In this document: piece after piece, positions 1-38,919 of the stretch
How the letters are laid out: the number at the start of each line of letters is the position of its first letter
How positions within the stretch are numbered: the stretch's first letter is position 1
Origin: Pelagibacteraceae bacterium AG-414-M23
GTDB lineage: Bacteria; Pseudomonadota; Alphaproteobacteria; Pelagibacterales; Pelagibacteraceae
Assembly (NCBI GenBank): GCA_003214525.1
Contig: QCLN01000012.1
Coordinates: forward strand, 1 to 38,919
Direction of reading: 5' to 3'
DNA length: 38,919 nt
Program-made: the position numbers and the translations under genes
Notes under the pieces: model-generated
Told to the model about the DNA's origin: nothing
The model's database searches: none
Seen by the model: only the letters and a program-made list of their open reading frames with translations

Positions 1-316
1 TCCCCTCATCATAAATTTTTATTTTTTTTTTATAATTTTCAATATCTTGATTCGATGTAAAACCATCATTTAAGGTTGTATCAACTAAATAACCTGAATT
101 TCTAGCGCTTGATCCTTCGCCAGCCAATTGAGAGTCCACTAAAATAATTTTTGACGATTTATAATTATTAGCTAATCGTCTTGCAGCTGATAATCCAGTA
201 TATCCAGCTCCTACAATTAAATAATCGCATAACAAATCGCTAGTTAATTGTTTAATATTAGATCGTTTTGGTAAATTATTAATCCAGCCACAATTTGGAT
301 CATTTATTATTGGCAT
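1..316 (-). CDS. FAD-dependent oxidoreductase, N-terminal part (DAO family), truncated by window edge
   Basis: Only the first 105 residues are present; the gene runs off the left edge. The reading frame opens with ATG at 316-314. It shows a classic N-terminal dinucleotide-binding fold: GAGYTG at residues 36-41, an acidic residue at the end of the second strand (VDS, D61), and then GEGSSARNSG (66-75). That arrangement is typical of DadA/PuuB/TauY-like flavoproteins that oxidise amines or amino acids. The gene lies 6 bp downstream of ald on the same strand, so it is probably the third gene of the aminotransferase-ald operon. From context it could oxidise taurine or a related amine, in parallel with the transaminase, but the substrate cannot be read from this fragment. 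The family call is firm; the substrate is inference. Confidence 0.8.
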   Translation of the reverse strand, partial: MPIINDPNCGWINNLPKRSNIKQLTSDLLCDYLIVGAGYTGLSAARRLANNYKSSKIILVDSQLAGEGSSARNSGYLVDTTLNDGFTSNQDIENYKKKIKIYDEG

Positions 317-322
317 TAATTT

Positions 323-1435
323 TTAAATTGCTTGAGATGCAGGTGTGAAATTATATCCAAATGTGTCTGCAACTGCTTTATAAGTAACTTCGCCCTTAAA
401 AACATTTAAACCTTCTAAAAAGTTTTTATCTTCTTTGAGAGCTTTTTGATAACCTCTGTCTGCAAGTTTCATAAGAAAAGGTAGTGTTGCTTTATTTAAA
501 GCTAGTGTCGAAGTTCTTGGAACTCCTCCAGGCATATTTGCTACGCAATAATGAACCACATCATCCACAATATAAGTTGGATCTGCGTGAGTTGTTGGTT
601 TGCTTGTTTCAACACAACCGCCTTGGTCAATTGCAACATCAACAATTACAGATCCTCTTTTCATATCTTTTAACATTGATTTGTTAATTAATTTGGGAGC
701 TTCTGCTCCAGGTATTAACACGCCGCCAATAACAAGATCTGCACTTGAAATTAATTTATTAAAATCGGTTTTTCCTGTTAACTCAGGAATAATTTTATCT
801 CCAAATATTTCAGATAACTGTTGAAGTCTTTTTTCAGATTTATCTACAATATGAACTTTAGCTCTCAAACCAGTTGCTATGATTGCTGCATTTTCTCCAA
901 CAACTCCTCCTCCAAGTATAACTACAGTTCCTCCTTCTACTCCAGGAGCTCCACCTAATAACAATCCTCTTCCTTTTTGATTTTTTTCTAAACAATGCGC
1001 TCCTGCTTGAACTGACATTCTTCCAGCAACCGCACTCATTGGAGCAAGTAATGGAAGTCTTCCATTTTCATCGGTTACTGTTTCATAAGCGATACATATA
1101 GATTTACTTTTTACTAACCCCTCTGTTAATTCTTTAGCTGCTGCTAAATGAAGGTAGGTAAAAACAATTTGATTTTCTTTAATCATCTTTACTTCATTAG
1201 ATAAAGGCTCTTTCACTTTAACTATTATTTCTGCATCATTAAAAATATCTTCTGCTTTTTGAATAATTTTAGCACCAGCAGATTTGTATTGATCATTATC
1301 AAAACCTGCTTCGAAACCTCCATTGTTTTCAACTAAAACTTCATGACCGTTTGAAGTTAATGATTTAACGCTATCTGGTGTAAGTCCAATTCTATTTTCT
1401 TGAGGTTTGATTTCTTTAGGAACTCCAATTTTCAT
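323..1435 (-). CDS. ald: alanine dehydrogenase
   Basis: This is a 370-residue protein, the normal length for NAD-dependent L-alanine dehydrogenase, which interconverts alanine with pyruvate and ammonia. The N-terminus MKIGVPKEI with R15 and K75, the catalytic His in YLHLAAA (H96), the Rossmann motif GGGVVGENAA (175-184) and the Asp in VAIDQGG (D270) are all in place. It sits 6 bp downstream of the class III aminotransferase. In known taurine catabolism, taurine:pyruvate aminotransferase produces alanine and alanine dehydrogenase regenerates the pyruvate acceptor, releasing ammonium. The pairing therefore makes strong biochemical sense. The enzyme is cytoplasmic and normally hexameric. No Shine-Dalgarno is visible before the ATG, as is common in this window. 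Confidence 0.96.
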   Translation of the reverse strand: MKIGVPKEIKPQENRIGLTPDSVKSLTSNGHEVLVENNGGFEAGFDNDQYKSAGAKIIQKAEDIFNDAEIIVKVKEPLSNEVKMIKENQIVFTYLHLAAAKELTEGLVKSKSICIAYETVTDENGRLPLLAPMSAVAGRMSVQAGAHCLEKNQKGRGLLLGGAPGVEGGTVVILGGGVVGENAAIIATGLRAKVHIVDKSEKRLQQLSEIFGDKIIPELTGKTDFNKLISSADLVIGGVLIPGAEAPKLINKSMLKDMKRGSVIVDVAIDQGGCVETSKPTTHADPTYIVDDVVHYCVANMPGGVPRTSTLALNKATLPFLMKLADRGYQKALKEDKNFLEGLNVFKGEVTYKAVADTFGYNFTPASQAI

Positions 1436-1441
1436 AAAGAA

Positions 1442-2788
1442 CTAATTTTTTTTAGATTTTGCGTAGTTATTAATTCCAGTTCTAAGTTTTTCAATTATTT
1501 CATCAATATGTTTTTTTTCAGAAATAAACATTGGTGCTATTATTAAACAATCACCCGTAGCTTTAAAATTTACTCCAGCATCATAACAATGTTTAAAACA
1601 TGTAAAACCTGCTACGCCAGGTTTTTTATCCATTTTCATATCAATTCCTGCCATCATTCCATATCCTCTTATATTTTCAACTACATCAATATCCTTTAAC
1701 GAAAATATTGCTTCTTGAAAGTAAGGCGCCATTTCCTTTGATCTGTTAAATATATCTTCTTTTTCAAATATATCTTGCACAGCAAGTGCTGCTGCTACAG
1801 ATACTGGAATTCCAGAGTAAGTATATCCATGAAACAATTCTATAGTTCCTTTTGGTGAATTATCCATAATAGCGTCATAAATTTCCTCTTTGCATGCAAC
1901 AACTCCCATTGGAACAATTCCATTAGTTGTAGCTTTAGCCATAGTCATTAAATCTGGTGTTACACCAAATTCTTGAGCTCCAAATGCAGAACCCATTCTT
2001 CCCCAGCCTGTAATTACTTCATCAAAAATTAATAATATTCCATGTTTATCACAAATTTCTCTTAATCTTTGTAAGTAACCTTTTGGTGGAACTAAAGTTC
2101 CTGTTGAGCCTGCCACAGGTTCAACAATACAAGCTGCTATGTTTTCTCCTCCAAAATTTGCACAAATTCTTTCTAAATCATTTGCAAGTTCTGCTCCAGT
2201 TTCTGGTTGTCCTGATACAAACTTATGTTCTGGTAAATGTGTATGTCTCATATGAACTACACCTGGCATTAAAACACTCGCAAAAGTTTTAATATTATTT
2301 ACCATTCCTCCTACTGAAGTGGCTCCAATGTTCATTCCGTGGTAAGCTCTTTCTCTTCCAACAAATCTAAATCTTTGACCTTCTCCCCGTGCTTTATGAT
2401 AAGCAACCGAAATTTTAATTGCTGTTTCAACAGCTGTTGATCCACAAATTGTATAAAAAATTCTATTTAAATTTCCTGGTGTATGTTTTGATATTTTTGT
2501 TGCAAGTTCAAATGAGCCACCAAAACCTTGTTGGAATGGTTGTGCATAGTCTACTGTCTTTAATTGTTTTGTAATTGCCTCAATAATTTCCTCTCTACCG
2601 TGACCAAGTGGATTACAAAACAATCCAGAGCTCGCATCTATTTGGGTTTTTCCTTGATGATTTTTTAAATATACACCTTTTGCCTCTACTATTAATCTTG
2701 GATTTTCTTTAAAGTCTTTATTTGAAGTAAACGGCATCCAATGCTCATTAAGAGAATTGGGCATTTTAAATTTGTTTTCTGAACTCAT
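1442..2788 (-). CDS. tpa: class III aminotransferase, probable taurine/omega-amino acid:pyruvate aminotransferase
   Basis: A 448-residue PLP-dependent aminotransferase of fold type I. The DEVITGWGRMG segment (D256 pairs with the pyridine nitrogen) and the Schiff-base lysine in MAKATTNG (K285) are intact. The opening EHWMPFT and the ASSGLFCNPLGHG segment resemble beta-alanine/omega-amino acid:pyruvate aminotransferases more than the best-known Tpa enzymes. The taurine reading comes from context: it is divergent from tauABC and followed by ald. It would convert taurine and pyruvate to sulfoacetaldehyde and alanine in the cytoplasm. Beta-alanine, GABA or hypotaurine remain possible alternative substrates. 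It is first in a leftward operon. The family assignment is certain; the substrate is moderately supported. Confidence 0.8.
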   Translation of the reverse strand: MSSENKFKMPNSLNEHWMPFTSNKDFKENPRLIVEAKGVYLKNHQGKTQIDASSGLFCNPLGHGREEIIEAITKQLKTVDYAQPFQQGFGGSFELATKISKHTPGNLNRIFYTICGSTAVETAIKISVAYHKARGEGQRFRFVGRERAYHGMNIGATSVGGMVNNIKTFASVLMPGVVHMRHTHLPEHKFVSGQPETGAELANDLERICANFGGENIAACIVEPVAGSTGTLVPPKGYLQRLREICDKHGILLIFDEVITGWGRMGSAFGAQEFGVTPDLMTMAKATTNGIVPMGVVACKEEIYDAIMDNSPKGTIELFHGYTYSGIPVSVAAALAVQDIFEKEDIFNRSKEMAPYFQEAIFSLKDIDVVENIRGYGMMAGIDMKMDKKPGVAGFTCFKHCYDAGVNFKATGDCLIIAPMFISEKKHIDEIIEKLRTGINNYAKSKKN

Positions 2789-2989
2789 AATTTTAATTTT
2801 TTTTGTTTATCTAGTTTTTGATTTCATAGACTAATTTTTAAAAGCTCTCCATAAAAATCGTATTTTAAATGATACACTTTAAAGTTGTATATCTTCAGTT
2901 TTGCGAAGGGGTTATATAAACTACAGTTTACAACTCTCTTATTTTCTAATTTAATTGCTTTTTTAAATTTAAAAATAAGAGGAGATTAA
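2789..2989. promoter_or_regulatory. divergent control region between tpa and tauA
   Basis: This 201-bp spacer must carry promoters for both the leftward tpa operon and rightward tauA. It contains the palindrome ACTTTAAAGT (2877-2886) overlapping AGTTGTA (2883-2889). An inverted copy, TACAACT, lies at 2929-2935. A TATATAAA stretch at 2913-2920 could be the tauA -10 box. A strong Shine-Dalgarno sequence, AAGAGGAGA, precedes the tauA ATG, which is unusual in this window. No regulator gene is adjacent. The operator role of the repeats is inference. Confidence 0.45.
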
Positions 2990-3931
2990 ATGAAAAAAAT
3001 AATTAGTTTTATTCTAGGAACTATTGTTGCTCTTAACTTGTCAGTTTCAGTTGCTAATGCTGCTGCAAATGAAGTTAGAGTTGCATTCTTCTTAGAGTGG
3101 CCAACTCCAAACCAAGAAGATAAAGTTAAAAAAATCTTTGATAAAGCTTTGGGTGTGCCAGTAAAATGGACTAACTTTTCAAATGGTGGCGCGATGACTG
3201 ATGCTATGTTAGCAGGAGATATTGATATTTCTTACTCACAAGGTTTGGTGCCGTTTATAAATGCGGTTAAATCTAAAGCACCTTTGAAACTTGTAGACAT
3301 AGCTATGGAATACGGAATGGGTGGAACAACTTGTGTTACATCTAATGCTTCTGGTATTACAAAAGCTAATGCTTCTGAATTAGAAGGCAAAAAAGTTGCA
3401 GTTCCACTAGGAACTATGGCTGAGTATGTTTTTGATGAAAGTATGAAAGTTGTTGGAGCTGACAGAGGGAAAATGGATGTTATCCAAATGGATCCTGAAG
3501 AAGGAGCTGCTGCGTTAGTAAGTGGTGATGTTGTAATGGCATGTTTATTTGGTGGTAACTCAATCAAAGCAGCGACAGCAGTTGGAACAAGACTTTTAAC
3601 TGTTCAAGAAGCTAGAGATGCTGGTATCTTAGGTATAGATATTACATCTGTTACAGACAAATTCATGAAAGAAAACCCAGGAATGTTAAGAACTTTCATA
3701 GAAGTAACTCATGAAGCAAATGCTAGATATGCAGCAGGAAAATCTGACATGAATGTTATAGCAAAAGATGCTGAAATGAAGCTTGGTGATATGAAAGAAA
3801 CTATTGGTGGATTTAAATTTTTAACACCTGCGGAAACTAAAAAATCAATGGAAAGCGGTAATCTTGCTGGATTCTTAAAAGGAATGGATACTCCTAGCGG
3901 AGCAGTAGATACTAGTTTTTTACCTAATTAA
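2990..3931 (+). CDS. tauA: taurine ABC transporter, periplasmic substrate-binding protein
   Basis: A 313-residue periplasmic binding protein of the SsuA/THI5/NMT1-like family. It has a clean Sec signal peptide (MKKIISFILG, hydrophobic core, cleavage near VANA-A at about residue 25). The mature part starts with strand VRVAFFLEWPT followed by the N-terminal lobe. The GGAMTDAMLAGDIDISYSQG segment and the central VAVPLGTMAEYVF segment match TauA-type proteins. It is followed by tauB and tauC and is divergent from the aminotransferase-ald operon, which supports taurine as ligand. It has the best ribosome-binding site in the window and a strong terminator directly downstream, so it is probably made in excess over the rest of the transporter. 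A close sulfonate or amine ligand cannot be excluded. Confidence 0.92.
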   Translation: MKKIISFILGTIVALNLSVSVANAAANEVRVAFFLEWPTPNQEDKVKKIFDKALGVPVKWTNFSNGGAMTDAMLAGDIDISYSQGLVPFINAVKSKAPLKLVDIAMEYGMGGTTCVTSNASGITKANASELEGKKVAVPLGTMAEYVFDESMKVVGADRGKMDVIQMDPEEGAAALVSGDVVMACLFGGNSIKAATAVGTRLLTVQEARDAGILGIDITSVTDKFMKENPGMLRTFIEVTHEANARYAAGKSDMNVIAKDAEMKLGDMKETIGGFKFLTPAETKKSMESGNLAGFLKGMDTPSGAVDTSFLPN

Positions 3932-3953
3932 TTTTTAGTTTTAGATAAAAATA

Positions 3954-3990
3954 AATAGGCGCCAATTAATAAATTGGTGCCTATTTTTTT
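3954..3990 (+). terminator. intrinsic terminator/attenuator after tauA
   Basis: A 14-bp stem (3954-3967 with 3972-3985, one G-U pair) closes a 4-base AATA loop and runs into seven T residues (3984-3990). It lies 22 bp after the tauA stop and 26 bp before the tauB start. It should end most tauA transcripts, with limited read-through or a separate promoter serving tauBC. Confidence 0.9.
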
Positions 3991-4004
3991 AGCAAAAATT
4001 CAAT

Positions 4005-4010
4005 TATATT
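4005..4010 (+). promoter_or_regulatory. possible -10 box for leaderless tauB transcription
   Basis: TATATT stands 6 bases before the tauB ATG, just after the tauA terminator, and there is no Shine-Dalgarno sequence. A start at this site would give a leaderless tauB mRNA. No convincing -35 box is visible, so this is tentative. Confidence 0.35.
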
Positions 4011-4016
4011 ATTTAT

Positions 4017-4814
4017 ATGAGCGATCTAGTTTCTCAAAATCTAAACATGATTTTTAAAACTCCAAAAGGAGAAACTGTTCATGCATTAAAAGATTTAAAT
4101 TTCACACTTAGAAAAGGAGAACTTCTAACAGTCCTTGGTCCTTCTGGTTGCGGAAAAACAACTTTATTAAATATTGCAGCGGGATTTCTAAGACCTACCT
4201 CAGGATCAATTGTTTTAGGTGGTAATGAAATTAATGGACCTGGCGTTGAAAGAGGAATGGTGTTTCAACAAGGTGCATTGTTTGAGTGGTTAACTGTTGC
4301 TGAAAACGTAAATTTCGGTTTAAGGATGAAAAAAGAAGACCCTATCAAAACATCAAAAAAAGTTGAAGAATGGTTAGATATAGTGGGACTTAAAGGATTT
4401 GGAAATACTCCAACCTACCAATTATCTGGGGGAATGCAGCAAAGAGTTGCTCTTGCAAGATGTTTAATTAATGACCCAGATTTAATTTTAATGGATGAAC
4501 CTTTGGGAGCGCTTGATGCTTTAACTAGAGAAAAAATGCAGTCCTTAGTATTAAAAATTTGGAAAGAAACAGGAAAAACTATAATTTTAATTACTCACTC
4601 TGTAGAGGAAGCTTTACTACTTGGTGAAAGATTATATGTAATGGCACCAAGACCTGGACGTATACATAAAGAATACAAGCTACCTTTTGCTTCAATGGGA
4701 TTAAACGGAGATTTAAGAGAAATTAAAAAAAAGGAAGATTTTGCCAGCAAAAGAGAAGAGATCTTAGCCATGATTTGGAACATGGAAGAAGAAATAATGG
4801 GAAAAGATATTTAA
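4017..4814 (+). CDS. tauB: taurine ABC transporter, ATP-binding protein
   Basis: A 265-residue ABC ATPase of the nitrate/sulfonate/taurine class that powers uptake at the inner face of the membrane. Walker A is GPSGCGKTT (41-49), the Q-loop is VFQQGALF, the signature is LSGGMQQR (136-143), and Walker B is LILMDEP (156-162) followed by the D-loop GALDALT. The switch histidine is in ITHSVEEA. Length is normal for TauB/SsuB. The ATG at 4017 lacks a Shine-Dalgarno and follows the tauA terminator by 26 bp. The tauC gene starts one base after the stop codon, so tauB and tauC are one transcriptional unit and probably translationally coupled. Confidence 0.93.
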   Translation: MSDLVSQNLNMIFKTPKGETVHALKDLNFTLRKGELLTVLGPSGCGKTTLLNIAAGFLRPTSGSIVLGGNEINGPGVERGMVFQQGALFEWLTVAENVNFGLRMKKEDPIKTSKKVEEWLDIVGLKGFGNTPTYQLSGGMQQRVALARCLINDPDLILMDEPLGALDALTREKMQSLVLKIWKETGKTIILITHSVEEALLLGERLYVMAPRPGRIHKEYKLPFASMGLNGDLREIKKKEDFASKREEILAMIWNMEEEIMGKDI

Positions 4815-4815
4815 T

Positions 4816-6726
4816 ATGTTTACTCAAGTAATAACATTTTTAATTTTTTTTGCAGTTATAGGGTGCATTTTGTATGGAAGAAAATTAATTAAAACTGAAA
4901 AAATTGATGCAGTTTTTGGAAACCCTGAAAGAGCTAAAGGAGGAATTCATTGGGTTATTGTTGGAAGTAGTTTTTTACTATTAACATGGCTTTATTATTC
5001 TTGGGATATAGCAAAAGCTTTTTACCCAAAATCAGCTAACGAACTTTGCCAAGTTGGAAAAGTTAACGATTCATTGCTTTCATTAAAATATTTATTTCCA
5101 ATAGAAGAAAGGCAATTTAAAAGCACTTTCGTTATCCAAAGTGAAAATAAAAATATTGCTAAAATAGCTTTAGAAATTGAAAATACGTCAGGCCTAAGAG
5201 ATCAAGATAAAAATAAGCTTTTAAGTTTAGTTGCAAAGACTAAAAATACAATTCCGCTATTAACAAATGAAAAACTACTGGAAAATGAAATTAAAGTTAA
5301 AATCGATGAATTAACTAAGAAAATTACTCAATTAACAATAAAATTTCAAAAAGAAAGTTATCCAGAAGAAACAACAGAAGATGAAAATAAAAGAAAAGAA
5401 GAGGCGGTAAAAGAAGGTGAATGGGGAGCTTCAGGAACTGCAGTAGAACAAACAATAGAAATTCCGATTATTCCTAAAACAAGAAAAGGATTAAAATTTG
5501 ATGCAGTTTCAAAAGAATTAAAAATAATCAGTGATGAATTTTTTAAGTTAAGAAATCACAATCCTGATTATAAGAGAGAAATGAAAGAGATTAAGGATGA
5601 AATTAAAAAATATAGATCTGATTTAGGTGACGCACAAGAAGTTGCATCTACTTTAGCAAAAGATATTCTTAAAATTGCAAGAAGAATAGAGTATGCAAGT
5701 ATTTTTCCACCAAAAACTCTGAATGGTATGAACCGGGCAATATTAGAGTTTGACAATGTTCAGAAAAAAGAACAAGGATATCTAAGATTAGTAGATGTTT
5801 TTTTATTTCCTTCTGGAACAATCGTATCAAGCGGTCCTAGCTGTTCAGAACAGGGTTCTGGTAGGTGGCTACCTAAACCTTCGGATACTTTAAATAAATT
5901 TATTCTTTTATTAAAACCAAGTGTTGGATTTAAAAATATTCCATTAATTTGGTATGAAATGATGGACGTAAGTAAGATAATTGGTTTTATTCTTCCGGAT
6001 TGGATTGCAGATATAATACCTGGAAAATACCCCGTTCATAGTGAAGATGGTACTGTAAAACCAAACTTTAAAAGTAAAATTTTAAAGATAGTAACTGGTG
6101 AATTTAAATTATTTAAAATACCTGTTCCTATGGGTCATATATGGGACTCTTTTTTAAGAGTATTCTTAGGTTTAATTTTTGGAATAATTATCGGTGTTCC
6201 TTTAGGTTTGTTTATGGGTCTAAATAGATTTGCTAAAGGATTTTTTGATCCATTAATTGAATTATATAGACCAGTGCCACCACTTGCTTGGGCTCCACTG
6301 GTAATTTCCGTTCTTGGAATTGATAATATTGGAAAAGTATTTTTATTATTCATGGTATCCCTATCTATTATGATAATCTCAGCAAGAGCTGGTGCTTCCG
6401 GAACACAACTGTCTAAGATACATGCGGCTCATTCATTGGGTGCTTCTAGATGGCAAATTCTTAGATATGTAATATTTCCAAACTCATTACCTGAAATATT
6501 AACTGGTGTAAGGGTTGCGATTGGTATGTGTTGGGGAACATTAGTTGCTGCAGAATTTTTAGCAGGAACAACAGGTATTGGTTTTGTTGAAAACGTTGCA
6601 AAAAAATATTTTCAATATGAAGTGATCTGGATAACTATCTTTGTTATGGGTATGCTTGGTCTCTTATTTGATATCACACTTAGAAAAATTATAGATAAAA
6701 CAATTCCATGGCGTGGAAAAGGTTAA
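4816..6726 (+). CDS. tauC: taurine ABC transporter permease with long N-terminal extension
   Basis: At 636 residues this is more than twice the usual TauC/SsuC length (about 250-280). The C-terminal part (roughly 440-636) is an ordinary binding-protein-dependent permease domain. It has several membrane segments and the ATPase-coupling EAA loop AAHSLGASRWQILR (537-550) ending in FPNSLPEI. Before it lie a membrane segment at 3-20, another at about 44-66, and then a hydrophilic region of about 350 residues rich in Lys/Glu. That region shows likely coiled-coil or helical-hairpin stretches (110-175, 228-290). With two preceding membrane segments, the extra region may lie in the periplasm, but topology is inferred. 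The downstream sugar dehydrogenase start overlaps the tauC end by 19 bp. Confidence 0.85.
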   Translation: MFTQVITFLIFFAVIGCILYGRKLIKTEKIDAVFGNPERAKGGIHWVIVGSSFLLLTWLYYSWDIAKAFYPKSANELCQVGKVNDSLLSLKYLFPIEERQFKSTFVIQSENKNIAKIALEIENTSGLRDQDKNKLLSLVAKTKNTIPLLTNEKLLENEIKVKIDELTKKITQLTIKFQKESYPEETTEDENKRKEEAVKEGEWGASGTAVEQTIEIPIIPKTRKGLKFDAVSKELKIISDEFFKLRNHNPDYKREMKEIKDEIKKYRSDLGDAQEVASTLAKDILKIARRIEYASIFPPKTLNGMNRAILEFDNVQKKEQGYLRLVDVFLFPSGTIVSSGPSCSEQGSGRWLPKPSDTLNKFILLLKPSVGFKNIPLIWYEMMDVSKIIGFILPDWIADIIPGKYPVHSEDGTVKPNFKSKILKIVTGEFKLFKIPVPMGHIWDSFLRVFLGLIFGIIIGVPLGLFMGLNRFAKGFFDPLIELYRPVPPLAWAPLVISVLGIDNIGKVFLLFMVSLSIMIISARAGASGTQLSKIHAAHSLGASRWQILRYVIFPNSLPEILTGVRVAIGMCWGTLVAAEFLAGTTGIGFVENVAKKYFQYEVIWITIFVMGMLGLLFDITLRKIIDKTIPWRGKG

Positions 6727-7775
6727 TAATATTTTTTTCTTTCTGTTTCTATATTTCAATATCCCATGCAGAAGAATTTGTTTTTAAAAAAATTATAAAT
6801 TTGAATGATCCATGGGGATCAGCATTTATATCTAATGAAAATTTATTAATTACAGAAAAATCTGGTAAAATTAAATTGTTTAATTTAGATACAAAAAAAA
6901 TTCTTGATATCTCACATAATTTAAATGTTTTGGAACACGGTCAAGGTGGTCTTTTAGATATAATTTATCAAAATAAAACTGTTTGGGTTTCATATACAGA
7001 AAATAGAGGTGATTTTAAAACCTCCACTTCAATTGCTAAAGGTAAATTTAAAACAGATAAAATAAATTTTAATAATATTTTTCAAGCTTATCCTCCTATA
7101 AATTCTCGTTATCACTTTGGTTCAAGATTAGGAATCAAAGATCAATACCTCTTCGCTTCAGTAGGTGAAAGAGGTGAAGGTATGATTGCGCAAGATGCTA
7201 CAAAACATCCTGGAAGCATTATTAGAATTTTTTTAGATGGTAGCATACCTAATGATAATCCAAAATTCGTCGATAAAAAAAATTGGTTACCAGAAATTTA
7301 TCAAATTGGTGTTAGAAATCCCCAAGGGTTAACAGTATCACCTTTTGATAATAAAATTTATATTAGTAACCATGGCGCAAAAGGTGGGGACTGGTTTGGA
7401 GAAGTAAAAAAAGGAGAGAATTATGGATGGAAAATTTTAGGTTGGGGTGGCACTAATTACAGTGGATTAAAAATTGGACCTAAATGGAAAGCTGGATTTA
7501 CAAAAGCAATTCAATACTGGGTACCTTCAATAGCAACAAGCGCTATTACAATTTATAAAGGTGACGAATTTAATGATTGGAATGGTCAAGCTTTAATTAC
7601 TTCTTTGAAAGATAGGTCTCTTAGAAAACTTGATTTCACAAATCTTAAAAACGTTAAAGAAGACATTATTTTTAAAAATAAGATTGGAAGAATAAGAGAC
7701 ATACAAATTCATCCTGCAAATGGTAAATTGTATTTTCTTAGTCAAGATGCGTTATGGTTAATGGAGAAAAAATAA
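6708..7775 (+). CDS. PQQ-dependent aldose sugar dehydrogenase-like (GSDH/YliI family), secreted
   Basis: A 355-residue six-bladed beta-propeller protein of the glucose/sorbosone dehydrogenase family. It has a signal peptide (MAWKRLIIFFSFCFYISISHA, cleavage near residue 21). Family marks include GQGGLLDI (78-85), YHFGSRLG (135-142), SVGERGEG (151-158), IGVRNPQGL (200-208) and GENYGW (236-241). H136, R140 and R203 are placed like the PQQ-contacting residues of YliI/sGDH. It would act in the periplasm on an aldose, passing electrons to the respiratory chain. Its start overlaps the end of tauC by 19 bp and dhaL follows directly, so it is co-transcribed with the transporter. Why it sits with taurine uptake is unclear. 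PQQ synthesis genes are not in the window. Confidence 0.85.
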   Translation: MAWKRLIIFFSFCFYISISHAEEFVFKKIINLNDPWGSAFISNENLLITEKSGKIKLFNLDTKKILDISHNLNVLEHGQGGLLDIIYQNKTVWVSYTENRGDFKTSTSIAKGKFKTDKINFNNIFQAYPPINSRYHFGSRLGIKDQYLFASVGERGEGMIAQDATKHPGSIIRIFLDGSIPNDNPKFVDKKNWLPEIYQIGVRNPQGLTVSPFDNKIYISNHGAKGGDWFGEVKKGENYGWKILGWGGTNYSGLKIGPKWKAGFTKAIQYWVPSIATSAITIYKGDEFNDWNGQALITSLKDRSLRKLDFTNLKNVKEDIIFKNKIGRIRDIQIHPANGKLYFLSQDALWLMEKK

Positions 7776-8363
7776 ATGCTAAATAAAAAATTAATGGAAA
7801 AAATTTTTGAAAAATTGCTTTCTGAAGCTAAAAATTCATATGATGATTTTAATGAAGCGGATGGTAAAATTGGTGATGGAGATCTAGGAATTACTATTAA
7901 AAGTGGTTTAGAAGAAATTAATAATAACATTAGTAAATTTAACGATGATTTGGGATCAAACTTTATGATTTGCTCGCATGCATTTGTTAAAAAATCTGGC
8001 TCTAGTTTTGGAACACTAATAGCGTTTTCATTTATGAATATTTCAAAAATTCTAAAAGGCAAAACTCAATGTAATCACGAAGATATTGTAGGTATTTTTG
8101 AAACTGCGTTAAAAACAATTCTTGAAAGAGGTAAGACTAATCTTGGTGATAAAACAATAGCTGATAGTTTGAATTTAATAATAAAAAAACTTAAGGAAAA
8201 TAAAAATTATTCTGAAGTTTTTAAATTAGCCACTAAGCAAGCGTTAGAAGATTTTAAAGGTAAAAAGATTAAAATTGGAAGAGCTAGAATGTTTGAGGAT
8301 AAAACTAAGGAATTAGATGATCCTGGTATGTACGCATTAAATAAATTAAGCCAAATATTTTAA
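7776..8363 (+). CDS. dhaL: dihydroxyacetone kinase-like DhaL subunit
   Basis: A 195-residue DhaL-type protein, the ADP/ATP-binding helical-barrel subunit of dihydroxyacetone-type kinases. The three Mg-binding Asp residues stand in ADGKIGDGDLG (D29, D34, D36), and KKSGSSFGT provides the Ser/Gly loop typical of the nucleotide site. Later parts (LGDKTIADSL, near 125-135) also fit. It starts immediately after the sugar dehydrogenase stop; a second Met at residue 7 is an alternative start. Its partner DhaK is encoded at 13743 on the same strand, 5.4 kb away, with seven opposite-strand genes between. No DhaM is seen, so an ATP-dependent kinase is likely. The tail overlaps the convergent sulfotransferase gene by 18 bp. 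Confidence 0.88.
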   Translation: MLNKKLMEKIFEKLLSEAKNSYDDFNEADGKIGDGDLGITIKSGLEEINNNISKFNDDLGSNFMICSHAFVKKSGSSFGTLIAFSFMNISKILKGKTQCNHEDIVGIFETALKTILERGKTNLGDKTIADSLNLIIKKLKENKNYSEVFKLATKQALEDFKGKKIKIGRARMFEDKTKELDDPGMYALNKLSQIF

Positions 8364-9332
8364 ATTTAATATAAATTTATGTTTAAAATCCATATAGATA
8401 TCTTTTGCATTATCATAAGTATCTTTTGAATAATTAATATTTATTTCTTTTTTATTAGAATTTTTAAAATAATTTAAATCTAATTTTTCAACTCGATTGA
8501 GATTAATTTTTTCTAACAACATCTTCACATAATTTGGATTTAATAATTCTTCATAGATTATAAAAAAACAATTATTATAGGTTTGATGGTTCTTTAAGAT
8601 ATTTTTATAAAATAAACACCATTGCTCCAACCAGTAATTGATGTGATTTAAATCTTTAAAATGAATAGGATTGTTCCATGGTTGGTGATTTAGACCAAAT
8701 TCATTATGACCAAGATAATTCATATATCTTCTGATAAAATCATTCTTTTGTTGTAATTTTCTAAAATGTAAGTGTGTATTTAAAAGTGAATAAGCATGTT
8801 GCAAGGGTTCCCTTATTGGAATTAAAAATATAGAATTAGGCAGTATTGAATGAATTAAATCTATTCTTTTATAATTAAAATTATTCTTACTTAAATATTT
8901 ATCTTTGTTTTCTGAAAGTAGAATTAATTGAATATAATTAACTAGCTCATTTTTTACAAATTTTTCATCATTATTAAAAAAAATTTCATCTAATGCTTCA
9001 GGACTATTAATATCAAAAGTTATACCATCTCCATGCAATCTTTCTTTTTTTGGTATATTGCTCTTATTAAATAACTTTGATAAATTAGGAGACAGGATAA
9101 AGGGCATATTTTTATATATTAAAGATGCATATTCATTTGATGAAAATAAAAAATTTAATAAAATAGTTGTTCCAGACCTTGGAAGACTTGATATAAAAAT
9201 ATGTGATTGTTTTTTTAAATCTTTATTTTTTAAGTAGATAATTTTTTCAAGTTCAAATAATGATTTATTAATAAATTTTTTACTTAATACAAAATCATGT
9301 AGAAACTTTTGAATACCACTATAGTTTTGCAT
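8346..9332 (-). CDS. sulfotransferase family protein (PAPS-dependent type)
   Basis: A protein of about 328 residues with the sulfotransferase P-loop SSLPRSGTT (PRSGTT at 51-56), which binds the 5'-phosphosulfate of PAPS. The second site, IPIREPLQHAYS (R174, S182), binds the 3'-phosphate. The ATG at 9332 is chosen because GAAAGAAAA precedes it; a TTG at 9377 would add 15 residues and lengthen the overlap with the upstream gene. It is last in a leftward operon with an arylsulfotransferase-like gene and two small membrane-protein genes. It is cytoplasmic by sequence. The acceptor is unknown; a lipid, glycan or small metabolite is possible. Codon use is extremely AT-rich and Asn/Lys-heavy, like the polysaccharide locus. 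Confidence 0.82.
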   Translation of the reverse strand: MQNYSGIQKFLHDFVLSKKFINKSLFELEKIIYLKNKDLKKQSHIFISSLPRSGTTILLNFLFSSNEYASLIYKNMPFILSPNLSKLFNKSNIPKKERLHGDGITFDINSPEALDEIFFNNDEKFVKNELVNYIQLILLSENKDKYLSKNNFNYKRIDLIHSILPNSIFLIPIREPLQHAYSLLNTHLHFRKLQQKNDFIRRYMNYLGHNEFGLNHQPWNNPIHFKDLNHINYWLEQWCLFYKNILKNHQTYNNCFFIIYEELLNPNYVKMLLEKINLNRVEKLDLNYFKNSNKKEININYSKDTYDNAKDIYMDFKHKFILNLKYLA

Positions 9333-9684
9333 AAATTTTCTTTCGAAGTAGGTGATAAATGATAAAAACTGCAGCAAACTCTATCATGCCTAAAATTGAA
9401 ATAGCTAAATTTAAAAATGAATTTGATAGTAAATTTAAAATAAATATAAAAACAAAAATAAAAATTAGTAATAAAAAAATTTTAAATGAACTAATAAAGA
9501 GTAATTTTGAATAATAAAGTATTGACTTCTCTTTTCTAAAATCACTAACATTTTTAAATTTAAATAGTTTGAGTGTTTTTTTACTTGTTGCTAAGTTTAA
9601 TTGAACAATGTCTATTAATTTAAAATATCTTATAAATTCATAAATAATGATTGTGGAGCAAATTAGTAAAAATTGATTAATCAA
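9319..9684 (-). CDS. small membrane protein of unknown function, between sulfotransferase and YLGPG-type protein
   Basis: A 121-residue protein I do not recognise. It has a hydrophobic N-terminal segment (about 2-16) and two strong membrane segments (about 61-85 and 92-113). A basic stretch (KKTLKLFKFKNVSDFRKEK) between the first and second segments probably faces the cytoplasm. The start is a TTG at 9684 that overlaps the stop codon of the preceding gene (TTGATTAA), implying translational re-initiation; there is no usable ATG nearby. It ends 14 bp inside the sulfotransferase gene. Conservation of this position across relatives would confirm it as part of the cassette. Confidence 0.65.
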   Translation of the reverse strand: MINQFLLICSTIIIYEFIRYFKLIDIVQLNLATSKKTLKLFKFKNVSDFRKEKSILYYSKLLFISSFKIFLLLIFIFVFIFILNLLSNSFLNLAISILGMIEFAAVFIIYHLLRKKIYAKL

Positions 9685-9895
9685 CTTTATTTAGTTGGTG
9701 ATCTTTTTTTTCTTTTCTTTTTTTAATTAATTTTTTTACTGGAAACCATATTAAACCAAATAATACTGCAAATATTGCAATAACTATCCCTAAAGTTGCT
9801 GCTAATGCTCCTCCTCCAATTCCAGGTCCCAAATAGGCATTGGAAGATGTGGTTATAAAAAGTAAAAAAAGAATTTTTAAAATTAATTTAAACAT
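9677..9895 (-). CDS. small Gly-rich membrane protein with YLGPGIGGG motif
   Basis: A 72-residue protein with a signal-like N-terminus (cleavage near SSNA-Y, residue 20). The motif YLGPGIGGGALAA is followed by a membrane helix (GIVIAIFAVLFGLIWFPV) and a strongly basic tail (KKLIKKRKEKK). Small proteins with a Y-x-GPG-x-G opening, one helix and a basic tail occur in polysaccharide and sulfotransferase-like loci, but I know of no assigned function. The gene overlaps the arylsulfotransferase-like gene upstream by 13 bp and the 121-residue gene downstream by 8 bp. That indicates stoichiometric co-translation and probably a membrane complex. Confidence 0.75.
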   Translation of the reverse strand: MFKLILKILFLLFITTSSNAYLGPGIGGGALAATLGIVIAIFAVLFGLIWFPVKKLIKKRKEKKDHQLNKVD

Positions 9896-11226
9896 TTTTT
9901 ATTTTCTATTAATAATTTAAATTGTTTAATAAATATTTCATCTTCTATAATTCTGCTCCAACTAGTGTAACCAATATTTCCGTTTTTGTCTTTATTAACA
10001 AATTCCCACTCTTTATCACCTTCTTTGTTAAATAGAATAATCCTTCCGTGATTTTGTTCTTCAACCATTAATGATCCATCTTTAAAAATATGTGAGAGAC
10101 CTTGTGTAATTGTTTTAAAATTATTTTTTTGTAATTGTTCATTGAATAACCTTCTAAATTTTTTTGTCTCAAAATTATATATGAGCACTTCTGAATGTTC
10201 ATTGTCAATTAAAAAATTGTTATTATTAAATATTGAGATTTCTTTATCTGAGATGATATCTACATCATGTTGTTCAGCAAAAGGACCTGTTATATAATTA
10301 ATTACTTCATTGGTGCTTGGTCTGTATTGAATAATTGCAGATTGATATCTCGAACTTAAAAATACATCTCCTTTTTGCCAATATTGAGAGTCACTAAATG
10401 CTGGTTCAATATCATTCAAGTGTATTGGATCTGTTTGCTTTGATACATATTGATTAAATACAAAATTAATAGGGATAATGTTATTTTCAACTAAAATTTC
10501 GGTTACACTTTTTTTAAAAAGTATTTTGCCATCAGTATTAATTTTAATAATTGCGTCGTCCTTATAATCTTTAAATAAATACTTTTGTACATATTTAGAT
10601 TGAGGATACATTCGTCCTCCAACCCAAATATTTCCTTCATGATTTAACATTATGTTATGATGAAATGTTTCTTCATCATTAATCCATTGAAGATTTGAAC
10701 AAAAATCAATTTTATATGCCGGTCCATAGTTGCTTACAAGCGACCCATCATTTAATAGTAAAGTATGAAAATATTGAAATCTTATTGGAGAATGATCAAT
10801 TTTAAGTCTTGGAAATTTTTCAGTGTTTGTAACTTGATCATTCATTTCTGTAATATCATGCTTGTATGTATGTAAGACTTCAAAGTTACTTAAATCAATA
10901 ATATCAACTACTGATCTATATAAACTATTGTCATATCGAGGAAGTACTAAAAGAGCACTTCTTTTATTTTCTATAAATTGTTTAAATCTTTTTTTATCTT
11001 TATGTTTTATAAGAGATTTTAATTTATCTAAATTTAAGGTTCTATACTTAATCATCATTCTAACATTTATTGGAACTGAAGCGATAAACATCGCTGGTTT
11101 CTGCAAAAATTTATACTTCTGCCCACCATCATAGTGATATTTAACAATTGCGCTAAATCCCATTGTTGCAACAATAGATATAAATAAAACTAGTATTACT
11201 GGATAAGTAAAAAACTTTTTAAACAT
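9883..11226 (-). CDS. arylsulfotransferase (ASST)-like membrane-anchored beta-propeller protein
   Basis: A 447-residue protein with an N-terminal membrane anchor (about 8-28). The long exported domain is built of repeated short beta-strand units with WVGGRMYP, GDVFLSSRYQ, HDVDII and GHGR-like turns, as in the ASST six-bladed propeller family. A conserved-looking His pair in ETFHHNIMLN (about 187-196) and a later H in EQHDVDII could be active-site residues; bacterial ASST uses a catalytic His for PAPS-independent sulfate transfer. Whether this protein transfers sulfate or only shares the fold is not decided by sequence. It is first of a four-gene overlapping set with two small membrane proteins and a PAPS-type sulfotransferase, and lies 50 bp downstream of the PhyH-like gene. 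Confidence 0.72.
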   Translation of the reverse strand: MFKKFFTYPVILVLFISIVATMGFSAIVKYHYDGGQKYKFLQKPAMFIASVPINVRMMIKYRTLNLDKLKSLIKHKDKKRFKQFIENKRSALLVLPRYDNSLYRSVVDIIDLSNFEVLHTYKHDITEMNDQVTNTEKFPRLKIDHSPIRFQYFHTLLLNDGSLVSNYGPAYKIDFCSNLQWINDEETFHHNIMLNHEGNIWVGGRMYPQSKYVQKYLFKDYKDDAIIKINTDGKILFKKSVTEILVENNIIPINFVFNQYVSKQTDPIHLNDIEPAFSDSQYWQKGDVFLSSRYQSAIIQYRPSTNEVINYITGPFAEQHDVDIISDKEISIFNNNNFLIDNEHSEVLIYNFETKKFRRLFNEQLQKNNFKTITQGLSHIFKDGSLMVEEQNHGRIILFNKEGDKEWEFVNKDKNGNIGYTSWSRIIEDEIFIKQFKLLIENKKCLN

Positions 11227-11276
11227 GTTTTTGATTATTAGAATCTTTTTTAAAATAAGTACATATAATTTATTTT

Positions 11277-12104
11277 CTAAAATTTTCCTATTTTTTGAGA
11301 TCCGCTGTAAAATATTTTTGATAGCTCTTTATTTGCTTTTTTTTTCATTTCAACTTCTTCTTTTCTCATTAGTTCTTTAGTTCTTGTAATATGCTCGTGA
11401 TATTTATATGCATCTTCTCCTCTTGCTTGCTGAACATACATTTTACCTAAAATCTGTTTTACGTTTGTTCCAATATAGCTTTGAATTACAAATCCAATTC
11501 TTCTGTCATTACTTTTATTTAAACCTGATCCATGAACAACCTTTGGGTGATGAAGAGATATTTGCCCTGCTTTTAAAATAACTGGCTTAGTTTTATTCAT
11601 TGGTACATTTTCAACTGTTTGACCTCTTGTTAATAAATTATTCTCATTAAATTTTTGGTTGTGATATTGAAGTTCATTTTTATGTGACCCTGACCACATT
11701 CTCATACAACCATTTTCTTCATTAGCATCTGTTATCGCCACCCAAGCAGTGACCCAATTATGAGGCTCAAGGCCAATATATTTGGCATCTTGATGAAAGC
11801 TAACAAAGCCTTTTTCATTTGGATTTTTAACAAAAAGTGTAGTTCCACAAATAAGTATATTTTTACCAATAAGACTTTCTACTGCATCTAAAATTTTTGT
11901 ATTATTGCAAACTTTATCAAACACTGGGGAAATTAAATGAATATAATTTCTTCCTAAGCCTTCAAGTTCATTAGGCCATTTTTTTTCTATAAGTTCTATT
12001 TCTTTTCTAATTTCACTAGCTTCTTCTTTTGACAGAACATCTATAGGCGCAACATACCCTTCTTCCTCATATTGTTTAATTTGTTCTGAAGTTAAGAAAG
12101 GCAC
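11277..12104 (-). CDS. phytanoyl-CoA dioxygenase (PhyH) family oxygenase
   Basis: A 275-residue Fe(II)/2-oxoglutarate-dependent oxygenase of the PhyH family. The metal triad is visible: H104 and D106 in FHQDAKY, and H191 in VHGSGLN. R201 or R202 ten residues on binds the 2-oxoglutarate carboxylate. W121, E129 and the ENGCMRMWSGSH segment (130-141) follow the family pattern. It starts with GTG, whose G is the last base of the upstream epoxide hydrolase stop codon (TAGTG). In marine bacteria this family hydroxylates varied substrates, including phosphonates, osmolytes and lipids. The particular substrate here is unknown. Co-translation with an epoxide hydrolase suggests an oxidative pathway for a small organic compound. 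Confidence 0.88.
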   Translation of the reverse strand: MPFLTSEQIKQYEEEGYVAPIDVLSKEEASEIRKEIELIEKKWPNELEGLGRNYIHLISPVFDKVCNNTKILDAVESLIGKNILICGTTLFVKNPNEKGFVSFHQDAKYIGLEPHNWVTAWVAITDANEENGCMRMWSGSHKNELQYHNQKFNENNLLTRGQTVENVPMNKTKPVILKAGQISLHHPKVVHGSGLNKSNDRRIGFVIQSYIGTNVKQILGKMYVQQARGEDAYKYHEHITRTKELMRKEEVEMKKKANKELSKIFYSGSQKIGKF

Positions 12105-13246
12105 TATTTTAAATTTTTTGAAAATTTTCTTATATCATTAACTAATAATTCAGGTTGCTCTAAAGCTGCAAAATGTCCACCCTTTGGCATCTTCGTCCAT
12201 TGTTTAATATTATAAATTCTTTCAACATAAGATCTTGGAGCCCATTCTAAATATTCTTTTGGAAACAAAGCTACTGCAGTTGGAACTTTTAAAGGTAAGT
12301 CTTCTTTAGGAAGTGATCTTCCGCCCTCTTCTCTTCTTCCATAATAAATCCATGAAGCTGTGTTAAAAGTTTTAGTTACTAAATAAACCATGATGTTAGA
12401 TAATAAAATGTCTTTTGAATAAACGCTTTCAATTTCACCATCTTTAATATCTGACCAACCACGCATTTTTTCAATTATCCAAGCAGCGACACCCACGGGA
12501 CTATCCATCATTGCGTAACTTAATGTTTGCGGTTTTGTAGCTTGTTGTGTTCTATAACCATCTTCTATTCTTTGTTCTTTTTTAAATCTTTCTTGCCATT
12601 CTTTTTCTTCATCTGTTTGTGGACCATCAGGGTGCCTAGTAATTAAAATATTTATATGAATTCCTAATAAATTTTTTGCAAAATCGTATGCGAGCCATGT
12701 ACATATTGTTCCTCCAAAGTCTCCTCCTTGTGCTATGTAACTTTTATAACCAAGCACACTTGTCATTAATGAATTAAATATTTTTGCCATTTTTCTTGGA
12801 CCAATTGGCCTGGAAGATCTTCCTGAAAATCCAAATCCAGGCAATGATGGAACAACAACATCAAATCCATCCTCTTCTTTTCCTCCAAATTTTTCAGGGT
12901 GAGCAAGTTGATCTATTATATGTAAAAACTCTACTATCGAACCTGGCCACCCATGACTTAATAATAATGGTTTTGGATTTGATCCACTGCCCTTTTCATG
13001 AATAAAATGAATATCAATACCATCAATATTTGATTTAAAATTTTTAAATTTATTTATTTTTTCTTCCGTTTTTCTCCAGTCAAATTTTTCAACCCAATGT
13101 TTTGAAAAATCCTTCATATAATCTAAATTTGTTCCATAATTCCAACCGCCATCATCAGGCATTTCATGCCATTGGTAGTTTTTTACCTTTAAATATATGT
13201 CTTCAAGAACTTCTTTGGGTATGTCTACTTTAAAAATTTTTTTCAT
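12104..13246 (-). CDS. epoxide hydrolase-like alpha/beta-hydrolase with N-terminal EHN domain
   Basis: A 380-residue protein of the microsomal/juvenile-hormone epoxide hydrolase type. An N-terminal EHN segment (about 5-110) wraps the core; the oxyanion loop is HGWPGS (98-103). The nucleophile is D176 in QGGDFGG and the catalytic His is H358 in KGGHFAALEQP. An Asp nucleophile rather than Ser is the mark of epoxide hydrolases. It would hydrolyse an epoxide to a diol through an ester intermediate. Its ATG overlaps the SNase stop (ATGA) and its stop overlaps the PhyH-like start by one base, so the three are translated together. Substrate unknown. Confidence 0.88.
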   Translation of the reverse strand: MKKIFKVDIPKEVLEDIYLKVKNYQWHEMPDDGGWNYGTNLDYMKDFSKHWVEKFDWRKTEEKINKFKNFKSNIDGIDIHFIHEKGSGSNPKPLLLSHGWPGSIVEFLHIIDQLAHPEKFGGKEEDGFDVVVPSLPGFGFSGRSSRPIGPRKMAKIFNSLMTSVLGYKSYIAQGGDFGGTICTWLAYDFAKNLLGIHINILITRHPDGPQTDEEKEWQERFKKEQRIEDGYRTQQATKPQTLSYAMMDSPVGVAAWIIEKMRGWSDIKDGEIESVYSKDILLSNIMVYLVTKTFNTASWIYYGRREEGGRSLPKEDLPLKVPTAVALFPKEYLEWAPRSYVERIYNIKQWTKMPKGGHFAALEQPELLVNDIRKFSKNLK

Positions 13247-13698
13247 GATGCTTTTCTAAAATCCCAAGGATATTGAAATTTCATCGCCCACATTCCAAGT
13301 TTATTAGCTTTTGCAAAGTCTTCATCTTCAATAAATTTTGTTGAATATTTTCTATATGCAAAAGCATAGCCACTTCGTACTAAAAATTTTGATAGGCTTT
13401 CACCATTCACGAAACATTCTGCCAAGGTTCTTTTATAAACATCCTTTCCTTCTTTGATACATTTGGGGGTGTTGTTACCAATTTTTTTCACTAACAGCAT
13501 CTTTGCTGACATACCACAAAGTACTTCTTGGTCGCCTTGTAGGCAAGTCTGTTTTAATTCAGGTGTATCAATGCCCGAAAATCTAATTTTTTCACCATTT
13601 AAAACAATGGTATCGCCATCTACTATTTTTAGATCATCAGCAAAACTAATGTTGCAAGTTAGAAGGCCCAGAACCACGATACCTAAAATTTTTTTCAT
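13243..13698 (-). CDS. secreted SNase-like (thermonuclease family) nuclease
   Basis: A 151-residue protein with a signal peptide (about 1-20, ending SFA-D) and a staphylococcal-nuclease OB fold. The core motifs are IVDGDTIVLNGEKIRFSGID (residues 25-44) followed by TPEL; the acidic DGDT residues, the Arg in IRFSG and the Glu in TPEL correspond to the Ca-binding and catalytic set. RTLAECFVNG and VRSGYAFAYRKY also match family blocks. Four Cys residues in the mature part could form disulfides outside the cytoplasm. It probably degrades extracellular nucleic acid. It is first in the leftward operon, divergent from dhaK across 44 bp. Confidence 0.85.
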   Translation of the reverse strand: MKKILGIVVLGLLTCNISFADDLKIVDGDTIVLNGEKIRFSGIDTPELKQTCLQGDQEVLCGMSAKMLLVKKIGNNTPKCIKEGKDVYKRTLAECFVNGESLSKFLVRSGYAFAYRKYSTKFIEDEDFAKANKLGMWAMKFQYPWDFRKAS

Positions 13699-13730
13699 AT
13701 AACAACTATATACTTTTTTAAATTTAGATT

Positions 13731-13736
13731 ATAAAA
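13731..13736 (+). promoter_or_regulatory. possible -10 box for leaderless dhaK
   Basis: TATAAA lies 6 bases before the dhaK ATG with no Shine-Dalgarno sequence, the same layout as before tauB and several other genes here. The whole 44-bp spacer must also hold the leftward promoter for the nuclease operon. Confidence 0.35.
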
Positions 13737-13742
13737 ATAATT

Positions 13743-14738
13743 ATGAAAAAAATAATCAACAATCCATCTAATTTTGTAGAAGAATCCATTGATGGTCTAA
13801 TAAAATCTCATCCAGATATTTATGCATTAGCAAAAGATAACAATAGAGTTATTACTAGAGCTAACAAAGCATCAAAAAAAGTTGGTATAGTAACTGGTGG
13901 TGGATCAGGACACTTGCCAGTTTTTACTGGTTATGTTGGAAAAGGATTTTTAGATTCTTGTGCAATTGGTTCTGTTTTTGCATCTCCTTCTGTTGAACAA
14001 ATGGTTTCTGCAATTAAAAACGCTGATAATGGCAATGGTGTTTTATGTATCATTGGTAATTATGGTGGAGATGTAATGAACTTTGAAATGGCCTGTGAAA
14101 TGGTTGAGGCTGAAGGCATTAAAACAAAAAAAGTAATTGTTGCAGATGATATAGCAAGTGCAAATGAGCAAGAAAAATCAAAACGTAGAGGAATTGCAGG
14201 AATGATATTTGTTTTCAAAATTGCAGGAGCAGCAGCTGAAACTGGTGTATCGCTTGAAGAAGTTTTTAATACCGCAACTGAAGCTAACAATAATATTAGA
14301 ACACTCGGAGTAGCTTTGTCACCTTGTATATTGCCCGAAGCTGGCAAGCCTACTTTTGAAATTGATGATGATGAAATCGAAATTGGAATGGGAATACATG
14401 GTGAGCCAGGTATTAAAAGAGAAAAATTAAGACCTGCAAATAATTTGGTTGATGATCTTTACAAAAAAATTATGGAAGATTCAAAATTACAATCTAATGA
14501 CAATATCGCAATAATGATAAACAGTTTAGGAGCTACACCATTGGAAGAATTATATATAGTATCAAAAAGAGTAAATGAAAACTTATCTAATTCAAAAATA
14601 AATAATGTGAAAACTTATGTTGGAAGATATGCAACCTCTATGGAAATGGCCGGCATGTCAATTACTACTTTAAAATTATCAGATAAACTTAAAAAAAATT
14701 TACTTGCTAAGTGCGAATGTCCATTTTGGAGTAATTAA
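13743..14738 (+). CDS. dhaK: dihydroxyacetone kinase, DhaK substrate-binding subunit
   Basis: A 331-residue DhaK protein of typical length. It binds dihydroxyacetone covalently through a His: H219 in GMGIHGEPG matches that residue. GGGSGHLP (52-59, H57) and GNYGGDVMNF (105-114, D109) supply the other two catalytic residues. The DhaL subunit at 7776 would deliver ATP to make dihydroxyacetone phosphate for glycolysis. It is a single-gene rightward unit flanked on both sides by opposite-strand operons. No dhaM or PTS gene is present, consistent with an ATP-dependent enzyme. A related keto-sugar or erythrulose substrate is possible. Confidence 0.93.
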   Translation: MKKIINNPSNFVEESIDGLIKSHPDIYALAKDNNRVITRANKASKKVGIVTGGGSGHLPVFTGYVGKGFLDSCAIGSVFASPSVEQMVSAIKNADNGNGVLCIIGNYGGDVMNFEMACEMVEAEGIKTKKVIVADDIASANEQEKSKRRGIAGMIFVFKIAGAAAETGVSLEEVFNTATEANNNIRTLGVALSPCILPEAGKPTFEIDDDEIEIGMGIHGEPGIKREKLRPANNLVDDLYKKIMEDSKLQSNDNIAIMINSLGATPLEELYIVSKRVNENLSNSKINNVKTYVGRYATSMEMAGMSITTLKLSDKLKKNLLAKCECPFWSN

Positions 14739-14786
14739 ATAATTTAAAAAAATTTTAAAAAAAACAATAAAATGATATAAAAGAAA

Positions 14787-15839
14787 TTAACTTATCTTAT
14801 TATATTGAATTAAATTTGAATACCAATTGATAGTTTTTGCTAAGCCACCTTTTAAACTAGTAGAAATTTTATAGTTTAAAAATTTTAAAATTTTTTTATT
14901 TGATATCTTTATTATGCTTGGAGAACCTTTCATTTTAGATCCATGATTAATTAACTTCTTTTTTGATAATTTACTTATTGTGGAAAAAATATTTCCTAAA
15001 GTGCTCATTTGATGATTGCTTATGTTATAAATCTGATTAGATGATTTGAATATTGATTTAATCATCATAATCACTGCATCATCTATATACAAATTTGATC
15101 TTAATTGATTTAGCCCACCATACACATCAATATGTTTATTTTTTAATGACCTGAGAATCACTTGGTTTAAAACCCTTTCATCATTTAACTTTGCGCCAAC
15201 TCCATAGGTTAGACAAACTCTAAAGATCACATAATTTTTTATACAATTTATGATAAAAGACTCTCCAAACTTCTTACTTTCGATATATGTTGATCTTGGA
15301 TGATTTGTATTAGTAAAACCATTACTTTTCTCAGTGCACAATTTTTTATTTCCTGAATATATTTCAGTTGAACTCATATAAATAAATCTTCCTTTCTTTT
15401 TGAGTTTATTACTTAAATCCATTAAGACATTTGAGTTTAATTTATAAGTAGAAGTTTTATATCTTAAAAATTTTGAGGGCTGTCCATAGCCAGCACAGTG
15501 AAAAATTAAATCATATTTTTTATTATTTTTTATTTTATGCTCAGTTAAATCTATTTTTATAAAATTTATTTTTTTATTTTTATTAAAGTATTTTTTTACG
15601 AAGTTGAAAAGATGCGAGTTATATGTTCCATCGATAGTTATTTTTATTTCTTTTTCTCTACTAATTTTATAAAAAAAAAATAATAAATTAAGACCTATAA
15701 TTCCTGATACTCCAGTAACTAAAATAGCTTTATTATGAAAAAAATTAATTTCTTTGGTAGAGATAGATTTAATGTCAATGCTACTTAAATCGTCAATTAA
15801 TTTTTTTTCTAAGCTTTTTTTATTTTCTTGAGTATTCAT
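14787..15839 (-). CDS. NAD-dependent epimerase/dehydratase (extended SDR), nucleotide-sugar type
   Basis: A 350-residue extended short-chain dehydrogenase. The Rossmann motif TGVSGIIG stands at 42-49, unusually far in because of a Lys-rich N-terminal lead of about 35 residues. The catalytic set is S156/S157 in MSSTEIYSG with Y185 and K189 in YIESK. The family includes UDP-glucuronate decarboxylases, 4-epimerases and 4-ketoreductases; the exact reaction is not clear. It is last in the leftward operon and overlaps the transketolase C-part gene by 20 bp. In this setting a final reduction or epimerisation of a keto-sugar is plausible. A run of ten A residues (15671-15680) lies inside the gene. 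Confidence 0.82.
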   Translation of the reverse strand: MNTQENKKSLEKKLIDDLSSIDIKSISTKEINFFHNKAILVTGVSGIIGLNLLFFFYKISREKEIKITIDGTYNSHLFNFVKKYFNKNKKINFIKIDLTEHKIKNNKKYDLIFHCAGYGQPSKFLRYKTSTYKLNSNVLMDLSNKLKKKGRFIYMSSTEIYSGNKKLCTEKSNGFTNTNHPRSTYIESKKFGESFIINCIKNYVIFRVCLTYGVGAKLNDERVLNQVILRSLKNKHIDVYGGLNQLRSNLYIDDAVIMMIKSIFKSSNQIYNISNHQMSTLGNIFSTISKLSKKKLINHGSKMKGSPSIIKISNKKILKFLNYKISTSLKGGLAKTINWYSNLIQYNKIS

Positions 15840-16674
15840 TTATTTTTTTTAAGATATTTTTTTCATCGAATTTCAAATAATTATCTTGTTCAGTTCTGCT
15901 TCCATATTTATGAATTATTGTATCATCATAGCTTATTGTGTGTGTGATTTTATTAAAATATTTTTTTCTTAACAGTCTTTCTAAGACATTTCCAAAGTAT
16001 GGCTCTATTATAATAATTTTATTGTATGACTTAACAAATTTAAAATTTGTTTTTTTTGAAATACTGCTTACATAGTAAATATCGAAGTTGTTAGATTTTA
16101 TTTTTTTTGAGTCAATTGAGCCTCCAACAATAATTATCAAATTTTTATTATTTTTTTTTTTTAAATATCTATTATCAAATTTAGAATAGTCTATTTTTTT
16201 TTCTGAAATTCTAAAATAATTTACTGATTTATTGTTATAATTTTTTTTAAGTAAGTATTTAAATTCTTGTGCATTAGAAGGTATAAATAAGTTTATGTCT
16301 TTATAATTTGATAAAATACTAATATCTTCAAAACAGTGGTGTGTAGTCCCTAGCTTTGGATAATCATTAGAGGCACCAACTGATATAATGTTACAATTAA
16401 GTTTGTTATATACAAAATCTATTTTAATTTGATCTAAAGCTCTAAGTACTAAAAATGGAGTGATCGTATGTATTATTGGAATATATCCAGCTTTAGATAA
16501 ACCTGCTCCAAATCCAATCATAGACTGTTCCATTGTGCTCATATTAAAAATTCTATTTTTATAATTTTTAAAAATATTTCGGAATGAAAAAACACCAATA
16601 TCTCCTAACAGGCAGAATATTCTTTTGTCTTTTTTCATTAATTTTTCTACAGTAATCGGAAATACTTTTCTCAT
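15820..16674 (-). CDS. transketolase-like, C-terminal (pyrimidine-binding) subunit
   Basis: A 284-residue protein equivalent to the second half of a split transketolase. The catalytic Glu that activates the thiamine diphosphate aminopyrimidine is E49 in MSTMEQSMIGFGAGL. The THH..EDI element (GTTHHCFEDISILS) matches the GPTHQPIEDIA block of transketolases. The C-terminal third is short and divergent. Its ATG overlaps the stop of the N-subunit gene (ATGA, 16671-16674), so the two subunits are made together. The gene carries a T12 run (16151-16162). Its place inside a nucleotide-sugar operon points to sugar-precursor synthesis rather than central carbon metabolism. Confidence 0.85.
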   Translation of the reverse strand: MRKVFPITVEKLMKKDKRIFCLLGDIGVFSFRNIFKNYKNRIFNMSTMEQSMIGFGAGLSKAGYIPIIHTITPFLVLRALDQIKIDFVYNKLNCNIISVGASNDYPKLGTTHHCFEDISILSNYKDINLFIPSNAQEFKYLLKKNYNNKSVNYFRISEKKIDYSKFDNRYLKKKNNKNLIIIVGGSIDSKKIKSNNFDIYYVSSISKKTNFKFVKSYNKIIIIEPYFGNVLERLLRKKYFNKITHTISYDDTIIHKYGSRTEQDNYLKFDEKNILKKINEYSRK

Positions 16675-17423
16675 AATTTCAGCTCTAATTTAAATTTTTT
16701 TAACTCTTCCAAAGTGGGAGCTTTATGATGCCAAGCAGGATTATTTTTCATTGATTTTATGCCGTAACCCTTAATTGTATTTGCAATTACAATATTAAAA
16801 GATTTATTTTTCAAGCATTTATGAATTACGCTATCAATTTTTGAAAAATTATGGCCATTTATTTCATGAATTTTATCACAATATACTGACAATTTTTTTT
16901 TAAGTTTAATAAATTTAATACTTCTAAAATCAGATTTGTTTCTGTCTATTATTAGTAATAAATTTTTAATTTTAAAATTTTCAATTATATGCAATGTTTC
17001 CCAAGTTGTGCCTTCCATTAATTCTTGATCTCCAATTAAGCAGATTACTTTCTTATTTATTTTTTTTTGTTTGAGCCCGTATGCAAAACCTGCTGAATTA
17101 GGAAATCCATGGCCTAATGATCCTGTGGAAAAATTAAAAATTGGTAATTTGCTTGAATCAGGATGTCCTCCTAATTTTGAATTAAACTTGCCAAAAGAAT
17201 TATAATCTTTTTTTGATAGTAATTTGAAATGTTGCATTATGGCATAAACTCCAATAGCTGCATGGCCCTTACTTAATACAAAATAGTTTTTATTAATATA
17301 TTTTTTGAAAATAATATAAAGTATTTCCAATATTGAAAAAGCACTACCTATATGGCCTTCTTTTATATTAAAACAACTTTTTAGAATATTGTATCTTATT
17401 AAATTAATTTCTTTTTTAATCAT
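16671..17423 (-). CDS. transketolase-like, N-terminal (thiamine diphosphate-binding) subunit
   Basis: A 250-residue protein equivalent to the first half of transketolase. The motifs in order are EGHIGSAFS, LSKGHAAIG, GGHPDSSKLP, STGSLGHGFPNSAG and the diphosphate/Mg motif GDQELMEGTTWE (normally GDGE..EG) with IDRNK about 25 residues later. The Mg-ligand Asp and Asn are kept, although the canonical GDG reads GDQ and NN-like DNNG reads DRNK. It pairs with the following gene as a split enzyme that would transfer a two-carbon ketol unit. The start is ATG sharing a base with the gmd stop (TAATG). Confidence 0.85.
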   Translation of the reverse strand: MIKKEINLIRYNILKSCFNIKEGHIGSAFSILEILYIIFKKYINKNYFVLSKGHAAIGVYAIMQHFKLLSKKDYNSFGKFNSKLGGHPDSSKLPIFNFSTGSLGHGFPNSAGFAYGLKQKKINKKVICLIGDQELMEGTTWETLHIIENFKIKNLLLIIDRNKSDFRSIKFIKLKKKLSVYCDKIHEINGHNFSKIDSVIHKCLKNKSFNIVIANTIKGYGIKSMKNNPAWHHKAPTLEELKKFKLELKL

Positions 17424-18481
17424 TATTTGATTAATTTTAGATCGCTCTCTACCATCTCACTAATTAATTTATCGAAATTTATTTTCGGTTTCCACTTTAG
17501 GATTTTTTTAGCTTTAGAATAATTTCCTTTTAAATTGTGAACTTCATTAGGTCTAAAATAAATTTTTTCCTGCTTAACAATTACCTGGGATTTTTTAATA
17601 GATTGTTTATTTTCTGTTGCAACTACATATTCTAGGCCATCTTTATTTTTTTTCCATTTAGATTTAATTTGTAATTTTTTTAAGACTAAGTTAACAAGGT
17701 CTTTAACTGAGTAGTTTTTGCCAGTTGCTATAACAAAGTCATCTGGTTTTTTATTTTGCAAAATCTTCCATTGAGCTTCAACAAACTCCTTTGCATGACC
17801 CCAATCTCTTTTTGAATATAAGTTTCCTAAATAAAGACATTTTTGTTTTCCTTTTAAAACCTTTATTAATCCTATTATTGTTTTTCTGGATATAAAATTT
17901 TCACCTCGTCTTGGAGATTCATGGTTAAATAAAATTCCATTTGACGTAAACATCGAGTAAGCTTCTCTATAATTTTTTGTTATCCAATAAGAATATAGCT
18001 TTGCTGTTCCGTATGGAGATACTGGTTCAAATTTACTTTTTTCGTTGTAAGGTTTGTCTGGACTATTTCCAAATATTTCTGAAGTAGATGCTTGATAAAA
18101 TTTCATTTTTCTTTTTTTATCAATTATCCTAATTGCTTCTAAAATTCTTAATGTTCCAATAGAATCTGTTTGAGCTGTATATTCTGCTAATTCAAAAGAA
18201 ACTCCAACGTTGCTTTGTGCAGCTAGATTATATATTTCGTCAGGTCTAATTTGATCAATTAAATTAAATACATTTGAAAAATCTGTAACATCTCCATACT
18301 TAAGAATTAAATTAGGCTTTAAATGAAAATCCTCGTAAATATGATCTATCCTAGTGGTATGAATAAGGCTTGTTCTTCTTTTAACACCATAGACTTTATA
18401 TTTTTTATTTAAAAGAAGTTCGGCTAAATATGATCCATCTTGACCAGTTATACCAAATATCAATGCAATTTTTTTATTCAT
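17423..18481 (-). CDS. gmd: GDP-mannose 4,6-dehydratase
   Basis: A 352-residue extended SDR that makes GDP-4-keto-6-deoxy-D-mannose. Defining features are the NADP motif GITGQDGSYLAELLL (residues 10-24), KRRTSLIHTTRIDHIYED-like segment with the RRTS element, LAAQSNVGVSF, the catalytic SEIFG and the Y-x-x-x-K in SPYGTAKLYSYW, then HESPRRGENF. Length is normal. It is third in the leftward operon, 70 bp after the RmlC-like gene and sharing a base with the transketolase N-subunit. It supplies the keto-sugar needed by the ColD-like dehydratase encoded two genes upstream. Confidence 0.95.
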   Translation of the reverse strand: MNKKIALIFGITGQDGSYLAELLLNKKYKVYGVKRRTSLIHTTRIDHIYEDFHLKPNLILKYGDVTDFSNVFNLIDQIRPDEIYNLAAQSNVGVSFELAEYTAQTDSIGTLRILEAIRIIDKKRKMKFYQASTSEIFGNSPDKPYNEKSKFEPVSPYGTAKLYSYWITKNYREAYSMFTSNGILFNHESPRRGENFISRKTIIGLIKVLKGKQKCLYLGNLYSKRDWGHAKEFVEAQWKILQNKKPDDFVIATGKNYSVKDLVNLVLKKLQIKSKWKKNKDGLEYVVATENKQSIKKSQVIVKQEKIYFRPNEVHNLKGNYSKAKKILKWKPKINFDKLISEMVESDLKLIK

Positions 18482-18551
18482 TGTTGAAAGTTATTAATCT
18501 AATTAATTTTTAAAGTAAATTAAATATTTAAATAGCTCTAAGTATCAATCG

Positions 18552-19049
18552 CTATTTATCTCTTTTGGACAAAATTGGATTTTTCAGAGGCCATTTAAAA
18601 TTAATTCTAGGATCATTCCATTTTACTGAAATCTGATTTTTCACATCATTATATTTTCCTCTAAAAGAATATTTATATTGATATAAAGATTCTTTAGATA
18701 AACATAGCCAGGAATTCAAAAACATTGGAGGTATTAAGATAGAAATTTTATTTTTTTCATTTAATTTAATTGCTGTATATTTTAAATAATTTTTAGATTT
18801 TTTTCTATAATCAACAATTACATTAAGTACCTCACCTTTTATGCAGGTAACTAATTTCCAGGATTTCCTATCACAATGAAAACCTCTTAGGACTCTTTGA
18901 TTGGATGTTGTAAATTTATCAAGATTAAATTTTATTTTTCTAAAATAGCTTTTTTCCCAATTTGTCCAAATTTCCCCTCGCGAATCTTTAAACACATCTG
19001 CTTTAAAATATTTTATTTCACTAAGCTTTTTGTCTGACTTAATAAGCAT
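18552..19049 (-). CDS. RmlC-like nucleotide-sugar 3,5-epimerase (cupin)
   Basis: A 165-residue cupin of the dTDP-4-dehydrorhamnose 3,5-epimerase family. The catalytic His is in VLRGFHCD (H58), matching RGLHYQ of RmlC, and the family tail is WNDPRINFKWPL...LSKRDK (residues 144-165). The middle KLVTCIKGEVLNVIVDYRK (65-83) is the cupin core. It is shorter than classic RmlC (about 180). It sits between the ColD-like and gmd genes, with no rmlA/B/D in sight. A GDP-keto-sugar epimerised at C5 (or C3) is therefore more likely than dTDP-rhamnose synthesis, though this is inferred. Confidence 0.85.
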   Translation of the reverse strand: MLIKSDKKLSEIKYFKADVFKDSRGEIWTNWEKSYFRKIKFNLDKFTTSNQRVLRGFHCDRKSWKLVTCIKGEVLNVIVDYRKKSKNYLKYTAIKLNEKNKISILIPPMFLNSWLCLSKESLYQYKYSFRGKYNDVKNQISVKWNDPRINFKWPLKNPILSKRDK

Positions 19050-19057
19050 AACTAAAT

Positions 19058-20239
19058 TTATTTTTTTATCTTATCTAATAGCCTACAAAGACTCACTATT
19101 TTATTCTTACTTAGTTTAGGATAGTTTCCAATATATAAAGAATAAAAATGCATATGCTCTGTGTTCATTAAAGACTTAAATCTATTTTTAAAATTAAATG
19201 GTTTTAAATAAGGTTGTCTTAATTGATTGCCACCTCCCACACTTCCTGTTCTGTATTCAATTGAATTAGAATTTAATAATGAAATTACTTTTTTAAATAA
19301 TTTTTTATCTTTTTGTTTTAAAATTAAATTAAATCCATAATTGCTTGATCCTTTTAAGCTAAAGTTTGTAAAAAAAATATCTTTTCTCAAATTTTTAAGA
19401 AATAGTTTGTGATTATCGTTTCTTAATTTGATATTTTTATTTAATCTTTTTAATTGTTCAATTCCAATCACGGCTGAAAGTTCATTGTTTCTTAAGTTAA
19501 AACCTTCTGTAAAAAAAATAAAATCACTATTTAAATCTCTAAATTTTTTTTTAGTATTTTTAATTAATGATTCATTTTGAGAGTCTCTTAGTAATCCATG
19601 ACCTCTTTTCATTTTTGCAAGAGTATCTAAATCTTTAGAATTCGTGCAAATCATTCCACCCTCTATAGTAGTCATGTGATGAGCATAATAAAAAGAGAAA
19701 TTAGAAATGTTTCCCAATGTTCCAACCTTTTTATTATTAAGTTTTGCACCATGTGACTCACAAACATCTTCGATTAAAAAAATTTTCTTTTTTTTTAAAA
19801 ATTTAATAAAATTATTACTTGTCCCAACAAAACCCATTGCATGGGTTAGAAAAATCGCAGCAGTATTTTTACTTATTTTTTTTCTTATAAGGTCTTCATC
19901 TAGAGCTAAATTTTTTAAACTAATATCGACAAAAACTGGTTTAAATCCAGCATTGATAACTGCAACAACATCAGAATTCCAAGTGAAAGCTGGAACTATT
20001 ACTTCATTTTTATTTTTTTTTAACCCTTTAAGTATATTTAAAGATATTAAATTTGCTGACGCTCCAGAGTTTACAAATGTACTATATTTTACCCCAAGCC
20101 ATTTTGACCATTTTTTTTCAAACTCTTTAACCTTAATTCCATTTGTAAATCTATCTGACGATTTTATAAAGTTAATTAGAGCTTTTTTATCCTCAGGAAG
20201 TATATTATTGCTCATTAATTGCCAATGAAATTTTTTCAT
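19058..20239 (-). CDS. ColD/RfbH-like PLP-dependent sugar 3-dehydratase (DegT/DnrJ family)
   Basis: A DegT/DnrJ/EryC1-fold protein of 393 residues from the ATG at 20239; a GTG at 20248 would add three residues. Ordinary sugar aminotransferases have a Schiff-base Lys in FSFYPTKN-like blocks. Here the block reads FSFYYAHHMTTIEGG, so the Lys is replaced by His (H188), exactly as in ColD and the RfbH/E1 3-dehydrases, which remove the C3 hydroxyl instead of transaminating. D158 (EDVCESHGA) binds the pyridine nitrogen. With Gmd in the same operon, GDP-4-keto-3,6-dideoxymannose is the predicted product. It is first in the leftward operon, with no Shine-Dalgarno. Dehydratase chemistry is strongly suggested; the precise substrate is inferred. 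Confidence 0.85.
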   Translation of the reverse strand: MKKFHWQLMSNNILPEDKKALINFIKSSDRFTNGIKVKEFEKKWSKWLGVKYSTFVNSGASANLISLNILKGLKKNKNEVIVPAFTWNSDVVAVINAGFKPVFVDISLKNLALDEDLIRKKISKNTAAIFLTHAMGFVGTSNNFIKFLKKKKIFLIEDVCESHGAKLNNKKVGTLGNISNFSFYYAHHMTTIEGGMICTNSKDLDTLAKMKRGHGLLRDSQNESLIKNTKKKFRDLNSDFIFFTEGFNLRNNELSAVIGIEQLKRLNKNIKLRNDNHKLFLKNLRKDIFFTNFSLKGSSNYGFNLILKQKDKKLFKKVISLLNSNSIEYRTGSVGGGNQLRQPYLKPFNFKNRFKSLMNTEHMHFYSLYIGNYPKLSKNKIVSLCRLLDKIKK

Positions 20240-20319
20240 AATTTGCACAATAAATTAATAATCATTATAATCAAATTAATTCGTAAAAAATAAAACTATA
20301 TATATAAATTAAAAAACAA

Positions 20320-21252
20320 ATGAAACTTTTATCAGTAGTGTTTTCTTTTAGAAATGAAGAAGGAAATATAGAAGAATTAGTTAAACGAATTTCACAAAGT
20401 TTAGAAAAAGTTGAAAACTGGAATTATGAGCTAATATTTGTAAATGACGATTCAACTGATAGCTCTGAAAAAATTTTATTAGATCTTCAAAAAAAGTTTC
20501 CAATTAAAATCATTAATATGAGTAGAAGATTTGGAATTGACCCGTGCGTTTTAGCTGGTTTTAGAAACGCTGAAGGAGATGCAATAATATATCTTCATAC
20601 TGATTTGCAAGATCCGCCTGAAATTATTCCAGAACTTATAAAAAAACATGAAGAAGGATGTGATGTAGTTCACACTGTAAGAACAAAAAGAAAAGGTGAG
20701 TCTAAATTTAGAATGTTTGTTACAAAAATTGCCTACAACATTATTAATATTTTATCAGACATAAATCTTCCAGTTCAAGCCGGAGATTATAAATTAGTTT
20801 CAAGAAAAGCTCTTAATGAAATATTGAAACAGAAAGAATACAGACCTTATGTTAGAGGGCTCTCAGTTTGGGTTGGATTTAAGCAAGGATTTGTAAACTA
20901 TGAGAGAGAACCGAGAGGCTCTGGAATTTCTAAAATGCCTTTATTATCAGCTGGACCAGTAACTGACTTTATAAATGGTGTAACAAGTTATTCGCTTAAG
21001 CCATTATACATAGGTATTTTTTTTGGTTTCTTCTCAATTCTAGTTTCTATTTCAATAATAATTTATGCTCTATTTTTAAAATTTAGTAATTTAGCAGTTC
21101 CTGGCTCAACAAGTATTATTATTGCAATATCTTTTTTTTCAGGAATTCTTTTATTTACAATTGGTATAATTGGCATTTATTTGGCCAGAATATTTGAACA
21201 AACAAAAGGAAGAGATCAATATGTTATAAAAGATATTAAAGACTATAAATAA
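20320..21252 (+). CDS. GtrB/ArnC-like polyprenyl-phosphate glycosyltransferase (GT2)
   Basis: A 310-residue GT2 enzyme. The catalytic domain starts SVVFSFRNEEGNI, with VNDDSTDSSE (42-51) and the metal motif LHTDLQDPPE (92-101). QAGDYKLVSR corresponds to the conserved QxGDFrLmsR block of polyprenyl-phosphate hexose synthases. Two C-terminal membrane helices (about 226-250 and 262-290) anchor it, as in GtrB/DPM1-type proteins. It would load a sugar onto undecaprenyl phosphate at the cytoplasmic face. The next gene, 9 bp downstream, encodes a large polytopic protein that could be the periplasmic transferase using this donor. A TATAAA at 20303-20308 lies 11 bases before the ATG; no Shine-Dalgarno. 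Confidence 0.9.
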   Translation: MKLLSVVFSFRNEEGNIEELVKRISQSLEKVENWNYELIFVNDDSTDSSEKILLDLQKKFPIKIINMSRRFGIDPCVLAGFRNAEGDAIIYLHTDLQDPPEIIPELIKKHEEGCDVVHTVRTKRKGESKFRMFVTKIAYNIINILSDINLPVQAGDYKLVSRKALNEILKQKEYRPYVRGLSVWVGFKQGFVNYEREPRGSGISKMPLLSAGPVTDFINGVTSYSLKPLYIGIFFGFFSILVSISIIIYALFLKFSNLAVPGSTSIIIAISFFSGILLFTIGIIGIYLARIFEQTKGRDQYVIKDIKDYK

Positions 21253-21261
21253 TTTTCATAA

Positions 21262-23082
21262 ATGAAAAAATATCTTCCATACATACTAGCTTTTTTAGGT
21301 ATTATTATTTCTACTTTTGCCTGGGATTTAATTAAATTTCCTTATGATAATGAAAATTTAATTAATGGAAATTATTCTTCAAACAAAATCAACCCTTTAA
21401 ATGATACTGTTAGAGGTCTATTTTTCATATTTTTTCCGATAGCTATCTACATAATTGCACAAATTAATTTTAATAAATCAAACCTGTTACTGTCATTCAA
21501 TGCAAATAATGAAAATTATATTCGTCAAAGCTCAAACAATATTGAAGTAAATATTATTTCTTTAATTATTTTTATATTTATTATTTTTGAATTTTTTTCA
21601 TTAAATTATGAAAATTTTATTTCTAAAATAGATGTACATCATGAAGGTACATTGTTGTCTGCGCCTGTAAATTATTATTTTAAAAATAAATTTTGGCTTG
21701 GCACTCATTATGATTATGGATTTATAGGGAATAATATTGGTATATTATTTTCATATATATTTGGAGAATACAGTATAGGAATCAACAGATTTAGTAAGAT
21801 TGGTTTAATTCTTTTAAATAAATTTTTGATTATTCTTTTGTGTAGAAAAATAGTAACTAATATTTCAGAATTTAGAAACAAAGGTTTAATTTTTTTTATT
21901 TTTTGTCTAAGTTGTTTAAGTTTAGCTAGTTTTTATGAAGATGTTACACCTTTTCACCAAAGAATATTTGTTTTTTTAATCTTCTTTTTATTTTTAATTG
22001 AAGTTTTAACTTCTGTTAAAAAAAATATATTTATAGGTATTTTAACTGGTCTATTTTCATCAATATCAATTTTATTTTATATAGATATTGGAACTTATAT
22101 AAATGCACTTATTTTATTAGCTATTATATTTTTACTTTATCAAAAAAATTTTAAAAATATATATTATATTTTTTTAGGAATAATCCTTTCATGGTTAATT
22201 TTTTATTTAATAATTCCAAATGAGGAAATTATAGAATTTATTTATCAGTATAGATTTATAATAAATGTATCTGATTATTTGCTTGGAATTGAATTTCCCA
22301 AACCATTTTCCGATGGAGCAACCAGACATACAAAAGCTCTTCTAATGATTATTTTATCTGGTATTTTTTTATTTAATTATTTTTTTAATAAAAAATTTAA
22401 TGAAACTAACTCCTCTAAAATAATACTTCTATTTATATTTATTTCTTCAATAATTTTTTTTAAATCAGGTTTAATGAGATCTGACGGACCTCATATTAAA
22501 TATACATCAGGTTTTTATACTTTTATTATTTTCTTCTTTATTTATTATTATTTATACAAGTTAATAAAGAATAATAGAATTTATATAAAAATTGAAAATT
22601 TGTTTTTTCAAAAAAAATATCTTTTTAGTTTAGTTGTAATTGTACTTTGTGCAGGTATTTTTTTAAAAAATTCAGTAAATATAAAAAATATTTTTAATTT
22701 AGAAAAAAACTTTTATGCTCTTACAAAAGTTTCTGATGATGTTTTTCTAAGTTTAGAATATAAAGAATTTATTGAGTACTTTAAAAAAATTTCAATTAAT
22801 GATGATTGTGTTCAACTGTTTACCGATGACAATGCTTTACCTTATTTGTTGAATAAGCCAACATGTACACAATTTTACGTTAACTCACATATTATTAATG
22901 GATGGACGGAAAAAAAATTCATTAATCAATTACAAAAAAATAAGCCTGAATATATTGTTTATACTTCTGAAATTAATTGGTTTAAGGAAAGAAATAACGC
23001 TCCTAATGCAGAAAAATATATTTTAAATAATTATTATTTATTTAATAAATTTAAATATTGGCAAATATATAAAAGAAATTAA
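21262..23082 (+). CDS. polytopic membrane protein, candidate GT-C-type glycosyltransferase
   Basis: A 606-residue integral membrane protein with about a dozen hydrophobic segments. I do not recognise it by name. The first large loop holds KIDVHHEGTLLSAPVNYY (near residues 125-142), an acidic/His motif in the position where GT-C transferases carry catalytic acids. About 130 C-terminal residues (from about 475) look soluble and probably periplasmic. It follows a GtrB-like gene by 9 bp, an arrangement matching the GtrB plus serotype-specific Gtr transferase pairing. A GtrC-like role, moving a sugar from undecaprenyl phosphate to surface polysaccharide, is inferred. Its end overlaps the convergent GT17-like gene by 4 bp. 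Confidence 0.6.
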   Translation: MKKYLPYILAFLGIIISTFAWDLIKFPYDNENLINGNYSSNKINPLNDTVRGLFFIFFPIAIYIIAQINFNKSNLLLSFNANNENYIRQSSNNIEVNIISLIIFIFIIFEFFSLNYENFISKIDVHHEGTLLSAPVNYYFKNKFWLGTHYDYGFIGNNIGILFSYIFGEYSIGINRFSKIGLILLNKFLIILLCRKIVTNISEFRNKGLIFFIFCLSCLSLASFYEDVTPFHQRIFVFLIFFLFLIEVLTSVKKNIFIGILTGLFSSISILFYIDIGTYINALILLAIIFLLYQKNFKNIYYIFLGIILSWLIFYLIIPNEEIIEFIYQYRFIINVSDYLLGIEFPKPFSDGATRHTKALLMIILSGIFLFNYFFNKKFNETNSSKIILLFIFISSIIFFKSGLMRSDGPHIKYTSGFYTFIIFFFIYYYLYKLIKNNRIYIKIENLFFQKKYLFSLVVIVLCAGIFLKNSVNIKNIFNLEKNFYALTKVSDDVFLSLEYKEFIEYFKKISINDDCVQLFTDDNALPYLLNKPTCTQFYVNSHIINGWTEKKFINQLQKNKPEYIVYTSEINWFKERNNAPNAEKYILNNYYLFNKFKYWQIYKRN

Positions 23083-23957
23083 TCAAACCAATCGGCATAT
23101 TTTTTATGATTGTTCTGCAAAAAAGTGGGTAATTGGTCTATATCAATTTTTTTAAGGCTAAATTCAGATAATTGTCTGCTAATATCTTTTGAATCCTTAA
23201 AATGGTTATAATTAATTTTTCTTTCCTTTAGTAAACGTTCAATTTCTTTACTGTCAACATTTCTGCCGGCATATTCAGCGTGCATTTCATCATTTTCATA
23301 TTTATTAAGTAGACCCTGCAAATTCTTTACATTTGAAAAATGCCAGCCTCCATTTTGTATAATTTTTAGATCAATAAATTTATACTTAGAGAACATTACA
23401 TCTAATCGAAATGGTTTATATTTTTTTGGCTTTATATCCCTTAACCAGCTAATACTTTTTAGATATTTAAATCTACAACATTTAGTCCCATACCAATCTA
23501 GGATAGGATAAAGTAAATTAAATTTATAATAAAAAATTTTTTGTTTAAAAATAATAATTTTGTTTTTTATTTTTTCGAAGTTTAAATCTTTTAGATTTGG
23601 TATTTCATCATTGTCGCTATACATAATAATATCATCTGTGCTTGCATTTAATAAACCGCTTTGTATAAAGTCTCTTTGTTCCATTATTCTTTTAACGCTA
23701 TTGGTTCTTTGATCTTCAGGAGATGCAATGTTTTCATCAATTAAGTTTGGAGGTTCATTTTCTAATATAATATGTTTGATTTTTTTCTTAAATTTGGGAA
23801 AAGAATTGGGTTCAAAATTTATTTTTTTTTCCCTACCGCTGTGAGAGTATTTTGACTCACAAACTATAAAAGTATCAACGTATTCATTAAGAATATTAAA
23901 CCTTACATCCATCATTAAATCTTCTTCAAAATAAGTTGTGCAATCAAATATTTTCAT
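23079..23957 (-). CDS. GT17-family glycosyltransferase-like protein
   Basis: A 292-residue protein resembling glycosyltransferase family 17 (beta-1,4-N-acetylglucosaminyltransferase III type). Marks are the start MKIFDCTTYFEEDLMMDVRF, VDTFIVCESKYSHSG, the D-rich metal-binding MYSDNDEIPNL (near 187-197 region of the fold) and GWHFSNV. Bacterial GT17 homologues are commonly found in surface-glycan loci. It has no signal peptide, so it acts in the cytoplasm. It is a single leftward gene, convergent with the polytopic protein (4 bp overlap) and divergent from the Ldh2-family gene. Donor and acceptor are unknown. Confidence 0.82.
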   Translation of the reverse strand: MKIFDCTTYFEEDLMMDVRFNILNEYVDTFIVCESKYSHSGREKKINFEPNSFPKFKKKIKHIILENEPPNLIDENIASPEDQRTNSVKRIMEQRDFIQSGLLNASTDDIIMYSDNDEIPNLKDLNFEKIKNKIIIFKQKIFYYKFNLLYPILDWYGTKCCRFKYLKSISWLRDIKPKKYKPFRLDVMFSKYKFIDLKIIQNGGWHFSNVKNLQGLLNKYENDEMHAEYAGRNVDSKEIERLLKERKINYNHFKDSKDISRQLSEFSLKKIDIDQLPTFLQNNHKKYADWFD

Positions 23958-24023
23958 AATTTTTTAAAATTTTATCATTTTTTTTGATATTACTTTATAT
24001 ATAATAATGAAAAAAAACATTAA

Positions 24024-25034
24024 ATGCCACAAACAAAAACAATAAAAAAAATAGTTGAAAAAATATTTCTCAATAAAGGTTTAAAATTAAAACATAGTAA
24101 ACTGTGTGCCAAAGCTTTAATTAATGCAGAATTGGTTGGTGCACCATCTCATGGATTATCAAGGCTTAAGATGTATTGTGAAAGAATAGATAAAAAAATT
24201 ATTAATAAAAATCCAAAAATAAAGATTAGAAAAATTTCTGGCTCAATCGCGCATATTAATGCTGATAATGCAATTGGATTTGTAGCTGCTCAACTAGGAA
24301 TAGATCTAGCTATAAAAAATGCAAAAAAAAATGGGATTAGTTTAGTAGCTATTAAAAATAGTGGTCATTATGGATTGTCAGGATATTACGCGGAACAAGC
24401 TGCTAAAAAAAATTTAATTTCCTTATGTTTTACTAATGCTCCTCCAGCAATTGCTCCACATGGTGCAAAAAAAACATTATTTGGAACAAATCCGATATGT
24501 TTTGCGGCTCCAACTGCAACAAAAGTTCCTTTTGTTTTAGACTCATCTGTTTCAATGATTAATAGAGGAAAAATTAGAGTTGCAGCTAAGCTTGGAAAAA
24601 AAATACAATTAGGAGTGGCGTTAGATAAAAATGGTAACCCAACAACTGATCCTAAAAAAGCTCTACAAGGTGTGCAGCTTCCTATAGCTGGTTTTAAAGG
24701 ATCTGGATTAGCATGGATGGTTGATATTTTATCAGGTGTTTTTACAGGGGGAAATCATGGTGGAAAAGTGAAAGATCCATTTGACGATTTTTCTGGGCCT
24801 CAAAATATAGGTCATTTATTTATTGTTTTTAAACCCAATTTATTTGTTAAAGATTACCTAAAAAGAATTAAGGAAAATATCAAAAGAATTAAAAAATTAC
24901 CAAAACTTAAAGGTGTTAAAAAAATATACTACCCTGGCGAAAATAAGGCTGCAAGATTTAAGTTAAATTTAAAAAAAGAAATTAGTATTCCTTCAAATAT
25001 TTTAAATGAAATTAAAATGTTAAATAAAAGCTGA
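24024..25034 (+). CDS. Ldh2-family 2-hydroxyacid dehydrogenase (malate/L-lactate/sulfolactate type)
   Basis: A 336-residue NAD(P)-dependent oxidoreductase of the Ldh2/MdhII family (COG2055), which is unrelated to Rossmann-type lactate dehydrogenases. Family motifs are GAPSHGLSR (39-47, H43), NSGHYGLSGYYA (112-123, catalytic H115), FGTNPICFAAP, DSSVS..RGKI and LPIAGFKGSGLAW. Members act on malate, lactate, ureidoglycolate, 2,3-diketogulonate and, in ComC/SlcC, (R)-sulfolactate. Given the nearby HpsN-like and phosphotransacylase genes, sulfolactate is an attractive but unproven substrate. A consensus TATAAT at 24000-24005 is a probable -10 box. Only a short leader without Shine-Dalgarno precedes the ATG. 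Confidence 0.85.
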   Translation: MPQTKTIKKIVEKIFLNKGLKLKHSKLCAKALINAELVGAPSHGLSRLKMYCERIDKKIINKNPKIKIRKISGSIAHINADNAIGFVAAQLGIDLAIKNAKKNGISLVAIKNSGHYGLSGYYAEQAAKKNLISLCFTNAPPAIAPHGAKKTLFGTNPICFAAPTATKVPFVLDSSVSMINRGKIRVAAKLGKKIQLGVALDKNGNPTTDPKKALQGVQLPIAGFKGSGLAWMVDILSGVFTGGNHGGKVKDPFDDFSGPQNIGHLFIVFKPNLFVKDYLKRIKENIKRIKKLPKLKGVKKIYYPGENKAARFKLNLKKEISIPSNILNEIKMLNKS

Positions 25035-25112
25035 TGCGAGCCAAGCTAGCGTAAAGATAGATAAAGATAAAAATAATATATTTAAGTGTTTATAATGTTT
25101 CTTGTTAAACAA
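25020..25112 (-). CDS. possible 30-residue single-helix membrane peptide
   Basis: A short frame starts with TTG at 25112 inside the stop region of the upstream 70-residue gene (GTTGTTTAA). It encodes a basic head (FNKKHYKH) followed by a clear 18-20 residue membrane helix (NILFLSLSIFTLAWLASAFI) and then a stop. The TTG-over-stop coupling is like that at 9684. It fills the otherwise empty gap and overlaps the end of the convergent Ldh2-family gene by 15 bp. Nothing beyond hydrophobicity and placement supports it. Confidence 0.3.
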   Translation of the reverse strand: MFNKKHYKHLNILFLSLSIFTLAWLASAFI

Positions 25113-25317
25113 CTATGTACCCCAATATTGCAATTGTAAAACAAAACATTCCTAATAATACTCTGTTTTGAAATCTTTCTCTTTTTTGTTCATTGAATAC
25201 TCTTTTCCTTAGAACATCTATATTAACTTTTTTTGGTGTCTGAGCTTTCTTGCTAGCACTCTCTTGAGGGTTACCATTGTTAGCTACAGATGTTCTATTT
25301 AATATCTCAGTACTCAT
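25105..25317 (-). CDS. small single-pass membrane protein of unknown function
   Basis: A 70-residue protein I cannot name. The N-terminal 30 residues are polar and Ser/Asn/Gln-rich. The middle is a charged helix (VNIDVLRKRVFNEQKRERF, residues 31-49), and the C-terminus is a single membrane helix (VLLGMFCFTIAILGYIVV, 53-70). This tail-anchored layout puts most of the protein in the cytoplasm. Base composition is less extreme than in the neighbouring polysaccharide genes, which suggests a conserved core gene. It is divergent from the tandem winged-helix regulator across a 100-bp spacer holding clear repeats, so the two may share control. Confidence 0.7.
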   Translation of the reverse strand: MSTEILNRTSVANNGNPQESASKKAQTPKKVNIDVLRKRVFNEQKRERFQNRVLLGMFCFTIAILGYIVV

Positions 25318-25355
25318 ATTTTTATAAAATAAATTAAATCACCAATTAGGCACCT

Positions 25356-25370
25356 TGTATAAGCTATACA
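25356..25370. promoter_or_regulatory. perfect palindrome, candidate operator
   Basis: TGTATA-AGC-TATACA is a perfect 6-3-6 inverted repeat in the divergent spacer between the 70-residue membrane protein gene and the regulator gene. The size suits a dimeric helix-turn-helix protein. No binding protein is proven. Confidence 0.45.
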
Positions 25371-25374
25371 TGAC

Positions 25375-25415
25375 CAAAATGGGTTGACAAAATAAATCAT
25401 TGTAACAAAATGGGT
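25375..25415 (+). repeat. direct repeat CAAAATGGGT x2 around the regulator promoter
   Basis: Two exact 10-bp copies, CAAAATGGGT, lie at 25375-25384 and 25406-25415, 31 bp apart (about three helical turns) on the same face. One abuts the -35 box and the other covers the presumed -10 and start point, ending two bases before the ATG. This is the placement expected for autoregulation. Confidence 0.6.
25384..25411 (+). promoter_or_regulatory. promoter of the tandem-wHTH regulator gene
   Basis: A perfect TTGACA (25384-25389) is followed after 16 bp by CAAAAT (25406-25411), a weak -10 box. The ATG stands 6 bases later, so transcription would start at or next to the initiation codon and give a leaderless mRNA. 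There is no Shine-Dalgarno. Confidence 0.5.
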
Positions 25416-25417
25416 CT

Positions 25418-26389
25418 ATGAATAAAAAAAGCGATATACCAAGCCTTAATCAAGCTTTAAATCATAAAATTTTTCATAACTCTATAACAAAAAATTATTC
25501 TGAATTTTCCAAAGTATACATAACTTTCTTATCTGATTGGTTAACTTCTACCGTTAAAGCTTTTAATGATAGTGACAAGTTTCATGTAATGCTTTGCATT
25601 TTTAAAAGGAATTTAAACTTTTACAATGATAATTTGATTAAATTTAATTATGAAACTTTTAATAAAACTAATCAATTTGATATTCAAAAAATAAATATTG
25701 TAGAAATAGCAAAAACTTTAAATTTACCAAAAGAAACAACGAGAAGAAAACTACTTGAACTCCAAAATATAGGTGTAATTAAAAGATACAAAAAAAATAT
25801 TATAATTGATAAAAATTCAATTAAATTATTTAATATCGATAATATTATAGAACGACTAGGAGATTTATTGTTTAAAATTTATAATGTTTGTTTAAAAGAA
25901 AATTTTCTTGATGTTAAAATATTATCCAAAAAAGAAATTATTATAACATTGAAAGATAACTTTTCATTTTTGTTATTACATTATTTTGAATTTATTATAC
26001 CTTGGATAGTTCGTTGGAGAAGATTTTTTAATAATGATACAGAATTATTTATTATATGGGCCATAATCTTCCTTAATAAAACAGTTAAAATAACAAAAGG
26101 AAAAGAAACTCGTACTGATATTATAAAATGGCGTGCTGAAATTGATGCCACAAACACCGTTGGAATTAACACAATGTCTTTGTCAGAGATAAGCGGAATA
26201 CCAAGGCCTACTGTTTCAAGAAAAATTAAAAAACTATTAGCGAAAAAATTAATTATTATTGATGAATATAAATTGATTCACCCTCTAAATATTTATTATA
26301 AAAAGGAACTAGAGAATATACAATCTATTTCTTTAGATTCGTTCAGTAAATTTTCCATAATGGTTTTTAATCGAATTTTTCTTAATTAG
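25418..26389 (+). CDS. tandem winged-helix transcriptional regulator
   Basis: A 323-residue protein with two separate helix-turn-helix units. The first reads NIVEIAKTLNLPKETTRRKL (about 94-113) followed by a wing-like IGVIKRYKKNIIID. The second reads MSLSEISGIPRPTVSRKIKK (about 252-271) followed by KKLIIIDEYKLIHP. Each resembles the MarR/Crp-like reader of an iterated winged helix, with the ETTRRKLLEL and PTVSRKIKKL recognition helices. The regions between and before them are helical and fit no sensor domain I know. No membrane segment is present. It is preceded by a consensus -35 box and two direct repeats. Its end overlaps the convergent BASS transporter gene by 8 bp. The target genes may be the adjacent divergent and downstream units. 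Confidence 0.72.
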   Translation: MNKKSDIPSLNQALNHKIFHNSITKNYSEFSKVYITFLSDWLTSTVKAFNDSDKFHVMLCIFKRNLNFYNDNLIKFNYETFNKTNQFDIQKINIVEIAKTLNLPKETTRRKLLELQNIGVIKRYKKNIIIDKNSIKLFNIDNIIERLGDLLFKIYNVCLKENFLDVKILSKKEIIITLKDNFSFLLLHYFEFIIPWIVRWRRFFNNDTELFIIWAIIFLNKTVKITKGKETRTDIIKWRAEIDATNTVGINTMSLSEISGIPRPTVSRKIKKLLAKKLIIIDEYKLIHPLNIYYKKELENIQSISLDSFSKFSIMVFNRIFLN

Positions 26390-27230
26390 ATTTTTTGACA
26401 ATAAATAAAAATATAAATGCTGTAATGTACATTACTAAAGCATACGCTGCTGTTGGGATCATATAAACAATGTCGCTAAATATTTGTGTTGCTACAAATA
26501 CAGCTAATGTTCCATTTTGAAGGCCACACTCAAGAGCGATACATTTTTTTTGTTTGATTCCAGTTGCAAAAATTTTTGCAATGTAATAGGCGATGAACAT
26601 CATTGCAACGTTTAGAATTAAAACTACAAGCCCAGCTTGACTTAAATAACTTATTATATTTTCTTTTTCTTCAATCCAAATTGCTACAAAAACAATTAAA
26701 AATAAAACAGCATTTATTTTATTAATAAATGACACCTTTGAAGAAATAAAATTATCCAGAAACTTTCTAATAATCATTCCTAAGATTACGGGAACAGTAA
26801 CAACTAGTGCCATTTTTAACGCAATACCTGTCATTGTAATTTCTTGTGAAATATTAACCACACCTAAAAGTGTTGCTGATTGAAAAACAATTAATGGAAC
26901 AGATACAATGCTAATCAAACTAATTATTGCTGTTAAAGAAATTGAAAGTGCAACATCACCATCTGCAAATTTAGTTAATACATTCGAAGTAACTCCACCA
27001 GGTGCGGCTGCTATAATCATAACTCCTAATGCTAATTCTGTTGGTGTTTTTAAAAAAATAATTAGTACATAAGCAACTATTGGAAGAATTATTAGCTGGC
27101 AAAACAAACCTACTAAAAAATCTTTGGGATTTTTCAATACTCTTACAAAATCATCAACTTTTAAACCAAGCCCTAAACCAAGCATAATTAGAGCAAGTGC
27201 AATTGGTGCTATTTTAGTAACTATTTCCAT
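26382..27230 (-). CDS. BASS-family (bile acid:sodium symporter-like) organic anion transporter
   Basis: A 282-residue membrane protein with about nine to ten helices, the usual size for bacterial BASS proteins. The start LALIMLGLGLGLKVDDF, the LPIVAY segment and the AAPGGVTSNVLTKFADGDVALSIS block (residues about 74-97) form the Na-binding crossover region of this family. A second half contains ALECGLQNGTLAVFVA, the other conserved block. BASS members import pantoate, pyruvate, sulfonated bile acids and other anions with sodium. A C3 sulfonate or sulfolactate ligand would fit the neighbours but is speculation. It is divergent from the phosphotransacylase gene across 70 bp. Confidence 0.88.
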   Translation of the reverse strand: MEIVTKIAPIALALIMLGLGLGLKVDDFVRVLKNPKDFLVGLFCQLIILPIVAYVLIIFLKTPTELALGVMIIAAAPGGVTSNVLTKFADGDVALSISLTAIISLISIVSVPLIVFQSATLLGVVNISQEITMTGIALKMALVVTVPVILGMIIRKFLDNFISSKVSFINKINAVLFLIVFVAIWIEEKENIISYLSQAGLVVLILNVAMMFIAYYIAKIFATGIKQKKCIALECGLQNGTLAVFVATQIFSDIVYMIPTAAYALVMYITAFIFLFIVKKSN

Positions 27231-27263
27231 TGATCTTCTCTACCATATTGTTGTTAAAATTAC

Positions 27264-27292
27264 TTTATAGAAATGTGAAAAAACAATATAAG
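27264..27292 (+). promoter_or_regulatory. promoter of the phosphotransacylase-HpsN-like operon
   Basis: TTTATA (27264-27269), a 17-bp spacer and TATAAG (27287-27292, five of six consensus) precede the ATG by 8 bases. There is no Shine-Dalgarno, so a leaderless or nearly leaderless mRNA is predicted. Confidence 0.5.
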
Positions 27293-27300
27293 AAACTCCA

Positions 27301-28212
27301 ATGTTATCAGATAAAAAAGTAGTTTGCCCAATAAACCTTCTTGAAAAAGCTAGTTCCAAAAAAGGAATCAAGGCTGCAATTGTTAATGCTGGAAAACCTC
27401 TTCCAATGATTTCTGTATTAGATGCAGTAAATGAAAAGCTTATAGAACCTATTTTTATCGGTAATGAAACTGAGATAAAAAAATGTGCAGGTGAGCTAAA
27501 ATGGGATATTTCCAGCTATAAAATTATCCATGAACCAGTTGAAAATAATACTGCAGAAATTGCAGCAAAAATAGCGTCGGAAGATGAAGTAAAAATTATT
27601 GTTAAAGGTCATATTCATACAGATATTTTGATGAAAGAAGTTTTAAAAAGACAACACAAATTAATTAATAAAACACGTCTAAGTCATATTTGGCATATGA
27701 CACTGGAAAAAAATGATAAACCTTTAATTATCACTGATGGCGCTTTAAATGTTATGCCAAATATTAAAACAAAATTACATATATTAAAAAATGCCGTTGA
27801 TTTTGCAAAAAGAATTGGAATAGAAAAACCCAAGATAGCACTTTTATCAGCAACTGAAGAAGTTATTGAAAGTGTACCATCAACTTTGGATGCAAAGGAA
27901 ATTACTGAGCTTGCAAAATCAGAAAATATAGATGCATATGTTTTTGGTCCTTTAGCATTTGACAATGCGATCTCTAAAAAATCAGCAGTAATTAAAGGAA
28001 TAAAAAATGTTGTTGCCGGACAAGCAGATATATTGTTAGTTCCAAATGTTGAAACTGGTAATTCTCTTGTAAAAATGATGATTTATTTTATGGGAGCTTG
28101 TGCCGCAGGTGTTGTTGTGGGTGGTAAAGTACCAGTAGTAATAACAAGTAGATCTGATGATGCTCCGGCAAGACTTGCTTCTATAGCCGCTGCAGTAGTT
28201 GCATTAGATTGA
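27301..28212 (+). CDS. phosphate acetyl/butyryltransferase family enzyme
   Basis: A 303-residue PTA/PTB-family protein that exchanges phosphate and CoA on an acyl group. Marks include IVKGHIHTDILMKEVL (100-115 region), RLSHIWHM, ITDGALNVMP (the TDGAxNxxP block), and the C-terminal VGGKVPVVITSRSDDAPARL. It looks like the short form also found as the C-terminal half of enoyl-CoA hydratase/phosphate acetyltransferase fusions. There is no acetate kinase next to it. In sulfonate catabolism, sulfoacetaldehyde acetyltransferase yields acetyl phosphate, and a Pta is then needed to make acetyl-CoA; that fits this neighbourhood. The next gene, 25 bp on, is the HpsN-like dehydrogenase. The acyl specificity is not known. 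Confidence 0.87.
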   Translation: MLSDKKVVCPINLLEKASSKKGIKAAIVNAGKPLPMISVLDAVNEKLIEPIFIGNETEIKKCAGELKWDISSYKIIHEPVENNTAEIAAKIASEDEVKIIVKGHIHTDILMKEVLKRQHKLINKTRLSHIWHMTLEKNDKPLIITDGALNVMPNIKTKLHILKNAVDFAKRIGIEKPKIALLSATEEVIESVPSTLDAKEITELAKSENIDAYVFGPLAFDNAISKKSAVIKGIKNVVAGQADILLVPNVETGNSLVKMMIYFMGACAAGVVVGGKVPVVITSRSDDAPARLASIAAAVVALD

Positions 28213-28237
28213 TTAATGATTTAAATTTTTAAAAATT

Positions 28238-29524
28238 ATGGCTATAAAATATTTAAAAAAATCTCCAAAAACATCATCTACTGATGACTTTAAAACAAGA
28301 GAAATTGTAGAAAATATTTTAAAAGATATAGAAAAAACAAAAGAAGAAGGTTGTAAAAAGCTTGGTAAAAAATTTGACAATTATGATGGTGAGATAATAG
28401 TTTCTAAAGAAAAAATCGAAGAGATAAAAAAAAATTTAGATCAAAAAACTAAAGATGATATCCAGTTTTCGCACGAAAGAGTTAGAAAATTTGCGGAAGC
28501 ACAATTAAAAAATTATGGTCAAGACTTTGAAGTTGAGCTATCTGATGGTCTTTATGCGGGACAAAAATTAATACCGGTTAATACTGCTGGATGTTATGTT
28601 CCGGCGGGAAGATATGCTCATATTGCATCTGCTGTAATGAGTGTAACCACAGCTAAAGTTGCTGGTGTAAAAAATATACTTGTCTGTAGTTCGCCTAAGG
28701 CAGAAATAGGAGTGCACCCTTCTATTGTTTATACTGCTGACTTATGTGGAGCAAATGTAATTATGAATCTAGGTGGGGTACAAGCTATTGCCGCAATGAC
28801 GAATGGTTTATTTGGAAACGCCCCTGCTGATATTTTAGTTGGACCTGGAAATCAATTTGTTGCAGAAGCAAAAAGAATTTTATTTGGAAAAGTTGGAATA
28901 GATCTTTTTGCTGGACCAACTGAAATTGCAATAATAGCCGATGAATCTGCAGATCCTGAAATCGTTGCTTATGATTTAGTTGGACAAGCTGAACACGGTT
29001 ATAATTCTCCAGCTTGGCTGTTTACAAAAAGTAAAAAATTAGCAAATGATGTAATGAAAAGAGTACCAGAACTAATTGCAGATTTACCTGAACTCCCAAA
29101 ACAAAGTGCTGGTGATGCATGGAGAGATTTTGGTGAAGTAATTCTATGTGATACAGATGAAGAAATGGCAAAAATTAGTGACGAGTATGCACCTGAGCAT
29201 TTAGAGGTCCAAACTAAAAATTTAAAATGGTTTCATGAGAGGCTAAAAAATTATGGTTCTTTATTTATAGGTGAAGAAACTACAGTTGCTTACGGTGATA
29301 AATGTTCAGGCACTAATCATATTTTACCAACTAAAGGTGCTGGGAGATACACTGGTGGTTTATTTGTTGGAAAATTTATTAAAACTTTAAGTTTTCAAAG
29401 AATGACTAAAGAGTCTACAAAAGAAGTTGGTTCAGCCGCTGCAAGAATTTCAAGGTATGAAGGCATGGAAGCTCATGCAAGAACAGGCGATGTAAGGCTT
29501 AGAAAATATGGGTTTTCAAATTAA
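28238..29524 (+). CDS. hpsN: HisD-family dehydrogenase, candidate sulfopropanediol 3-dehydrogenase
   Basis: A 428-residue protein of the histidinol dehydrogenase superfamily, in which one Zn-dependent enzyme oxidises an alcohol to an acid in two NAD steps. All key residues are kept: Zn ligands Q250, H253, D354 and H413, and the catalytic pair E320-H321 (APEHLEVQ), plus H361 in GTNHILPT. The tail AHARTGDVRLRKYG and the paralogous N-terminus are of the HpsN-like branch rather than of HisD in a his operon. HpsN oxidises 2,3-dihydroxypropane-1-sulfonate (DHPS) to sulfolactate. No histidine genes are adjacent. The pairing with a phosphotransacylase and the nearby Ldh2-family gene supports a sulfonate role. 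True histidinol dehydrogenase activity is a remaining alternative. Confidence 0.72.
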   Translation: MAIKYLKKSPKTSSTDDFKTREIVENILKDIEKTKEEGCKKLGKKFDNYDGEIIVSKEKIEEIKKNLDQKTKDDIQFSHERVRKFAEAQLKNYGQDFEVELSDGLYAGQKLIPVNTAGCYVPAGRYAHIASAVMSVTTAKVAGVKNILVCSSPKAEIGVHPSIVYTADLCGANVIMNLGGVQAIAAMTNGLFGNAPADILVGPGNQFVAEAKRILFGKVGIDLFAGPTEIAIIADESADPEIVAYDLVGQAEHGYNSPAWLFTKSKKLANDVMKRVPELIADLPELPKQSAGDAWRDFGEVILCDTDEEMAKISDEYAPEHLEVQTKNLKWFHERLKNYGSLFIGEETTVAYGDKCSGTNHILPTKGAGRYTGGLFVGKFIKTLSFQRMTKESTKEVGSAAARISRYEGMEAHARTGDVRLRKYGFSN

Positions 29525-30128
29525 TTATAATTTCAATTAAAATATACAAAGCCAAAGATCCCATAAAAATAATTATAAAAGTATTTATTGTGTTCCAAGT
29601 TCCAGAATTATTTAAGTATTTTGATAAGAGCTTAGATAAATAGCCTAGTGCAAAAAAAAAGATAAATGAAGAGATAGAAGCACCAAAACCAAATAAATAT
29701 TTATGAGTTATAAAAAAGTTTTTTGAAAAATTTCCAAGAAAAAATACTGTATCAGAGTAAACATGAGGATTAAGATAAGTAAATCCAAGTGTTTTTAAAA
29801 CTATATTTTTAAATAATGATTTATCTTTATCAACTTTAAAGTTAGTATTTTTATATCTAAACTTAAACTTGTTTATTATAAAATAAACTAAAAAAATAAA
29901 TAATAAAATGTTTAAAATAAGTTCAATTGAAGTTGTAAAATAATCTTTAAAGTATTCGAATAAAAAAATTCCTAAAAAAATTAAAATTAAATCTGATAAA
30001 GAACATATTAAGCATACCAAAAATACAAATTGTTTTTTTAAACCTTGCTCAATAACAAAAATATTTTGAGCACCAATTGCTAAAATTAAACTTAATCCTG
30101 TAAAAAAACCAAGACTGAAGAATGTCAT
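29499..30128 (-). CDS. LysE/ArgO-family amino acid exporter
   Basis: A 209-residue protein with about six membrane helices. It begins FFSLGFFTGLSLILAIGAQNIFVIEQGLKK, and the AIGAQNIFVIEQG block is the signature of LysE/ArgO exporters of basic amino acids. The second diagnostic element is the NPHVYSDT segment, matching LNPHVYLDT. A loop of lysine-rich residues (FKVDKDKS) separates the halves. It could discharge excess lysine, arginine or another amino acid. It is last in a leftward row after the thiolase gene (17 bp apart). It overlaps the convergent HpsN-like gene by 26 bp. The first Met lies in the window sequence with no evident Shine-Dalgarno. Confidence 0.9.
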   Translation of the reverse strand: MTFFSLGFFTGLSLILAIGAQNIFVIEQGLKKQFVFLVCLICSLSDLILIFLGIFLFEYFKDYFTTSIELILNILLFIFLVYFIINKFKFRYKNTNFKVDKDKSLFKNIVLKTLGFTYLNPHVYSDTVFFLGNFSKNFFITHKYLFGFGASISSFIFFFALGYLSKLLSKYLNNSGTWNTINTFIIIFMGSLALYILIEIIINLKTHIF

Positions 30129-30145
30129 TTAAAAATTAAAATTTA

Positions 30146-31333
30146 TTAATAAATTCCCTCAACACACATTGCGATTCCCATTCCGCCACCGATACACAAA
30201 GTTGCAAGCCCTTTATTAGATTTTCTTTTTCTCATTTCATGTAGTAAGGTTACTAACACTCTTGAGCCAGATGCTCCTATGGGATGTCCTAGTGCAATAG
30301 CACCGCCATTAACGTTTACTATATCAGAATTAAAACCAAGTTCTTTATTTACAGAAATAGCTTGAGCAGCAAAAGCTTCATTGGCCTCCACTAAATCTAA
30401 CTGATCTTCTGTCCATCCTGCCTTTTTTAATGCTAATTTTGTAGCTGGAATAGGTCCTGTTCCCATTACAGATGGATCTACACCACATTGTGCCCAAGAA
30501 ACAATTTTAGCCAGCGGCTTTAAATCTTTTTCTTTTGCAATTTTTGCCGTCATCATGGTAAGAGCTGCTGCTCCATCGTTTAATCCAGAAGCGTTGCCCG
30601 CAGTTACAGTTCCATCTTTTTTAAATACTGTTTTAAGTGTAGCTAATTTTTCCACGGTCGTTCCAATTTTTGGATATTCATCAGTATCAAATATTTTTTT
30701 ATCTTTTATTTTTATTGGAACAATTTCATCTTTAAACTTGTTTGTTTTAATTGCATCTGCTGCTTTACTCTGAGATTTTACTGCAAATTCATCTTGTTGC
30801 TCTCTTGTAATTTGATATTTTTCAGCAACATTTTCAGCTGTTGCTCCCATATGATATTGATTATAAACATCCCACAGCCCATCAATAATCATAGTGTCTT
30901 GCATTTTTTCATTATCCAACTTTTCACCTTTTCTTAAATTTTGGTAATGTGGAGAATTAGACATGCTCTCTTGTCCACCAGCAATTACTACTTTTGCATC
31001 ATTTAATTTTAATGAATTAAATCCTAACGCTACAGCGGCTAGACCTGATCCGCAAACTTGATTAATTGTTGTTGCAGTTTTTGATACATCAACTCCCGCA
31101 TGTATGGCTGCTTGTCTTGCAGGATTTTGTCCTGAGCCAGTTTGCAGTACTTGGCCCATATAAACCATATCAATTTCATCACTTTTAAGTTTAGAGTCTT
31201 GAATACATTTTTTTATTACTTCTGTTCCAAGTTGAGTTGCTGAGTGATCTGTTAAACTGCCAAGTAGTGACCCTATCGGTGTTCTAAAAGCTGAAGTAAT
31301 TACTATATCTTTGTCATCCATTTTGTAACTCAT
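30146..31333 (-). CDS. acetyl-CoA acetyltransferase (thiolase II)
   Basis: A thiolase of about 395 residues from the ATG at 31333. An ATG at 31378 would add 15 residues not seen in the family and lengthen the overlap with the upstream gene; the ATG at 31321 is also possible. Catalytic residues are C94 in NQVCGSG, H350 in [14 protein letters not shown] and C380 in TLCIGGGMG, and NEAFAAQA is intact. Opening [12 protein letters not shown] is typical of AtoB/PhaA-type enzymes that condense or cleave acetoacetyl-CoA. It follows the ferric transporter ATPase gene with a spacing of about 22 bases. Membership in that operon looks incidental. No phaB or HMG-CoA gene is adjacent. Confidence 0.93.
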
Positions 31334-31355
31334 GTCGGGTTGTTTATCACTCAAA

Positions 31356-32417
31356 CTAAAAACACACAATATGTTCAATGTTTATTGGTCTTTTTATACC
31401 AAATTTTTCATCTACTTCATGCTGATGAATATGGTGAGAATGAACAAATACTGGAATTAATAAATTGTTATTAGTTTTAAGAGTATAAATAAAATTAGTT
31501 CCTCTAAATTTTCTATCTACTACCTCCAATTTCAAATTACTTCTATCGTCATGCTCTAGATCTTCTGGTTGCAACAACAATTGCACATTAGAACCTTTTG
31601 GATAATGTTTAATAAAATTACCTTTAATTGTTCCAAGATCTTGATTTTCTAAACTATTTTCACCAGTTACTTTGGCTGGAATTAAAATTCCTCTATTTAA
31701 AAAATTTACAACCTCTATTGAATTTGGAAAATGGTAAACATTATATGGATCGTCGTATTGTTTAAGTTGACCATTTAAAATAATTCCACACTTACTTCCA
31801 AGATAAAATGCTTCGTAAGAGTCATGAGTTACAATTATTGTGGTTATTTTTGAATTTTTTAATAGTTGTTTTAATTCTACTTGTATTTCCTCTTTAAAAC
31901 TTTGATCAACATTTGATAATGGCTCATCTAATAGCAAAAGATCAGGTTGTGTAACTAATGATCTAGCAAGAGCTGCTCTTTGTGCTTCACCCGCACTTAT
32001 TTGGTGAGGATATTTGCTTAATATTTTTTCTATATTTAACAATTTGATTATTTTTTTAGGGTTTATTTTCTTTTTCCCATTAAACCTTTTTGATTCAGTG
32101 CCTAAATATATATTTTTTTCAACAGTATAATGAGGAAATAAACTATTTTCCTGAAATGATAGAGATATATTTCGATTTTCAGGTTCAATGTGATCTTTTG
32201 CAGAAGATAAAATGTTATCTTTGAGTTTTATTGATCCAGATTTAATTTTTTCTAGTCCTGCAATAGTTCTAAGGATTGTAGTTTTGCCAACGCCAGATGG
32301 TCCCAGAAGACAAATTATATCTCCTTTATTTTTAATATTAAAAGAAACGTTTTTTATTTTTGTGTTTCCTCCAGCTTTAAAACTAACATTTTTAATTTCT
32401 AAAAAATTTTTACTCAT
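31356..32417 (-). CDS. fbpC: ferric iron ABC transporter, ATP-binding protein
   Basis: A 353-residue ABC ATPase with a C-terminal TOBE-like extension (about 245-353), like FbpC/PotA-type subunits. Walker A is GPSGVGKTT (39-47), the Q-loop is LSFQENSLFPHY, and Walker B is LLLLDEP (160-166) with the switch His in VTHDSYEA. The signature reads ISAGEAQR (140-147) where LSGGQ or LSGGE is usual, a mild deviation at two positions. It begins with ATG inside the end of fbpB (ATGAGTAA, 8-bp overlap), so the subunits are translationally coupled. It powers uptake of Fe(III) delivered by FbpA. Confidence 0.9.
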   Translation of the reverse strand: MSKNFLEIKNVSFKAGGNTKIKNVSFNIKNKGDIICLLGPSGVGKTTILRTIAGLEKIKSGSIKLKDNILSSAKDHIEPENRNISLSFQENSLFPHYTVEKNIYLGTESKRFNGKKKINPKKIIKLLNIEKILSKYPHQISAGEAQRAALARSLVTQPDLLLLDEPLSNVDQSFKEEIQVELKQLLKNSKITTIIVTHDSYEAFYLGSKCGIILNGQLKQYDDPYNVYHFPNSIEVVNFLNRGILIPAKVTGENSLENQDLGTIKGNFIKHYPKGSNVQLLLQPEDLEHDDRSNLKLEVVDRKFRGTNFIYTLKTNNNLLIPVFVHSHHIHQHEVDEKFGIKRPINIEHIVCF

Positions 32418-34029
32418 CTGTATCTCTTAAAATATATTTAGACGTAAGTAAAATAAAGAAACTTGCAATAATTATCAAACATAAAGATGGAACAGCAGCA
32501 ACCTCTAATAAATCCTCGGATGCAGAAATATATGCTGTGGTTGCAAAGGTCTCAAAATTAAAAGGTCTCAAAATTAGTGTAATTGGCAATTCTCTTATTA
32601 TTTCTAATGAAATTAATATAATAACAAATAAAATTGAGTTTCTTAAGTAGGGAATGTGAATGTTTAAAAAAGTTTTTGTTTTAGAATATCCAAGAAGATA
32701 GGCGCTCTCATCAACAGCAACGTTCATTTTTTCATATCCTGATTTTATTCCATTAAATGCTAATGAATAAAATCTTATAAAATAAACTATAACTAAGCCT
32801 AAAACTGATCCAATAAATATTTTTTTTATAGATAAAAATCCTATTACTTTAATTATATTTTCATCAAACCATGAAACAAAAGTTATAAAAGCTATAGCAA
32901 GAATTACTCCTGGTATTGCATAACCAGAAATTGATAAAGTAGATAATAAATTTAAAATCTTTTTATTTGAGACTCTATTTCCATAATTAGATATTAATGC
33001 AAAAAATATTAAAACTAAACTTGATAAAGAAACTAGATATAAAGTATTTAATAAAAGGTCGATTATTTGAAGATCATTCAAATTTTCAGGAAATTTTATT
33101 GTCCAGTATAGCATTTGGCTTAGTGGAAACAAAAAACTTAAAAAAAATAAAATGAAACAAAAAGAAAATGCCAAAAAAGATTTACTTCCATAAAGTTTAA
33201 TTTTTTCCTTTTTCTTAAATCCACCTTTTGTATCCAAATGATACCTGGCTTTTTTTCTGGATAAATTTTCAGTTAGAAATAATATAAAGATAAATAACAA
33301 AAGAAAAAAAGATATTCGGTTTGCAAATGCCAAGTCATCAAAAGCTATCCAAGCATTATAAATACCAGTTGTTAAAGTGTTTACAGAAAAAAAATCTACT
33401 GCTCCAAATTCAGCTAATGTTTCCATTGCTACTAATGATAAACCAGCAATAATAGCAGGACGAGCTGCAGGTAATATTATTGAATATAAAGTTTTAAATT
33501 TAGAAAATCCAAGATTTTTACCTAAATCTAATAAGTTTTGCGATTGATATAAAAATGACGATCTAGCAAGTATATATACATAAACATATAAAGAGAAAGA
33601 GATTGATATTATCAAACTAAACATACCATCAAATTTTGGAATTTGTTTATTGTAATTTCCGTCCCCAAATAAATATTTTAAGATTGTAAAAGCTGTCCCA
33701 TAATTTTCAAAAAAAGCAAATAAAGAATAGGCGTAGATATAAGAAGGTACTGCAAATGATAATATTAATGCCCATTTAAAAAAATTAGCGCCAGGAAACT
33801 TATAAAAAGAAACTATATATGCTGAACCTGCCCCTAAAATAAATGTTAAAAATAAAACTCCGATCAAAAGAGTTAGTGAATTAAATATATATTCTAGAAA
33901 AAAAGTTTGTTTAAGAATTTCAAAATAATTTGATGTATCTTCAAAAAAACTTGTAAAAACTGTAACTATTGGGATAGCAACAATAAGAGAAATTAAAAAA
34001 GAAGAAATATACCAAGCGTTTATTCTCAT
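32410..34029 (-). CDS. fbpB: ferric iron ABC transporter permease (fused double domain)
   Basis: A 539-residue permease made of two tandem binding-protein-dependent transport domains (about 1-260 and 275-539), the normal FbpB/SfuB arrangement. Each half has a cluster of about six membrane helices and an ATPase-contact EAA loop: LGKNLGFSKFKTLYSIILPA near residue 175-195 and YLLGYSKTKTFLNIHIP near 450-470. An ATP-driven heterocomplex with FbpC is expected in the inner membrane. AAGG-like sequence (AAGGCGG) precedes the start as a possible ribosome site, and a strong hairpin lies upstream between it and the small Cys-rich gene. The tail overlaps fbpC by 8 bp. Confidence 0.92.
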   Translation of the reverse strand: MRINAWYISSFLISLIVAIPIVTVFTSFFEDTSNYFEILKQTFFLEYIFNSLTLLIGVLFLTFILGAGSAYIVSFYKFPGANFFKWALILSFAVPSYIYAYSLFAFFENYGTAFTILKYLFGDGNYNKQIPKFDGMFSLIISISFSLYVYVYILARSSFLYQSQNLLDLGKNLGFSKFKTLYSIILPAARPAIIAGLSLVAMETLAEFGAVDFFSVNTLTTGIYNAWIAFDDLAFANRISFFLLLFIFILFLTENLSRKKARYHLDTKGGFKKKEKIKLYGSKSFLAFSFCFILFFLSFLFPLSQMLYWTIKFPENLNDLQIIDLLLNTLYLVSLSSLVLIFFALISNYGNRVSNKKILNLLSTLSISGYAIPGVILAIAFITFVSWFDENIIKVIGFLSIKKIFIGSVLGLVIVYFIRFYSLAFNGIKSGYEKMNVAVDESAYLLGYSKTKTFLNIHIPYLRNSILFVIILISLEIIRELPITLILRPFNFETFATTAYISASEDLLEVAAVPSLCLIIIASFFILLTSKYILRDTDE

Positions 34030-34063
34030 TATTTATAATCCGCCTTATAAACATGAAAAGTAT

Positions 34064-34103
34064 TAGTGTCCATACTGAAAGGAGAACCTTTGTATGGACA
34101 CTA
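34064..34103 (-). terminator. strong hairpin between fbpA/small ORF and fbpB
   Basis: A perfect 12-bp outer stem (34064-34075 with 34092-34103) encloses a second 5-bp stem (AAAGG with CCTTT), an AGAA loop and a two-base bulge. In the leftward transcript it follows the Cys-rich gene and precedes fbpB. Only a weak T-rich run follows, so it may act as an RNA-stability element or partial terminator that favours fbpA over fbpBC. Confidence 0.75.
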
Positions 34104-34113
34104 TTTAAGAAAA

Positions 34114-34263
34114 TCAAAAATTAAATACTTTTAGGATATGCGGAACCTCCTTAGTATTAATTTCTGAAAGTTTTCTATTATTTATTCTTTTATTGACTTT
34201 TTTACACTCCGTAGAACATGCAGGACATGGCTTGGAAGATTTATTGTAATCAATATCAGACAT
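34114..34263 (-). CDS. 49-residue Cys-rich protein between fbpA and fbpB
   Basis: A short reading frame (ATG 34263-34261, stop TGA 34116-34114) follows the fbpA stop by 22 bp. AAAGAGA precedes the ATG by 9 bases as a Shine-Dalgarno. The product starts MSDIDYNKSSKPCPACSTEC: a CxxC pair at C13 and C16 and a third Cys at C20, then a Lys/Arg/Asn-rich region. A C-x2-C-x3-C arrangement suits metal or Fe-S coordination, or redox. There is no signal peptide and no membrane segment. I know of no matching family; it differs in spacing from Bfd ferredoxin. Location inside an iron-uptake operon suggests an iron-linked role, which is inference. Confidence 0.65.
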   Translation of the reverse strand: MSDIDYNKSSKPCPACSTECKKVNKRINNRKLSEINTKEVPHILKVFNF

Positions 34264-34285
34264 AAATTTTTTTATCTCTTTCAAT

Positions 34286-35314
34286 TTATTTCCAACCAGC
34301 AGCTGTCATTACTTCTAATGCGGCAGCTTGATGTTTTCCATATTTAGAAACTTTTGTTTTTAGATCTTGTTTAAAATCTAATCCCAAATTATTTACTACT
34401 AATGGACTTGGTGAAACACCAGCAATCATTGGAAACTCAAAAGTATTATTAGTAAAGTGTTCTTGAGCCTCAGGTGACAATAAATAATCAACAAGAGCAA
34501 TAGCATTTGCTTTGTTTGGTGCACCTTTAACTAGAGCAGCACAGCTGATATTCATATGTGTTCCTCTACCATCTTGATTTGGAAAAAATGCTTTAACTTT
34601 TTTAGCAGCTTCTTGTTGTTCTGCACCTTTTTTACCAGATAGCATAAGAGCTAAATAATATGTGTTAGCTACAGCAATGTCAGCTTCTCCGGCAGCTACT
34701 GCCATAATTTGAGCTCTGTCGTTTCCTTTGGAGTCTCTAGCCATGTTAGCAACAACTCCCTTTGCCCATTCAGCAGTGGCTTTTTTTCCATTATTCGCAA
34801 TTAATGAAGCTACAAGAGACTTGTTGTAAATGTTACTTGATTTTCTAATTACTAATCTACCTTTCCATTTTGGATCTGCTAGACCTTCATAAGTCATTCC
34901 AGATAATTCAGCACCAGTAACTCTTTCTGGTGAGTAGTAAATTATTCTTGCTCTTTTTGCTACTCCTACCCAGTGGTTAGTTCTAAAGTTTTTTGGAACA
35001 GATGATTTAATTGTCGGTGAAGTTAATCCACTTTGTGTCATACCTTTTGCTTGAAAAGCACCACATCTTCCAGCGTCAGCTGTGATGTAAAGGTCTGCAG
35101 CAGAATCAGTACCTTCTTCTATCATTCTTTTTTCTAAAGCACCTGATTTCCCGTTAATTAAATTTACCTTAATTCCTGTCGCTGCTGTAAACTTTCCATA
35201 AAGCTCAGCATCAGCTTTGTAATGTCTTGCATTAAAAATATTTACCTCTGATGCAATTGCAAAAGTTGATAAAAATAAAGAAATAATTAATGCCAAATTT
35301 GTTATTTTTTTCAT
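34286..35314 (-). CDS. fbpA: ferric iron ABC transporter, periplasmic iron-binding protein
   Basis: A 342-residue iron-binding protein of the FbpA/FutA/IdiA class with a signal peptide (MKKITNLALIISLFLSTFAIA, cut near residue 22). Likely Fe(III) ligands by family pattern are H31 and Y32 (NARHYKAD), Y163 (NIYNKS), and Y219-Y220 (ANTYYLALM), as in FutA-like proteins. It captures Fe(III) in the periplasm and hands it to FbpB/FbpC. AAGGACC before the ATG is a Shine-Dalgarno. Upstream lies a near-ideal Fur-like box. The following genes (Cys-rich ORF, fbpB, fbpC) share its strand, separated by the hairpin. Confidence 0.94.
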   Translation of the reverse strand: MKKITNLALIISLFLSTFAIASEVNIFNARHYKADAELYGKFTAATGIKVNLINGKSGALEKRMIEEGTDSAADLYITADAGRCGAFQAKGMTQSGLTSPTIKSSVPKNFRTNHWVGVAKRARIIYYSPERVTGAELSGMTYEGLADPKWKGRLVIRKSSNIYNKSLVASLIANNGKKATAEWAKGVVANMARDSKGNDRAQIMAVAAGEADIAVANTYYLALMLSGKKGAEQQEAAKKVKAFFPNQDGRGTHMNISCAALVKGAPNKANAIALVDYLLSPEAQEHFTNNTFEFPMIAGVSPSPLVVNNLGLDFKQDLKTKVSKYGKHQAAALEVMTAAGWK

Positions 35315-35372
35315 TGGTCCTTGTTTATTTTAGTTTCTCCGCATAAGTTGTATGAAAATGATAACTATTCGC

Positions 35373-35391
35373 ATTGATAATGATTATCAAT
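35373..35391 (-). promoter_or_regulatory. Fur-like box upstream of fbpA
   Basis: ATTGATAA-TGA-TTATCAAT is a perfect 8-3-8 inverted repeat close to the classic Fur consensus (GATAATGATAATCATTATC). It lies about 60 bp before the fbpA ATG, overlapping the probable promoter. Iron-dependent repression is the family expectation. Whether Fur, Irr or another regulator binds cannot be told. Confidence 0.85.
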
Positions 35392-35427
35392 ATCATATAT
35401 GACACTGCGACATTTTGGCTTAATTTT

Positions 35428-36318
35428 CTAAAATTCCCACTCTGAAATTTTACTATAGAGAAAATTTCTAAAGGCTTGAACTCTAGCTACATTTTTTAAT
35501 GATTGTGGGTATACGAAATGTGCCTCTGTTATAGGTCCTTCAACATTTGGTAAGACCTTTACAATATTTGGCTGCTTAACTGTTAAATAGTCAGGAATAC
35601 CCGCTAATCCTACTCCGCTTTGAACTGCTAAAAGTAAACCATAAACACTATTCACTTTCATTACTGGCTTTCTCTTTTTGCCATCTTTCATACCAAGTTT
35701 TAAGACCCAATCAGGATCATAAACTGGAGATGGCGCACCTCTTCCAAAAGAAATAAATTTATGTTTATTGAGATCATTTACAGTTTTTGGGTAACCATGC
35801 TTTTCCAAGTATTTTGGTGATCCATAAATATGGTAGTTAATATCAATAAGTTTTTTTTGAATATAGTTTAACTGTTTTGGCCTTCTCATAAATATTCCTA
35901 TATCCGCTTGCCTTGTGCTTAAATCTAATTCTTTATCGTCAAAAATAAGATCGACTTCTATCTCTGGATTTAGCTGCATAAACTCTTGAATTCTCGGTGT
36001 TAACCAGGTAGTTCCAAAACTAACCACTGTAGTAACAGTCAACTTCCCTGATGGTTTGTTTTTCTTATCTCCCAGCGTAGTTTCAACTTCTTTTAATTTA
36101 GAAATTACCTCATGAGCTGTTTTAAATACATATTCACCATTTTCTGTTAATGTAAGTCCTCTTGCATGTCTTTCAAATAATTTTACTTTTAAATCATCTT
36201 CTAAAGATTGTATTTGTCTGCTAATTGCAGATTGACTTAAATTTAAATTGATTGTTGCACTAGTAAAACTACCCGCTTCTGCCACGGCATGAAATATTTT
36301 TAATTTATCCCAATCCAT
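35428..36318 (-). CDS. LysR-family transcriptional regulator
   Basis: A 296-residue LysR protein. The N-terminal winged helix (about 1-60) reads MDWDKLKIFHAVAEAGSFTS and SQSAISRQIQSLEDDLKVKLFERH, and the effector domain (about 90-296) opens SGKLTVTTVVSFGTTWLTPRI. It starts two bases after the AcuI-like reductase stop codon, so both are one unit transcribed leftward. It might regulate acuI or the neighbouring promoter region; no target is shown. The effector is unknown. It ends 113 bp before fbpA on the same strand, with the Fur-like box in between. Confidence 0.93.
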   Translation of the reverse strand: MDWDKLKIFHAVAEAGSFTSATINLNLSQSAISRQIQSLEDDLKVKLFERHARGLTLTENGEYVFKTAHEVISKLKEVETTLGDKKNKPSGKLTVTTVVSFGTTWLTPRIQEFMQLNPEIEVDLIFDDKELDLSTRQADIGIFMRRPKQLNYIQKKLIDINYHIYGSPKYLEKHGYPKTVNDLNKHKFISFGRGAPSPVYDPDWVLKLGMKDGKKRKPVMKVNSVYGLLLAVQSGVGLAGIPDYLTVKQPNIVKVLPNVEGPITEAHFVYPQSLKNVARVQAFRNFLYSKISEWEF

Positions 36319-36319
36319 G

Positions 36320-37321
36320 CTATTTATTTACATCAACTACAATTCTTCCTGATGTTTGTCCTTTGAGCATTTTCGGAAAGGTACTCATTAACTCTTCCAA
36401 ATTTATAACTTGGACAAGTTCTTCCAGAGCTTTAAAATCTACTAATCTTTCAACTTGCGACCAAACAAATTGCCTTCTTTTCATGCTAACTTGTATTGAA
36501 TCAATTCCCCAAAGCTTAATTCCTCTTAAAATGAAAGGCATAACGTTAGTATTTAATTTAATGCCACCAGCATTTCCACATGCAGCAACAATGCCTGAAT
36601 GTTTTGTTTGAGATATAGCGTTAGCTAAAATATTTCCACCTACTGTATCAACTACTCCATCCCAAATTGCTTTTCCAAGTAATTTCGTTTCCCCTTCAAA
36701 TTCAGACCTTTTTACAATGTTTTTTGCGCCAAGTTTTTTTAATAATTCAGTGTTTTCAGTTTTACCAGTAACTGCAGTAACATTATAACCTAATTTAGAT
36801 AAAGCCATTACAGCAATAGTACCTACTCCACCTGTTGCGCCAGTTACTAATACGTCGTTTACTTTTTCTCCTAACAAAAGTTCCTCTCTTGCATTAACAG
36901 CGAGCGCACAAAGCAAAGCAGTAAAGCCTGCTGTTCCAATTATCATGGATTCTTTTGTTGATAAATTCTTTGGTTTTTTAACTAGGAATTCTTTTTTTAC
37001 TTTTGCTAATTGAGAATATCCACCATGATAAACCTCTCCTACTCTACTACCAGTTAAAATTACTTCGTCATCTTTTTTAAACTCATCATCTTTACTCTCT
37101 AAAACTTTTCCTGAAAAATCAATTCCCGGTATTCTTGGAAAGTCTCTGACTATCTTTCCACCATCATTTAAAATTAAAGCATCTTTATAATTTAAGTCTG
37201 AATAATCAACTTTTACAAGAATATCTCCTTGGTCTAAAAAACTTAGATCTAATTCTTTAATATCTCTTGAAAACTTTTCAGATTTTTGATCAATTACAAT
37301 AGCTTTAAATTTATTGGACAT
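36320..37321 (-). CDS. acuI: YhdH/AcuI-type NADPH-dependent reductase (MDR family)
   Basis: A 333-residue medium-chain dehydrogenase without zinc ligands, of the YhdH/AcuI subfamily. Diagnostic blocks are NYKDALILNDGGKIVRDFPR (44-63 region), IPGIDFSGKV, the nucleotide loop VTGATGGVGTIA (159-170) and the SVKRRxxxW-like block near 280-290. AcuI reduces acryloyl-CoA to propionyl-CoA, detoxifying a reactive product of DMSP or acrylate breakdown; SAR11-type bacteria metabolise DMSP. The gene is followed within two bases by a LysR regulator. The subfamily is clear, while the physiological substrate is inferred. Confidence 0.85.
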   Translation of the reverse strand: MSNKFKAIVIDQKSEKFSRDIKELDLSFLDQGDILVKVDYSDLNYKDALILNDGGKIVRDFPRIPGIDFSGKVLESKDDEFKKDDEVILTGSRVGEVYHGGYSQLAKVKKEFLVKKPKNLSTKESMIIGTAGFTALLCALAVNAREELLLGEKVNDVLVTGATGGVGTIAVMALSKLGYNVTAVTGKTENTELLKKLGAKNIVKRSEFEGETKLLGKAIWDGVVDTVGGNILANAISQTKHSGIVAACGNAGGIKLNTNVMPFILRGIKLWGIDSIQVSMKRRQFVWSQVERLVDFKALEELVQVINLEELMSTFPKMLKGQTSGRIVVDVNK

Positions 37322-37341
37322 GTTTAAAATATAACTAAGAT

Positions 37342-37947
37342 TTACTTACTAATAAATCTTAAATATCTGTTTTGAAAACTTAAGTCTTCTTTAAATTTTC
37401 CTAAATAATAGTTTGTGACAGTAGTTGCTTGTTCTTTCTTAATGCCTCTCATGGTCATACACTGATGAGTTGCATCTATAGATACTGCCACCCCTTTCGC
37501 GTCTAATGCTTCCATTAGGTTATTAGCTATTTGCATTGTTAGTCTTTCTTGCGTTTGTAATCTTTTTGAAAAAACCTCTACTACTCTTGCAAGCTTACTT
37601 AACCCTACAACCCTATCATTAGGTATATATGCTACATGAGCTACTCCAATTATTGGTGCCATATGATGTTCGCAATGACTCTGAACTGAAATATTTTTTT
37701 GTATCACCATATCATCGTAGCCTTCTACATCTCCAAAAGTTTTTTTTAAAATTTCTTTTGGATCTTCGTGATAACCTTTAAAATATTCCTTAAATGCTTT
37801 AACCAATCTTTTTGGTGTAGATTGCAATCCTTCTCTAGATGGGTCTTCACCTATATATTCAATAATTTTGACAAAAGCTTGCTCTGCTTCTTCTTCTGAG
37901 ACCTTATTTTCTAAATTCTTCTCATTTTGATTTTTTACTAATTTCAT
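37342..37947 (-). CDS. folE: GTP cyclohydrolase I
   Basis: A 201-residue GTP cyclohydrolase I, the first enzyme of tetrahydrofolate synthesis, converting GTP to dihydroneopterin triphosphate. Zinc ligands are C92 and H95 in SHCEHHMAP and C163 in HQCMTMRG. GEDPSREGLQSTPKR and VVGLSKLARVVEVFSKRLQ are family hallmark blocks. It is divergent from hisI. TATAAC (37955-37960 on the leftward strand) stands 7 bases from the ATG, again suggesting a leaderless mRNA. It is the last gene before the acuI-LysR unit, 20 bp away. Confidence 0.97.
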   Translation of the reverse strand: MKLVKNQNEKNLENKVSEEEAEQAFVKIIEYIGEDPSREGLQSTPKRLVKAFKEYFKGYHEDPKEILKKTFGDVEGYDDMVIQKNISVQSHCEHHMAPIIGVAHVAYIPNDRVVGLSKLARVVEVFSKRLQTQERLTMQIANNLMEALDAKGVAVSIDATHQCMTMRGIKKEQATTVTNYYLGKFKEDLSFQNRYLRFISK

Positions 37948-37954
37948 AACGAGC

Positions 37955-37960
37955 GTTATA
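37955..37960 (-). promoter_or_regulatory. possible -10 box for leaderless folE
   Basis: On the leftward strand TATAAC lies 7 bases before the folE ATG, and no Shine-Dalgarno is present. This is the mirror of the hisI layout on the other side of the same spacer. Confidence 0.4.
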
Positions 37961-37990
37961 TATATAAATCCTTATTTTTAAAATATTTAA

Positions 37991-37996
37991 TATATT
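37991..37996 (+). promoter_or_regulatory. possible -10 box for hisI
   Basis: TATATT ends 7 bases before an in-frame ATG at 38004 (the gene is called from the next ATG at 38025). No Shine-Dalgarno precedes either start, so the transcript is either leaderless from 38004 or has a leader of about 21 bases. Confidence 0.35.
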
Positions 37997-38024
37997 CCCC
38001 AATATGCTAAATAATTCCATATAT

Positions 38025-38492
38025 ATGTTTAAAAAAAGAGAAAATGTCGCTGATATAGAAGAGGGTAACCTATTATCACCTAAATTTGATAATGATGGTC
38101 TAATTCCTGTTGTAACCACTTGTTCTAATACAAAAGAAATATTAATGCATGGATATATGAATGTTGAAGCGTTGAAGCTTACGATTGAAACAAAAGAAGC
38201 TCATTATTGGAGCAGATCAAGAAATCAAATTTGGCACAAAGGTAAAACTAGTGGGTTTATACAAAAAGTTAAAGAAATAAGAATTGATGATGATCAAGAT
38301 TCAGTGTGGTTAAGTGTGGATATTGGTGATGGTGCAAGCTGCCATGTAGGTTATAGATCTTGCTTCTATAGATCAGTACCCCTTGGAAAAATTGAAAATG
38401 GCAGAGAAGTCAAAATGAAGTTTGAAGAAAAAGAAAAAAAATTTGATCCAGAAAAAGTTTATAAAGGAAAACCAAATCCAACCAAAGTTTAA
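38025..38492 (+). CDS. hisI: phosphoribosyl-AMP cyclohydrolase
   Basis: HisI opens the purine ring of phosphoribosyl-AMP in histidine synthesis. The start is set at ATG 38025 because MFKKRENVADIEEG aligns with the usual N-terminus; ATG 38004 would add seven residues. YWSRSRNQIWHKGKTSG (61-77) and SCHVGYRSCFYR (105-116) are diagnostic. Family members have DCDxD, whose Cys is a zinc ligand shared across the dimer. Here the block reads DDDQD (88-92), so that Cys is Asp (D89), while C106 and C113 remain. The Mg-ligand Asp residues D88, D90 and D92 are kept. DUF2237 follows with a one-base overlap (TAATG). Confidence 0.92.
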   Translation: MFKKRENVADIEEGNLLSPKFDNDGLIPVVTTCSNTKEILMHGYMNVEALKLTIETKEAHYWSRSRNQIWHKGKTSGFIQKVKEIRIDDDQDSVWLSVDIGDGASCHVGYRSCFYRSVPLGKIENGREVKMKFEEKEKKFDPEKVYKGKPNPTKV

Positions 38493-38866
38493 TGAGTGAT
38501 ATACAAAAAAATGTCTTAGGTGAAGATCTAGAAGAATGTTCTAAAGATCCATTAACAGGATGGTTTAGAGACGGTTGTTGTAATACTGATGAAAATGACC
38601 ATGGTCTTCACACCGTTTGTGTAAAAGTAAATAATGAATTTTTGAATTGGTGTAAAGAAGCTGGCAATGATTTGATCACACCACATCCAGAATTTGGCTT
38701 TCCAGGATTAAAAGATGGGGACAAATGGTGCGTTTGTGCTGGTTGGGTTGCTAGAGCTATAGAGGCTGGAAAAGGATGTTCAATTTATTTAAAAAGAACA
38801 CATGAAAATACTCTTAAACTTATACCAATTGAAAAATTAAAAAAGTTTTCAATAGATCTTTCGTGA
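38492..38866 (+). CDS. DUF2237 family protein
   Basis: A 124-residue DUF2237 protein with no established function. The family blocks NVLGEDLEECSKDPLTGWFRD (short parts NVLG, C-x-DPLTG-x-RDGCC) and DGCCNT, then HTVC, TPHPEFGFPGLKDGDKWCVCA, are all present. Seven or so Cys residues, including DGCCNT and WCVCA pairs, suggest a metal or redox site. It is probably cytoplasmic, having no signal peptide. It overlaps the hisI stop by one base and is surely co-transcribed. Many genomes carry it as a single small gene. It abuts, with no spacer, the convergent partial gene at the window end. Confidence 0.9.
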   Translation: MSDIQKNVLGEDLEECSKDPLTGWFRDGCCNTDENDHGLHTVCVKVNNEFLNWCKEAGNDLITPHPEFGFPGLKDGDKWCVCAGWVARAIEAGKGCSIYLKRTHENTLKLIPIEKLKKFSIDLS

Positions 38867-38919
38867 TTACATATTACCGTACTTAGGACCACCCCCACCT
38901 TCAGGAGTTACCCAAGTAA
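38867..38919 (-). CDS. C-terminal end of an unidentified gene, truncated by window edge
   Basis: The leftward frame ends in a TAA at 38869-38867 directly against the DUF2237 stop. Sixteen final residues are visible: TWVTPEGGGGPKYGNM. The Gly-rich tail with aromatic and Lys residues looks like a real C-terminus, and the frame stays open to the edge. I cannot assign a family from 16 residues. Confidence 0.5.
   Translation of the reverse strand, partial: TWVTPEGGGGPKYGNM

Follow-up and report, generated by a model that had tools for sequence, protein, structure and literature searches.

The window, a stretch of 38,919 nucleotides from Pelagibacteraceae bacterium AG-414-M23 (contig QCLN01000012.1), probably carries the carbon-side half of the organosulfonate catabolic system of SAR11 (Pelagibacteraceae). 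The small sulfonates concerned are sulfur-containing compounds made by plankton. SAR11 HpsN activity and the core status of suyAB and xsc have already been published and the chemistry is largely known; what is new, as far as the literature was searched, is the architecture of the locus together with two candidates, Ldh2 and BASS. In much of the genus the taurine and DHPS genes stay linked in a single locus, and the enzyme acting downstream is SuyAB, not ComDE; this identifies genes worth tracking in ocean transcript data. The locus also supplies candidates, open to testing, for two parts still missing, an uptake system (BASS) and a third dehydrogenase (Ldh2). A sequence-only reading, which had proposed a DHPS/sulfolactate module joining taurine catabolism, is as a whole partly supported.

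Layout of the locus and its taurine-type genes

The features are listed in Table 1. All five open reading frames of the proposed module are present, and their families were confirmed by Pfam. The “anion transporter” of the sequence-only reading is indeed a transporter gene, more exactly one for a BASS (bile acid:sodium symporter) protein; its regulator shows helix-turn-helix matches, which are weak and point to no named family.

Table 1. Features of the window with position, strand and supporting evidence
Feature	Position	Strand	Evidence or remark
ald, alanine dehydrogenase	323..1435	-	TIGR00518 489 bits, cut-off 392; in same locus in relatives
Omega-amino acid:pyruvate aminotransferase (Tpa/AptA type), candidate taurine transaminase	1442..2788	-	NF052567 AptA 583 bits, cut-off 500
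tauA-like sulfonate-binding protein	2990..3931	+	SsuA/TauA models, below cut-off
tauB-like ATPase	4017..4814	+	taurine ATPase model 268 bits, cut-off 357
tauC-like permease	4816..6726	+	TauC model 180 bits, cut-off 342
Stretch of 17.3 kb between tauC and ldh2	6727..24023	.	Pfam scan of ten of its proteins
ldh2 (Ldh2A), Ldh_2-family dehydrogenase	24024..25034	+	Pfam Ldh_2 378 bits; candidate sulfolactate/sulfopyruvate dehydrogenase
HTH regulator	25418..26389	+	weak HTH matches, two places; no named family
SBF/BASS-family transporter, candidate sulfonate importer	26382..27230	-	Pfam SBF 128 bits
pta, PTA_PTB-type phosphotransacylase	27301..28212	+	Pfam PTA_PTB 125 bits; predicted acetyl phosphate to acetyl-CoA
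hpsN, predicted (R)-DHPS 3-dehydrogenase giving (R)-sulfolactate	28238..29524	+	Pfam Histidinol_dh 437 bits

At the left end, the aminotransferase gene is divergent from tauA, and its product, presumably specific for taurine, passes the omega-aminotransferase AptA model; with the taurine models, the transporter genes stay under the curated cut-offs. In relatives, including closed genomes, ald-tpa/tauABC-ldh2-pta-hpsN constitutes one locus of about 10 kb (9.9 kb from ald to hpsN in locus L090 of the closed genome G012). The link to taurine that had been guessed is thus a physical one, tau-type genes being joined to ldh2-pta-hpsN, with the reservation that the tau transporter models are not reached. 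Of 46 regions examined in relatives, 27 hold both tauC and ldh2; the gap between the two is -1 to 4635 bp in these and no more than 311 bp in 18 of the 27, tauC directly preceding ldh2 in many relatives. In the window these two genes lie 17.3 kb apart, and the ten intervening proteins scanned with Pfam include a glucose/sorbosone dehydrogenase, dihydroxyacetone kinase domains, sulfotransferases, an epoxide hydrolase, a GDP-mannose dehydratase and glycosyltransferases. The G+C content of this stretch is 24.1-27.8%, against 29.5-32.4% in the flanking blocks. As the relatives show, the genes for the two sulfonates make up one cluster, which an inserted island splits here. In other genera tau genes are found near pta in 9 of 12 regions, and one locus (L158) has suyBA-xsc-ldh2-pta near hpsN.

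HpsN, Pta and the fate of their products

By its sequence, the gene at 28238-29524 belongs to the HpsN family, as had been proposed. The best PDB matches of its product are sulfopropanediol 3-dehydrogenase (8v35; 525 bits) and (R)-DHPS dehydrogenase (8wwe; 494 bits), whereas the best true HisD match in the same comparison scores 230 bits. It is 56.6-62.5% identical to three HpsN proteins from outside SAR11 and 32% identical to the separate HisD encoded in the same genome. It keeps GRY (124-126), which the genome's own HisD lacks, and also the conserved catalytic residues His321, Asp354 and His361. The Arg-Tyr-(Ser/Ala) triple near the active site is R125-Y126-A127, window numbers being those of RpHpsN plus one and the residue roles being taken from PMC11131964; the third residue is Ala here and in Cupriavidus pinatubonensis and Ser in R. 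pomeroyi. The gene occurs in 87 of 121 genus genomes (17 of the 19 good ones), with one match per genome at E 1e-90, a pattern from which CuHpsN of Ca. Pelagibacter ubique HTCC1002 (PU1002_02401) is probably its ortholog. That SAR11 homolog has been assayed and acts on R-DHPS (PMC11131964), but its Km is ~106 mM and it prefers R-DHPS to histidinol no more than 2.2-fold (PMC11131964 Table 1), so that R-DHPS is only a likely substrate in the cell. These kinetics would suit a promiscuous, HisD-like enzyme whose main substrate in the cell, served by the operon, is another alcohol, such as another sulfonated or phosphonated diol. We regard this as improbable, given a sequence that is clearly HpsN and not HisD, a separate HisD, and suyAB for the product in the same genome and, in L158, within the same locus.

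The proposed pairing of pta and hpsN exceeds chance: 25 nt separate them in the window, and among the 86 genus genomes having both, all but one (85) encode them on one strand with pta 23-173 bp 5′ of hpsN, although the genomes of this 121-member set share ancestry and synteny counts are therefore not independent. Pta is present in 92 of the 121 genomes, as a single match each at E 1e-15, and at family level in 63 of 147 genomes and 7 of 14 genera. In other genera 6 of 12 regions include hpsN, encoded on the strand opposite to pta at a distance of about 1-7 kb, which indicates that the tight pair is a trait of the window's genus.

Xsc had been expected elsewhere in the genome and is found on contig C9 (G000:C9:20439-22166; TIGR03457 965 bits, cut-off 676.4); 93 of the 121 genomes, this one included, exceed that cut-off. 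Since Xsc is present and acetate kinase (PF00871) was detected in none of the 121 genomes (9 of 14 control genomes were positive), Pta probably serves Xsc, turning acetyl phosphate into acetyl-CoA. It is not universal where Xsc occurs: G078 and G107 (91-92% complete) gave no match to pta or hpsN, though xsc, suyB, tau and ldh2 genes are kept. Three genus genomes of 97% completeness (G602, G623 and G627), covered by the pta search and not by that for xsc, likewise gave no pta match.

SuyAB converts R-sulfolactate to pyruvate and sulfite. Orthologs of SuyB and SuyA are encoded by adjacent genes on contig C9 (L048, 8894-10060 and 10066-10353, minus strand), divergent from xsc. SuyB is 63-67% identical to the SuyB beside hpsN in C. 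pinatubonensis and Paracoccus, and among the 20 matches listed to plasmid proteins identity is 58-68% before dropping to 39%; SuyA is 46-53% identical to its counterparts. A suyB ortholog is present in 103 of the 121 genomes. R-sulfolactate need not, consequently, pass through sulfoacetaldehyde, Xsc and Pta.

This bears on the originally suggested route, in which HpsN yields sulfolactate, Ldh2 acting as ComC yields sulfopyruvate and ComDE yields sulfoacetaldehyde for Xsc and Pta, DHPS and taurine merging at sulfoacetaldehyde. It would account for ldh2, pta and hpsN being neighbors, Xsc is present, and 12 of the 121 genomes have ORFs of ~300-390 aa matching the ComE model at 66-125 bits. However, in a search that covered the ComE model TIGR03846 and not the alpha-subunit model, none of the 121 genomes exceeded the cut-off (221.5 bits; 2 of 14 control genomes did). 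The genome itself scores no higher than 35 bits, its matches being large ThDP enzymes, and in G012 and G082, closed genomes that have the locus, ComE matches reach only 35-36 bits. With SuyAB present instead and near-universal in the genus, we consider the ComDE route very improbable.

The Ldh2 dehydrogenase, regulator and transporter

SlcC, the (S)-sulfolactate dehydrogenase, belongs to the D-2-hydroxyacid dehydrogenase family. The sequence-only reading had treated SlcC/ComC as an (R)-sulfolactate dehydrogenase of the Ldh2 family and so mixed two enzymes, SlcC being S-specific and ComC R-specific (PMC11131964). The window protein is of the Ldh_2 family and was rejected as SlcC; in the Paracoccus clusters the hydroxyacid dehydrogenase adjoining the Ldh protein is a separate protein. 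The window protein also falls outside the ComC clade. Its score with the sulfolactate dehydrogenase model NF040650 is 256 bits (cut-off 500), and in a tree for which the test group was named beforehand, and which included 13 Ldh2A sequences, 4 of them cut to 286 aa, four ComC-position proteins form one clade (97/90) separate from Ldh2A (100/99). A single clade of ComC and Ldh2A was rejected (p-AU 0.0104). This calls for caution in naming the gene comC.

The nearest relatives of Ldh2A beyond its orthologs belong to hydroxyacid-type (TTT/tartrate-like) operons. Ldh2A, perhaps with the regulator and BASS protein, could accordingly be part of an unrelated cassette for malate, lactate or a tartrate-like acid, a chance neighbor of the taurine/DHPS locus. 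We give this appreciable weight while thinking it the lesser chance: ldh2-regulator-BASS can persist without pta and hpsN (L103), and 14 genus genomes have pta and no Ldh2A match, but ldh2A is upstream of pta on the same strand in all 74 genomes in which they share a contig, within 200 bp or overlapping in 24. In other genera 7 of 12 regions have ldh2 ahead of pta, and in two of them it adjoins suyAB or xsc. An ortholog (57%) also occurs in a suyA-suyB-slcC-like-ldh2-pta array of a related genus (L156), known from one 5.6-kb contig of one MAG; in the present genome suyAB and ldh2 are on different contigs. Judged by its neighbors, the protein may have a role in sulfolactate metabolism, even if the position outside the ComC clade does not favor it.

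The regulator evolves fast (32-47% identity where matched within the genus), and no shared operator motif was found. In 68 of 80 genomes the BASS gene shares its contig with pta, and in every one of these it lies on the 5′ side of pta, no more than 18.1 kb away. HpsKLM is the TRAP DHPS transporter of R. pomeroyi, as described in a passage of PMC10130141. A search with the L158 permease yielded no ortholog of the TRAP set of Roseobacter-type hps clusters: this permease, encoded near hpsN, is 24% identical to that of P. seriniphilus, and as query it gave only a 1.2e-55 match in the genome under study. A bolder, rather unlikely reading is that Pelagibacteraceae assembled a C3-sulfonate branch of their own from components that are not orthologous to the known ones. 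Conversion between sulfopyruvate and (R)-sulfolactate would have passed to an Ldh_2 enzyme from outside the ComC clade, and uptake of DHPS or sulfolactate to a sodium symporter of the BASS family in place of the HpsKLM type. Both would be joined to the taurine genes in one locus, so that a single Pta and the desulfonating pair SuyAB and Xsc serve taurine, DHPS and one more sulfonate, for example cysteate.

Proposed pathway and comparison with known systems

The preferred scheme, that of a carbon-side half, draws on HpsN, Xsc, SuyAB, AprBA and the Pta family as identified from sequence, on the joint locus in relatives and on the acetate kinase result; the direction of flow is our inference. HpsN would oxidize (R)-DHPS to (R)-sulfolactate in two NAD+-dependent steps, a reaction published for the SAR11 homolog (PMC11131964), and SuyAB (G000:C9) would cleave this to pyruvate and sulfite, making ComDE unnecessary. 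TauABC may import taurine, which the Tpa/AptA-like enzyme would transaminate with pyruvate to sulfoacetaldehyde, Ald recycling the resulting alanine to pyruvate. Xsc would then release acetyl phosphate and sulfite, and Pta presumably makes acetyl-CoA from the former, because no acetate kinase was found. Sulfite would be taken over by AprBA, exported by a TauE-like protein encoded near xsc, or both; a point against the scheme is that, according to PMC10356861, excretion of sulfate with taurine is not demonstrated for cultured SAR11. Ldh2A is most likely the enzyme that converts sulfopyruvate and sulfolactate into each other, through which cysteate, S-sulfolactate or other sulfonates would supply SuyAB, and the BASS protein may serve as the importer of sulfonates.

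A Tpa-Xsc taurine dissimilation with AprAB sulfite oxidation is reported for SAR11 in part of PMC10356861, and xsc, suyAB and aprAB are core there (PMC12636525). The present genome is alike in having tau/tpa-like genes, xsc, aprBA and Pta, and differs in that Pta, within the window's genus, is tied to hpsN and not to xsc. In the Paracoccus seriniphilus (L105) and P. aestuarii (L119) suyAB clusters, as in the L156 array, suyAB is accompanied by a D-2-hydroxyacid dehydrogenase and by an Ldh_2-family enzyme. For the plasmid genes of these clusters, the designations slcC and comC rest on gene order, the records reading hydroxyacid dehydrogenase and Ldh family oxidoreductase. The ComC-position proteins of the two clusters and two more are 49-71% identical to one another and 29-36% identical to the window Ldh2. 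The hps-suy cluster of C. pinatubonensis (L118; pathway in PMC11131964) shares HpsN (57%), SuyB (63%) and SuyA (53%) and the course from R-DHPS through R-sulfolactate to pyruvate and sulfite. There hpsN, hpsO and suyAB lie in one cluster with an MFS transporter, whereas in the SAR11 window hpsN, with no hpsO or hpsP adjoining it, accompanies pta and taurine-type genes, and suyAB is located elsewhere beside xsc.

The pta-hpsN pair

The genome of AG-414-M23, a SAR11 bacterium, is represented by 1.10 Mb in 38 contigs and is 87.6% complete. The five open reading frames claimed by the sequence-only reading (ldh2, a regulator gene, a BASS transporter gene, pta and hpsN) are all present in the window as described, and hpsN starts 25 nt past pta. 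Comparison of its product with solved structures gave 525 bits for sulfopropanediol 3-dehydrogenase (8v35) and 494 bits for (R)-DHPS dehydrogenase (8wwe), whereas the best HisD structure match reached 230 bits. The protein shares 56.6% identity with the HpsN annotated in Cupriavidus pinatubonensis and 62.5% with HpsN from a Paracoccus hps-suy cluster; identity to the HisD encoded on contig C1 of the same genome is 32%. An Arg-Tyr pair near the catalytic centre (residues as given in the available portion of PMC11131964) is found in the window protein and is missing from that HisD. Judged by its sequence, the product previously called HpsN-like is thus HpsN rather than biosynthetic HisD.

Among 121 genomes of the genus, hpsN was found in 87 (17 of the 19 of good quality) and pta in 92. 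Of the 86 genomes that carry both genes, 85 have them on one strand with pta on the 5′ side and 23–173 bp between them, a count drawn from members that share ancestry and are therefore not independent. The exception is G104, where an 11.8-kb stretch separates the two. hpsN remains tied to pta while the surrounding distances vary, and the sulfonate locus is real and conserved. It is not universal, since at the family level pta is present in 63 of 147 genomes (7 of 14 genera), and three genus genomes of 97% completeness (G602, G623, G627) gave no match to it. Because of these three genomes, our best explanation, in which HpsN and SuyAB would serve DHPS and Tpa, Xsc and Pta would serve taurine, is put forward as quite probable and no higher.

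Taurine genes and an island

Forty genus regions were compared, 38 chosen around hpsN and two around ldh2 in genomes lacking hpsN. In many of them ald, tpa and tauABC, found at the left end of the window, lie directly upstream of ldh2; the link to taurine catabolism proposed from the sequence is therefore a physical one. In the closed genome G012 (region L090) the span from ald to hpsN is 9.9 kb, with spacings of 190 bp (tauC-ldh2), 43 bp (ldh2-pta) and 65 bp (pta-hpsN). When six more regions were added, tauC and ldh2 were on one strand in 27 of 46, with a gap of 311 bp or less in 18 and no more than 4.6 kb in the others; additional regions were chosen around pta, and the choice of regions is biased toward short distances. 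Of 12 regions from other genera, nine have tau genes near pta and seven have ldh2 ahead of pta; hpsN falls within six, on the opposite strand and about 1–7 kb from pta.

The corresponding gap in the window is 17,297 bp. The ten proteins scanned from this island include a glucose/sorbosone dehydrogenase, PhyH, an epoxide hydrolase, a GDP-mannose dehydratase, two dihydroxyacetone kinase domains, two sulfotransferase-type proteins and two glycosyltransferases, and its G+C content is 24–28% compared with 29.5–32% in the DNA on either side. From the gap, the content and the lower G+C it follows that the window holds a joint tau-ldh2-pta-hpsN locus parted by an island.

Stretches of approximately 7–12 kb occur at varied joints of the locus in other genomes (regions L095, L065 and L091), between pta and hpsN in G104, ldh2 and BASS in G101, and BASS and pta in G037. 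The locus looks as if it were an insertion hot spot. The window also carries a YhdH/acrylyl-CoA reductase-family gene; this enzyme family is known from DMSP breakdown.

Coordinates of window genes (island genes first) and of genes in compared regions (L numbers)
Feature	Location	Strand	Remark
Dak2 (DhaL)	window 7776-8363	+	separate island gene, 5.4 kb from Dak1
Sulfotransfer_3 protein	window 8346-9377	-	island; near the Arylsulfotran_2 gene
Arylsulfotran_2 protein	window 9883-11226	-	island
Dak1 (DhaK)	window 13743-14738	+	separate island gene
Regulator	window 25418-26389	+	
Presumed LysR-type gene	window 35428-36318	-	beside the YhdH-family gene
YhdH/acrylyl-CoA reductase-family protein	window 36320-37321	-	420 bits (cut-off 297); AcuI model 357 bits (cut-off 440)
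suyB	L048 8894-10060		divergent beside xsc
suyA	L048 10066-10353		divergent beside xsc
Extra stretch in another genome	L095 4007-15814		
Second Ldh_2 paralog of the AG-414-M23 genome	L110 6798-7796 (G000:C6)	+	between housekeeping genes
suyA-suyB-slcC-like-ldh2-pta array	L156 1161-5565	-	5.6-kb contig, Pelagibacteraceae MAG
hpsN, HpsP-like dehydrogenase and TRAP transporter genes	L158 11118-16562	-	another SAR11 genus

Routes from DHPS and the place of Ldh2A

The sequence-only reading had DHPS pass through sulfolactate, sulfopyruvate and sulfoacetaldehyde to Xsc and Pta, and had looked to the rest of the genome for xsc. This gene is indeed present, on contig C9 (965 bits; cut-off 676.4), and scored above the cut-off in 93 of the 121 genus genomes. 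The ComDE step of that route fared differently: the sulfopyruvate decarboxylase beta model (TIGR03846) was above cut-off in none of the 121 genomes, with matches of 66–125 bits to open reading frames of about 300–390 amino acids in 12, and the route was rejected on this subunit model. The preferred reading instead has HpsN working with SuyAB. The SuyB of this genome is 63–67% identical to the SuyB proteins adjoining hpsN in C. pinatubonensis and Paracoccus, and among the best 20 plasmid matches a 58–68% group is followed by a drop to 39%. Orthologs of suyB were found in 103 of the 121 genomes, after exclusion of G050, G076 and G088, which carry only a paralog of about 30%, from 106 with matches. 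Near xsc and suyAB lie aprB and aprA, both above cut-off, and the gene for a membrane protein that we take to be TauE-like and that gave no useful NCBIfam match.

Acetate kinase was detected in none of the 121 genus genomes and in 9 of 14 control genomes, from which we surmise that the acetyl phosphate produced by Xsc probably leaves via Pta. Against this exit, G078 and G107 carry xsc and gave no pta match.

Ldh2A had been given the SlcC label, which does not hold. Against the NCBIfam models for L-sulfolactate dehydrogenase (cut-off 500) and ureidoglycolate dehydrogenase (cut-off 356) the protein reaches 256 and 249 bits, respectively, and it is about equally close to the solved ureidoglycolate (199 bits) and sulfolactate (2x06; 191 bits) dehydrogenases. 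Four Ldh proteins from suy clusters, called ComC here by gene position, share 49–71% identity with one another and 29–36% with Ldh2A. A 29-row tree puts Ldh2A and ComC in separate groups, and a single joint clade is rejected (p-AU 0.0104), so that the reading of Ldh2A as ComC by descent was dropped; the long branches of AllD and of the second Ldh2 of this genome leave other placements unsure. That second Ldh2 clusters with ComC, on a long branch. The nearest relatives of Ldh2A outside the ldh2A orthologs are found in hydroxyacid-type operons. Of 385 genomes searched across the class, five gave an Ldh2 match with an E-value of 1e-70 or lower, this genome and two others of the genus included.

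Eighty-four Ldh2A positions were used, a 50% match in G030 and the paralogs being excluded. Ldh2A and pta occur together in 78 genomes and on one contig in 74 (different contigs in the remaining four), ldh2 always being upstream on the same strand; the two are within 200 bp or overlapping in 24 of the 74, where G032, G035 and G069 (overlaps of 1–2 bp) count as adjacent. A single contig from another genus (L156) carries, in this order, suyA, suyB, a D-2-hydroxyacid dehydrogenase gene, an Ldh2A ortholog (57% identity; 4-bp overlap with the preceding gene) and pta. The D-2-hydroxyacid dehydrogenase is 40–44% identical to its suy-cluster counterparts and 27–32% to two control proteins. A scan of named genomes that detects close relatives only gave two loci for this slcC-like gene, the same 5.6-kb contig and a 35% Bacteroidales match. 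A gene for an HpsP-like zinc dehydrogenase adjoins the L156 array. In region L158, suyBA, xsc, ldh2, pta, an HpsP-like dehydrogenase gene (product 38% identical to that of C. pinatubonensis) and hpsN lie within 11 kb, interspersed with other genes. The gene context in L156 and L158 tips us slightly toward a role for Ldh2A in sulfopyruvate/sulfolactate metabolism, by function and not by ComC descent.

Transport, regulation and comparison with known SAR11 sulfonate metabolism

BASS orthologs, two of them fragments, were found in 88 genus genomes, after G008, G032 and G069, with matches of only 29–32%, were removed from 91. Where BASS and pta are both present (80 genomes), they share a contig in 68 and are on separate contigs in the other 12. 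In each of the 68 BASS is 5′ of pta at a distance of no more than 18.1 kb, with 40 adjacent and divergent and 19 at 9–18 kb. The TRAP transporter beside the hpsN and HpsP-like genes of L158 was considered as HpsKLM and rejected, identity being only 23–26%; nor is BASS supported as a simple substitute for it, as closed genome G012 carries both. Orthologs of the large TRAP permease, all at least 77% identical, were found in 89 of the 121 genomes, AG-414-M23 giving just a 1.2e-55 match. The permease gene and xsc (all 93 above cut-off) lie on one contig in 49 of the 71 genomes that have both, 7.6–40 kb apart.

The regulator has helix-turn-helix matches near residues 96–130 and 255–279 and no match to any sensor domain. 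Where matched within the genus its identity is 32–47%, compared with 68–95% for ldh2, pta and hpsN. A common operator motif in the tpa/tauA, SBF/pta, suyA/xsc and GT/ldh2 intergenic regions was no better than in 20 shuffles of each, and Rfam gave zero matches within the window.

In the literature consulted, chiefly open-access main texts, we found no account of the joint tau-ldh2-pta-hpsN locus, the Ldh2 gene or the BASS gene, which argues only weakly that none exists. As far as the available portions of the sources go, SAR11 has been implicated in DHPS degradation (PMC8269247), and Liu et al. (2024; PMC11131964) report that expressed HpsN of SAR11 strain HTCC1002 is active on R-DHPS with a Km of ~106 mM, preferring it 2.2-fold to histidinol, and that SAR11 hpsO, hpsP and hpsN are not clustered. 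Likewise, suyAB and xsc are placed in or near the Pelagibacteraceae core (PMC12636525). For Antarctic waters, PMC10356861 cites expression of SAR11 Tpa, Xsc and AprAB; it also states that sulfate excretion with taurine was not demonstrated in cultured SAR11. The chemistry is already known; the architecture of the locus and two candidate parts, Ldh2 and BASS, are modest news.
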